From positions 23,458,142 to 23,522,141 of the forward strand of contig NC_089722.1 of NCBI RefSeq assembly GCF_035083965.1: DNA of 64,000 bases, written 5' to 3'. Positions 1-64,000 of the stretch are shown here, one piece after another. The stretch is from Branchiostoma lanceolatum (lineage: Eukaryota > Chordata > Leptocardii > Amphioxiformes > Branchiostomatidae). Position numbers and translations under genes: made by a program. The notes below the pieces were generated by a model. The model was not told the DNA's origin and did not search any database. It worked only from the letters and a program-made list of their open reading frames with translations. Numbering within the stretch: position 1 is the first letter of the stretch; the number at the start of each line of letters is the position of its first letter.

Positions 1-68
1 TGCAAAGTTGACTTTGTTTGGTTTCAAATGCTTTTCGGTTCCTGACTATGAGTGATGCCCTTTTTTAG

Positions 69-2546
69 GTTCGCTGAAAGAGTTGTAATTTTCCACTTCG
101 TCCTGTTGGTGCTCATGTGGGTTTTCCGGGACATGAAGTTTGTAGACGACAAGAATGGTCGGGCTGCAGGATGGACTTACTTCTTTGTGCCCGGGTGAGT
201 ATATCTTGAATTTCTTTTTACCAGATATGTTTGTGCCATATGATAAAATGTTATTTAGAGATATCATATGCATTGTTTCATTTGTACACAAAATAGTAAA
301 TCCGTGAATATTTTCGTCTGGTTGGTAAGTCACTGCGTATAAAAGGTCTTTGTACAAAATCGACTGTTTTTCCCTAGCCGACGTTTCGGTCTGTCGCTCA
401 GTCACGTTTAGAACCGCATTGTTTGCACTCTAGCAGCGACACCTAGCTGCAGTACAAAGTAGAACCAGCCTGAGGCCTGAGGGAGGTGACAGGCCCATCA
501 CGAAACGTCGGGTAATTAGTAGAGACACGGTTGTGTACAAAGAATTTTGTTATCCAACAATAGTAAATTTCCCTCATACTGTATCATTTTTCATTCTACC
601 ATTTTTCATTGTATCATTTTTTTTCAGCTATGTAACAGATGCATCAACAGTTATCCTGGTTATCATCTCCCTTTTCTTCTGGCCATCGAGACCTCCAAGC
701 TTCATGTGCTGCAGAGATAGTGGAGGTTCGTGCGTCCCGCTTGTTACTAGAAATATTCACAGAAATTTTCAACCTCTTTTGAAGTTTCTTTTCATTTCAT
801 TTGATAATCCTTCCGGCTTACCGTAAATAATATCAGAGAGCACCATCCCAAATGACAAAATTGAAGAAAAATCTTTGAGGAAGATTTGGAATACATACTG
901 TGCATCCTTTTCAAATCGTACAGAGCAACATTTCACACAAAAACTGAAAGAAAGTATCTTTTTGCAGGGACATATCCATGCGAGCCAGCTCCTCCCATCT
1001 TAGACTGGTCTACGGTGAGCGAGAAGATGTCGTGGGGACTTGTTTTTCTCTTAGGTGGAGGTTATGCACTTGCAGATGGAATCAAGGTAAGAAAATGAGC
1101 TCAAGTTTGTAAGTCAAGTATCTTGAAAGGGTCACATGATGATATCAAGTCTTGACCTGGACCGGGCGACTGTCAACATGGTTGCTAATGAAGTAGTAGG
1201 CACCCTGTGGTGTTTGATTACACTTTGTACATTATGTAGTTAGTGGCAGGATGGGCTTATCACCATATGCTTGCTAGTCACCACGGTTGCTAGTGAAGTA
1301 GCAGACACCCTGTGGTGTTTGATTACACTTTGTACATTATGTAGTAAGTGGCAGGACATGGCTCGAGGGGCTGGTTACCATATATATGAATGTGTTTGAG
1401 TAAGAATAAACAGAGCAGTGGTTAGGCCAGACCATGTAAAGATTAACATTGTGTACTTACTGGCAAATGTTATTTTTCTAGTTCATTTCCACTTCCATAC
1501 ACATACAAGGAGTGTTTCAGATACAATTACAAGTTTGTAACATAGAAATTTCTTTGAATCAATGCAGGTTTCGGGACTGTCCACTTTGCTGGGCAAAATG
1601 TTCAAGTCTGCGTCCGGGTTCCCTCCCGTCGCCTTGGTCCTCACCGTCACAACTCTTGTGTCCTTCCTGACGGAGTTGGTCAGCAACGCGCCAGTCGCCG
1701 CCATCATCCTTCCAATCCTCGCCTACTTGGTGAGACAATACAACTGTTTTCATTTAGTACTACATGTACCTTTTCTATAACACAGTATAACTTCAGTACA
1801 GCTTTCCTTGGCCAATGTGCTACATGTAGCCATCAGATCATGGCAGCGGACATCGATAGTATAAAGTTAATTACCTAGATTTGTTGGCGTTGCTCTGTCA
1901 TTTGGTAATATATCGTGTCTTTGAAATAGATTATCACAGAAAATGATGTTGTTATATCATGATTCGTCTACTGTGTCTTGTTTCACAGGCTGAGGGAATC
2001 TGCATGCACCCCTATTACTTGTTGGTTCCGGCCACCATCGCCAGTTCCTTTGCTTTCATGCTGCCAGTAGCGAACCCTCCTAACGCAATCGTCCTTCAAA
2101 GCGACAGAATCCAAGTGTATGATATGGTATGTAAAACAGGCAATCATGTGATTTTTCTTTGATATGGTAGTTGCACATCTGAAGTCTATTTTAAGTCGCT
2201 GAGTCGACTTGGAGTCGACTCCAAAACGCGTGTGTGAACCCAGCCATTGACAAGATGTTAGAAATCTATAAGCCGATGAACTTGACATTGAATGCCTAAA
2301 TCTGACCAATAAAGATGATCTTGATATCTAACCTTTTTTTCACTTCTGTTTCAGATAAGGAGTGGCTTCTTGTTAAACCTGTTAGGCGTCCTGACTTTAA
2401 ATTTCGCTATCAACACCTACGGAATCCCCCTGTATGATCTGGACACTCTCCCCTCCTGGGGGAAAGGTTTCTGCAATGGCAATGTCACAACGTTCGCATC
2501 CTCATCGTCAACTCTTCTCAATTCGACCATTGTTCCAGTTGTATGA
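69..2546 (+). CDS. SLC13-family Na+/anion symporter, 3' part (copy A)
   Basis: Six terminal exons, 69-194, 628-725, 968-1086, 1568-1729, 1989-2126 and 2355-2546, give 277 residues ending in a TGA stop; earlier exons lie left of the window. All acceptors and donors are AG/GT and phases join. SLC13 carriers move dicarboxylates, citrate or sulfate with sodium across the plasma membrane. The segment holds the second half of the fold: a WVFRD stretch, GGGYALADGIK, a TEL-SNAP motif where the family has its second SNx signature, and [22 protein letters not shown]. Exon sizes match copy B (3514-16966) one for one, so this is a head-to-tail tandem duplicate. The second SNx motif reads SNAP here but SNT in copy B, which could change ion or substrate binding. 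The substrate cannot be told from sequence. Confidence 0.9.
1171..1365 (+). repeat. Tandem duplication of about 110 bp in an SLC13 intron
   Basis: Two near-identical copies, about 1171-1258 and 1281-1365, share the string CACCCTGTGGTGTTTGATTA followed by CACTTTGTACATTATGTAGT. They lie in the intron between exons 968-1086 and 1568-1729. No coding or known element was recognised. Confidence 0.75.
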
Positions 2547-2864
2547 CTAACGTTTAGAAGTAGATTGTAACTTTTTGTAGATAATTTGTACTTTTGAATT
2601 TAAGGAATAGTCGCTAATATCGTTTTAATGAGTCGTAAATGTCTGTGCCAAACAAAGGCAGTGATGATGAGCTAAAAGTGTTGTCAACAGTGCCGGCGCA
2701 GAAAAATGTGCATTGTGGAAAGAATATTTGGGCGGAATTTCTCATACCGTTGATTGTATATGGGTTATTACTATACGGACCATTTCTATTACTAATTGCT
2801 CAGACAACAATACGGTAGGCCGTGAATGTCATAACTGTCATGTTTTGCCACTTCTCAAATTTGA

Positions 2865-2874
2865 AATAAATAAA
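2865..2874 (+). promoter_or_regulatory. Polyadenylation signal candidate for SLC13 copy A
   Basis: Overlapping AATAAA hexamers sit about 320 bp after the stop codon at 2546 and 640 bp before the first ATG of copy B. This suits the 3' end of the copy A transcript. Confidence 0.45.
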
Positions 2875-3060
2875 AATGTTAACACAACTTGTGGGCTCAT
2901 AATGCTGTTTGATGTGGGTGTTTTAGGAGTTAAAAGGCAACCGTCTCTTTAATTCTGTGCTACAAGCTTAGTTGCATACACCTGGTAATGATTTATAGCC
3001 CATTATAATCAGTCCCCGAAAAAAACATCTACAGAGAGAATATTGTATGTGAGCGTTCGT

Positions 3061-3127
3061 GAGTGTGTGTGTGTGTGTATCTGTCTGTATGTATGTGTGT
3101 CTGCCCGTCTGTCTGTCTGTCTGTCTA
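3061..3127 (+). repeat. GT-rich and (TGTC)n microsatellite
   Basis: Runs of GTGT followed by CTGTCTGTCTGTCTGTCTGT-type tetranucleotides between the two SLC13 genes. Short reading frames across it are low-complexity artefacts. Confidence 0.85.
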
Positions 3128-3513
3128 TCACGTGCCGGTGTCTCCCCATTCTCGCGATCGATGCCTCTTACCAAGTGTTACATAATCCCTCGCTGTCGGG
3201 GGATGATGCCCCTCCCCCCTCTTCTGAATCTAGCCAGGCTAGGTGCCTCGAGCTCTGGCATCAAAACACCAGGACCCTGCATAGAACACAATTACGCATC
3301 CACTTAGCACAGTCGTATAACCGGTTTTGTACCCCTCCCCCTTGTGTCGATGGATACATCGTTCTAGTAGTCGACAGCATATTGTCCTAGATTATCCTAT
3401 TGTGGGTGATGTATAGGAAAGTTGTCTGTGAATACAATACAGTACGTACGTTGCCTAAGGCTACGGGTCCAGGTATCAAACTGGATCAGCACAGTGATCA
3501 ATAGTGCGGCAAA

Positions 3514-6500
3514 ATGGCGACTGGGAAGCCAAGACTAGGCAGGGATATGGTGTATTTCTGGAAGTCCATTGTGTTTCTTACAACACCTGTGATCTTGTGC
3601 CCGCTGCCGATTTACTATGCGTCTTCAGAAAATAGCAAGGTAATGTATGTTTGTGTTTGTGTTTGACACTCTCGCAGCCTTGCTACGGACAAATTGTGAT
3701 TTCAAATGGTACAATATTGTTTTTATGATTGACATACGTTCAAGCTGAACACTTGTAGTATGTTTACAACTTCAAACACTCAAATCGTCAATAGATCCAA
3801 GCTTAGCACATTTTGTCTACTTGCGTCATACAAGACAGATTTGGATCGATGTGTGGATTCTTAAGCCACAGCAAAAATTCACTGAGAAGACGACAATAAT
3901 CGCAAACACTTGATGTGACAAATGCCCTGCTGTGAAAATTCCGTCACACCTTATATATACTTATATTACTTACTTTATATTTGACTGTTCCTAATTCTTG
4001 ACTACAGTTTTTTCAAACCCAATTATATGTTTTGATAAGAATGAAATGAACATTAGTTTAAGTTTAATGTGAAACATTTGCACATGTATAGAATGTTTGT
4101 ACTCATCGCGTGTCATTGGGTTCAAAGGTCAATTTTGAAACCGGTTCATCTACTCTGCATGGTGCATGGCAAGCGTAGGAATGATGTCATTACTGACTGA
4201 TTTGTATGCAATAAACCAACATGTCGGATGGAATCAAAACTGAGTAAAAGAAACCGCTTTGATTATACTGATATACAGAATACTAGTATCTAAACGCCTT
4301 AGAATGTGAAAGGCATACATTTCTATGATGGCCGAGATGTTATTCAGCTGGATGTTGCGCATTCAATCATGAATTTTCATTTTCATCATCTGAGTACAGG
4401 TGTTCCATTATATTTCTGTAAACATACTCAAAAGGCACAAACCGTGAATTAGATGCCGCACACAGTTACTTCACGTGAAACACTGCGGTTTACAGAGAGT
4501 ACGAATCTTCAACCAGATATCACATTATATTACATCAAGAAGGTTTAAAATCAAACCTCCTTGATGAAATAATAGAATGATAACTTTATTGCACGACTAT
4601 TGTAACAGGTACAATGTAAGGCAACTTGCACAAACAGGACAGTTGGACTCAAGCAAATTTGGTAATATCCATCGATTTCAAAGAACTAAAATCTAATTTA
4701 TGAATAGCAGTAAAGACAATCTAACTATGCGTGATAATACATCTGATGCTTTATTCCTTTAGATTGCAGCCTGTGCCTACGCTGTGATCATCATGGCGGT
4801 GTACTGGACCACAGAAGTTCTGCCTTTAGCTGTCACAGCTCTTCTTCCCATCGTTCTGTTTCCCATGCTGGGGGTCCAGTCATCGAAGGACGTCTGTATC
4901 AACTACTTAAATGTATGAAGACAGGTGTTTCTTTTGATTTCATGGTCGAATATTTTGATATTTGACAAATACATATCCCAAGGTGTAAACAAAGACATAG
5001 AGTTGTAACATCGCTACTACCAAGCAAAGAGTAATCATGAATCATGTAACATTTTGCATATAGCCACACAATACAATACTTCAAATTGATTTTGAGTGCA
5101 GGGAATGATGGGCACGCCAGTGGACAAGCTTTGTAAGGATGGGCACGCCAGTAATCCAGGAGTAGATTTTCATAAGAGGCCTAGAAAATGAGGAACGTAG
5201 CACACCCTGTACATATTTAGTCCGGTACCATGTAATGATAGCTTGATGTCTCTCGATCATTTTTAGGCGTGATGTTCTATGGTCCAGCTAGGACGTCATG
5301 GTTCTAGGTCTCTTTTGGCAAATTTATGCAAAGAAGGCAAATATGCCCCGAATTGAAAATGAACTAGCATAACTAACAGATAGTCGTGTTTTCCTGCGTA
5401 TACGAGTATAAATCCTTTGGAAAGTACCGTACGTGTCGAATCAGAATCTGTCTTTACAATCTTGATATTTCTTGACTAACCTTCAGTTACTAAACGTTTC
5501 AGGACAGCAATTTCCTGTTTGTTGGGGGTCTGATGGTCGCTGTGGCGATGCAACGGTGGAACCTCCACAAGAGGATAGCACTCAGAACTATTCTTACAGT
5601 TGGGGTCGAGCCACGGTGGTGAGTTTCTATGGAGTCTTACAATCTAGATGCGACCCGAAAAATTCAGGCTGCTCTGAAATGGCATGACGGCATGTGTTGT
5701 ATATATATACATTGCTTACAAAAGAGAAGTCAAATCCTTCACTAGTTATAGACAATTACGTTTTTACATCTAGTTTAGCCGCTTTTATACCTATTTTGCA
5801 CCCTGTTCTTTTATCTATGATGTTTGCAATTAGCCTTCGGGCAGGAATTTGCAATAAACTTGATATTATATGCACACCAACGCTGGCACTACGCGAATGA
5901 TACATGCATCTTTCCTGTGTGTGACAACTATCAAAATTCCTCGTGATCAAAGGTTTTGTCCATTCTGCCCAAATGAAATTGAAGATGAACGTCACTTTAT
6001 CATGGATTGTTCAAGATATGAGGATAAACGCTCAAAGCTATTCACCTTTATCTCCGCTTGTTCGAGTGAGTTCAATGCACCCCGTTCTGTTGATAGATTC
6101 AATTACATACTAGGAGGTCACAATCCTTACTGTGTACAGATAGGTATATACATCAAAGAATGTTTGGACATTAGAACAAGCAATCTATAAGTATATGACA
6201 CGTAAAATTACGATATGTTACTCTATCCCATATGATTGTGTGTAATCAAACTCATCTGTATGCACCTAGTCGTTTGTATGTATGCATAGATATAGCAGAC
6301 CTTACGAAAGTCGCTGTGCTTTTGTTGTGTCAATAAAGATCTTCTACTATCAAATATGTAAACTCGTCGATGAAGGTTAGACATCCAGGTAATACGATAC
6401 GCCAAATAGCAGTTACTCAAGCAAACGGAAATGGATTTTGGAAACATGTAAGCATATCAGCAGGAATCCATGTACTGTGATTAATGGATTCTGCTTATAT

Positions 6501-9500
6501 TCAAGGCTGATGTTGGGGTTGATGTCCGTGACTGCGTTCCTGTCAATGTGGATCAGTAACACGGCAACAGCCGCCATGATGGTGCCCATCGCACAGGCCA
6601 CCATGACACAACTTCTCAAGGACAGGGGGCTGGGGGAAAAGGAGGAGGACAGGAGACAGAAAAAGATACTACCTCTAGATGAAAAAACAGGTGTGAAGAC
6701 TCCTAATTGTATAAAATGATCTGTCAAATGAATTTTGATCACTGCATAAAAAGGTGCATGTGATTCAACTACTTTTAAGCATGAAATATGAATATACTGT
6801 ATATGTCAATGGTACATGTTTCAAAATTGTCTACTCTTCTGTTTCAGTCATGAAAAAGGTTAAATGCACAGATACGGCCCATACGATTATCATAGATTCA
6901 GTTTGATATAATCATTTACATCACTTTTCAGAGCTACTATCGTTCAAATCGTCTAAGAGTGAACAAAGCCAGGAGCTACCACTTGAAAATATTGCAATGG
7001 AAAAGAGGTAAGTACAATTTAGTTTATCGCTTTCATAAGAAGCCCTGTTACAGTACATGTAGGCAAACATATTTAGCACAGTGCGAATGGTTCCAGGTGG
7101 TCAAAAGGTGCAGAAAGATAGAATTAATGAGTGTTGCTCTATGGGAGGGGTGTATGTGTTTGCGCACCTTTTCAAAATATGTTCATTTTCAATTTCAGTC
7201 AATGCATTACTTGACGTTGAACTTAAAGATACTGAACAGCAAATAGGAAGCATCTCTTATCACAGTCAGATACAGATTCTGTGAGTAAATTACAGTTGTG
7301 TATTTATACCTAGTTTTGATGAAGAATCGTTTCTCTTTATTTCTGCAGTGATCATGATGATAAAGACGATGAAGATTTACTTGCAGATCAGGTAATGATC
7401 TAGACAGAATTTCATTCCTACACGCATGCGTGGAAGAAAATGTTCTAGAGAAAGGCCACGCCTTGAGTTTGCTTGGTGCTTTATAAACTTCACTACTTCC
7501 GATCATGCCTTCGTTGCTGTAACTGCTCAGTATTTATAAATAGATCACTGCAGTTCTAGCCGTTGCTGTTAGTTTGACAACAGATCACAGCTTTAGATGA
7601 CCAAGAAGAGCTAAGTACGCTATGCCTCTTAGTCCTTTTGGCTATTTTATATTCCTTCCGCAGCTGTGACAGTAGCGGCTGTTTGCACAACATCTGAACA
7701 CATGGAATGCTCTTGTTGACAGTACTTCTGCGAACACTACGATTTTACCATCAGTTCGACTACGTCAGACTCTGTGGGACGAATAAGAACAGCTTTCGAT
7801 GCTGAGTTTTCGTCTGTACACAACCCTATTTCATTCTTCTACAGACATTTCAATAACCTGTCTGTCGTTTTCATCAGTGCATAATGAACATTTTCTATCG
7901 GTGCAAAGTGTCATGTCAGTGCAAATTTAACTTTATCTTAAACCAAACAATTCAAACTGTTCACTTGAAAGTTCATCTGTGTTGGTAGAAGTCCTTCTGA
8001 ATGGAGTTTAAACTGTAAATGCCAATACAATAAATTGGACTTATATAATCGATGTTATAATCCCAACAACAAGATACAGGGACGAACTCATAGCTGTACT
8101 CCAGCGGTTTCAGACTGAAGGTGGGTTGAACAATATTGCCTATAAACGGTTATACCCAACCACACAAGTGCCTCCGAAGTTTTATGGTCTCCCTAAAGTC
8201 CATAAAACTGGCATTCCACTGAGACGCATTGTTAGTAGTATAGACTCCATTTCTTACTGTTGTGCTAAGTATCTGGCAGATACTCTTGCCCCATTAGTGG
8301 GTAATACCCGACATCACATTAAGAACTCACAGCAGTTTGTAGAACTGATTAATCATGAACATGTAGAAGAAGATGAGGAACTCCGCTCTTATGATGTGAC
8401 AGCACTTTTCACTTCAGTTCCGGTTGATAAGGCAGCAGATGTAATTCTACAGAGACTGAAGGAAGATAAGTCTTTATCCCAACGCTCTACTTTGAGCCCA
8501 GAACAGTTGGTTGACCTACTCAAAATCTGCCTGAACTGTACTTACTTTGTGTATGATGGCGTATTCTATCAGCAGATCCATGGGGCCGCAATGGGGTCAC
8601 CAGTTTCCCCCATTGTGTGCAATCTGTACTTAGAACACTTGGAACAACTTGCCATCAAATCTGCCCCCCACCCCCCTGTGTGGTGGTTCAGATATGTCGA
8701 TGATACTTTTACCAAACTGAAGAAGGCGTACGCCAATGATTTCACAGAACACCTAAACAACCTAGATCCTGACATTAAATTTACGTTCGAGAAGGAAGAG
8801 AATAGATCTTTAGCTTTCCTAGACACTTTAACAACAATACAAGAAGACGGGTCACTACGAGTCAAGATTTACCGCAAACCCACGCACACGGACCAGTACT
8901 TGAACTTCCATTCAAACCACCCCTTGGATCATAAACTCGGGGTTGTCCGTACCCTTTTTCACAGGGCGGAAACCCTCATCACAGATCCACAGGACAAAGA
9001 AGACGAGAAACTTCACATTACAAGTGCCTTGAGAAAGTGTGGTTATCCCACATGGGCGATTGAGAAAGCCACTGCGCCCAAACCCCAACGGCTCAACGAT
9101 ACTAACTAGAGTTCCACGAACACATATCTTCGCCGAATAAGCAAGGGTTTCTATAAAGAGTGCAGAGTTTTTATAGAGTTCTTAAATCTATTATGTTTAT
9201 AATGCTACCTCATATATTAAGTTGAGTCTATCAATTGACAGTTTGTTGTTATATCAAGGCAACACAGAAGATGATGATGATTACAGTAACTCTGATACTG
9301 TCTTGTACATGTCCACGGACATAAACGTGATCTAGAAGGGTACTATTGTCAGTGGAGCTTGAACTGTCCCGTTACGAATTATAAGGATTTTGGGAGGAAG
9401 AGGTCGAAATTGAAATCACCAAGGCTAATTGTCAAGATGTCACTTGGAAGTTGATGTTTGAAGTTTTTGTAGTCTATCGATAAAGGCTGCTTCAGGCAAG

Positions 9501-12500
9501 GAGTGTAGTCTGTTGACTGTGGTCGATAGTTTAGTGACTGTGGTATCTACTTGTATGGAGCTGTGTAGGATTGACGTCCTGTGTTGATGTTAGCTCCCCC
9601 CCAAGCGGGTGATGTGGTGCTGCCTGACCCATATAAGGAATGCAGAGCATCAATCTTGAGCCCAAGTGACAAACAGGTGTTGTCCTTAGATGTAGGTCGA
9701 CAAGAGGTACTTTAACGCAATTATAAACAAGCCTATTTCACCACTTAATTAGACCCTGATTACAATTTCATACATCTAGATTTGTTAATCATTACCTCAA
9801 TAAACTACCTGTCAAAAACAATGCAAATTCATCAAACCCTACCCGAGATATTTGCCTCCAAAGGTAACATAAAAAAGCCCACTGCAGTTCTAAGCAAGCC
9901 ACTAGGGGGTCTAAACTTACATCACTTACTCCCTGCCCCAAGAGCTATAAACCACATAAAAATCATGACTATGGGACCTGCATGAAATTTGACTACAAGC
10001 TTTTGGCGAATTGATAAACTTTCCTCATTTATTATGCAAATTATTTCCTTATTTGCATGATAAGTATTCAATAATGTAAAGCATCACCCAAACTATTCAC
10101 ATGCCATAAATTATGATAATCCATCAATCCCTGCTGGATTTATTCGTCTTCAAAGGTAACAACAAAAATGCCAACTGCAGTTCCAAACAAGCAGCTAGGG
10201 GGCCTTAATTTACACCACTCACTTGCTGTTCCAGAAGCTATCTACTACCTAAAAATGATGAACCTGACGCCTCCAGAAAATTTGGCCTCAAACTTTGAAG
10301 CTCCGCTGCAGTACCTTAGATATCCGCTAGGAGGCCCATTATCGAACTTGACCTTCTTCTTTGACACCCCTACCTATCCACTTAATATCATGCACAGCCG
10401 TCAACAGCTCCTCGAGTTATGTTGGTGACATACAAACTCACGTACACACAAAGCATGCTGCAGTACTGTAGAAAAGCGCCAGATAGATCATTTTCGAACT
10501 TGACCTCCGTTTCTACAACACCTTCACAACTACAAAAAATCATGAAGATCCATCAACGTTTCCGTCACTTTTTTTGCCTACATGCAAACACAAAAAAATG
10601 CAAAGTACGCTGCAGTACTGTTGAAAAACGCAAGGTGAACCATTTTCGAACTTGACCTTCCTTTGCACAATCACTACACACCTACCAAAAATCGTAAAGA
10701 TTCATCGAAGCTTTCTTGAGTTATGCTCTTGACATACATACAGACCCACCCAACAGATTTCTCAACCGAAAACATAATCTTCTCCGAGTACAAGTAGTCG
10801 GCGAAGATAACAAGACCCGGAACAACAAGGGAACCAACAGGGGTTTCGTCACTTTGTCATACACGAAAGGGTTGTCTGAAGGACTTAGACGCATTTTCAC
10901 ATCACATGGTATAAAGACCTGTTTTAAGCCAACTAAAACACTTAGAAATGCCCTAGTAGCGCCTAAGGATAAAACACCTAGGGAGGACAAGTGCGGAGTT
11001 GTGTACTTCATTCCTTGTCAAGGTCAAAACATTAGAGGCCAGTGCAAAGAAACGTACATTGGAGAGACTGAACGCTCACTGAAAACCCGTTTCAACGAAC
11101 ACAAGCGTCCGAGCACAACCTCTTCTGAAGTTTCTAAACACATACACTTAGAGTCGCCTGGACATTCGGTTTCATTGGACAAGGTTAAGATCCTGGACAC
11201 AGAATCAGAATTTTTTGCAAGAGGGATTAAGGAGTCCATCTACATCCGTGCATTACAACCATCCCTCAACAGAGACGGAGGGCGCCATAAACTTTCTGCA
11301 ACTTATGATCCACTGCTCTCCGAGTCACGTGTCTCATCTGCATAACGTGACGTCACAGAAGCAGTGGATTGCTCACTCCTTGACAAAGACTGGAGCTGAT
11401 CAGTCGAAAATTTGGGTAAGTCCAATTTATTGTGTTGGCATTTACAGTTTAAACTCAATTCAGAATTCAAACTGTTCATTATGCACTGATGAAAACGACA
11501 AACTGGTCGTTGAAACATCTACAGAGGAAAAATAGGATTGTGTCCCGACCAAAACTTACCAACCAGATGAAACTATTTACGGAGCTTTCGATGCTGTCTT
11601 TGATAAAATCGCACATCATATACTACAGGTCCGGTTGTCAGCTGAGCAGGCAGATAAGAAGGCCAAGGGTTTGTTACTGTGTATCTGTTACGCAGCCAAC
11701 ATCGGCGGCATGGCTACCCTGATCGGAACGACACCAAATATCCTTGTAGCACAGACGGTCAAAACGTGAGTTTCACTCATTGGTTGGCAAACGACATTCA
11801 TTGTAAAACATATGTTATATCTACAAAAATGTAGATATTCATGTTCATTTGTACAAAATAAAGATTTTTGTCCCGTAAAATCAACTTTTACAGTATAATT
11901 CTGTCTAATTTTCGAATTCAAATGACACATGCAATGTGACTGTGTGAGTATTGATATATTTTTCAGATTAAAATTGCCTTCTTGTAGTAATTTTGTGACC
12001 ATTAATAATCTTGATATGATGATGATACACTGCTTCCTGAAGCTACCGTTGTAGAAACATCATATTCAATGATATCCAACATCAGATTAATAGACAACTA
12101 CCAGAGGCATTCATTGCTTGCTTTGTACGTTCTGGTTTGAACCGTTACATATTAATGTACACACTCAACATATTGCCCATTACTGAAGAATCATATGAAA
12201 AATGTAACGTTGACTCCCTTCTGCACAGACTGTTTCCAAAGAGCCCGGGTATTGGTTTTGCAACCTGGTTCTCTTTCGGCTTCCCCACCATGGTCGTGAC
12301 TCTCCTCCTGGCTTGGCTCTGGCTGCAGTGGCAGTTCCTAGACTACAGGTAATGTACAACAACCCTGATTATTACGTGACCATAGTAGACACTAAATAAC
12401 TTTCATATAACTTGGAACTGCAAATGGGCAGTTGTGGTTGGTCTTGTCCCTACCCTAGCTCCAATCCAGAAATTAGTCAAACTCTCCCTAGTTCCTAATC

Positions 12501-15500
12501 CAAAATTGCTCAACTAATAATAAAACCCTAGTTCCGGGTCAAAAATTGCTCACTCTCCTTACTTCTCATGCAAAATTGCCCCAAGCCCACTGGTTCCTGA
12601 TCCAGATGCTTGAACCGTATCCCATTGCAATCCAGCCTCTTCCACCCCCTTTTCAATTATTTTTTGAACAGCCCAATCTGCAGATCAACAAGCAGTTTGA
12701 ATCTGTACTGATGACGTGTGTATGTGTTGTTTACTGTTGTTTATAGCTGTGTACCGAGTTGTATCAGCCAGAGAGGATGCAGAGGAAGGTGCCAAAGAAA
12801 CCAGAACGCTGCAGGCTACGAGGCCGTCAGAAGGCAGTATGCTGAGCTTGGACCATTTTCGTGAGTGTTTCATTGTTGTGTGTGTGTGTATGTGTGTGTG
12901 CGTGCGTACGTGTGTGCATATGTGTGTGTTTGTTTTTATCTCCATGAAAAATGGAGATATTGTTTTGGGTGTGTCTGTGTGTGTGTTTGTCTGTTTGTCT
13001 GTTTGTGTTTCCGCACCACTGTAGGCAGCATAACTCAGGAACCTCTCGATGGATTACGATGATATTTGGTATGTGGGCAGGTGTTGTGAAGCCGAAGTTC
13101 AAGGTCGATTTTGGGCCCCCTGGTATGTGACCTTGGTACTGCAGCAGAACTTCACTTTTTGTATCTTTTGACCTGGACGTGCTATGGTCTTGATTTCTGG
13201 GTGGCTGATAGCTTGTGACGCAATAAAGAAGTGGTGTGGGTTTGGGCCCCCTAGTAGCTTGGCTTGGAACTGCAGGGGCGTTATCGTGAAAATACTCTAA
13301 GGAGAATAACTGAACAAAGGAACGACGGATTTCCATGATATTTAGTATGCAGGTAGCTTAGATAGAGATTTACACAATGGAGTGCAAATTATGCTAATTG
13401 GGACTTAATTTGCATAGCTAATGAGTAAAATCTATATTTGCAGTGTTTTCCATTATCAGACTCAAATACATGTAACGTATGTAGTTTATGGAAAGTGGAT
13501 CATCAACAGATATCAATTATGCAAATAAATTCCTAATTTGCATAATTAATGCAAAACACCATATCTCATCTAATTGGAAAATTATAGGACTGTCAATATG
13601 ATACTTAGTATGCAGGTAGCTTAGACAGAGATATAAATAATGAAGTGCAAATTATGCTAATTGTGACTTAATTTGCATAGCTAATGAGGAAAATCTATAT
13701 TTGCAGTGTTTTCCATTATCAGACTCAAATACATGTAACATATGTAGTTTATGGAAAGTGGAGCATCAACAAATACCAATTATGCAAATAAATTCCTAAT
13801 TTGCATAATCAATACAAAAACACCATAATTCATCTAATTGGAAAATTATTGGCCTGTCAATATTGCAACATGTGTAAGTTAGGAAAGGTGTTTATGACCA
13901 AGCATATATTATGCCAATGTGAAAGTCATTTGCATGTATAGAATTGTTCATGGAGATATGAGGTCGTGGAACTCTTGTTTGTACCTATTTTACTTGGACA
14001 CATGATTAAGTATTTCACAAGCTATTTGTATAGCAACACTAGCGCTGTTTGCAACATCAAATAGGTCGAATATTGTAAACAAAAGCACAGTGTCACTAGA
14101 TGTGTGATGCCATAACAACACTATTCACACTTCTCCAGGTTTGCAGAGATGGTCGTTCTTGGCCACTTCATCCTGTTGGTGCTCCTGTGGTTTTTCCGGG
14201 ACATGACATTTGTAAAACTGGAGAATGGCCAGGCTGCAGGATGGGCCTACGTCTTCGTGCGGGGGTGAGCAATTTCATTATTATACAATCCCAAGCTATA
14301 TGTCTATTTTCACCCCGACAGGCTTATGTGTTACTTTGAATATATAGATTTGGAATGTTCCATAACGTCTACTGATTTGTCTCCTTCAGCTATGTGACGG
14401 ATTCATCAGCGGTTGTCGTCATATCCCTGGCCCTGTTCATCTGGCCGTCCAGACTGCCCAACTTCTTGTGCTGCAGAGGAAGGGGAGGTCTGTATTGCAG
14501 ATATTTACGCAGTGAATAAAGTGTTACAGATTCGCTTAAACTGATCCAGCGGTCGGTACAAATGTCACTCAAACTGAACCTTCAAAAGTCACAGAGCTAA
14601 CAGAACTTTGCTCGTTTTTCGTTATTTGAAATTACAATTTTTTTTCATTACAAATCCAAAACTTTGCCAACTTTAGGATTCTATCATGTACAAAAATGCA
14701 CTAGCTTATGACATGAAGCGAACCAAGAATCAAAGTACTTCGCAACATACAAACATTTGACAGAAAGTGGCTACTGTGTATGATAATGATGTTCATATTG
14801 TTTTCCAGATTTCCCTAACGCACCAATGTCTTGTCAGCTTCCTTTAGAGAACGTCGTTTAAGTAGGGGTTAAGAAATTTTTCCAAGACGCGAATCTAGCT
14901 AGCATTCAAAAAAACGTAGATTAGACAACTTAACATAATGTACCTTGCAATATCAGTTCTCTTAAAAGTTTTACTTTCTTACTTCAGATCTCCATCCATC
15001 TGAGCCAGTTCCGCCCATCTTAGACTGGCCCACCGTAGAACAGACATTGCCATGGGACGTCATCATTCTACTGGGGGGAGGGTTCGCACTGGCAGACGGA
15101 GTCAAGGTTTGACCTAGCGTTTTCACACATCTATTTAGTGATCTCTATATAGAAATGCCCGTGTGGTAATAAGTGGTGAAATGAAAAGATAGACTGGTAC
15201 ATTTTGTAGTGTCGGAATTTCTTTTATTTGTTCATTAGAATTTCATTATGAGTCCAACCGCCCACTCCAGTACACGAGATATCAAAACCGGAAGTTCCGC
15301 TGCAGTACCGTAAAAATCCGCATGATCGAACTTGACCACCGTTTTTTCGACCCTTACCTACCTACCAAATATCATAGATCCATCGACATTTCCTCGACTT
15401 ATACTTTCCACAGACAGACACACAGACAGACAGACACACAGACAGACAGACACACACAGAGACAGGCACACAAACGGCACCGAAATCTTAACCTTTTAGG

Positions 15501-16966
15501 CGAAGGTAATTAGCATCAGTAATTCTTGACTTAGAATTCTAATAAATCTTCTCTACTAGCACATGGTTAGCTTTCCTATAGTAACAGTACGTTTGTTCCC
15601 AAGGTTTCAGGTTTATCGGCGTGGCTGGGACAAAGTTTCCGGGGCCTGGATGGGTTCCCTCCCGCTGTTATCGTCATCATCATCACTGTCATGATCGCCT
15701 TCACGACAGAGTTCAGCAGCAATACCTCCACCGCGGCCATCTTTCTGCCCATCCTCGGAACATTGGTGAATACAGTCAAACCTGTACAAGTGACCAGCTC
15801 TACATAGCTGGCCAATGTCACCACTTTTTGGTGGTCCCGTATGTTATTTCACCATTGACACAAGCATTAAGAGTGTTTATAGTGACCACATATACAATAT
15901 TTTATCGGTCCCCTAGGTGGTCTTCTTGGGTAGTTTTCATACTAATCCAGTGTACATAAATATGCTAAAAAAATTATGTAATGATCGATGAATAGTACCT
16001 TATTCAGAAGAACAGGCCCTTCGGAAACGCAGAGAATTCAATTTATTTGAGTTTACTTCTTGGATTATGCTTAGATAGAAGTGTATGAATCTCTTAAGTT
16101 TGCCTTGAACATCAAACCTACTATACTTGTTATTGATATGACTCTTATCTTTTGACAGCTTGCTATTAAAACTTAAGAAACTGACATTTTAACATTTCTT
16201 TCTGTATCGTTTTTCTTCCCTAGGCACGGGGTGTATGTGTACACCCCTACTATTTGTTGGTTCCGGCCACCATCGCCTGCTCCTTCGCCTTCATGTTACC
16301 CGTGGCAACCCCGCCCAACGCCATTGTTTTCTCGTATGGGCGCATCAAAGTCCTCGACATGGTAAGATATTTTAAAGAAGAAGCATTTAAAGGGAATTAT
16401 AGACATAATATTGATAGCGGCGCCAATTTTTATTTATTTATTGATGATATATGTTTATTGGCCATGAGAAAACAACTCAATTCTATTGAAATCAAAGAAC
16501 CCACAAATTATTTTAAAAAATGGGTAAATTTGTCTTCCACTGCCTCAAGAGAAGTCAAACCCAACAAATCCAGCACCATGTAGATTTTAGAATGTAGCAT
16601 GATACTGGATGTAGCTCTTGATATCATCGTATTTACCATTGTTATATGTGTTGTTTGTACTTACGATTAGCCATCGGGCATGTTTTGCAATAAACGTTGA
16701 TTATAATTCCCTGAAGGTAGCTTGTGTTGCCCCTAGATCTAACGTATAACAAGTTGAATTTTCCGTTTCAGGCCAAGAGCGGTTTTGTGTTGAACCTGGT
16801 GTGTCTCCTGGTGTTGAACGTCGCCATCAACACGTACGGCATCCCCATATATGGCATGTCTCAGTTCCCGTCCTGGACCACGTGTACTGCAAACCTCACA
16901 ACGGCAGGACCCTCCGTGACTCCCGCCAACATCATAACACCTCTCACTAACGGGACTGTACTTTGA
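3514..16966 (+). CDS. SLC13-family Na+/anion symporter, complete (copy B)
   Basis: Fifteen exons: 3514-3639, 4763-4912, 5503-5618, 6506-6690, 6932-7007, 7349-7391, 11629-11765, 12229-12348, 12747-12860, 14139-14264, 14390-14487, 14988-15106, 15604-15765, 16224-16361, 16772-16966. Phases join throughout and give 634 residues, close to the usual 570-630. The product is a multi-pass plasma-membrane carrier for di- or tricarboxylate or sulfate with sodium. Family marks: [16 protein letters not shown] (about 56-71), [13 protein letters not shown] from residue 93, [24 protein letters not shown] (147-160), a polar acidic loop (about 170-232), [18 protein letters not shown] (about 249-266) and [16 protein letters not shown] with SNT at 509-511. 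Intron 6 was stretched by a Penelope-like insertion and intron 9 by a dispersed repeat. The substrate is not decided by sequence. Confidence 0.93.
5933..6350 (+). mobile_element. LINE 3'-end fragment in SLC13 copy B intron 3
   Basis: An open stretch to the stop at 6190 encodes a zinc-knuckle tail of the FCPFC-x7-H-x4-C kind ([20 protein letters not shown]), as found at the C-terminus of endonuclease-type LINE polymerases. The segment before it (about 5810-5880) contains a tail resembling 16660-16710, with a TTAGCC-TCGGGCA block and TTTGCAATAAAC. The rest of the element is missing. The clade is not resolved. Confidence 0.55.
7791..7804. repeat. Left target-site duplication of the Penelope-like element
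   Basis: AGCTTTCGATGCTG occurs here and in the same orientation at 11583-11596, directly outside the element's inverted ends. Confidence 0.8.
8075..9109 (+). pseudogene. Penelope-like reverse transcriptase fragment
   Basis: Open from about 8075 to the stop at 9109, about 345 residues, with no clear ATG. Polymerase motifs in order: [12 protein letters not shown], the first catalytic aspartate in [12 protein letters not shown], the [19 protein letters not shown] primer-grip region, FRYVDDTF with the YVDD catalytic pair, and FLDTLTTI followed by [10 protein letters not shown]. These are the hallmarks of Penelope-like polymerases, which relate to telomerase. The N-terminal part is missing because the left terminal repeat joins directly to mid-protein sequence. 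The frame is cut at the C-terminal side by another repeat, with the endonuclease resuming 1.6 kb downstream. Confidence 0.9.
9103..10750 (-). mobile_element. Dispersed repeat nested inside the Penelope element (reverse)
   Basis: The insert begins with ACTAGAGTTCCACGAACACA, the reversed 3' end also seen at 49498 and 63944. It continues with AT-rich blocks alternating with GGAAGT/CTGCAGTA and ATCCATCAA-type segments of the same family (compare 39602-40778 reversed). The far end near 10750 was judged from where the Penelope protein resumes, so it is approximate. No protein gene is seen. Confidence 0.6.
10756..11345 (+). pseudogene. Penelope-like GIY-YIG endonuclease fragment
   Basis: About 196 codons to the stop at 11345. 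After a polymerase-endonuclease linker ([19 protein letters not shown]) comes the nuclease: GVVYFIPC, then [20 protein letters not shown] with the YIG core and catalytic arginine, then [11 protein letters not shown]. It is the C-terminal part of the protein whose polymerase part is 8075-9109, separated by a nested repeat. An ATG at 10722 lies in the inserted repeat and is not the native start. Confidence 0.88.
11583..11596. repeat. Right target-site duplication of the Penelope-like element
   Basis: Second copy of AGCTTTCGATGCTG. Only 32 bp separate it from the SLC13 exon that starts at 11629, so the insertion abuts the branch-point and acceptor zone. Confidence 0.8.
12455..12615 (+). repeat. 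Degenerate minisatellite of about 40 bp
   Basis: Repeats of the type CCTAGTTCCTAATCCAAAAT followed by TGCTCAACT occur about four times with divergence, in an SLC13 copy B intron. Confidence 0.6.
12870..13010 (+). repeat. GT-rich microsatellite at a repeat boundary
   Basis: GTGTGTGT and TGTTTGTC runs flank the 5' end of the dispersed repeat that starts at 12938. Confidence 0.75.
12938..13980 (+). mobile_element. Dispersed repeat, copy with ATCTCCATG ends
   Basis: The 5' end has a hairpin, ATCTCCATgaaaaATGGAGAT (12938-12958). The 3' end has CATGGAGAT (13949-13957) followed by ATGAGGTCGTGGAACTCTTG. The 5' half-stem and the 3' motif are exact complements over nine bases. Between are GGATGGATT and ATTTGGTATG segments, TTTGGGCCCCCTAGTAGC, and AT-rich blocks rich in AATTATGCAAAT. 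It has no ORF. The structure recalls non-autonomous rolling-circle (Helentron-like) elements, but class is inference. Confidence 0.55.
13338..13862 (+). repeat. Tandem duplication of about 262 bp inside the dispersed repeat
   Basis: Two head-to-tail copies, about 13338-13600 and 13601-13862, share TAGTATGCAGGTAGCTTAGA and TTTGCAGTGTTTTCCATTAT with about 90 percent identity by eye. Confidence 0.8.
15265..15512 (-). mobile_element. Dispersed repeat fragment (reverse) with (CAGA)n tract
   Basis: Reversed family segments (ATATCAAAACCGGAAGTTCC, CTGCAGTACCGTAAAAATCC, ACCAAATATCATAGATCCAT) lead into a CAGACAGACACA microsatellite at about 15408-15476 and end at GGCGAAGGTAATT. It lies in SLC13 copy B between exons 14988-15106 and 15604-15765. 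Confidence 0.6.
16371..16715 (+). mobile_element. Repeat/LINE tail fragment next to an SLC13 exon
   Basis: Starting right behind the donor of exon 16224-16361 is an open stretch to 16583, followed by an AT-rich tail whose last part (TTAGCCATCGGGCA, then TTTTGCAATAAACGTTGAT) resembles 5830-5870. This suggests the 3' end of the same retroelement family. The encoded peptide was not recognised. Confidence 0.35.
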
Positions 16967-16999
16967 TAGACCAAACGGACTTGATCTCAGGGATGATAT

Positions 17000-19490
17000 C
17001 CGTGCAGACATTGATATTCGCCAGTTGTCATAAAGAAGAAAAAAAGGATATTTTTGCAACAAGACACCCTACCTCCCGAAAGAACAAGTGTATAAGTTAG
17101 TTTATTACACCGTCTTCTGAAACAAGACAACCTACCTAATCTCCAAGCAGATGTTGAGGTGGAAGATCGTAATGTTTTTTTTAGTGACAGCCGGGCTTCT
17201 CTGAAAATCCCTTGCTCACTTGCCCATTAGAATAAGAAAAACGGTTGTTAGGGGAAAAAGAACGATGTCCACATATATTCTTAACCTACGCATTATGTAC
17301 AAGAAGTGATGTGCATCAAAATGTAGGGGGCGCTTCGACAGGCGACCAAGGCGCTCCACTGGCTTCTCATGCGACGTCTAATAACGTGAAGACGTCTGGA
17401 CCTGACTGAGAAAGTTCAAAGTTTTTAAGCCTTATATTTGGCATATTTTCGCATTCTTATAAGTCGGGACCATATACCCCATGAGAGCCTGATTTGCAGT
17501 GTCGCTCCCGACCGCGGCCAGAAAAGTTACAAAGACGACCGTCAAATTGCCAAATTTCGCTCTTTTCGGGAATGGGGAAATCGTGAAAGGCTCACAAAGG
17601 GTTTTGAATTCTTAAGGGCTATGTTTCCTTCTTTCAACAATTAGACCACTTAAAATCAATAATGACAATATTGACGGCATCTCATCAACACAAATGGGAT
17701 GTTCTTATAGGGCATAAATTACATGTTGTTTTTGCATTTTACCAATAGCAGTGGTCGATTGCACATTCCGTGTAAATTGTTACGTTCCGAAAGGTAGCAA
17801 GGTTCAAATTTCAATTCTATCTTGTAAACAAAGAATGATTGACTTTTGTTCGCTTTTTTGAGGATCCTAATCACATTAGTAGCCACTCCAGTGGCACCGT
17901 CTATAAGAAACTATAACACACAAAGTGAAGCGTTAGACGTAATGAGGATCATGAATGCCTGCATTGACATTGTTGAATACTTTTGTAGTTTGACATTTTG
18001 ATGACAGCAGCTGTTTTCGTACGTGCAGTTTGGAACCATGACTTGAACAGTGCTTGTTGTGAGTTTTATGCAGAACCCAACTGACATGTCTCTAAAGTCG
18101 TACTAACAAAGTTTCGTGTTTCAATATTGTTAAGTTAACATATACCTTGATGTTCGAATTCGCGCGCTTTGATGAACATCTGTTAATAATCTGTTCTTCC
18201 GCATCAAATACTCTTGAGACTTCAGATCAATTGTTATATCCAGCCTTGATTACAGTTCACTTGTTTTACGGATACCATGAACATAATTCATCCAATCGCT
18301 GTTGGTGTCAGGACCATAAGTGGAAGAGACAGCCTGTGGAGGTAGTGTCAACAATTGCCAGCTCATTTGAGACTTCCTTCGGCTTGCATTGTCCTGTAAG
18401 ATTTCATTCAACAATATATATCTTTATATGTTGTTGTTGGTCTCAAGTAAATGTATTATCTATCGATAGGGGTAGGGATATGAGGTCCAAGTTGTTCAGA
18501 GCAAGGAAGCTATCGTTCGTCAAGCCATACAAAGTAACATTACATATTGTCAGTGTAGTAGTTAGTAATATGTAAAAGATATATTACAATAAAAACTACA
18601 TTCTAGTAAACAAACAGGCTCATGACTTTGCAATGGAGCAGGACTCAGAAAGTTTTACTCGTGGTTTATTACACAGCCTGAACAACAAATAGATGTGAAA
18701 AATTCAACGAGACAGCAAACTGATTGCACTAAATTACATCAACACATACATGCAATATATACAACGCTATTTGATGAAAGCTAGCATCAATAAGTGGAAC
18801 GTCGACTTCACTTGGATGAATTATGATAATGAAACATTGCATTGCACTCACCAGTCAAATGTGAAAAGAATCAAGGTGTTCCCCATTCATCTCAATTTTT
18901 ATGTTACCTTGAATTCATTCCAAAAGCTCTCCTAAAGTGTTTACAAAACATTTATCCCGCCTGTATAATTGCAAAAGTCGCACAGAAGGTCACTTTGACT
19001 TGACTGGGCACCTCCTAAAACTGGACGAAGGTTAACGCTACTCGAATACTTATTACACACGACGGTGTATAATAATTTCATTCGTTTTTCATCATGAGGT
19101 AGGTTGAATTGTTTCAGAAAAAGGTGTAACAGACTAACCTTTAGTTTTATACTTAGTCTTGTTCTATCAGCCCAGCCCCAGAGTCAGCCAAGCAGCTCCC
19201 CCTGCGCTCCAGGTTATATTGCACCCAGAAGTAATCCACCACCTTTCAGCATTTTGAAATTGGAACTGTCGATGAAAAAACAAACAGAAACACCGGCCCC
19301 CGTTGAATTTGTTCGACGGCTTCATGCTTCACAGATATGACTGAAAAATGAATGTGGTAGCCCTCCAGAGTGTTGCACTCGACCACTTCTATTGGGAAAT
19401 TGTAAAGGAAAGGTGTCATTTATGACCAAATAGTCAACGGTTTTGTTTGTGAATTGTCTTAAATGTTGTCATTTTTTACTATCTTCGCCG
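17000..19490. other. Gene-free interval after the SLC13 pair
   Basis: No exon with family similarity and flanking splice sites was found. Open frames at 17438-17644 and 18147-18575 have no recognisable domain and look like chance. A stretch at 17144-17160 (TAATCTCCAAGCAGATG) resembles 23998-24015 and the arm start at 58820, perhaps small MITE debris. Confidence 0.5.
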
Positions 19491-19492
19491 AG

Positions 19493-19920
19493 GAACTTGA
19501 TGCTATTATGATATTATGATATTATGATATTATGATATTATGATATTATGTTATTATGATATTATGAAGTTATGAAGTTATGAAGTTATGAAGTTATGAA
19601 TTTATGATATTATGATATTATGATATTATGATATTATGATATTATGATATTATAAATTCATAAATTCATAAATTCAAAAATTCATAAATTCATAAATTCA
19701 TAATTTTTATACACATTCAAAGTCCCGCGAGTCAAGTTTATGAATTGATGATATTATGATATTATGATATTATAATATCATGATATGATATTATGATATG
19801 ATATTATGATATTATGAATTTGTGATATTATGATATTATGATATTATGATATTATGATATTATGATATTATGATATGATATTATGATATTATGAATTTGT
19901 GATATTATGATTATATTATT
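19493..19920. repeat. 8-bp AT-rich satellite, left block
   Basis: Tandem ATATTATG octamers with variant phases (GAAGTTAT, ATAAATTC, GAATTTGTG). The array resumes at 21898, so it was one tract before a LINE inserted. Confidence 0.92.
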
Positions 19921-19959
19921 ATTTTTTTTTCAACCTTTATTAACATTTGCATAACATTA

Positions 19960-20688
19960 GAGTCCATTCCGAGTCACCGCGAGGGTTTTATAATAATATT
20001 TGTAATCATTTTGAAAAATTTCTAATAAAAGAATATCTGACTGACAATAGTTCTCAATTTTTCTAAAAGATCAAATACAAAAATATGAATTTATTTTAAT
20101 TTAATTAGATAATTTAGAAATATTTTGAAAGTAACTGCACAAAAACCTCTTTATTTGTAATAATTTCTAAACATCTATGTGATTATTTAACTTTTAGAAA
20201 TATTAACAAGAAATGGTAGAAAATGGTTAACAATGGTAGAATGGTGATTGCCCCCATAAAAGTAGGTGCTAAGCTGGCCCTTCTGTCTGCCTTTGTACAT
20301 CTTTAGACTTCACTGCAGGACACCGCTCGGTCCTTTGTGGAAAGCATTCTTCCCTGAACTTCGCAAGGATGTGTGAATTACTTTCTTCCCAGCCCTCTGA
20401 CCTATTTATAGAGATGTTACAAATAATGGTAGAAAATGGTAAGAAATTGTAAAAAATTGTAAATAATGGTAGAATGATTTTACCATTATTTAGAAACCAT
20501 TGCAAATATCATATTCTACATCATGAATATTTCTAAAGTTTTAGAAAACTTAAGAAATATTTAGAAACTTGAAATCACATTCAAAATATTTCAAAAGTAT
20601 CAAATCTCTTACACAAATAATAACAATAACTTGAAAATAGTTCTAAATTATGACAATAACAACCCTCGCGGTGACTTGGAATGGACTC
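19960..20688. mobile_element. TA-flanked DNA transposon in the LINE tail
   Basis: The ends are inverted repeats of about 28 bp with one mismatch: GAGTCCATTCCGAGTCACCG at 19960 and its complement (as GGACTC) ending at 20688. TA dinucleotides flank both sides (19958-19959, 20689-20690). Neither strand codes for a transposase. The 729-bp size and TA target suggest a non-autonomous mariner-like element. Confidence 0.78.
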
Positions 20689-21193
20689 TACATTCACATA
20701 ACAATCACATAACATTATAATACATAAAAGTAATTGCGATCAGGCAGTATCGCCTTACGGGGCTATTTCTGTACTATTATTTAAACTGTTCTTAAAAAGT
20801 GCAAAGTTTGGTTTCATGTTTTTTACATAACATAGGTATATACAGTATTTTGCCAAGAGAATATAATATAAAAGTGTGGCGCTGGCCGTACGACGGTAGC
20901 ATACACCATATACAATCAAATTCTCGTCTAGCTCTATATCTTTCTTTTCATAGCTCCTCCACCAAAGACAGAATTGCTTCCAGAACATTTTAACCTCTTT
21001 ACAATACACAAAAATATGTACTATAGTATGTTTTTCCTTACAGTTATTACATCGGTCGGTTTTTACTACATTTGTTTTTTTTAACCAGCTGTTTGTAGGT
21101 AGGAAATGGTGGATTATCTTGTACTGAAAATATTGTAAATTGGTTTCTTTAGTGACAATAAAGGCGGTAGTATAAACTTTCTCGATGTTGTCT

Positions 21194-21856
21194 TTACCAA
21201 TTGATTTCGTTTTCTCTAGTGGGTGGTATAACTTGTTTTTCTATAAGGGTATCGTATATCTGTTTACATGTTGTTGTGAGGGGATGGATTCTCTCCGTGT
21301 ATTCAATGATATTTTTAGAGGCGCACTTTTTCCCATTGTTTTTAATATTATCTTTCCAATTTTTTGGTATTGCCGCTTTTATAGAATTGAAATTCATTAT
21401 TTGTCTTGAATCCATGGTCAAACCATATAAATTGTGTAGGTCTTTGTTTGTAAGAAAAGATCCATCCTCGTACAACAAATCGTTCAGATAGATTATTCCG
21501 GCATCTATCCAGATTTTGTAATATATTGGTGCATTTTTTACTAAAATAAATCTATTATTCCACAAAACTTGCGAACATATTTGTCTATGTGTTTTGGGTT
21601 CGTATTCCATCACTTCTTCCCATGCAACTGAAACATCGTTGTAAAATGGGGGCATGTCGTTAAGATTTAACTGAGAGGTAGCGTAATTGCATCGGAACAA
21701 CAGGAAGCCTCCCCATCTTGCAAACAAGTGCTCTTTTTCTTTTGATGGGTCCATTAGAAATCTTTTAATCCATATGGCTTTTAAGGCCTTGTTCATTATA
21801 TTAAAATCAATCATTTTAAGTCCACCTTGACATTTTTTTCCAATCAGAGTTTTCAT
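21194..21856 (-). pseudogene. LINE ORF2 C-terminal fragment
   Basis: Open on the minus strand for about 220 residues. It lacks the endonuclease and polymerase palm because of 5' truncation and carries the post-polymerase region common to L1 and Tx1-type LINEs (GGLKMIDFNIMNKALKAIWI; LWNNRFILVKNAPIYYKIWI; DLLYEDGSFLTNKDLHNLYG). A stop in TGGTAAAG at about 21191 marks a frameshift, since the GKDNIEKVY continuation is in another frame and leads to the zinc knuckle. Confidence 0.85.
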
Positions 21857-21897
21857 TTTTACTTTTGGAGGTTTCTCTCGCCAGATATACTTGAATA

Positions 21898-22873
21898 TGT
21901 ATTATGATATTATGATATTATGATATTATGAAATTATGATATTATGAATTTGTGATAGTATGATATTATGATAGTATGATATTATGATATTGTGATATGA
22001 TGAATTTGTGATATTATGATATTATGATATGATGATATTGTGATATTATGATATTATGACATCATGATATTATGATATTGTGATATTATGATATTATGAT
22101 ATTATAATATTATGAATTTGTGATATTATGATATCACGATATTATGATATTATGATATTATGATATTATTTGTGATATTATGATATCATGATATTATGAT
22201 ATTATGATATAATGATATTATGATATTATGAAATTATGATATTATGAATTTGTGATATTATGATATTATGATAGTATGATATTATGATATTGTGATATGA
22301 TGAATTTGTGATATGATGATATGATGATATGATGATATTGTGATATTATGATATTATGATATTATGATATTATGATATAATGATATTATGATATTATGAT
22401 ATTAATATAATAATCATAATATTATGATATTATGATATTATAATATTATGAATTTGTGATATTATGATATCATGACATCATGATATTATGATATTGTGAT
22501 ATTATTATATTATGATATTATGATATTATGATATTATGATATCATTATATCATGATATTATGATATTATGATATTATAATATTATGAATTTGTGATATTA
22601 TGATATTATGATATTATGATATTATTTGTGATATTATGATATCATGATATTATGATATTATGATATTGTGATATTATGATATAATGATATTATGATATTA
22701 TGATATTATTTGTGATATTATGATATCATGATATTATGATATTATGATATTATGATATTATGAGATTATGATATCATGATATTATGATATTATGATATTA
22801 TGATATTATGATATTATGATATTATGAATTTATGAATTTATGAATTTATGAATTTATGATATTATGATATTAT
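21898..22873. repeat. 8-bp AT-rich satellite, right block
   Basis: ATATTATG tandem array with interspersed GAATTTGTG, ATATCATG and ATATGATG variants, giving a higher-order pattern. It is continuous in type with 19493-19920. Confidence 0.92.
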
Positions 22874-23796
22874 CCGATTTCCTTTGACACCTTTGGCCTT
22901 TTACTTGACTGTTCATCAGCTTTTATGATAGGTATCTGGATATAAGACCACAAAATCATATAACAATGACATACGACCATAACCACAACATTCTTCCTGA
23001 TATCTTATTCATTTTTTTGATAATGTAGCAATGATACATGATTTATTGTTCATATTTCGAAAGCTGTAGAAATCATATCTACAGCTTTCGATGAACAAAT
23101 TATCCTTACAAAATGCCGTAAGGTTTGAGGATCACTTAAACGGTGCAATAAAACATGATTGCCTGAAAAAAGATATCCTACTTATGGTCTGTGTGTTCAA
23201 TCATTGTTATGACCTTCGTTATCACTGAGATTCAAGAGATTATTCATATTTTTACGTAGTAGTAGTTATCATTAATCATATGCCGCAGCAACATATCTAT
23301 ACACAATATATATACGGCATATCTACATGTCACAACAACGCTTTACATACGTACTGTATACAACAATGAAAGCTCAAAAGATAAAAGATTTTATCCAGCA
23401 ATTTCCTTTCTAAAATTCTATGTTCATAGTTAAGAACATCTACTTTACAAGTATTATACAAAGGATAAATTGTCGTTGGATAGCATAGGAGCTCTAACTC
23501 TGTACCTCCAAGCGTCGTTAGTGTTAAGAATGTACTGTAATCCCTACATTATTAGTACATAGTATACGTTTGACATTTGGATCAATTTTATGTGTAACGT
23601 GTTGGACTAGCCTCCGTAACAGGCCCTCCTGGCCTTTTTTGGGGCTTATTATACACTTTTTTCTGATGACCTCTTTTTGTACTGGGTCGTTTGTGCAGCC
23701 AGTCCGTAACCATGAGGCCCGTAAGTGTATCATAAGCCTAAACAAAGGCTCAGAGAGCCTGCTATGGAGGTTATGTTACACAGTCAAGAAGAAATC
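22874..23796. other. Intergenic tract with hairpin and LMO2-like 3' flank
   Basis: At 23045-23098 there is an imperfect long hairpin: CGAAAGCTGTAGA (23058-23070) pairs with TCTACAGCTTTCG, with outer TGTTCAT/ATGAACA pairing. Segments near 23598 (GTTGGACTAGCCTCCGTAAC) and 23750 (GAGCCTGCTATGGAGGTTAT) are weakly inverted to each other. The part next to 23797 should be the 3' UTR of the minus-strand LMO2-like gene. Confidence 0.5.
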
Positions 23797-26700
23797 TTAG
23801 TCGTCTGAAATCAGCTCTCTGAACTCTGGAATGTCGTTATCGCAGAAGATGGTGTTCTCCATCACGACGTACTTGTCTCCCACGCAGAAGTTCTTATTGC
23901 AGGTGAAGCACTTAAAACAGTCCAGGTGAAACACCTGCAAGATGAAGAAACACGCGGAACTTCAATAGAGATGAAACATCGAAGTGTTACTAGGAGGCAA
24001 TCTCCAAGCAGACGTTTGGATCTTCAATGTTTATGTGTTACATGTATAAAGAACAAAAAATCGTCCCCCCCCCCCGAAAGGAAATTGATCTCATGAAGAT
24101 AACGCCATTATCTTGTGGAAAACGCATAGCTATAATCATAATGATATAACAATTTACATAATCGGGCCTTTAGCTACCTTGTCGAGTGTATCTTGAGAAA
24201 AACCCATAACTATAATCATAAGAATATATATACCTTGTCAAGCGACCTCATCATCATTTCGTACGCCCGGATTCGCTTTCCGCATGCGCAACAGATTCCA
24301 TCTTTCCCGAACAACCTGGAAAAAATCCAAAAGTCGTGTCTGATGGATAATGTGTACATAATCAGAATCCGTGAGAATAAAATAAAGCTTTGCGGTGAAG
24401 GGACTGTCAGGAACGAATGGAAATATGATATCTATGAAGTTCATCTTAAGATATGTTTTCAAAGTTACTATGACATAAGAAACAGACATAACATAACATA
24501 ACATTATATAGTTTGCACCATTGAACTAGGATCACCTTTTCATTTTTTTCCTTGGAACATCAAAGCTAATTCACTGTTGTACAATCACACAATCTTATGG
24601 TACAATGAAATAATAATAATGGCAACGTTTGGTATGTAAAGCTCCATCTGTCGTGCATGTACCTTAGGTAGTCTCTCTTGCAGAGTTTCCTGCCATATTT
24701 GCTGTACAGATGTCTGCCCACCTCCCCCAGTCTGCACCCACACAGATCACAGGACAGGCAGTCTTCGTGCCAATACTCGTCCATCGCCTGAAAAATTACA
24801 AAAGAGTGAACCACGGCAACAATTGTGGCAGTCATCTGCAAACGGTCTATTCAACAGAGTCTTGTGCTGTTGACACGGTTCAGAAGAGACACCTTACGGC
24901 TGGGCGAATTACTGCAGTATGACACCGGTGCTGTTTAACAGACCCTGGTGCGGTTGACACAGTTCAGAAGAGACGCCTTGCGGCTAGCTGAAATACTGCA
25001 GTATGTAACCAGTTTATGAGTTTAACTGTGTCGCCAGGTATACTTATGTTTCCAGAGTGTATTCGGCTCTCACTACCTTGCTAGAAATGTTCCAAATTCG
25101 GTGATTTACACTATTCACCCGGACGGGGGACCTGGCACATCCTCCATCCCCGTCTTGTTTCAGCCAACGAAAGGGTATGTCACCCCGCAACTACCTACCT
25201 ACCTAAGGGCGAGTCATGATCAATCCATTGTACATACTGCAATATTTCATTTAGCCACTGGGCGTCTCTTTTGTACCGTGACATGTGGCCATCATTCCAT
25301 ACTGGTATTGAATCTAAGTCACAAACAGTAAACATAATTACAAACAGTAAAGTATTGTAGTATTTTCGAATTAATTGTAAAATCATAACTATTTTTCTCC
25401 AGAATGAAGGCAGGATGAAACGATTTATCAATTCTAATTGAAGTCATAAGGGCCGCGTCGGCAATGATCCTGAAATATTCCCTAAAGTAGGATTAAGCAC
25501 TTTTCTAAAATCAGACCATTTGTTCTTAGGACCACACCACTTCTTGAGAAACAAACGTTAACCCGTATTAACCAATGCTAGGTAATACGCAACCTTCTCG
25601 GGAGAGGGTTAGGCCATGTTGATTTTGATCCTCTGGGATCCCCAAAACTGATGCGTGCGAATAAAATAAAATTGTAAAAAAATGCCTTCATTACCAAATC
25701 TACGTGGTCAAGATCGTTGAACAGATGACTTAACACACAGAGAATGGAATGTTCATTTTTGGTCTTTCACATCTTCTTCTTTGAGTTTGGTATTCTAGAC
25801 ATTAGTATCCGTTTTCCGAAATATCTTTTTGCAATTTACGGCGTACATTTGCTAATTTTACAGCTGCTTTGCATGGTTTACAGTATGTAGAAAACTTTTT
25901 TGGTGTGCGGAAATGGACGAAAATTGATGTGCGCCCGGATGCCATCCATATAATCAAATCAACATGGCCTTAGGACTATAAAAGACAAAGAGAAGCTCTA
26001 ACCTTGAGGAAGTATCTGTCGGAAATGCTCTTGCTACAGCCGCCACACTGCAGCTGGGTGGGATGGATGTCCAGAACTTCATTAACGGTCTCCCTGTGGG
26101 AAGAGATAAGGCTGCTGATACGTGCGGCACGAACTACAAACAACGGGATTAGTCTGATACGTCATCATCTGTAGCCTCGGTCACAGGCTTACTGCTCAAC
26201 ACATCTTTTAGTTCCGTGTTCCGTTCCATGCTAAACAACATGTCTTTTAGTTTCGGTCACAGGCTTGGTGGGACGTACTACACGGATCAACAAGCAGAGG
26301 GGAATACTGCACTGAAATGTAGCCTCGGTCATAGGCTTGATGGGGTGTGCTGCTTTGACCTATAAAAATATCTAATTATGTATATGCTGTTCCTTAGTTT
26401 CCGCCTAGGCCTGATTAATTAGGTCGTCCAGCAAGGTTTGATGGTCAGGCCCCGTGTCTAGGTATTTTTCATTGGAATGTTTTATAGGCTTCAGTTCGGT
26501 TTCATTCGCTCGATAGGCCCAAGGGTAGCGTCCAGAACTATTAAATGAGAACGGAACTCATAGAGAAAGCTTCAATCTTCGGCCACAAACGTTCGAAACC
26601 CGTCCGAAAAAATTAAATAACCTTGTGATGCAACTATTACATCAACATGACTTTTTACTTGAACAAAGGTGTAGCAGTACTACACTGGCATACATATTAT

Positions 26701-27274
26701 ATTGGCTCAGTTACGGTGCGAATATTGCTTCCCGTCGGACCTAATTTTACCTTAAGGTGCTTGAACTTGTACTTTTGTCAGATCCCATTCTATTCCTCTC
26801 ATTATGTGGTATGTACATACACTCCTAATCTTCTTATTGGTAGAGATTTGAAGTAGTCCCTTAATCACCTGGAAAGATGCCATTCTTACAATAGACGGTC
26901 AAACGTTACAACGTCCACATCAATCCAACACCACGTTTCATCAGGAGAGAAATCAAACCTAAGCGGTCAAACGAAATTTCACATTAGGTTCCTTTGATGT
27001 ACTTAAAAACACAAATGTCAAAGGGGGGTTGGTGTTTACTTCTAAACGTTCCTAATTTATGACCGTCTCGTTCCGTCACCGTTATTTTTCCCCGGGGCAG
27101 CTAGCTGTAATGTAACGGTCCTTATGACATCATTATACACACACAAAGCAGAAAAAAGTCGCTAACCTAAAAAGATACCACGTCAATACCAAAAAAATAT
27201 TATATAGATTGTACGTACTCTAAGTTCTCCTCGTTGTCCCCTCTCTCCTTTGTTTCCCCTCCTGCTACTGGCAT
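23797..27274 (-). CDS. LMO2: LIM-only transcription cofactor, LMO2-like
   Basis: Five exons read on the minus strand: 27219-27274 (start), 26003-26093, 24663-24787, 24234-24315, 23797-23934 (TAA stop). Phases join and give 163 residues; vertebrate LMO2 has 158. Two LIM zinc domains fill the protein. LIM1 opens with CGGC at 35-38 and includes [23 protein letters not shown]2 opens [20 protein letters not shown] and includes [20 protein letters not shown]. The LIM1 and LIM2 openings fit LMO2 better than LMO1/3 or LMO4. LMO2 is a nuclear bridge with no DNA-binding domain; in vertebrates it joins SCL/TAL1, GATA and LDB1 proteins in blood and endothelial programmes. A role here is by homology only. 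Confidence 0.95.
24867..25010 (+). repeat. Tandem duplication of about 80 bp in an LMO2-like intron
   Basis: Two copies share GTTGACACGGTTCAGAAGAG (the second with one change) and TACTGCAGTATG, at about 24867-24930 and 24951-25010. Confidence 0.75.
26165..26345 (+). repeat. Degenerate direct repeats near LMO2-like exon 2
   Basis: GTAGCCTCGGTCACAGGCTT recurs with one change near 26321, and a related TTTCGGTCACAGGCTTGGTG lies at about 26250. Function unknown. Confidence 0.5.
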
Positions 27275-28055
27275 GTTTTCTTCCAAGTTTTTGATGACAC
27301 TTTTCCACGCGTCCGGATCCTCACCTGCTCACAGACTCCCACTGATCTGCACGCCTCTGGCCTTTACCGTACTTCTCTTGTCATTTATACGCCTCTTTGT
27401 AATCACGTTAATGAAGGTTCTATTGTCTGCTCACAGATAACGTGACATTTTGTGAGCGGGAAGTTGCGGGTCCCGGGCACGAGAGCAGACTTCCGCTTCT
27501 AAAATTAGATCAACCTCTCCACTTCCGCTTAATCCAACCCCTCTAAAACAAAGGGAGGAAGAAGTATTATAATTTCTGTGGCAATGTGGTTTGGATACAA
27601 AAACATGAGCGCGGTTGAAATCCTTTGTTTGACGCGAAGATTCGTAGTAAATACGTGTACGATCGTCGCGGTGGACGTTTTTAAATATCATACAGTTTTC
27701 ACCACATCTGTATGAATTAGCATGCATGACGGAACATCTTTTCATGAGTTATGCAAAATGACACCATTTACAATTGCGAAGTGTCAAATGAAAGGTTATC
27801 GTCAATGGAGTGTAATTCTACAACAGAACTCGGAGGGCTTTTTAGTTATTACTTACTCTGGGTTTAATTGAAATTCTACGTTAGGAAAAGGTTAATGTGC
27901 GGTCGCCTTTATGTTGAAAGTTCAGAACATTTGGGCTCGCCGATCGCGGTATTGTTGAGCAGATTATTTCCACGCAATTTTTCTCCCCCAGACGTTCTTG
28001 CAGTGACAGTGCGAGTGAGGATGATGGAAATCCAATTTGTTAGAAAGGTTCAAAC
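27275..28055. other. LMO2-like 5' flank, no further gene seen
   Basis: This should hold the 5' UTR and promoter of the minus-strand LMO2-like gene. No TATA box or additional coding exon could be supported. Confidence 0.4.
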
Positions 28056-28067
28056 CTTAATAAGACG

Positions 28068-28790
28068 GAGTATTGGAGATTCTTTTTACACAACCGGTAA
28101 TTCTCACCTGCTGACGTTTCGGTGTCTGTCAGACACCTTCTTCAGAGCTTCTGACTGGAGTACTGCTTCTCACCGCTATAAGTAGCCGATGTAGGTGGCG
28201 CTTTTGCGGCGAGAACGTAATCCCAAACGTGGCTGAGCTTGTATCCCCCCTCGTCTCGGTTCATCACTGGTGATGACTTCCTAATCCATACTGTCTCCTT
28301 GATCCAACGAATGCGTCTGTTGTCCTCCCTGTCTATAACTTTGGCTCCCTCCCAGTCAATGACACAGTTGTTTCTAGCAACATGGTCCGAGATTGCAGAT
28401 TTCCTCTCTTCTTGTTGTGCTTGTCTTTTCTGGGATCTAGTGTACTTGACCGCATCACTGTCGGTAGCTTCCTTTTGATGTTCCTTGAGCCTAGTTCCAA
28501 GGGTCCTGCCTGTTTCCCCAATGTATACTTCTTCACAGCTTGCGCATGGGACCTTGTATACACAGTCTGTTTTGGCTAGGTCATCCACCTTGTCCTTGGG
28601 ATGTACCAACAGGCTCCTTAGAGTTGTTTTTGGCCTGACCGCAGTGGCTACATTGTGTTTCCTGAACATCCTTTCCAGTGGTTCTGTGACTCCTTTGATG
28701 TAAGGGATGATCACCATACCTTTTGCCTTCTCCTCTTGCTGTTTCGAGGTCTTGGTCTTTTCTGTCTGTTTGCGCCTCCTCTGTTGTTGT
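28068..28790 (-). mobile_element. 5'-truncated Penelope-like element with target-site duplication
   Basis: Minus-strand coding from about 28795 to a stop at 28142 encodes a linker rich in K and Q, VIIPYIKGVTEPLERMF, and a GIY-YIG nuclease: DCVYKVPCASCEEVYIGETG with following RTLGTRLKEHQKEA, then SSPVMNRDEGGYKLSHVWD. The polymerase is absent. CTTAATAAGACG stands on both sides (28056-28067 and 28791-28802), a 12-bp target-site duplication marking both ends. The nuclease differs clearly from the copy at 10756-11345, so it is another subfamily. Confidence 0.88.
28142..28717 (-). pseudogene. GIY-YIG endonuclease of a truncated Penelope-like element
   Basis: An open frame of 191 residues with the GIY-YIG core (VYIGETGRTLGTRLKEH), a lysine/glutamine-rich insert and a GYKLSHVWD end. 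The visible ATG is internal to the original polyprotein. The intact frame suggests a young insertion, but without polymerase it cannot move itself. Confidence 0.85.
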
Positions 28791-28802
28791 CTTAATAAGA
28801 CG

Positions 28803-30479
28803 TCTGGTTAGATTAATAATGGTAGGTATGAGTGATTATGAGACCTAAAGACCAGGAGAAAATAGAAAGATTGAGGGAAAACATGTATTTGTGAAGAATA
28901 AAAGACGGTAGAGTCTACCACTATTTCAGAGCAATATAAACGATACTTGTATAACATTACACAAAGAAATAAACTTTTACAACGTAATTTACGGTCGCTT
29001 TCAAGGGACCGTCACATACATGATATGATATATTGCCATCATGACCCGCGATAGGTGCCTGGGTGTAAAATATGAGTTGACAAAAGCAAGTAGAACCTTT
29101 CTATTCGAACAGGGTACTTCATTAAGCGTTGGATGGTGTAACGCAATGATAATTGACAACAGGTTCTATAGGTGATAATGATACGAAAGAGTGGAGGCCT
29201 CATTATGGCCATTATGTTTATACACCTCAGCAGCATACCCAGTGTGATACTGACCACACCTCACCTGCGCCGTGTCGGCATTGGCCCGATTGATTTACAC
29301 ACGCGTTTTCTGTGTAAATAGTGCCATTGGCTGTGTGTAGCGTACGTGTACATTGGCATGCTGGTGTGCCATTTAATTCTATCAGTTCAGGGGAGATTTG
29401 AGCGTTATCTTTCTTTGTTCCTGGTTCGTTACACTGCGGATAAGACCAGTCGGAGACTCGTGTATCAAGTTTCATCGGCACACCAGGAGTCAGCGTGCGA
29501 CCCGCACACGTCAGGAGGCCTGATGACGTCATTCCAGACCAGGACCGCTGTGTGTTAAAACAGCTGATTGCGCTCTATGTAATGCAGGCCTCTTCAGTCA
29601 AACTTTGGAACGACGTGGTTCAGTCCAGTTTTGGGTAGCTTGCACTTGTACTAACTTAACAAAAATGGTGTTACATCTTGAGGCAGTTTACCAGCTATAT
29701 GATACAAGCAAACAAGAAAGCTAAAAAGAAACAACTCCTAAAACACATGAGTACTAGTAACAATACATTTTTAATTCCATGATTAAAACAATAACCAACC
29801 ACAAGACATCTGTATTATAAAATTTGCACATAGTTTTCAGTTGTAACAATTGCTGTAACCTTGTAGGTCACTTTGGATACAATACTAAATACAGGAGAGG
29901 TTGGGCATGTACATATAATGCACAGAAAATACATGTAGTATACGTCCACCTATGTGGGAGTCTAATACTGAGTTTGATACTGTCATTTGGTGCGCCCACC
30001 GTAACAGGCCGCTTGATAGAGCCAGTTTTTAAGTAGTTATAGTACATACCTTAGTTATTTTTGTTCTTTTTTTATATATTTGTATGTGTTGACCCTGAGG
30101 TAAACAATAAATGAATAAATAATACGTCTTGTAAAAACAGATCTTCTAAAACTGGTCACCACAGGACCAGACCCAACCTGGTGGTACCAGAGATATGTCC
30201 CAGAAGAAGTCTTCAACACACTTAGAGGGCTAGGGGTCACCATACTGTGACAGCTGGAGTCTGTACATAGTACATCCTGGAGAGAGATGTCTACAGACTG
30301 TGCTTTTTTTTTTATAATTTGACCACATTGAAATACCACCATAGCAACATGTGTAGCTTTCAATACAAAAGCTGGGTGGAAGATTTCTAAGAACATGCCA
30401 ACTTGATTTTACATAGTCATGATTTCCCCGAAGACTACAAATTCAGCTTCTGCAACAGAAAGTTTCATCACTTCAAAGT
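28803..30479. other. Intergenic region between the Penelope copy and POT1
   Basis: No exons recognised. Short frames near 29227-29558 have no domain features. The right part is 3' flank of the minus-strand POT1 gene. Confidence 0.4.
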
Positions 30480-33400
30480 CTAAGCTGCTTCCAGTGCGAG
30501 TGTGGTGTCAAAGATCTGGTACAAGGCCGGGCCAGAGTCCTTCACAGTGTAAGACATGATGCAGCATTCCATCCAGGGTGCAGCTGTCTGACTGGCAGCA
30601 CCTGGACACAGCTGCTGCATGTATTCAGACAGCACCTGCAGTGAGTACAGCAAAGTAGAACATGTGTTGATGAACCTAGAGGCTGAGGGTTCAAATCATG
30701 ACTATTGCTGCTCACAAGACTTACATACTACTTAGAAAAGGCAGCAATCTCTCAGTGGTCCACTGCACTTTGTTTATGTCTATTGTACATATACATGTAG
30801 CTTTGGGGTGTTTGTATCCTACAACCACCAACCATCTTAAGGAGTGTCAAATCAGTTTGTACACTCACACACATAGTCTAGATAAACACAAATAAACAAA
30901 CCTGTCTGTCGTCATGATGTTGGTACAAGTTGCACGGTGGCAGGTCTTTGAAAAACGCCTCCTGAAATACCACAGAAAGACACAGACTGATAAGTGTACT
31001 CTTGGCTTGATAAATGTACAAAGATGTATTAAATAATACACTACTAGTATCAGTATCTTCAAAAAGTACAATCATTTGGCCCCTAAATCATCTGCTTTAA
31101 TTTTTCATTTGACAAAATAATGCAGCTTTGTGACAGCTCACATTTTTACAAAGGTACACTACTATTATGCTTTAGCACTGGTATGCAAAGTCACTCTCTC
31201 TTTTTGTTGTTTTGGGCTGTCATAGTATCAATCAACAATGAACTGTGATAATGTAACAAATAACATTAGAATGTAGACCTGTGTTGAGGTGAACTATACT
31301 TACAGCATGCTCCTTCCACATGTGAGCCTCCAGCAACCCTGTCCCATCATCCAAGGTGAACTTTACAATATAGATGTACTTCATGGTGGGGATGACAGCA
31401 GAATCTATAGTAATAAGATAACAGCCCTGCTTGTGATTATTGCACCTTTTGACTTGTTACAAAGTATATACTTCCAGGCACTTTTGAACAGTTGCTGACA
31501 TCCTGTGTCCATATATCGTCACATGTCCCAGCAAAGTGATTACGATTATCTATGAATAGTATGACCCAGAGGAAGGCTGCAGCTAAAATTAGCTGACAAT
31601 TCAATTCAATTCAATAAAATTCAATTCAATAACTCATGAATTTTGGCTAATATTGTCAATAATGACAATATTGTCTAATAGCCGAAATACATTTAAAAGA
31701 TAAACATCATGTGAAGTAGATACTATACATAACAATTTATGTGTTTATTTTTCAAATACAGATGTGCTTTAGAATAACTTACAATATGCAAAAAAGCTAA
31801 TTAAGTTAAGCTAATTAAGGCACAGATGTACTGTTACAATAGTTTGTGTTTGAAAATCTAAAAGTGCTTACCCGTATTGACATATCTGGACTGTGTTTTC
31901 TTACATCGAAGACAAGGAAAACTACTGTTTGAGCTCTCCCTTCCTTCCTCTTGAAAATCGTTCCGTTTCAATGAAGATGGAATCTCTATACTGAGTGAAA
32001 GAAAGATGTTGGCTGGTGAAATTTGCAGATTGGAATGTCAAAAAGTCATAATTACATATTGCTTGTCATTTTCAATGTTGTCCTATAATGTACCAAACAA
32101 AAACATTCTTACATCAACAAACAAACAAACACACACACACACAGATGTTAACGCACGACATACAAAAGAACATTCATATATAGACAACTTTACAAATTGA
32201 ATTTCCAGTCCTTACCAATAGTTACAGGTATAACAGAAGAGGCAGCAGAACTCCCGGACGTCCCTCGGACTGTAGTCCACCAGCTGTGCCCTCAAGCGGA
32301 ACTTAAACGGAGTGTAGTGAGTCAACACGGCGTGGATCGGCGTCACCTTGATATGATGATGGCCTGTGATTACTACAGGAAAAAACATGGTCAAAAGTCT
32401 CATGCAGATGTCACTGTGAACCCAGAAAGGGTTAGGGCACCAACATATGAACAAGCCAGTTTAACTATGGGAGAATGTAAAAAAAAATTGAATAAGAAAC
32501 TCTGAAAAGACATGGATTTTACCTTTTTAGCCAAGATATCAGCTCTACATAAGTACATGCAAAAAATTTAATTTCTCTGAGACTACTGAGACTACCATAA
32601 ATGATCACAATGCCCAACTAAAATCACCTTTTGATAGCATTTTCACAATTTTCATCAAAAAAAATGTTAACCCACCTGTCCCTGTTTCCTGTAGGCACCG
32701 TCTGTCAGTGCTGTTAGAGCTGCTAGCAAAGCTGCCCTCCGCTGGCACAATGCTGTTCTTCTCTTTCCTGTTACTGTTTGTTTCATGCACATTGCTATTC
32801 CTCTCCTGTGCAGCATTGTTCCCTTGTGCCATGCTACCTCCTTGCTGCACAGTATTGTCTCTTCCCTGTGGATTGCTGTCCCCCTCTTGAGGCATGTGAT
32901 CCCCTTGCTGTACATTGCTATCCCCCTGTTGAGCCATGCTGTTCCCTTCTTGTGCATTGCTATTCACCTCTGGTACATTACTGCCCCTCTCCAATAGCAA
33001 GCCATCACTCTTATCTGAAGTTTCTCCAGTTCTAGCCTTTTTTACAGGGCCATGGACAGCAGCGTCATCTTGTTCACTTGTAGATACTCCTGTGGTGGTA
33101 CTTCTATCTATGACTTGCTTCATAACACTGTTGGAAACAGATGTCAACATTTAAGAAAACTGTTTTTCCTATAAAGTTTGATATTACTGGGCTATATTTT
33201 TATATAATCTATTGTCAAAACCATCAGTTGTTCTTATAATCATAATCAATTTCAAATAAGTGCAATATGAAACAAACAACAACAAGCAAACCTCTTCAAG
33301 TCCTGTAGGTTGGGGTGATCTGAGGAGAGCGTTGTGAGACCCCGTCCGTATGATGTCCCCTTGTGTACTACAAATTCCACCAGTTGAGCAGACGGTCCGG

Positions 33401-36400
33401 CCTCGTTGTCTGGGGGCTTGTACTTTGCAACATGCAGGTTGTTGATTCTAACAAAGTCTCCAGGCTACATGATAGAGGACAAAATATAAAACGTTAAGTA
33501 ATAAAAAATGTAAAAATGTGTACTATGAAGAGTATGCACTTTCACAGACCACAAAAGGTGCTTGCATCACAGGTGAGATTTATCATTTCTCTCAACATTC
33601 AAACACATTTGAATTTGCTAGACTATGTGTTTAAAAATAACACTTAAATCATATTGGCAGAAGTGCAGAAAACATTACTTACTTAACATTTCAGTACAAG
33701 TACAGAGTTGGTGTACATGTATGTCATGGTGGCACTCTGCTTTTAAAAATGCAATACAAACAACTCACAAAACATGATGGAACATAAATGTGTGCAGCTT
33801 CCTAACAACATTAAATATTGTCTGACCTTAAATCTAAGAGCAGTTGGCACATGGTTGTCAAAGATGAACACATCCACCAGGTAACCTTTGACCTTCTGGG
33901 CTAAGTCAGCTTTCTGGTCCAGGGAAAGGTCGTGAAGGTCAGCCTTTCTGAAGGGTCTGAAGGAAGAGAAATTTTATAACATAATTAACAACATTAACGA
34001 AAAACAGTCTTTATTTCTCATGAAGGTTTGTCTATGTTGGTAGACTTCAAAGAAACCGAAAACTGATAGAGACCAGGACAGTTATTATGGTATTGGTCTC
34101 AACCATTTGGATTTCAATGTTTTGTTACATGTACCAAGGAGATTTTGTACTTTTCTGAATGTTTTACATGCATGCTCCTTATGTATGTGTATTGTTGTGC
34201 GGGCATACCATATTCTAGGATAGTGTTGCTTACAATACTGGAGGACCTGCCATGTTTAAAACAAGAACTAAAGATATAATATTGAAATTGATTACTCTGC
34301 TGGTATGGTGCCATCCCAGACCTGGAACAGTACACATTTCTCATCAACTCTGGCCATGGACACAATCTGGACAGGAGGAGACAAAACCATGTATTTAAAA
34401 TGTATATTTCTAACATTCACCTTTGTTCAAAGCTCAATAAAATTGTTGTAAATGACCTTGGGATCTGAGGTTAGTGCAAATTCATTTATTCATCAATTTT
34501 CTTAATACAATGGGAAAAGAGGTTTTTGTGATGTTTTAAGTTTGCAGTTAAACTTGAATCAATTCTGTAGTACACTAGTATGGGAGGTGAATATTTGTAG
34601 TGTCATGTATTCAGGGTGGAGAGGTCACCGAGAAAATAAAACCACTGCAAACATTTCAAGATTTACAGTATCCTCTATTGTTTGCTGTGTTAGAGCTCAT
34701 GCGGTACAATAAAGCACAAAGAGGTGATAAAACTGTACCTGGCAGGACAGATCATAGTACTCTCCCTCCGTGACATCAGCGAAGGTTGGGGGGTCACTAC
34801 TCATCACATTCAACTCTGGGGTCAGAGAAACCCACTGGCGGAGCTCCAACACCTGATCATAGAAACGGACATGCATCAGTTCTCTCTATCTGATGAAGTG
34901 AAAATCTAGCAAGAGGTCAAGATGACAACAGAGTTGTAAAATATCTAACTGCCTTTTTAAAACTTTATATATGAGAAGTGATAATACCTTAGCTTCATCT
35001 TTAGGTCCAAAGGTGAAGTTTTGCGAGTCGCTGCGAGGATTGGTTGGGGCGCCCTGTCTGCCATCAAACACTAGACAGGAGAACCCTGGACCCTTGTTAC
35101 CTTGGGGTGTGTCTTTAAAGTTGTCAACCTGTGCAAGGAATATTGGACTTTCTTAATTATAAGACACAACAAATTGATATAGATATATACATGTGGTAGG
35201 TAGTATTTAAGTCAACTGCCATGTTAGCACCAATATTTCTACTCAGTGAAAAGGGTCTGAAAGGGAGGGGACAGACAGGTAATTTATAATTTAAGTCAGG
35301 AATCCTAAAATTATGGTGTTCAGAAAATCAAAATGAAAGAGACAATGAAAAACAAATGTTTTCATTCCTTTCTTCTACTTATGAAATATAAATGGGACAG
35401 TCATTTAACTGTGCTAATCTATTGTTAACCTTCTTCGTGCTAAGCTTTTGGGATAACAGTCGTCATCATCATCATCATCATCTTCGGTCATCTGCGCAAC
35501 ATTTGTACTAGTGAGTGGGTTGGGAAGCAGGGAGAAGGTTAACAGTTAACCCTCCATAACAAAAGATACCCTTCACCTTAAGCCTGTGTATCCTGACAAT
35601 GTCCCCAACTGACTGAATCTGCGGAAGGGTGGATTCTTCCTTGGCAAAGAACAAGCACTTCAGTCCCTCATCAAGGTTCCCCACAGATGGGTCGACAAGT
35701 TTAGCCACCATACAGTAATCTGAGAGATGGCATATAGAAACAGGGATTCCACAAACATTTGAAATGGTACAAGTTATAATGTTATACAACATGTCAAACA
35801 TGCTTGTAGCCACACTAGCCAGTAGCAACTTACACTGGTAATGAAAAACACAAGAAAGAGCCAAAGAATTCAGTAATAATTTTACAAAAATTGAGGTCTT
35901 TATGAACTTCTTCTTTCCTTAACCTAATGTAGCTCATTGAACATGCCTTGTCAAAATCTCAAATACAGTAGGGGCCTTTTAAGACATCAAATATCAAATG
36001 AAGTCAGATAAAATTGTACTTAGACGTTATTTACTTGTTTGGTGTGATACAGCCTGACGTCGCAGTGTGCCTGCAAAGCTGGTGTGTTAACTTGTTGAAC
36101 AGAGAACAGTAACGTTTATTAGCGAGACAAGCTTATTTCATTCTGTGTGACTTACCTGTTCCTCTTGACGGAAATGGTGGCTTGAAGAACTTGACAGCTG
36201 CATATAAGTTCACTGTTGTCCTGACTTTCACATCACTCAGCTTTGTGTACTCGTAGGTCCGACCCTGACACATGTAGAAACAGCATTTGTCAGGACTCAA
36301 ATTGAGTCAACTACTTTTTGAATAGACAAGGTGACGCCGAATTGGATACCGGTGTATTTTCATCAAGACATATCGGATTATATGCAACAATCTTTATTCA

Positions 36401-36813
36401 CACAACAATAGCAAGTACAGCAATTTCCGTAAGGTCTTCTACAACTATACATGTACATGTACATGTACATGCAAACAAGTGGATACAAATGAATTAACCT
36501 ACATACAAGAATATAGGTAATTCAACATGTCGAGTTTAACGTATCACTTATAGTTATACACTCACGCACTCACTATCCGGTTTAACATCTACAGTACTAG
36601 TTAAAAACATTCTTTGATATACATATAATTGCCTATTTATCACTTACACCACTAGTTCCTAATGTCTAAACGTTCTTTGATATAACGTTACATTACCTAT
36701 CTGTATTTTGTACACGTAAGGGTTTATATGCTTACAGTTGTTGTTCTAGGAGGGGGCCGAGTGTTGCCATGTCCACTGGTTGAGGGCCCAGCACCATCCT
36801 TTATTCTACTCAT
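30480..36813 (-). CDS. POT1: POT1, telomeric single-strand DNA-binding protein
   Basis: Fourteen coding exons on the minus strand: 36736-36813 (ATG), 36156-36264, 35577-35719, 34988-35128, 34739-34852, 34296-34366, 33827-33956, 33292-33464, 32676-33127, 32216-32363, 31872-31990, 31304-31404, 30902-30961, 30480-30635 (stop). Phases join; 664 residues against 634 in human. POT1 binds the 3' telomeric overhang and, with TPP1 in shelterin, controls ATR signalling and telomerase. First OB fold: YEYTKLSDVKVRTTVNLYAA and VKFFKPPFPSRGT (about 30-62), DIVRIHRLK. Second OB fold: CVLFQVWDGT and HKGTSYGRGL. C-terminal half: RLRAQLVDYSP, KFTLDDGTGLLEAHMWK, and the family end PWMECCIMSYT...YQIFDTTLALEAA. 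The hinge exon (320-470) is expanded by heptapeptide repeats. Confidence 0.96.
32758..32964 (-). repeat. Coding 21-bp minisatellite in the POT1 hinge
   Basis: Residues 375-443 are about ten imperfect heptapeptides of the form [DNG]-S-[NM]-x-Q-[QE]-G (NSNAQEG, NSMAQQG, DSNVQQG, DHMPQEG, DSNPQGR, DNTVQQG and so on; one unit is a residue short). The frame stays open across the array. It lies between the DNA-binding OB folds and the C-terminal domain, where an expanded flexible linker is tolerable. Confidence 0.9.
36449..36472. repeat. (ACATGT)n microsatellite
   Basis: About four units of ACATGT in the POT1 first coding intron. Confidence 0.8.
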
Positions 36814-37345
36814 GGTGGCACTGACAGTATCACCGTGTCTGACCTAACATGTAAATGTAAATAAATACATGGTTACATATGAATAAATTTGTATAAAAAC
36901 ACATAAGCGTATTACATGTATGATGCAAGGTTCAATGATGCAAATTATGAACATTGTGCCTGCCATTCTACGGTGTACCCAAGGAGCTTATATTTCTAGC
37001 AATGGCAAATTTTGGAATAATTATGAATGTGCTCCTGCCGTCCTGGCATGACATACTCGCAGCACATTATTCTGCGCGCGGCAGGGCAACAAATTGAGAA
37101 GGGTAACCAAATTTATCCAGCTCCGCCCCCCTCCCCAGGTTCCCATGATTTTGACAGTCTTGCCCACGGTTTCTGGTTCTGGGCTCATTCAAGCCATTAA
37201 ATTTTCAGCTAACTTCAAACTACTCTCTTAATGTGTTGCTGAGAATAAGACTGGACGTTTACCTGTTTTTCGGCGTGTTGTTCTGCTCTTTAAAAGTTTG
37301 AATTCCCGCCAACATACCCGGAAGCCGCCATTTTGAAAACACTCT
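36814..37345 (-). promoter_or_regulatory. POT1 5' UTR intron and probable core promoter
   Basis: Read on the minus strand, CAAAATGGCGGCTTCCGG (37318-37335) joins a YY1-type element and an ETS site, a pairing common at TATA-less housekeeping promoters. A GTAAAC donor after ACAG (exon end 37263) and a TTAG acceptor at 36844-36845 fit a non-coding first exon (about 37335-37263) spliced to 36843 just before the ATG at 36813. Confidence 0.5.
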
Positions 37346-38138
37346 TGTGTGGTCACAAATATGCAAAGTAGTTTTTCAGAAACGTCTATAAGTTTCGTCT
37401 GTGAGTTTTTACAGAATCTAACGTTGTGTCATTCTGATAGACGTAGCATATATAACAAATTTCATTGTGTGGTAGTTCATTGTTTTGGATATAAAGGTAT
37501 ACAGATGCAGACCTTTAAGCTTTCCCAAATATGCAAATTTTGTCGTATACCAGTATGCACAGTTTAGATGTACAGGTGTGCATTATACAAGAGGATGTTG
37601 GGTTGGAGATCTGTTTGGACTAACTTAGTAGATGTGTATAGGGTTCGGTAGTAGGGGAAGGTTGATAAGATATGCTCAAGTCTTCGGTATGTGTTTTAAT
37701 GCTTTTGTGATTTCCTTACTGTGGAATAGCATACATGCATGTTTGCTTAGACCCGGTCAGGATGAAAAAAAGGCTGTTCATAACACACTTTCAAAACGAA
37801 ACTTGACCTTTATTGAATATGATACAGGAAAAAATGAGAAAGATTACAGCTTATATGTATCTAATTTGGGTATACCAAGGAACTTGGGAACGGGCAGCAC
37901 TGCTCTTGATATTCCATACTGTTTACAGCATTTGTCCATGCCAGCTTTAATATTTTTCGTTGTAGTAAAGTCCTAGCTTATTAAACCACGTGCGAAACTG
38001 AAATATTATAGTATGTATCACTTATTACTTTCTATATACATGTATAGTGGCAGACCGATTGTGAACCAGATAGGACCAACATTTTAATTATCTCTAATAA
38101 AGGAAGATAGATGTTGTAATGTACAGATATTAAAGTCT

Positions 38139-41100
38139 CTAGGAGTCCTGTATCACACGGGACATCGTCTCTCCATCCTCTTTCATCGGAGGTTCGGCCG
38201 TCGGATGCAACTGACTGGTTTCCTGATAATATCGCCTCGTGTAGAAATAAAACAGGATGATAGGAAAGATGGGCAGACAGAGAAGCAGGTGAAACATGAC
38301 CAGCAGTGTCACCCAGCCTGCGCCCTTCCCCCGCACGCTGAACCAGGCGTACCCCGGCCGCCTGTACCAGGTCCCCGTACAGCACACCTCACAACACTCG
38401 CAGCACGAGGTCTCCGTACCAGCTTCTATCGACGACAAGGGATCTCTGCAATAAGAAGTGAAATATTCTGTTAATTAGTAAACTTTCGAGCGAAAATTGT
38501 AATTTCAGGCGGTCAAAAGTCCTGGGCGGACTATATCAGTCGCTTGCTGACAGAAAATCACATAATACTGAAAATTGATAATATGAGTTTGCCGCGTCCC
38601 CAATTCCCGCTAATTTGTTCGACATGTCGATAGCGGTCCTCGTGATAAAATCTAGCGTCTAATACTATGAAGCAATATAGGGTCATACAGTAGTAACTCT
38701 TGCTACGCAAGTGATCACCACTTACCTGTGTTGCAGAGTTGTGGATCCATGGTTTTGTTGAAACGTTTGAGCATCATCATCAGCCGCTGTTGTCTTAGCC
38801 TCGGCCCGAGCCTATGTAACAAGTAAAGATTTTTAACAAAATCGTGATACATGATTCTTCTTAACGATACAAAGTCAATTCGATACAATTACATGGAAAG
38901 ATTGTATATAAGGTTTAGTTTGGTGAGCCCTGTCATTTGGTTCACGATTTATCCCCTCTTTTTTCCGGCGGAGGCAAATGTAATAGGCCTTTAGTCAAAG
39001 ATGAGCAACAAAATATTCACAATAAACCCAAAAAAAATTCACAGTGCAAGTTAGTAGATACTGTATTGAGCACCTGCGTCTATTCTTCCACCACATATGG
39101 TTTTTCTATTAGCCTGTTATCCAAACCTATAGATAGGCTGTTATAGCTCCCGAGTATTCTCTGCGGAGAGGATACTCGGGAGCTATAATAGGTTTGGATA
39201 CCATGCTAGTTGACTTCGCCAAGAAGTCTATGTTTTGACGCTTGTCTGTGTGTCTGTTAGTGAACAGAATAAGTCGAGAACGCCTGGATGGATTGTTGTC
39301 GTATTTGGTGTGTTGATGTGTATGTGGGAAATCTCAAGATGATTAGATTTTGGGCGAAGTACTTTGCATAATTAACGAGAAAAGTGTAAAAATGTGTTAC
39401 ATTGTATGAGTGTATACTAGCTCCATGGGTGCCAGCTGGAACGTGTTACTTGTGTAGGGGAAGTGTTACTGGTGTAGTAAGGAGATATTCCCATTGGGTC
39501 AGGGGTGTTTGACTGTGAAGCCTGGCTGGCACAAATTGGCTTCTCACTGACTTTCAGATCTTGATCTTGTGAAATTGCACTGTTCCTCAAGGCAAGTAGT
39601 TACCTTCGCCGAGAAGGTTATGCATAAGGTAGCGTTTGTATGTATAAGAAGACCAGCATAACTCAACAATGCCTGGATGGGTTGTCTTGATATTTGGTAT
39701 GTTGGTAGGTCTTGGTGAGACCTGAAGATGATTAGATTTTGGGCCCCCTAGCGGCTTGTTAAAGTACTGCAGCGGAAATTCCTGTTTTGATATCTCATGT
39801 TTTGGATATGCTATGGAACCGACTTTTGAGTGGTAGATAGCTCTTTGGAAAGAGAGTAAAAGGTATCGGTTTGGACACCCTAGCGGCATTTTCTGGGACT
39901 GCAGTAGCAGGTTTTGCTTCAGACTGTGAAAGGGAATAACTCAAGAAGGGCTTGATGGATGGTCATGCTTTTTGCTAAGTGCACTATTAGCTTGAGTGAT
40001 GATTTACATGATTTAATACTTATTATGCAAATCAGTATCTAATTTGCATAACTAATGATGAAAATTGATACATCCTCCAAATTCCATAATAGGACTCTCA
40101 AACATGTGACATGACCGAGGAAGAGAGAAATAGTAATAAATATCAACTATGCAAATGAAGACCTCTTTTGCATAATTAATGAGAAATACTATAACTCTAT
40201 AACTTATGTGGTGCTTTGTTTGATTGGATGATAATGATGCAAATCAGATTCTAATTTGCATAATTAATGAGGCAATTTAAAAACCTGCTGTGTTCCATGA
40301 TATGACTATTCAAATATGCAAACTTGTAACTGAGGTAGATAGGAATGTTGATAGATAGAAAATATGCAAATGTAGACTAATTTCTATAATTAATGTTAAA
40401 CTGCTATAATTCCATACTAGTTAATGACGGCAATTTCATACTTGTGTCGTTTGGAAGTAGTGTGAATGTGAACACCATTGAATCAAATTATGCTAATAAG
40501 GAGCTTATTTGCATAATTGATGATAAATGTTAGCATAACCCTCTTTGTTTAGCTCATAGTCATAGTTTGGACAACTTATGTTATTTGGGTGAAGACGACC
40601 AACTGGTATGATTCATAATTGATGAGAAACACTCCCAATACGTCAGTCATAAAAGTTAAGATCATTTGGCGAAGTTATGAGGTCGTAGAACTCTTGTTAT
40701 TGATGAGAAACACTCCTAATACGTCAGTCATAAAGGTTAAAATCATTTGGCGAAGGTATGAGGTCGTGGAACTCTAGTTTTCTATCGAGTGACTTTACTT
40801 TTGGTAGAAACTCACCCTAGTTTCCTCAGCAGCCTTTGCCTGTTCCTTGAAAGCCTGAGCGAGGAAGTTTATCTCTATCTTCAAGTCTGCGTAGTTTGTC
40901 TGCAACTTCTTGAGTTCTTCATGATACTGATCGAAAGAAAAAAAAGTAAACATGACATTTGTCAAAATGTTATTGAACTTTGTCATTGAATTCGTTGAAT
41001 ACGATACACGAAACTTTGACATCGTTTCCAAATGACATTTTAACACTGATAGCTATATAGGTGACAAATTTGTCATTCAGAAAAAGATCAAACGTTACGC

Positions 41101-44100
41101 TAATGTACGTATGTAATAGTTAACTCACACTTTTATCAGTGCTGTCATCTCTATTCTTCATGTCTTGTCGAATATTCTCCAAGTGGGACTCCATCTCGTG
41201 CCTCAACTCTCCGTTCAAAGTTTTCAGGTCCTCCTTAACATTGCAAACGAGTGAAATACGTACTCATGGAAGACATTGTTTTAAACCAAGTGCCCAATAA
41301 AACGTCAAACGCAACAGAACAATGATTCTACAATCATTCAATCGACCCTCACTGGGCTAGATAATGATGAATGATCATGAAACTGTACGGTAGGCCTTTT
41401 AGTTTTGTATTTGTATCGAATTGGCCGACCTAGCAAATCCAATCTTTCCGATGATTCTGCAGATAGCTCTTTTGGTTGGCAGTAACGTTACACAGAATTG
41501 TTGGTAGGTGAAAGTGAAGATAATGATAATGGGCGGCCATAATACCATTGCCATGTTCATCTGTTGTACGTGGTCGCTGAGCTGACCGGATGTGTCGTCA
41601 CGCGTGTGCTCTTCCGCCGTCTGCTCTTTGATGTCCGTCAGCAGCTGTCTGGTCTGCAGCTGTTCTTCCAAAACCTGCTGCTGCTTGCTGTGAACCTCTT
41701 CTAGCAACCTGCGTGAACGAAGTCGAGCTTGTTCATCTTTTAAAGTCTTTAAAGTCACAACGTACAGTGGTGAATAAATATCAAACGACGCCGTCAGCGA
41801 GAGAAAAACACGGCTAAAACGCCCATGGTATTTATCCAAGATAATTTATCACACACTGTAAAGTCAGATACCTCATATGGACGGTTTGAGTACTGTACTA
41901 TATCAAACGTGACATTAGCAAACTGTCGGCAGCATTAGAGATTAAAAACCTCTCGCTAGTTTCTCATGTGCTTCACACAGTGAAACCTTCAGTAACATAT
42001 TAACAGCAATCATATGTATAGTTACATGTATACAGTATAACGTTACGCACTTGTCTGTTGTCCCCACACTCTCCTTTGTTTGTTGAGCCTCCTGTTCGCT
42101 CTTCTCCTGTACCGTCTGCTGGAAGCCCTTCAGCTGTGCCGAGATCTCGTCCTTGATCTCTCGGCGCTCCTCCTCGAGCAGACCGTCCAGCTTAGCGCGG
42201 AAGTCCTGGGCAGTGTTCGTCACGCTGAAGTTCACCAGCTCACGAACCTTGTCTACGTCAAATGATTCCTTCTGTTGGAAAAATAGCCTATCTTAGTTCC
42301 AGCACAAGTAAGGGATTTCACATTCCTTCTCTCTAAACAGTGTTGACTTCCCTCCGAACTTGAGATAGCAACATATTTGCTGATAGTGTCTTGTTGAATA
42401 AATTGATTATAGTATTCGAGTCATGGCAATTGAAAAGCTTGGCAACGGAGTAGGAAAGATATGTAGCTTTTGTCTTGTATTTGTTTAAGACAAGGGCATA
42501 TAAACCATTTATACTGATAGAGTCCTATTTGATAGCTTATATGTACATTGCAAAGGGTATTTACCGACTCGGATGTCAGTGATGCCGTGTCTACTTCTGC
42601 CTCCGTCCCGACATCTGAAGTCTTCCTTGCCGACCTGAGTCTTTTGCCGTCTGCACTTTTCTTACGACTCTTCTTCAACGTCTTGATCTGTCTCTTCAAG
42701 TCACCAATGTCCTTCAAATACCTAAAATGATAACACAGCCGGTTAAGTTTGCTGGCTTTTGTGTGTTTTTGTTGGAGGAGAAGAAAACAAGATGTACAAA
42801 TTGTGGGAAATGGATAAGCCAATAACAGAAGTAACTTGGGAATGAATTAATTAATTGATAAAGGAAGGATTGGATTGGATTGGATGGACAGAAGGAATGA
42901 AGGAGTGACGTACTTGATCAGGAGAGACTCCAAAGGGCTGTAGTTAATCTTCGGCTTGACCTTGACCTTCTTGGCATCCGAAGCGAAATCGAGCGACCTT
43001 CTTGTGTCCCTTAGCGACTTCTTAGACGGATCCACGTTTACAATGAAAGCCGTCTTTGAATTTCCCGTCAGAACCCTCTTCAGCAGCATAGTCAAACTGC
43101 TGCGCCTGAATTTGAAATCCTGGCGGTTTTTAACGGACAAATCTCGGATGACTTCTTTGAGGTGCAGGAGGGACATGTTGATGTTGGCTCCCTCACGGAG
43201 ACCCTCGGCGTCCTTGTTGACTTCGCCTGCGGTCTCACTCCCTGCCAGATCCACGAGATACAGCTCTCCCGTACGGCCTGATTCTATTCCCTCTTTGTGG
43301 AGAATGCTCACCACAACCTAGAGTGGAAAAAGAACAGTTTATAAACAACTCTTAATTCCAATATGACTTTATCAATGTGGACGCACAGCATCTTTTCTGT
43401 CATCTCGAGACAACTATATACGGCGCTAACGCTTTACTTTAATACATTTCGTACTACCAGTGACAGCCGGGAACAGACCGACTGGCAACCTAGAAAAGAT
43501 GGGTGACGACAGGAGAGACTGTGGACACCCAGGAAAGACTGGGACCCGAGGCAAACGGGCCCGCAGCCCAATCTTGCAGCCTGCTTGAAGTCTTGTAGGC
43601 ACTCAAACCATTGCACCTTTTGACATGACGGAAGAATACCCCCAGGAGCTTCCGAGAGGGGGGGCGGAAGAGAGCTCCGTTGGGACAGACCTAAGAACGA
43701 CGACTCGGACTGATCCCGGACCAACGATTCCCGGTACAACGTGTATTTGTGGTAAAACCTGCAAGAATAACAGAGGTCTTAAGATACACCAAACAAAGAT
43801 GGGGTGCTTGCAGAAACAGAGAAACCTCGATCAACGCTCGAGGCCGCGAGGCCTTGGTGAGACGGAGGAAACCCAGAGGCAGGAGGCAAACCACAGCCCT
43901 CAGGGTATCCAAGGGAGAGGTCAGCACCTAGCAGGCACCCAGGGATCCAGTCCAGTGGTGAGGGAGTCGGTTGGCCGCAGTAGTAGTGAACCTAGGGTAG
44001 AAGAGGCTGAAGAGCCGAGGAAAGGACGTGTAAAATGGCCCCAGAGCAACGCGGAAAGGCAGTGGGAGCAGTTAGATGACGATCTGGAAAGTGTTTTGGA

Positions 44101-47100
44101 AAGTGTACTAGCAGGGAGCGCAGAAAGGAAGCTTGAGGCATTCGTGAAAGTCGTGTACAACATGGGTCTGGAGAGATACGGAGAGATAGAACTAGGGAAA
44201 GGAAGACCTCAGAACAATGTACCGAACCGCAGAGAGAGAGAGAAGCAAAAGATAAAGAAAGATCTCAAGGCCTTGAAGAAGAGATGGAAGAAAGCTAGCC
44301 ATGAAGAGAGAGATGCGTTGAGTTCACTTAGAGAAGAGCTTCGTGCCAGGCTGCGTAGCCTGAGTAATGCTGAGAGAACCAGAAAGAAGAGACGTCAGAA
44401 GGAGAAAAAGCGTGCAGAGTTCGTGTCGAACCCCTTCAGATTTACAAAGAAGATACTTGGTGCCAAGACAAGTGGGAGGCTAACGTGTAGCAGGGAAGAG
44501 GTGGAGAGTTACCTGCAAAAGACGCATGGTGACACAGAGAGAGAAACACCACTGGCTGATAGACCTGCAGAAGAGTTCCCAGACCCAGAGCAACCAACTA
44601 GGGAATTCGACTGTAGCGAGCTGAAGTTAGCAGAAGTGAGAGAGGTGATTAGGAAAGCAAGGGCAGGATCGGCACCGGGACCGAGTGGAATACCCTACAG
44701 GGTGTACAAGAAGTGCCCGAAGCTTACAAAAAGGCTCTGGAGTCTCCTGAAAGTAGTATGGCGAAAGAAGAAGGTGCCGCAGGGATGGAAGAGGGCAGAG
44801 GGAGTGTTTTGCCCGAAACAGGAGAACGCTGACAGAATAGAGCAGTTTAGGACCATATCCCTCCTGTCAGTAGAGGGCAAGATATTCTTCGCGATTGTAG
44901 CTAAGAGGCTTCTGGAGTACATGATGGCCAATGCCTACATTGACACTTCCATTCAAAAAGGTGGCGTGCCTGGCTGTTCGGGATGCCTGGAACATACAAG
45001 CATACTGTCCCAACTCATCCAAGAAGCTAAAACTGGAAAGAAGGATCTAGCAGTAGTCTGGTTAGACCTGGAGAACGCCTACGGCTCTGTCCCACATCAG
45101 TTGATAAAAGTAGCACTGGAGAAGTACCATGTCCCGGCAACAATACGCCACCTGATTGAACAGTACATAGACGGGTTGAAGATTAGATTCACCGTAAATG
45201 GTCACACAACTTCCTGGCAATGCCTGCAGAAGGGCATCATTACTGGATGCACTATTTCTGTGATACTGTTCGTCACGGCTATGAATCTGTTGATGAAACC
45301 AGCTCTGTCCCAAGCTAGAGGGCCGAAGACCAACTCTGGGATAAGACAACCGCCCCTGAAAGCCTTTATGGACGATTTGACTGTGACTACGGAAAGTGTG
45401 ATCAGTGCTAAGTACATGCTCAGAAGCCTAAGCAACGCAGCCAGCTGGACACGAATGAAGTTCAAGGCCAAAAAGTGCAGGAAGCTGGTGATGCGGAAAG
45501 GGAAAGTATGTGACAGGATACAATTAGAGATCCAGGGAGAGAAAATACCAAACATAGCAGAGCAACCGATTAAAAGCCTGGGGAAAAAGTTTGATGCAAC
45601 ACTGGGTGATAAGAACAACGTGGAAGAATTCAAACAGCTAGTACGCAGAGGGCTGGAAGCCATAGAAAACAGCGAACTCCCAGCAAGATACAAAGTTTGG
45701 TGCTACCAACATGGCCTGTTACCGAGGGCAGTATGGCCAATGTCCTTGTATGAAATCCCCCTTACAGCAGTGGAGGAAGTGGAGAGGTTAGTGAGCAGAC
45801 ACTTGAGGAAGTGGTTGGGTGTGCCGCCGGCCTTAACGAATATAGGACTGTACAGCAAGTCTTCAAAACTGCAGTTACCGTTAACATCGATTGAGGAGGA
45901 ATTCAAAGTAGCAAAGGCTAGAGCCCAAGTGATGCTGCAAGAGAGTAGGGATGAGAAGATCAGTCAGGCAGGGATAAGGCTAAGATCTGGAAGGAAATGG
46001 GCAGCAGCAGAAGCAGTTTCAGAGGCAACAAGCAGACTAAGACACAAAGATATTGTCGGAGTGGTAGCCCAGGGAAGGAGAGGGCTGGGAGCAGGAAAAG
46101 AAGGTAGCCAGAGCTGGGGCAAAGCTAACCCGAGACAGAGGAGAGAGATGATCCAGAAAGAGGTTAGGCAGAGGGAGGAAGAGAACCGGAGAGCTCGAGC
46201 AGTAGGTCAAGGGGTCCAAGGTGCGTGGACAAGATGGGAGTGAGAGGAGGGTAATGTGGAAGGAACTATTGTTTAGGGAACCCCTGAAGACAAGATTCTT
46301 GCTGAAATCTGTTTACGACCTTCTGCCAACAGCTGCCAACTTGATGAGATGGGGAAAGAGAGAAGAAGACAAGTGTGAGCTCTGTGGGAAAAGAGGAAAC
46401 CTGAGCCACATCCTAACAAGTTGCCAGGTAGCACTTAGCAGAGGGCGGTACACATGGCGCCATAACCAAGTACTAAAGGCCATAGTCAGTGCAGTGGAAG
46501 AAAGGATGAAGGTCAAGGGGAGAAAACAAGGTCCGTTCATCAACTTCGTCAGGGAAGGAGAGAAAGGAAAGACTAAGGGCAAACAGAGAGAACAACTAGG
46601 AATCTTGGCGTCAGCAAGCGACTGGATGTTACAGGCTGACGTAGGAAAGCAGCTGGAATTTCCAACAGACATTGTAGCAACAAACCTAAGACCTGATTTG
46701 TTGCTTATTTCTAGGAAGACAACACAGCTGGTGATCTTGGAACTTACGGTCCCTTGGGAAGACCGGATAGAGGAGGCACATGAGAGGAAGCTAATGAAGT
46801 ATCAGGAGATTGTAAAGAGTGCCAAGGAAAAGGGGTGGAAGGCACAGTACTTCCCAGTAGAAGTAGGATGCCGTGGTTTTATAGGTCAGTCCCTGTGGAA
46901 GGCTCTGGGCGCTCTAGGAGTAGTAGGAAAGAAAAGAAGAGAAGTGACCAGAAAGATAGCAGAGACAGCCACCGACTCATCCTACTGGGTATGGCCACAG
47001 AGGTCCAAGAACTAGGAACACCCGTCGAGCAGCGCCCGGCCAGCGCTGTTGCCCCGCCGCCCGGAGGAGTACTACTTGTAGGGGCGAAACTCCGAGGAAG

Positions 47101-50100
47101 GACGGAAAGTAGCTGAAGACGACGGGAAGCAGATGACCTTCTGTATCATGTAAGTTATACGCATTCATCAACCAAATATGACTGAGACAAGCTTTGTTCG
47201 GCCATGTTGGGCAAGGCATGTCAACAGCAATGTTGTTGGACAATGATGATGAAAGGTCAACGTGGTCAACCTGCTCGGAATGTATTACTAATACATCATT
47301 TGTTCATGAAAAAGAGGTGTTTTCATTACCTGGAAGACCATATGAGACCGCGAGCTGCGTTCATTGACCTCCGTAGCTCTGCTTCTCCGCGACGCCGATG
47401 CTTCAAAGAAGACTCTGATGGCGTCCATGGCGTTGGTAATGTTGTGTTTCTCCAGATTGTTGGCGAAGAACAAACTGTTGGACGGGTCTTCTCTGATGTC
47501 CAGCGACGGGCGTTCCTTCCTTGGCACCGTCAGATCAAATACCTAGTTGAACAATCACAACAACATAGTAATTTCAAAACTAATCGTTTCGTTTTTGATA
47601 TCGGAACCGGCTCCCAACATTTCAGTTTGTAGATGCAGAAATGTTTGCGGTGGTTTTATTTCTATCCAATAGTGTAGCAGTATGTGACTTTTGCGCTGGC
47701 GCGCACTTAAAACCTCGGCGGACGCTCCATAGTACACGTGATCTGCTAATAAAAAAAGAAGAGATTGAAACATTTTCTTGACTATCCTATCCTATTCTAT
47801 ATGACACGGTAAACATATATGCTTTAGTTACCTTTTCGTTGTAGATTTCAAGGACACTGACGAAGAAGGCGATGTTCCAGTCCTGTTTCTTCTGAGACTT
47901 CAGAAACAGCTGTTTCAGTGCTCTGTAGATGATGCCTTCTGTTTTCTCGTTCAAGTCTCTGTCCGATGGTCCTGCCATGGTGTAAGTTTTCCCCGAGCCT
48001 GTTTTCCCTACAATAGACCAGGCAAAAGATTCAATTGGATTTACCTAACTCAACCACAATTTTCTTATCTCGTAACTCAAAATTTTCTTACCTTCCTAAC
48101 CCACAATGAAGTGATTTCATAGATCATTTGATGGTTTGATTAATATTTTGTAGGCTTACCATAACACAGTATGCAGCCATTGTACCCCTCCAGTACTGCG
48201 TCAACAATGGGACTGGCCATGGTGTTGTAAATCTCTGCCTGCGTGGTCTCTTCGGGGAACACTTTGTTGAAGATAAATTGTTGCACGCCATTGTTCTTTG
48301 TAGGAACGGACACCTGCAAAACGTATGATTTAGTTTTTACAACCATGTTTTAGGATTTTTTATGATTCTTGATATTTTTCACGCACAACGTGAAATTCCC
48401 TGAAATGTGATCATCAGATACACTACCACGGCCTTTAGTTATGCTATCTAGAGGGAAAGAGGGAAAATACCATAAGATAGATTAAAATGTATTTTCGAAG
48501 AATTTGACCTGCATGAGACGCGTGTCCACAGTCAGGCAGCCCTGCTCCTGCTCTTTCTCCTCTCCCCGCAAGGGGCGCACCCGGATGACCACCTGTATTC
48601 TGTCATCCTTCTGCAGCACTCCTGTCAGAAGCGACAAAAATCGATCGGTTACTGGGAACCAATTTCCATCCTCAATTCACTTTATCCCAGTGACTCATAT
48701 ATATACATGTATAGACTAGAATTGTGAAGAGAAAAGAAGCGCTATTTTTTCAATCCCAAAGTTGCGCTGCTAAACTACAGTATTTCTAAGAATTGTTTGA
48801 TCGGATAGCCATGGAAATGTGAAGTAGATACATGTGTTACAGTGCAGGCTCATATTGGCCCAATTTACACATGCGTTTTTGAGTGACACTGGAGATGACG
48901 TAGCGGTCGGATCCAAATCGACTCCAAGCAGACTCCAAGTTGATTCATTGACTTGGAATCGACTCAGAAAACGTGAAAATTGGGCCGCTATTTAGATACT
49001 ACCAGTGATCGCACTAGGTTAATTAACTATGACCACATGTGATGCACCCCTCCCCACCTGTTCCCCCCACCACCACCCTGTCCAGTTCGGTGACCAGGTC
49101 CGAGTAGTCGGCCGCCTCGCACAGCAGCAGGGAGTCCCGGAAGGCCTTGAAGGCGCGGGCACCTCTCCTGGGGAGGATCTCTAACAGCACGGACGCGCTC
49201 TGCTTGGCGTCGTTCTCAGGGTCCGTGATCTCGTCAACATCCCTGTATGGTCAATATAGGGTCATTTTCAGTCACGTGACTCTGACGTCATTTAGTGCCC
49301 GCCATGTTGATGGGTTAAAGGCACGTACTAAGTAAGAACAGTTGGTTTCATTTACTTTATCATTCATACCGTTTGCTTCTACCGCAAAAATTTGAATCAT
49401 GATCTTATAATTATACGCTTCGAATGACAGGTAGCCATATTGGATCTGTCTCTCTATGGGAAAAGGAAACAGATTAATGACAAATGAATAAACAAACTAG
49501 AGTTCTACGACTTCGTGCCTTCGCCAAATGATGTTGACCTTTACAACTGACGTATTCTAAAGGTGCAAGAGATGTCAAAACCGGAAGTGCTGCTGCAGTG
49601 TCTTATGACAACACCTACCAACATACCAAATATAATAAAGATCTATCCACAACTTCGTAAGACGTGCACGTGCTGTTCACGAATCGACCAACTCACAAAC
49701 AGATACAGACAAACACACAAACAAACACGCATCTCCAAAAGCATAACTATCTTGGCGATAGTAACGCAAACAGACCTACCTGTCGTTGATGACCCTTTCG
49801 TGCAGGAGATGGTCCAGCACGTGACCAGCCTGTAACCTCTGCACGATGTGGTCACGTGTCAGCCGCAGTCTATCCCGATGTTCGTTATCCATCTCACCAA
49901 CATCCGGGGACTCTGCGCTGTCACTGCGGGCCGACTGCGGGGCGTCATCTTCGTAAAAGCTTGATCTGTGACATGATATTTCTTTCAAATGATCTTCAGA
50001 AATATATATTGAACACTAGATCTCTTTGAAGTTACATCTAAGGCGATACCTACACAGCATAACAATAATCATGCAAATCTCCTTGTACGTGCATGTAGTG

Positions 50101-51907
50101 TGAGTCCATACATGTATTGTGCAAGATATGCACAATGTATACCACTTATTTGCTATTTCTAAAAAGTTTATTGTCATTTTATAGTTTTCAAAAATGCTGT
50201 GATGTACACAACTCTGCTCATCACTTGGTTGTGGCAAATATGTCTCATTTTCTACAGTCACCATATTTCTACTAGTCCTACTTCCTTTTTGATAGATTAA
50301 CTTTGGTTGGTGTTCGTCATATACATATTTTTGTGGCAGAGACTGTGACTGCCATTCTCGAGAAAGGCCGTTTAGCCATAGTCGATGTTGTAGGGCTGTT
50401 GTGAATTAGGATTTTACCATGGTCAGTACTGACCGACGGAGGCCATATATATATGTCATATACATATAGGATACTGTTGTGTTTGTATTCAAGGCTTTTC
50501 TGTGCGTACACTGAGCTTTGCTAAATAGTTCTGTAGTTGAAAATAGTTTATTTACTCTCCACCTGCTTCAGCTACCGTGTAATCAGCTTTTCGCACCAGG
50601 CTAGGATCTCTGCATATGGACTGTACCACCGTCATCTAACTCCAGGAGGGTGGGGATTTCATTTTGGGAGTAATAAATTACCTGGCGTTCTAAAAACAAG
50701 GAGGGAGAGCGAAAGTATTGGCGTTTCCTACATGTATGTTGTATTTCGCTCTCTTCACTTTCCAACAGCTTTTAGCGGTGTATTTGATCCCATTGCACCC
50801 ACTTCAATTCTTTTAACAAAACCGTCAAGAGCAAACATGAGCCCTTGATACACACCAATACTTTACAATAGCGGTCTCCCTGCCCCTGTAGACACAGCGG
50901 TTGTGCAACTATTTGCAATGTCATCGGTTGAAATCTGTAGTGGGCTCTTGATGGTTGAGATGGATTACAATTACAAACCCTTTCCATAAGTCATGCAATG
51001 TTCTTTTCTTCATTGTTGTTTGGTTTACGTAGACCTTGTTCCAATGTTGACATTAGTACCATAGTCTACATAACGATTGTCCCGTAAAGTAGCAGTGTAG
51101 CACACAAATGCTTCAGCAAAGTATTGATTGGTGTTGTCGCTACCAGTTCTATATTCAACGTTATACCTACTGGCCTTAGATAAGGACAACGTTTTATTCG
51201 AAGCAAAACATCACAGCTTGTTGTTCGTCATCAGGTGTAACTAACTGTATGCAATGTCAATGTATGCAAAATGTTTTCTCATGACGATCTAGTTGATAGG
51301 ACACGGAAGAAAAATGTGACATCACCATAGTAGGTACAATAAATCGACTAATCAAGAAAGATGATTGACAGCCCGTTATTTGGGAAGCCCTCGTATGAAC
51401 CAAAGTCACGAATGGCTGTTGGACCGGGACAATAACAAGGGAGAAATCAGTTATGAAGAAGTGTGTCACGGGTATCGTGTGCCGCTCGGGGTATCAAATA
51501 TAGATCACAGTCCCAGATCAGAAGTAGAATTTGGTAGTATTGCTGTCAACATATTTGCTTATTTAATAACTTTAAGACGGACTAGGTGTTATGTAGAGCC
51601 CATACAAATATTGTTCTCTTTACACGAAACAGCTAGCGCGAACCTATTTTCAGTGTATTTTTTCATGGCAAGATGAATAGAAAGTTTTTGTTTCATTGTA
51701 TTCATTCAGCTAGGTACGATATCTCAAAGTAGGACAACATTACATCTGCACTTACATTGCACAATATGACCTAATTCTTACGATCATCTACTTCACAAAT
51801 ACCACGACTACTTGACACCTGTATTCAAAAATATCTCACCTGGACTCCGTCCTCAGGCCAGCATTACTGCCGCTTGGAAGTTCTTCACAAGATGCCCGAT
51901 TATCCAT
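38139..51907 (-). CDS. CARD-kinesin motor-coiled coil-transmembrane protein (copy 1)
   Basis: Fifteen exons on the minus strand: 51840-51907 (ATG), 49780-49965, 49058-49242, 48509-48621, 48160-48313, 47832-48007, 47330-47542, 42914-43317, 42565-42721, 42051-42271, 41546-41708, 41129-41233, 40816-40926, 38726-38811, 38139-38445 (stop). Every phase joins; 882 residues. A CARD spans about 48-140 (RDRLRLTRDHIVQRL, HVLDHLLHERVINDRDVDEI, LLEILPRRGARAFKAFRDSL). The kinesin motor follows almost directly, about 154-480: IQVVIRVRPLR, P-loop GKTGSGKT (236-243), switch I NERSSRSH (354-361), switch II DLAGSE (388-393). Then K/E/Q-rich coiled coil (about 495-750), a cysteine cluster CCECCEVCC (795-803) and a hydrophobic span about 825-849 with a short tail. 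Motor with ATP/microtubule action and membrane anchoring is inferred from domains; the kinesin class is not assigned. Confidence 0.92.
39119..39200. repeat. Bulged inverted repeat in a CARD-kinesin intron
   Basis: TTATAGCTCCCGAGTAT (39141-39157) pairs with ATACTCGGGAGCTATAA (39172-39188), and outside it TATCCAAACCTA (39119-39130) pairs with TAGGTTTGGATA (39189-39200). Ten unpaired bases separate the inner and outer stems on the left only. Confidence 0.8.
39213..40778 (+). mobile_element. Two overlapping dispersed-repeat copies
   Basis: One 5' end is at 39213 (ACTTCGCCaagAAGT hairpin) and a second at 39602 (ACCTTCGCCgagAAGGT). Two 3' ends follow: GGCGAAGT at 40668-40675 with end near 40698, and GGCGAAGGT at 40749-40757 with end CTCTAG near 40776. 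Each 5' motif has an exact complementary 3' motif. The interior carries TTTGGGCCCCCTAGCGGC, ACTGCAGCGG and AT-rich AATTTGCATAATTAATGA blocks. No ORF. The terminal segment is duplicated (about 40619-40676 and 40700-40755). Confidence 0.6.
43625..46243 (+). CDS. R2-like retroelement protein: zinc finger and reverse transcriptase
   Basis: 872 residues from a true ATG. Near the N-terminus a finger of C-x-C-x3-C-x7-H type (CICGKTCKNNRGLKIHQTKM at 40-59) probably binds DNA. A basic, K/E/R-rich linker follows. The polymerase has AGSAPGPSGIPYRVYKK, a FRTISLLSVEGKIFFAIVAK motif, WLDLENAYGSVPHQLIKVAL with the first aspartate, GIITGCTISVILFVTAMNLL, and FMDDLTVTT as the catalytic pair, where most LINEs have an aromatic residue-ADD. 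The thumb and GAWTRWE end are present. The stop at 46241-46243 comes from a frame slip: the family continues straight into the zinc-knuckle/endonuclease part, found in another frame from 46221. Confidence 0.92.
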   Translation: MTEEYPQELPRGGAEESSVGTDLRTTTRTDPGPTIPGTTCICGKTCKNNRGLKIHQTKMGCLQKQRNLDQRSRPRGLGETEETQRQEANHSPQGIQGRGQHLAGTQGSSPVVRESVGRSSSEPRVEEAEEPRKGRVKWPQSNAERQWEQLDDDLESVLESVLAGSAERKLEAFVKVVYNMGLERYGEIELGKGRPQNNVPNRREREKQKIKKDLKALKKRWKKASHEERDALSSLREELRARLRSLSNAERTRKKRRQKEKKRAEFVSNPFRFTKKILGAKTSGRLTCSREEVESYLQKTHGDTERETPLADRPAEEFPDPEQPTREFDCSELKLAEVREVIRKARAGSAPGPSGIPYRVYKKCPKLTKRLWSLLKVVWRKKKVPQGWKRAEGVFCPKQENADRIEQFRTISLLSVEGKIFFAIVAKRLLEYMMANAYIDTSIQKGGVPGCSGCLEHTSILSQLIQEAKTGKKDLAVVWLDLENAYGSVPHQLIKVALEKYHVPATIRHLIEQYIDGLKIRFTVNGHTTSWQCLQKGIITGCTISVILFVTAMNLLMKPALSQARGPKTNSGIRQPPLKAFMDDLTVTTESVISAKYMLRSLSNAASWTRMKFKAKKCRKLVMRKGKVCDRIQLEIQGEKIPNIAEQPIKSLGKKFDATLGDKNNVEEFKQLVRRGLEAIENSELPARYKVWCYQHGLLPRAVWPMSLYEIPLTAVEEVERLVSRHLRKWLGVPPALTNIGLYSKSSKLQLPLTSIEEEFKVAKARAQVMLQESRDEKISQAGIRLRSGRKWAAAEAVSEATSRLRHKDIVGVVAQGRRGLGAGKEGSQSWGKANPRQRREMIQKEVRQREEENRRARAVGQGVQGAWTRWE
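46221..47015 (+). pseudogene. R2-like element C-terminal zinc knuckle and endonuclease (frameshifted)
   Basis: Continuation of the preceding protein in a +1 frame, 264 codons, starting at a GTG that is not a real initiator. It has ERRVMWKELLFREPLKTRFL, the CCHC knuckle CELCGKRGNLSHILTSC, and the PD-(D/E)XK-type nuclease TNLRPDLLLISRKTTQLVIL followed by ELTVPWEDRIEEAHERK. One inserted or lost base around 46240-46250 separates the parts, so the copy is probably inactive unless it shifts frame naturally. Confidence 0.88.
48857..48986. mobile_element. 130-bp MITE with GGCCCAATTT inverted ends
   Basis: GGCCCAATTTACACATGCGT at 48857 mirrors ACGTGAAAATTGGGCC ending at 48986. The centre has repeated CGACTCCAAG/CTTGGAATCG inverted blocks. 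A related but half-eroded copy (AGTCGACTCCAAAACGCGTG) lies at about 2190-2245 in the SLC13 copy A intron. Confidence 0.65.
49058..49965 (-). other. CARD-encoding exon pair of the kinesin gene
   Basis: Two exons (49780-49965 and 49058-49242) encode one complete CARD of about 93 residues. Typical features: helix 1-2 pattern RDRLRLTRDHIVQRLQAGHV, LDHLLHERVINDRDVDEI and the conserved end ILPRRGARAFKAFRDSLLL. The domain is bounded by introns of phases 2 and 1 on its outer sides with a phase-2 intron inside, so shuffling as a simple symmetric module is not obvious. It joins the motor exon (48509-48621) in frame with about ten linker residues. Confidence 0.88.
49498..49763 (-). mobile_element. Short reversed copy of the dispersed repeat
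   Basis: It starts at ACTAGAGTTCTACGACTTCG and ends with the hairpin ACTATCTTGGCGATAGT, i.e. 3' and 5' ends of the family with most of the interior deleted. It lies in the CARD-kinesin intron between the two CARD exons. Unlike the other copies, its 3' motif (GGCGAAGGC) does not match its 5' stem (ACTATCGCC). Confidence 0.65.
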
Positions 51908-51915
51908 TTTGTCAT
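51853..51915 (-). promoter_or_regulatory. Upstream ORF overlapping the CARD-kinesin start
   Basis: An ATG at 51913-51915, eight bases before the main ATG (51905-51907), opens a 20-codon frame that ends in TGA at 51853-51855, inside the main coding exon and in a different frame. If this exon is in the mRNA leader it could damp translation. Confidence 0.4.
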
Positions 51916-52019
51916 TAAAAAGCTGGAATCTCTCTTCTCTCTGACGAAACCCGTAGTGTTATGTAGCATCCATTCCAAAAGCAGGTTTTGTGAGTCACCG
52001 TGGTTTAACTAGTGTTGTC

Positions 52020-54360
52020 CTCGTTGCTACCGTTACAGCCGAACTGGGACCCTGTGCCCGGGCTCACAATACGAACCTTGTCAAGTCGCCCCGTGTGTAT
52101 TTTTAGCGGCCACGTCACCGCTACTCAGGTAGCCCGGCCGTTGGTCGACACGCTCCGGCTAATGGAGACTGGGTGTTGAGAAGAAATCTGACTCCCTGGC
52201 GCACTACTGGCGAAACACGTGCCTCTTGTACGGAGTGTGTTGAAAGAAAACAGGTTGTAGATATACTAGTCTTGCTTCAGTACTAGTGTGTCCAGGAGAT
52301 TCTTGTTCTCTGTCGTCAGTGTCTTACCGTAAGGTAACCAATGTAGAGAGGTCGGGAAAGTCTTAGCGCATGCAATCACGTCTATATAAGTATAGATGCC
52401 ACAGGAGGGAAATGCAAAACTACATTGCATGACCTCGAGCTCATTCAACGACTTGCACATTGTATCTTGAAATCTCAACACGCACAACAGTAGATATACA
52501 GACACAATAGCACTCACAATAGAAACAGTCCGTTCTTTGTCTTGCTAGAAAGATTCTTCCCCGTCATTCTGGATGTGATTGTTCCGTGTTATTTGCGTAT
52601 CCTAGACCACTTGACAACCGAATTGAATGTACATGTAGATATATATCGGAAATGACACCTTGCGTTGATGTGCACGCAACGCTCATTCATTCTTAATACC
52701 TGTCTAAAACACCTGTTGTCGGTCTGTGATTGGTGCGCTAGCTGTCTGTATAGACCGTTATTACGACTGACTTTGGACGATAGAAGGTATTCATAGAGGG
52801 CCTAGGGTTGACCTTTATTTGGTCGATAGTACAGCAATTCGAGCATCTACATAAAATGCTATACTAATGTCTATAGGTGAAACGCAACCATTAAAGTCCG
52901 AAAAAAGTATTAAAAATGACCTAGGTCCACATTGGCAAAAACACGCTGATACCAAAAGAACTAGATGATTCCTGGTATTTCGACTGTACAAGTGCTGATA
53001 AGGAAAGGAATTATATGATTGTAATATCTTACCATACCTGATTGTCAGTGATGACAATAAAACAGACCAAATGGCACAGTTATAACGCTTTTTAATGTAA
53101 ATGGCACGGCAACTGAAAACAACATAACTGAACTCGATCTATAAGGAGTGTTATATAAACACACACTGCACAGCCACAACAGATTGATATTCAATGTAGC
53201 ACAAAGGGACAACACATTGTCAATTAAAGTTTACTTTCATTACTAATTGTACATTGGTGATCATTCCAGAACAAAGAACTTGCTGCAATAATTGTTGCAA
53301 GATATACCACGATTCTACCGAAAGCAAAATGTCACACTCCGGCACAAAACATATTCCTTCAGTGACCAGTAAGTATTTTACACAATATCAATTCAAAAGT
53401 CCCTGTGAGGGCACTCCAACATAAGGGCACGAAATCCCCACCTGCAACCTGATTTATTATTATTCAGTATATGTATAGATATCTAAGAGAGTACAGAAAT
53501 CAGTATACTAGTATTTTAAATCAAACAGGATATGAGTTCTAATACGAATCTTACTATTATGGTGACGTATGCGAATATGACCATTTACATATGTCGTAAA
53601 ATCAGAGTTATGTAAAGAGCAATGAATTAACAACCTGACATAGGTACATACACAGCATAAATGTTATGTATGTACATGGGCGTTTCCATATTTGTAAAAC
53701 GCCTGCACGAATCGGTAATACAATGTACAACACAAAATATCACATCATGGAATTACAGCCATGCCTGAGTATGGTAATGCATATCTGGGTATTTTCTATA
53801 TTATAACATACACGCCCAAAACACACAAACACACACAACGCACGGAAACAAAAACACCAAAAAGATACAGAAGCCTGGTATATGTAGCTTGGAGCAAACC
53901 AATAATCTGCACGATACACGAAGTCAAATAAAAATATCTTTAACGTTAGGTAACCAGGAAGTGCATGCCATTGGTGTTTATATAGACTCATGGATCGAAT
54001 GTCCTGCAGGAATCAAATAAACATTTCTGGGCAAAGAAATACATGGTCCATGTCCAACTATGGCAAAAGTAGGATTTTTCATAACTCAAGGATCTTGTTC
54101 CACGTGATGTTCTCTTTCGCCTAACCATGTCGAAAATTAAAAAGTGCGCAAATTTGTTGCCATCTTTTATCATCCATGTCGATTGATTTGCCCTAGTATT
54201 CCAGTCGTATTTTTTTCCTGTAGAAGTACCCGTGGCACAGCATAGCTAATTTTGGATATTTCAATGAGACATTGCAGAGGCACATACCCATTGATGATGA
54301 ACTGTCGATTATGGATTCACGTTACGATTTTTAGTAGCGTGAGATATCTTGCTTTGGAGA
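52020..54360. other. Spacer between the tandem CARD-kinesin genes
   Basis: No coding exon seen. A relatively GC-rich tract at about 52015-52180 (GCCCGGGCTC, GGTAGCCCGGCCGTTGG) just upstream of the copy-1 start exon is the best promoter candidate. The right side (53-54.3 kb), AT-rich, should hold the 3' UTR of copy 2. Confidence 0.4.
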
Positions 54361-57300
54361 TCATTCTTCCACGGGTAGTGGGTGGACTGAATTAGAAAGC
54401 GTACGCTGCGCACGCGCAAGACGCGCAAAACACTCGCAATGCAAGTTAGACTCGTTGTTTGAATCACTTCGAAGAACCTTTGTGTAAATGAAAAACAGGA
54501 TAATGGGGAGGATAAGCACACTTAGAACTAGGTAGAACATGACCAGAAGTGACACCCAGCCTGCTCCCTTGCCCCTCACATCGTACCACGCTCTATCTTC
54601 CTGTGAGTACCATACGCCCACACAGCATCTTTGACAGCATTCAACAGTCGAGCTAGTCACGGGCTCCTGTCCCTCTTCTATCGATATCTCTTGATTTCTG
54701 CAAGAAGACGAAAATATCTTTGTGGCTCAGAATAACAGCTAATTACATTCAATATATAGGTCTTCATAAAAGAATACATAATGCACAAATGCGCAGAAGT
54801 TGCTAAGCTAACTTTGTCACTCGCTAAATCTAAACTTTGCGAAGTTCAGATTATATTCCGTTATAACTTTCTAAATTACATTGTATCATATCTCACTGGA
54901 AAAGTAACTAGTCATTAAAAAGACCTTCCATTTATAACTGTGGCACAATTGCTGATTACGTCAGTTGGTCGCAAAAATGAAGTGCTGAAATGTCCTACCT
55001 GTTGCATTTAGTTTACATACGATGTTTGCCCCAGTTGGTATTAAACCTAACCCAGAAACAACACGTATTGCCAGTTTGTCCTTTTGGATATTCCAAAAGT
55101 CATACTCCCCTTCTTCTTTCCAGGCTCTGGCAATCTAAAAAACTACTTTTTCTTAAGAGCATAGAAATGTAATGCAATGTAATGTAATGTACGATTGTTT
55201 GGGGATTAACGAGAACAACCTGTGTTGTGAACGCCGATGGTCGTTTGTCTGCGGCTCAGGACTCTCGATCTCGACATTGACATCCGGCGATGTCGTCTTA
55301 GACAGCTGCAGAGCCTGGTGGGGACAATGATTCTTATAATGAATACAAGATTAACGATATGTACGGATATCAGAGCATGTCGGCAGAACGTAAGGTATGT
55401 AAGGTAATTAGCCTGCTATTGAGACCTATTATACATGTAGCTGCCAGGTCTCTTTTGTTCTCTTTGGTCAACGTTGCATCGGAGTAACAGCCGTTGGCAT
55501 TGCATAAGATATGTCTTAAGACACTACTAAATGAACCTATATACGAGATATTAACCTCAAATACGCGAACACGACCTTAAACGCGTACGTCCTGCCCACG
55601 TGCTGGATACCAGGTGCTTGTAAATTGGGTCATGTGAACAATGATGCGGCACTGTTAGGGTACGCCGGAGTGATTCAATACCATATCAATACATCTATTC
55701 CGGATGATTCTACATTACACAATGTCAAACCTTTAGAGACATTGCCCATGAAGCTTAAGATTGGATTTTTCTATTTTCTGACTACAATGAATAACCACAG
55801 TGAATATTATTTCCATTCAGACAAAATGATGATGAAACAGATGATTATGCGCTTTGATAATAACACATGTGATTTTCTGCAAATATACGAAAACAAATCC
55901 AGACGTAAAGAAATCGTAGCTTACGCTTTTATCCTCAGCAATCTTTGTCACAGCCTGTGCCAGACGGCTTATCTCTGTCTTCATGTCTGCGAAATTTGTT
56001 TGCAGCTTCTGAAGTTCTTCATGGTACTGCTGTGTTAAGACGGATAGAGGGCAACAAATATGTTTGTTATCCCTTACCAAGCTAAATGTAGTACTGGTCA
56101 CTGATTGATCCTTGCATAGAAAAATGTACACACACCTGTAAGGTCAGACAATAATGTAAGAAGCAGCATTGACGAGGGGTACTAGTATCATATTTACCTG
56201 CTGTGCATGGTCATCAAGTTGCTCCGTCGTGGTGTCGTCACGCGTGTGCTCTTCCACTTTCCACTCTTTGATGTCCTCTAGCATCTGTCTTGTCTGGAGT
56301 TGTTCGTCCAACATCTGCTTCTGCTTGTTGCAAATCTCCTCCAACAATCTACATGTATGATAGGTACTCATGGTAAATAAAAAGTGCAGAAATAAACAGA
56401 CCAACAGCAAGTATCCATGGAAAAGTATCTAGAACAATTCTGTGATAATGAGAACAAGAGTGGTGTTTAAAAAACACACCGGCGACGTGAGAATTGTGCA
56501 AAGAAGGTCCTCATTTGCATGATTTATATCTTACTGTGTTAATCTTCACGATACCTTCAAGTGCCACAAAGTTTTCAAGTTAAGTCTTAATTAGCATAAT
56601 TTGCCAGATCTTAGTGGTGCCCCAACGTTCAAATATCTAGACTAAGGGATAAAAGACATATGAGATATATATGTATACGTATATACTCTTGGCCGTAGTC
56701 TAAACGGCCCAGACGAGGACGAGGCGGACAAAAACGAGCCTTGCCCATTTGGAACGACTTGGGACGCGCAGGGACGGCGTCCCAAACGCTTAGCCTTAAG
56801 ACGCTTCCATTTTCACATAGGTCAGGTATTGAAGTCACGTCCACTCAGAACATTTCAGCATACTCCAAACTTAAATGAAGTATCCACCCTGATGCCACCG
56901 GGAGCGACACAGAAGCCACCGCGGGATGCAGTCAACTCCAGCCCGATCGCGTCGATCTCATAGATCTGCCCCCTCGTGGTAGGTAATTCCTTGATAAAAT
57001 TACTGTTTCATTTTACATAATTGCAACGCTTGCCAAACAGTCAATAAAAAAGCAAAGGCTCAACTTTTGTATTAGTTTGTGACAAACTATAATCGGTTGG
57101 TAACACAGCTTTGTCATAATCTATCGTGCTGTAACGTTATATACTCATACTGAGATCGATGGCATAGTCAAAGCCTGCATGTTTACATCGGTGACCGCCC
57201 TATGTTCCGAAATTACTATGTTCCGAAATCTCTATGTTTCGAAATCTCGATGTTCCGTAAGCCCTATGTTCCAGTTCACTCAAATAACAGAAGCTGTCCT

Positions 57301-60300
57301 AAGTATGCTGTTCACACACACACATACATACATACGCATAACATTCTCGACGAAGGTAATAATTCATCCCGACTCCCTACCATTTGAATTCAACTATTGG
57401 ATTTTGTAACAATAGTCATTACGTATACTCTACCTATGTTCAAAACATTAAATGTATATAGATAATTAGTTGATTCCTAAATACGTATACAAAATATAGC
57501 TACATGTTTTTTGGTCACTGGTTTGCAGTTAAAAAAACTTTTAAAGACTTTTTTTTATTAAATCCAACGATGACAATTCATTATTGACGAAAGTAATTTT
57601 CTGTATGTATAAGACCAAGTTGATTTGATTATATGAATGATATCCTCTTGGGAACCCAGCTAATGGGAGCGTGCTATTGAAAAATATTCAAAAGAAAAGT
57701 TGCTTTTATTATGAAATATATGTGGTCAGAGCACAGAGTATGGCATGCAGAAATATAGGTTCTTCATTTTGTTATTTCAAAACATATACTAGTGCAGTCT
57801 TTTTCAAGTCTGGACTTGACTTTGGCATTTGCGACATTAGTATATGTTTTCAGAAATATACATTTTTATAATTGAGAGCACGAATTCTAATTTCTCATTT
57901 CGCATCTTTTTACCATTTAAAGTATGGCCGAACTCTTTTTTTCTTCAAACGTCAAAAACTTGTGGCCTCCTTTGCAGAGTCCTTGCGGCTGTTTTCTTTT
58001 TCAAGTTACAGTTTCATCGTTACATTTCTTTTCTTCAGTTTTTAGCTATTGCTGGCCGGCCAGCGATAAGAAAAAATAATAATATGTGGTAAATAAGAAA
58101 ACGGTAACGTTAAAAAGAAAACAGTCGGAAGGAGTCTGCAACGGAGGCTACAAAAATTCATGCATTTGTGGATGTCATCCCAACCTCCTTGGTCATCCAT
58201 ATACTGTAAATGAAGAACTGTTTGCGGTGGTTTTACTTTGGCAGTGAACTTTTCAGCGCGGACCTTAGGTGACCGGGAAACGTTTTGTCCATCTAAGACT
58301 TTGGCGCTACTATTGTTTCAAACGCGAACTTAGAATAACCGCGAATACATCTACTGTTTCCCCTACTGCGAAATGAATAACCACGCAAACTTAAAACGCA
58401 TTTACAGTATTCAAATTAGCATTTAACTCAGAAAGAATTGGAAAATCTGGTACATACATCTGATGTCGATCCTACAGGGAAGGGTTAGTGAACAGTTCGT
58501 GAACTGTCCCCTGTCTGACCATACATTATACGCGTAAATAGAAGGGGGAGTAGGGTATTACAGTTTGTCCCTATAATCATAAATGCATGCATCCCTATGG
58601 AGAAGTTGACAGACATAAGGTGTGATTATCTAAGCAACCTCCGTGATCTCAGAAATCAAAGATTCTGACCAAGAAAATTACCCTCAAATCCTAACCTGTT
58701 CTGTCGACTGTTATCTAACAGAATTACGAGAACTTCTATACAGCTATTCTCCAAGGAAACACCCCCCGAGCCAGAGCCCTTGAGTCATTCCATTTGGGCC
58801 CGCTCGCGACCATTTCACTACTCTCCAAGCAGAGCTAGGGTTTCGGCTGGTTTTTAACGTGTTTTTAGGCGTTTTTGTCATGCCTTCTACTTTGTCATCG
58901 TTTTTGTTGTGTCACAGACACAACAAAAACGATGACAAAGTAGAAGGCATGACAAAAACGCCTAAAAACACGTTAAAAACCAGCCGAAACCCTAGCTCTG
59001 CTTGGAGAGTACCATTTCACTATCTCCCGGGGATCCACAAGACAAAAAGATAGAGAAAGGTAATTTTTGTCAACAAATTATACAAGAGTGAAGTCTGACC
59101 TGTCATAGCCACCCCAGATTTGCCAATACTTTACACCAAAAAAAAACAATTTCAATGTTTCAATGCCCTCTATCAGTCTACAATTTTGAGCTGGGGTGTA
59201 GGCGCCTACCCTAAAACCCTAAAACCGTAATTCACTTTATCTTCACGGTAGTAAAGATTTCACGGTGTAAGAAAGATGGACATTTTCACTGAAGTTTAAG
59301 TTCACGGTGGTGGCAAGTGATTTACAGAACGGATGTGTGAAGGAATCATAAATAATAACTACATATTTATCACTGGGATGATAAGTTCACGGTACAGAGG
59401 TGACCGTGAAAACAGCTGTGAACAAAAAGTTACAGTGAAAAAAAACAAGAATTACAGTACACTTGTCCCCACGGAAATCAGACCGAATATCCTCTTGGAC
59501 AGATTGTATACAAACGCCGCCAGAAAGAAGTGCGAGACATATTCAAAGCTTATTGAATATTAATTTTGTATTCGTTTTCAAACTAATAACATGATTCCCA
59601 GATTGCAATGTAATTTTGCAGTAAGTACCAGGGTAACGTTTATTTTTCTGTCATTTATACAATGGTGTAGCACTGCATTACAGCTGACTCCAGCAGCGGA
59701 GGGATATGTACAAACTTTCGCGTACAAGCACATGTGTGTACTCTACTTTAGTTCTACAGGAGAAAATTCATGGCGGCGGGAGGTGGGCACTGCTATCTCA
59801 GTTACTTTTATAATACTTTGCTGATGTATTTTTTACTTTGTCTATATTGAATCTTGAATATGTTATGGTTAGTTCTAATGCAGATGATGACAGATTCCTG
59901 TGAAGGTAGGCGATAGGTTTGATTTTACCGATTAGTTGAACCACGCCGTGTGTTGAATAACCAGTTTGTGGAATTTGTGCCGAATCCGTGATAGTTTGTC
60001 CAAACCGTCAACATTTAACCCGGGCATCTAGTATATGATTGAAGCCAACGTCATGTACAGCGCTGATGCTATACGCTCATACACATGTAGAAGAATATAT
60101 GAGGCTGGCTGTGATGCATTGTCTACTGTGGAATTGAATACATTTGATGTCGTGTTTGAAATTATCATACAGCCAGACACGTAGGTGACATTGTAGTGTT
60201 TTGCAATTATTATTTTGTTTTACCTTTGCCAAAATGGTTAGGTAGTTTGTGTGTTTTAGGTAGAGTTTGCATACATGTATAAGACGTGTTTTCGGCCGGC

Positions 60301-63300
60301 ATATAGAAACGACCACACAGGCAGTCGAAATCAGAGTCCTATTGTGTTCGTTCACTGAAGCCGAAGTCGTAAAAAGGGGTGTCAGACGGAAGTTGCCTGT
60401 TAGCCAGGAGGGGAGGTACATTACTGTTCATAGCTGATAACTGTACTGATACCAGTGAATTGCATTCCTGAGGGCTAGCTCGTTACATGTACCTAGGGGA
60501 AGGATAGTACACGAATATCTGCAACAAAATTCTTTTCTTTTTTTCTTTTGGGAGGGGAGGCCGGACTAGGTATAACAGACCGTTCGGTGTAAAATAACCA
60601 GCTGCTGCCGCCACGCCGCGTGCCTGCGAAGCTGGTGTGTTACGCCTAATGGCGTTTATACCGGCTATATAGATACAGATACTTATAATTAATTACGTCA
60701 TGACCGAAGTTTGACAAGGTGTCAATAGCTTTCACTACTCTACTGGAGAGCTTTTGCAGACCGGAAAATTTCTAGGAACAGATTGGTTACACGGTGTTCT
60801 ACTAGTCTCTACCAGACTAACAGCGTCGGCTATAGAGAGAACATTTGCCGGGGGACTTTGGCCATGGAGGATAACATTTCCATCCGCTGGGTTGCCTCTT
60901 TGACCCTCTCTCCGTAGCCGACTCCCTTCATACAATTGATTCTATTTGGGCATTTTCTACTATTTTCCCAGCGACCCGCAGAGACTGGTAGAGGCTAGTG
61001 TTCTACAGTGTTTTCTGTTTGGCATGTATTGGCAATAAAGACAAAAAAAGTGTATTACAATATTAATCTTTGTTCGTTGTGTTGTTTTTTTCTTTAGTAG
61101 CTCCTGAATGTAAGATTCTGCAACACATGCTTTTACGACCATTCAAATGGCGACTTAGTCCACGTAGAACACATGCAGCCGAACAACTACGATGAACATT
61201 TTTTCGGGTAATATTGGAATAGTCTATTATTGTGATTTCATGTACATAAGTGCCGATAGAGTTTTAAAGATTTCATAATTTGACGGTTTCACAGACTGAA
61301 ACATTTGTAGGGATTGGATGGCTGCCATAGCTTCTTTTAAACAGTTTGTTAACTGATTTTGGTAGCCAGCTCCACCGACCGTTTCCGTCTCTATACCTGC
61401 ACAGGCGGACCATATGGGACGAGAGTGATGACGACGAGATGTTCCTGCCACATCTTACACATACCGATGTGCCAGTGGGGAAGTCGGCAGATCGATACCT
61501 TCTACTGGATGTCGGTGAGACGAGCTGCATCCCTAGGAGATCCGTAACAGACGTCCGAAACGTCGGGACCGAGCAAGGGAGCCACACAACAAGTGTCGTC
61601 GACAAAAGGAAGGGAACGAGAGAGAACCAGATCTGTAGGTGGCGTCGTGTGGCGCAAGTGTAGAGCGCGCGGCTGTCAAACAAGGCAACTCGGGATCTAA
61701 TCCCGGGTTGTGCCTAGGGACATGTCCGAACTTGCGCCCCGACGTTGTGCCCTTGGGAAAGGCACTTAACACGACTTTCCTCACTTCACTCAGGTGCAAA
61801 TGAGTACCTAGCTCATCTAGGGTTAGGGACGTCCCTCGGATAGGACGTTAAATGGAGGTCCCGTGTTTGGGGAGAGCCACACTCCGCGCACGTTAAAGAA
61901 ACCACCACACCTTTCGAAAAAGAGTAGGGGCATGCCCCGGTGTGCGATGGTCCAAATCTTACAGTCCGGTCTGGGATGACATCTTGAAAAGGTGATAGTT
62001 CACCTGTTATGTCAATCCTTCCACAAATGTGGTAAATCGAAATAAATAAATAAATAAATGTAGCAGAGCCACGATGTGAAGCCAATAGATTGCGCTGCTT
62101 CAACCGCTACTACAGCGAGACAAAACCTGACGCTAGTTAGAAATATCGCGGACTTACATGTTTATACCACGGATATACTAATATGTTGTCTATTCCATAA
62201 TGTATTTTGTGTGTATATAGTATTCAAATCTATTGCATATGTATATCGAAATCGTACACAAGGTTATTAACCTGGCCGACGACGGTTCTAATCAAACCTG
62301 GGGTGGATGTAGCCTGACTACTTCGCGCTCCTAGCGGCCGGCCCGACGGATACCGCCCCCAAAAGGGGGTCATTAATCTCCGCCAGAGAGAGCTTGTGTA
62401 AACACAGGCTAGGGGTGGATATACATAATTGAAATTGAAACCCCCACACGAATATTGTAAATGAGCACCGTGAAATGAGTGTGTACGAAAGCTGTGATAC
62501 GATTGCACGCTCTCACCAACTTGCAAGAAGATACGAGTACTAGTGCAACACCTGGTCAACTCGGAACACTTATTCTAGTAATTAATGACACAGTTTTCTA
62601 TTTTGGGTGCCATGATTCCCAAAAATGTGTTTTCCTTTGTTTTATTCTTTACTGAAGTGGACTACAAAGCCAGTCACAGAAAGATGAAGTAACCAAAGTT
62701 CTGTGGAGCTAGCAGGTAATTTTCAAGAGGTCTGTCTGATAAGTCAGAGTACAAAAACATGTATGTTAGCATAGCCAGTATCACGAAGTCATAGTCAGTC
62801 CGTCTTAAAAGTCTCCCGTGCTTAGTGTACGGAAAGCCTTGTCTATGTGTACTTTCTTTATCCTTACTATGTTAGTCTTTCGAAGCTTCAAAGATGCAGA
62901 TAAAATAACTCGAATTATACGTATGTCAAGCATATCATTTTCTTATTGAATGAAGCAAAGCTTCTAAGAAAAATCAATCAAACGTAGTGACATATTGTTG
63001 TTGCTGCCTTTTGCAAAAATCCGGACAGCTTCTTTGAAAGCTGTGACTTATTACCTTTCAAAATCAAACTTTACTCATGACAATAAAAGAAGAGCCAGTC
63101 CAAGCATGTCATTCATGATAACAAAAACCAAAAACGTTTGAAACATTGAGAAACAGCGCTAGCTTTGATGTATGGGTATATATTGCAACATCCAGAAACT
63201 TTATTTCAAACATCGATAAACAGCTGTAAAAGTGTATACAAACTAGGGCATTTTCTATGCCGTATGCAATGGAATTTCGTCCTTGCTATAGAAAAGGCCA

Positions 63301-63911
63301 TACCTGCAAGGCGTTGCCAAAAAGTAATTCCCTAGGGAATGCGTTCGTGAAAATCCTAGAATATTTGGCAAACCGAAAGCAGTACTATACAATAGGCTCC
63401 CCCCCTGAGGCGTCGCCAAAAACACTACGCTGCGGTGCTATGTATCATATATACATTCGCAAATATTGAATTGCAAATCCTCGTGCAACCACTGATCATG
63501 AAGTCTCAGAATCAGGGCTTTGAAAGCTCATACCTATAAGACGGGGAAGCTGAAGGCAGTAGTGGATCAAACTCAGAAATAGATCTAATATCTGCGATTG
63601 TCCCTGGTAACAACAGACACTCAAGTATTTAAACCTCTTGTCCGTTAAAAATCAATCATGGCAGTAACCCCAAACGTTAACGTTACACACTTGTCCGTAG
63701 CGGTGATGGCCTCCGTTGCTTGTTGAACCTCCAAGTCGCTTTTTTCCTGTACCGTCTGCTGGAAGCCCTCCATGTGTGTAGAAATCTCGTCCTTGATCTC
63801 TCGGCACCCTTCCTCCAGCATACCGCCCAGCTTAGCTTGAAAGTCCTGTGCAGTGTTCGTCACACCGAAGTTCACCAGCTCACGAACCTTGTCCACGTCA
63901 AAGGTTTCTTT
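54361..63911 (-). CDS. CARD-kinesin paralogue, 3' part: coiled coil and transmembrane tail (copy 2)
   Basis: Five minus-strand exons, 63691-63911, 56198-56348, 55925-56026, 55220-55314 and 54361-54697 (stop), join in phase to 301 residues; the 5' part is right of the window. Each matches a copy-1 exon: VDKVRELVNFGVTNTAQDF, EQLQTRQMLEDIKE, YHEELQKLQTNFADMKTEIS, and the tail RGKGAGWVSLLVMFYLVLSV followed by LILPIILFFIYTK. A copy-1 exon (41129-41233, 35 codons) has no partner here; skipping it keeps phase. The cysteine cluster is reduced to CCQRCC. The C-terminal tail is longer and includes a CECFARLARAQR stretch. Copy 2 lies directly upstream of copy 1 in the same orientation, so they are tandem duplicates. 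CARD and motor in copy 2 are expected but unseen. Confidence 0.88.
57200..57272 (+). repeat. Minisatellite of about 17 bp in a copy-2 intron
   Basis: Four to five units of the form CTATGTTCCGAAATCT with changes. Confidence 0.8.
58201..58412. mobile_element. MITE with ATACTGTAAATG inverted ends
   Basis: ATACTGTAAATGAAGAACTG at the left mirrors AACGCATTTACAGTATT at the right, with imperfect pairing continuing through TTTGCGGTGGTT/AACCACGCAAA. A left-half relative, TGTTTGCGGTGGTTTTA, lies near 47645. Confidence 0.6.
58821..59010. mobile_element. Perfect palindromic (foldback) element
   Basis: 58820-58913 and 58917-59010 are exact reverse complements, 94 bp each, around the three bases ACA. The arm begins ACTCTCCAAGCAGAGCTAGG. 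The 12-bp string ACCATTTCACTA occurs at 58809-58820 and 59011-59022, flanking the palindrome directly. No coding capacity. It lies in the long intron of CARD-kinesin copy 2. Confidence 0.9.
59023..61637. other. Intron of CARD-kinesin copy 2, no separate gene seen
   Basis: Repeated TTCACGGT words at 59240-59410 and a segment at about 60605-60660 (GCGAAGCTGGTGTGTTACGC) resembling 36075-36095 suggest eroded small repeats. No exon with splice sites and domain similarity was found. Confidence 0.4.
61638..62060 (+). mobile_element. tRNA-derived SINE
   Basis: The head resembles a tRNA: an A-box-like AGTGTAGAGCGCGCGG (about 61657-61672) and B-box-like GGATCTAATCC (61693-61703). The body has TTGTGCCCTTGGGAAAGGCA with following CTTAACACGACTT, a central block of a kind widespread in invertebrate SINEs, and the tail is (AAAT)n at about 62041-62059. 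A short TGTAG may be a target duplication. Confidence 0.8.
62061..63690. other. Intron of CARD-kinesin copy 2, right part
   Basis: Nothing recognised apart from short non-coding frames. The next feature is the copy-2 exon ending at 63691. Confidence 0.4.
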
Positions 63912-63943
63912 CTCCTGGACAAAAAGTAATTTTAGTATAAAAA

Positions 63944-64000
63944 CTAGAGTTCCATGACCTCATGCCTTCGCCAGTTGATCATCTCTACCCAAATAACAGA
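63944..64000 (-). mobile_element. End of another dispersed-repeat copy, cut by the window
   Basis: ACTAGAGTTCCATGACCTCA then TGCCTTCGCC is the reversed 3' terminus of the family seen at 40749-40778. Confidence 0.65.

Follow-up and report, generated by a model that had tools for sequence, protein, structure and literature searches.

We have analysed a window of 64,000 nucleotides from Branchiostoma lanceolatum, and have rebuilt from its sequence a gene of 15 exons on the minus strand (51907–38139), which we refer to as CARD-kinesin. The exons join in a single frame of 2649 coding bases, i.e., 882 residues and a stop, with no internal stop codon, and GT-AG borders are found in all 14 introns (Table 1). 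The original prediction had described a phase-consistent model of 15 exons and 882 codons, and its coordinates, frame and GT-AG introns are all right. The observation is thereby confirmed. As for the two frames that the model does not use, 13 of the 15 exons have stops in both of them, and exons 5 and 14 have stops in one. The third-position G+C lies between 0.57 and 0.85 for exons 2–13 and 15, at 0.45 for exon 1 and at 0.36 for exon 14, while the G+C of the introns is 0.31–0.49.

Splice sites were ranked by percentile against all the GT or AG sites on the same strand, using leave-one-out matrices. Four sites of the model rank no better than average ones. Two of them are acceptors, at the 39th (exon 2) and 44th percentile (exon 12), and two are donors, at the 53rd (exon 9) and 49th (exon 11). 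The weakest parts of the model are residues 1–47 and exon 12. Residues 1–47 are uncertain because of the weak acceptor of exon 2, and an alternative start is available at residue 48 (codon 49892–49890, context GAGATGG), from which no further ATG is met back to the nearest in-frame genomic stop upstream. The omission of exon 12 would preserve the frame.

Table 1 Features of the CARD-kinesin gene, of its tandem copy (CK2) and of the retroelement in intron 7
Feature	Position	Strand	Content	Evidence
Exon 1	51840..51907	-	putative start codon, residues 1–22, tentative	ATG context AAAATGG; donor 99.6th percentile
Exon 2	49780..49965	-	residues 23–84: acidic/serine-rich N-terminus and first part of CARD	acceptor 39th, donor 99.8th percentile; PF00619
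Exon 3	49058..49242	-	residues 85–146, second part of CARD	acceptor 99.0th, donor 98.8th percentile; PF00619
Exon 4	48509..48621	-	start of kinesin motor, RVRP motif at 160	acceptor 93.2nd, donor 84.5th percentile; PF00225
Exon 5	48160..48313	-	motor	gene model, PF00225
Exon 6	47832..48007	-	motor, P-loop GKTGSGKT (residue 236)	gene model, PF00225, motif
Exon 7	47330..47542	-	motor, switch I NERSSRSH (residue 354)	gene model, PF00225, motif
Exon 8	42914..43317	-	motor: switch II DLAGSE (residue 388), NINMSL motif, neck linker	gene model, PF00225, motifs
Exon 9	42565..42721	-	neck and basic linker, residues 500–552	gene model; neck alignable to OSM-3
Exon 10	42051..42271	-	stalk	gene model; 84% DNA identity to paralogue over a 216-nt repeat, most of the exon
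Exon 11	41546..41708	-	stalk, heptad periodicity	gene model, periodicity test, direct repeat
Exon 12	41129..41233	-	stalk; weak acceptor, absent from paralogue model, possibly skipped	gene model
Exon 13	40816..40926	-	stalk	gene model, paralogue comparison
Exon 14	38726..38811	-	variable linker	gene model, paralogue comparison
Exon 15	38139..38445	-	Cys cluster CCECCEVCC, conserved AWxxVRGKGAGWV block, membrane span, 33-residue end, stop	gene model, paralogue, structure prediction
Non-LTR retroelement	43589..47015	+	antisense within intron 7, not in the product	RVT_1 E 7.5e-22, zf-RVT E 3.5e-06, two ORFs
CK2 counterpart of exon 10	63691..63914	-		protein search, frame, direct repeat
CK2 counterpart of exon 11	56198..56348	-		protein search, frame, direct repeat
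CK2 counterpart of exon 13	55925..56029	-		protein search, frame
CK2 counterpart of exon 14	55220..55314	-		frame and splice sites; not found by tblastn
CK2 counterpart of exon 15	54361..54697	-	Cys cluster, membrane span, stop	protein search, frame, direct repeat

The retroelement in intron 7 is presumably of the R2/HERO kind. That the CARD-kinesin gene is itself a part of this element was ruled out, as the element lies on the opposite strand inside the intron. Several other features are found in the window. Exons similar to those of an SLC13-type sodium:sulfate/citrate transporter are scattered over 6393–6719, 12041–12352 and 16224–16583 (+), each of them under its Pfam cut-off, and a LIM domain exon, which we take to be LMO-like, lies at 24566–24850 (-, E 1.3e-10). 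A reverse-transcriptase-like ORF (8012–9109, +) and a GIY-YIG-like ORF (28142–28807, -) are both weak and below the Pfam cut-off, and they are perhaps Penelope-like elements. The zf-RVT domain of another retroelement is located at 20755–21240 (-, E 8.6e-08). In addition, there is a perfect 95-nt inverted repeat with its arms 3 nt apart (58819–59011), which may be left over from a mobile element or stem from the assembly. No Rfam match at gathering score was obtained anywhere in the window.

The original prediction had further placed a CARD at about residues 48–140 and, at about 154–480, a kinesin motor with P-loop, switch I and switch II. Pfam and the motif patterns bear out all of these, including the significant CARD profile match on which the prediction had been staked beforehand. 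In the full protein, PF00619 (CARD) matches residues 54–125 at E 7.5e-11, its 42.3 bits exceeding the cut-off of 23.9, and a 100-residue CARD piece reaches 48.8 bits. PF16739 (CARD_2), whose match extends to residue 136, scores 25.8 in the full protein, which is below its cut-off of 28.2, and 32.5 on the 100-residue piece, which is above it. Eight controls made from this piece, one by reversal and seven by shuffling, yielded no CARD-family match (0/8), and a chance origin of the match was rejected; three of the eight gave one weak match each to some other family (E 0.11–0.17).

Among solved structures, 22 distinct sequences match the CARD at E up to 1. Two of the 22 fall below E 0.001, i.e., a designed protein (1.2e-06) and RAIDD (3.2e-05), the latter being the nearest natural solved relative. 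The weaker matches include CARD9 and ICEBERG (E 0.014–0.029) as well as APAF1, caspase-9, CARD11 and BCL10 (E 0.16–0.96). MAVS, for which a CARD structure exists in the PDB, is not named among the 22 sequences.

The motor is covered by Pfam PF00225 (kinesin) at residues 160–483 over the full length of the profile (positions 1–327 of 327), with 313.7 bits against a cut-off of 29.3 (E 1.6e-93). According to the patterns known for kinesins (P-loop, NxxSSRSH and DLAGSE for the switches, and neck linker), the motor motifs are intact, with the neck linker at residue 480 and the others as given in Table 1. Against solved structures, 157 distinct sequences match the motor at E up to 0.001. Within the best 60 of these 157, KIF4 (203.7 bits) and KIF3B (188.8), which are N-terminal-motor kinesins, come first and are followed by KIF11, KIF15 and CENP-E; none of these 60 rows is named kinesin-13, and a few are labelled just 'kinesin-like protein'. 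With the neck included, OSM-3 (kinesin-2) rises to 185.2 bits and is aligned through the neck sequence KPKINYSPLESLLIKYLKDIGDLKRQI. Judged from these matches, the motor is an ordinary kinesin core, the order of its nearest relatives being a ranking by bit score and not a family assignment from a tree.

One stretch of the motor differs from the alignable kinesins. At the place where KIF4, KIF3B and OSM-3 have YRDSKLTR, the alignments give FRRSSLTM in CARD-kinesin. The YRDSKLTR stretch makes microtubule contacts, and therefore the microtubule affinity may be altered; the replacement may weaken the binding.

According to the splice signals, the frame and the missing start codon of the motor, the CARD and the motor are probably joined in one protein. 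The junction is made by a donor at the 98.8th percentile of GT sites (exon 3) and an acceptor at the 93.2nd percentile of AG sites (exon 4). Upstream of exon 4, its frame runs back to a TGA at 48679 without passing an ATG, and the first Met within the exon is residue 183, past the RVRP motif. The motor therefore needs an upstream coding exon, and a separate motor gene starting in exon 4 was rejected. Moreover, the end of the CARD falls, as we take it, just ahead of the usual start of N-terminal-motor kinesins, as expected if CARD exons had joined the 5' end of a kinesin gene.

Behind the motor, a basic linker (500–552) is followed by a charged helical stalk, a cysteine cluster, a block conserved in the paralogue and a hydrophobic span. 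A coiled coil, a cysteine cluster and a 25-residue hydrophobic span near the C-terminus had been read here at first sight. The cluster is there, with six cysteines in nine residues (795–803), and so is the span, at about 825–849 with 33 residues C-terminal of it. The coiled coil is supported in one of the five segments tested with 2000 shuffles: heptad periodicity stands out at residues 626–680 (p ~0.01), but not at 500–530 (p 0.15), 553–625 (p 0.94), 681–760 (p 0.37) or over the whole of 553–760 (p 0.09). From the number and place of the cysteines, our guess is that they may be palmitoylated.

The hydropathy mean over 19 residues is highest at 828–846 (2.67), and in the full protein no 19-residue window with a value above 1.6 starts outside about 802–860. 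For the tails of the two copies in the window, AlphaFold2 predicts one long helix over the span (ORF residues 52–89, i.e., about 823–860 of the protein). The mean pLDDT of this model is 56.5; ten-residue blocks over the membrane helix reach 77, 89 and 89, while the remainder is poor. No Pfam family matches the stalk and tail above its cut-off. Two weak Pfam matches (E 0.016 and 0.95) were attributed to chance, and the single solved-structure match of the stalk and tail was rejected at E 0.48.

By searching the model protein against the window, we have found a second copy of the tail, CK2, at 63914–54361. It is placed upstream of CARD-kinesin, likewise on the minus strand, in a head-to-tail arrangement. 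Its five exons form one open frame, with intron phases matching those of CARD-kinesin, and no counterpart of exon 12 occurs in the CK2 model. Three families of direct repeats of 60 nt or longer connect the two copies, over exons 10, 11 and 15, and they overrun the exon edges by 15 nt at exon 10 and by 12 nt at exon 11. Given a tail copy with matching phases, CARD-kinesin is, as far as the window tells, one gene of a small tandem family.

We have then compared the stalk and membrane tail exons of the two copies, i.e., exons 10, 11, 13, 14 and 15, since the upstream part of CK2, with its CARD and motor if it has them, would lie beyond position 64000. The alignment spans 288 codons and has 57% identical residues, a dS of 0.94, a dN of 0.34 and a dN/dS of about 0.37. 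In all five exons dN is lower than dS, the ratios being 0.26 (exon 10), 0.17 (exon 11), 0.34 (exon 13), 0.47 (exon 14) and 0.50 (exon 15). Purifying selection thus seems to act on the stalk and membrane tail. Exon 15, with the highest ratio, is the least constrained of the five, and its VRGKGAGWV block is invariant between both copies.

Overall, the domain order of CARD, motor, helical stalk, cysteine cluster and membrane span is supported by the profile matches, the intact motor motifs, the splice and frame evidence and the paralogue that keeps the tail, and the architecture is probably real. What appears to be new is the combination, while both the CARD and the kinesin families are already known. 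CARD-kinesin shares with the kinesin superfamily (nearest solved members: the kinesin-4 KIF4 and the kinesin-2 KIF3B and OSM-3) a complete motor with P-loop, switches I and II and neck linker. It differs from them in the CARD ahead of the motor, the cysteine-rich membrane tail and the altered YRDSKLTR stretch.

On the CARD side, MAVS and CARD19/BinCARD have an N-terminal CARD and a C-terminal membrane anchor and thus the same layout with the CARD first and the anchor last, but to our knowledge they have no motor. The analogy to MAVS had been drawn already in the original prediction. It stands for the layout, as the C-terminal span at 825–849 is predicted to be one helix, and fails for the sequence, in which RAIDD is the nearest natural relative and MAVS goes unnamed among the 22 matches. 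CARD9 and CARD11 (CARMA) resemble CARD-kinesin in having a CARD and then a helical stalk, with weak solved-structure matches (E 0.014 to 0.27); we know of no kinesin motor and no membrane span in them.

A kinesin with a C-terminal membrane span does have a precedent. According to the available text of two reports, Dictyostelium Kif9 is a kinesin-13 anchored in the nuclear envelope (PMC11816917, PMC12539209). Its motor is internal, it carries an SxIP motif, and its transmembrane span of about 23 residues is C-terminal (PMC11816917). The membrane span at the C-terminus is common to both proteins. On the other hand, Kif9 is an internal-motor kinesin-13 with SxIP, and a CARD is not mentioned in the available text (PMC11816917).

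Lancelets themselves offer another comparison. In the accessible part of PMC12373286, the CARD/HINT architectures of AIG1 proteins are described as unique to amphioxus among animals. These CARD-AIG1-HINT proteins resemble CARD-kinesin in that a CARD is combined with an enzyme domain to which it is not related, in a lineage where new domain combinations abound (PMC12373286), and they differ in the partner, which is AIG1 (a GTPase family) rather than a cytoskeletal motor. Section 9 of the same source, as far as available, reports an enrichment of two GO terms, kinesin complex and microtubule, among the Branchiostoma belcheri genes that are present or absent between individuals; death-domain and other immune families are found there too (PMC12373286). 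This link is a lead only, because the kinesins concerned are not specified in that part of the source.

No CARD-kinesin was named in the titles and abstract openings listed for this subject from 5.39 million open-access papers. Within this scope, the statement of the original prediction that no described protein of this order is known was not contradicted. The word 'kinesin' does not occur in the main texts, as available, of PMC2575513 (on shuffled amphioxus immune genes), PMC6526094 and PMC11747288. With the motor part of exon 8 as the query, nine pattern-matching stretches were obtained from viral contigs and none was confirmed as a relative. The alignment of the tails likewise gave 55 stretches from viral contigs and 47 from prokaryote genome contigs, with none confirmed in either. 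Since these collections hold no animal genomes, such results say nothing on the distribution of the gene.

Considering the protein as a whole, the best explanation of its layout is a membrane-bound kinesin that would be recruited or clustered through its CARD, for which we estimate a probability of about 50%. The tail would sit in the membrane of an organelle or vesicle and hold the motor there, leaving both motor and CARD in the cytosol. The CARD could then pair with a CARD from a complex of the caspase, Apaf-1 or BCL10 type, and the assembly of CARD with CARD would cluster several weakly dimerising motors. In this way, a membrane carrying a signalling complex may be gathered or moved on microtubules only once the complex has formed. 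We infer that CARD-kinesin would carry, or be switched by, a CARD complex. Against this explanation stand the FRRSSLTM stretch, the heptads confined to one of five segments, the four average splice sites, the two of 22 solved CARD matches below E 0.001 and the dN/dS of 0.50 for exon 15.

A bolder form of the same idea, which we put forward tentatively, is a motor-driven signalosome, i.e., a tandem family of membrane-anchored CARD-kinesins whose motors would be switched on and clustered by the CARD polymerisation that a death or immune complex brings about. Such a family would perhaps belong among the variable immune genes of lancelets. The assembly of a signalling platform and its transport would then be coded by a single polypeptide.

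Alternatively, the CARD of the same protein might serve the motor itself, either by regulating it or by bringing about oligomerisation (e.g., as a head-proximal domain for autoinhibition or dimerisation), and have no part in immune or death signalling. We consider this somewhat doubtful. The motor match begins at 160, soon after the CARD match has ended (at 125 for PF00619 or 136 for PF16739), so that the two are close enough to touch; moreover, most of the stalk is without clear heptads, and thus an extra self-association domain would be useful. The CARD, however, scores 42.3 bits against 23.9, as a working signalling CARD would, and such a score is compatible with a regulatory role too.

It is unlikely that the protein serves as a microtubule tether rather than as a transporter, holding a CARD-bearing membrane on microtubules and stepping poorly, in a layout like that of Dictyostelium Kif9. 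The replaced residues of YRDSKLTR, with their role in microtubule contacts, would fit a tether, and so would the C-terminal membrane span, which Kif9 has in the available text of PMC11816917. But the nucleotide motifs and the neck linker are intact, and Kif9, by the same text (PMC11816917), is an internal-motor kinesin-13, a name absent from the best 60 of the 157 solved motor matches.

Very unlikely is a pair of genes in place of one, in which exons 1–3 would make a separate CARD-only transcript and the kinesin would start elsewhere. Reading through the donor of exon 3 (49058–49023, -) adds 11 residues and then a stop, so that retention of the intron would give a CARD-only protein, and a CARD-only isoform is possible. 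However, exon 4 offers no in-frame ATG before the upstream stop, and seven candidate ATG-donor pairs lying wholly within intron 3 have donors at the 20th–84th percentile, compared with 98.8 for exon 3. Signals of the AATAAA or ATTAAA type are absent from introns 2–5 as well; they occur four times in intron 1, once each in introns 6, 7 and 13, and four times in the 640 bases past the last exon. The least probable of all is a duplicate that is young, dispensable or in decay and lacks a stable function, a reading which would agree with the tandem copies, with the 4-kb intron holding a retroelement and with the lancelet immune-type genes often present or absent between individuals (available text of PMC12373286), but which is opposed by a model of 2649 bases free of internal stops and frameshifts and by the tail dN/dS of about 0.37 at a dS of 0.94 (for the tail only).

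Studies of how death-fold complexes arrive at the right membrane and gather at one site have usually dealt with adaptors and motors as separate molecules. One protein that combines a CARD with a microtubule motor and a membrane anchor would provide a direct and testable link from signalling assembly to transport, and the interest of CARD-kinesin rests on its function being directly testable. Such a protein would also show the possible reach of domain shuffling in an animal immune-gene repertoire.
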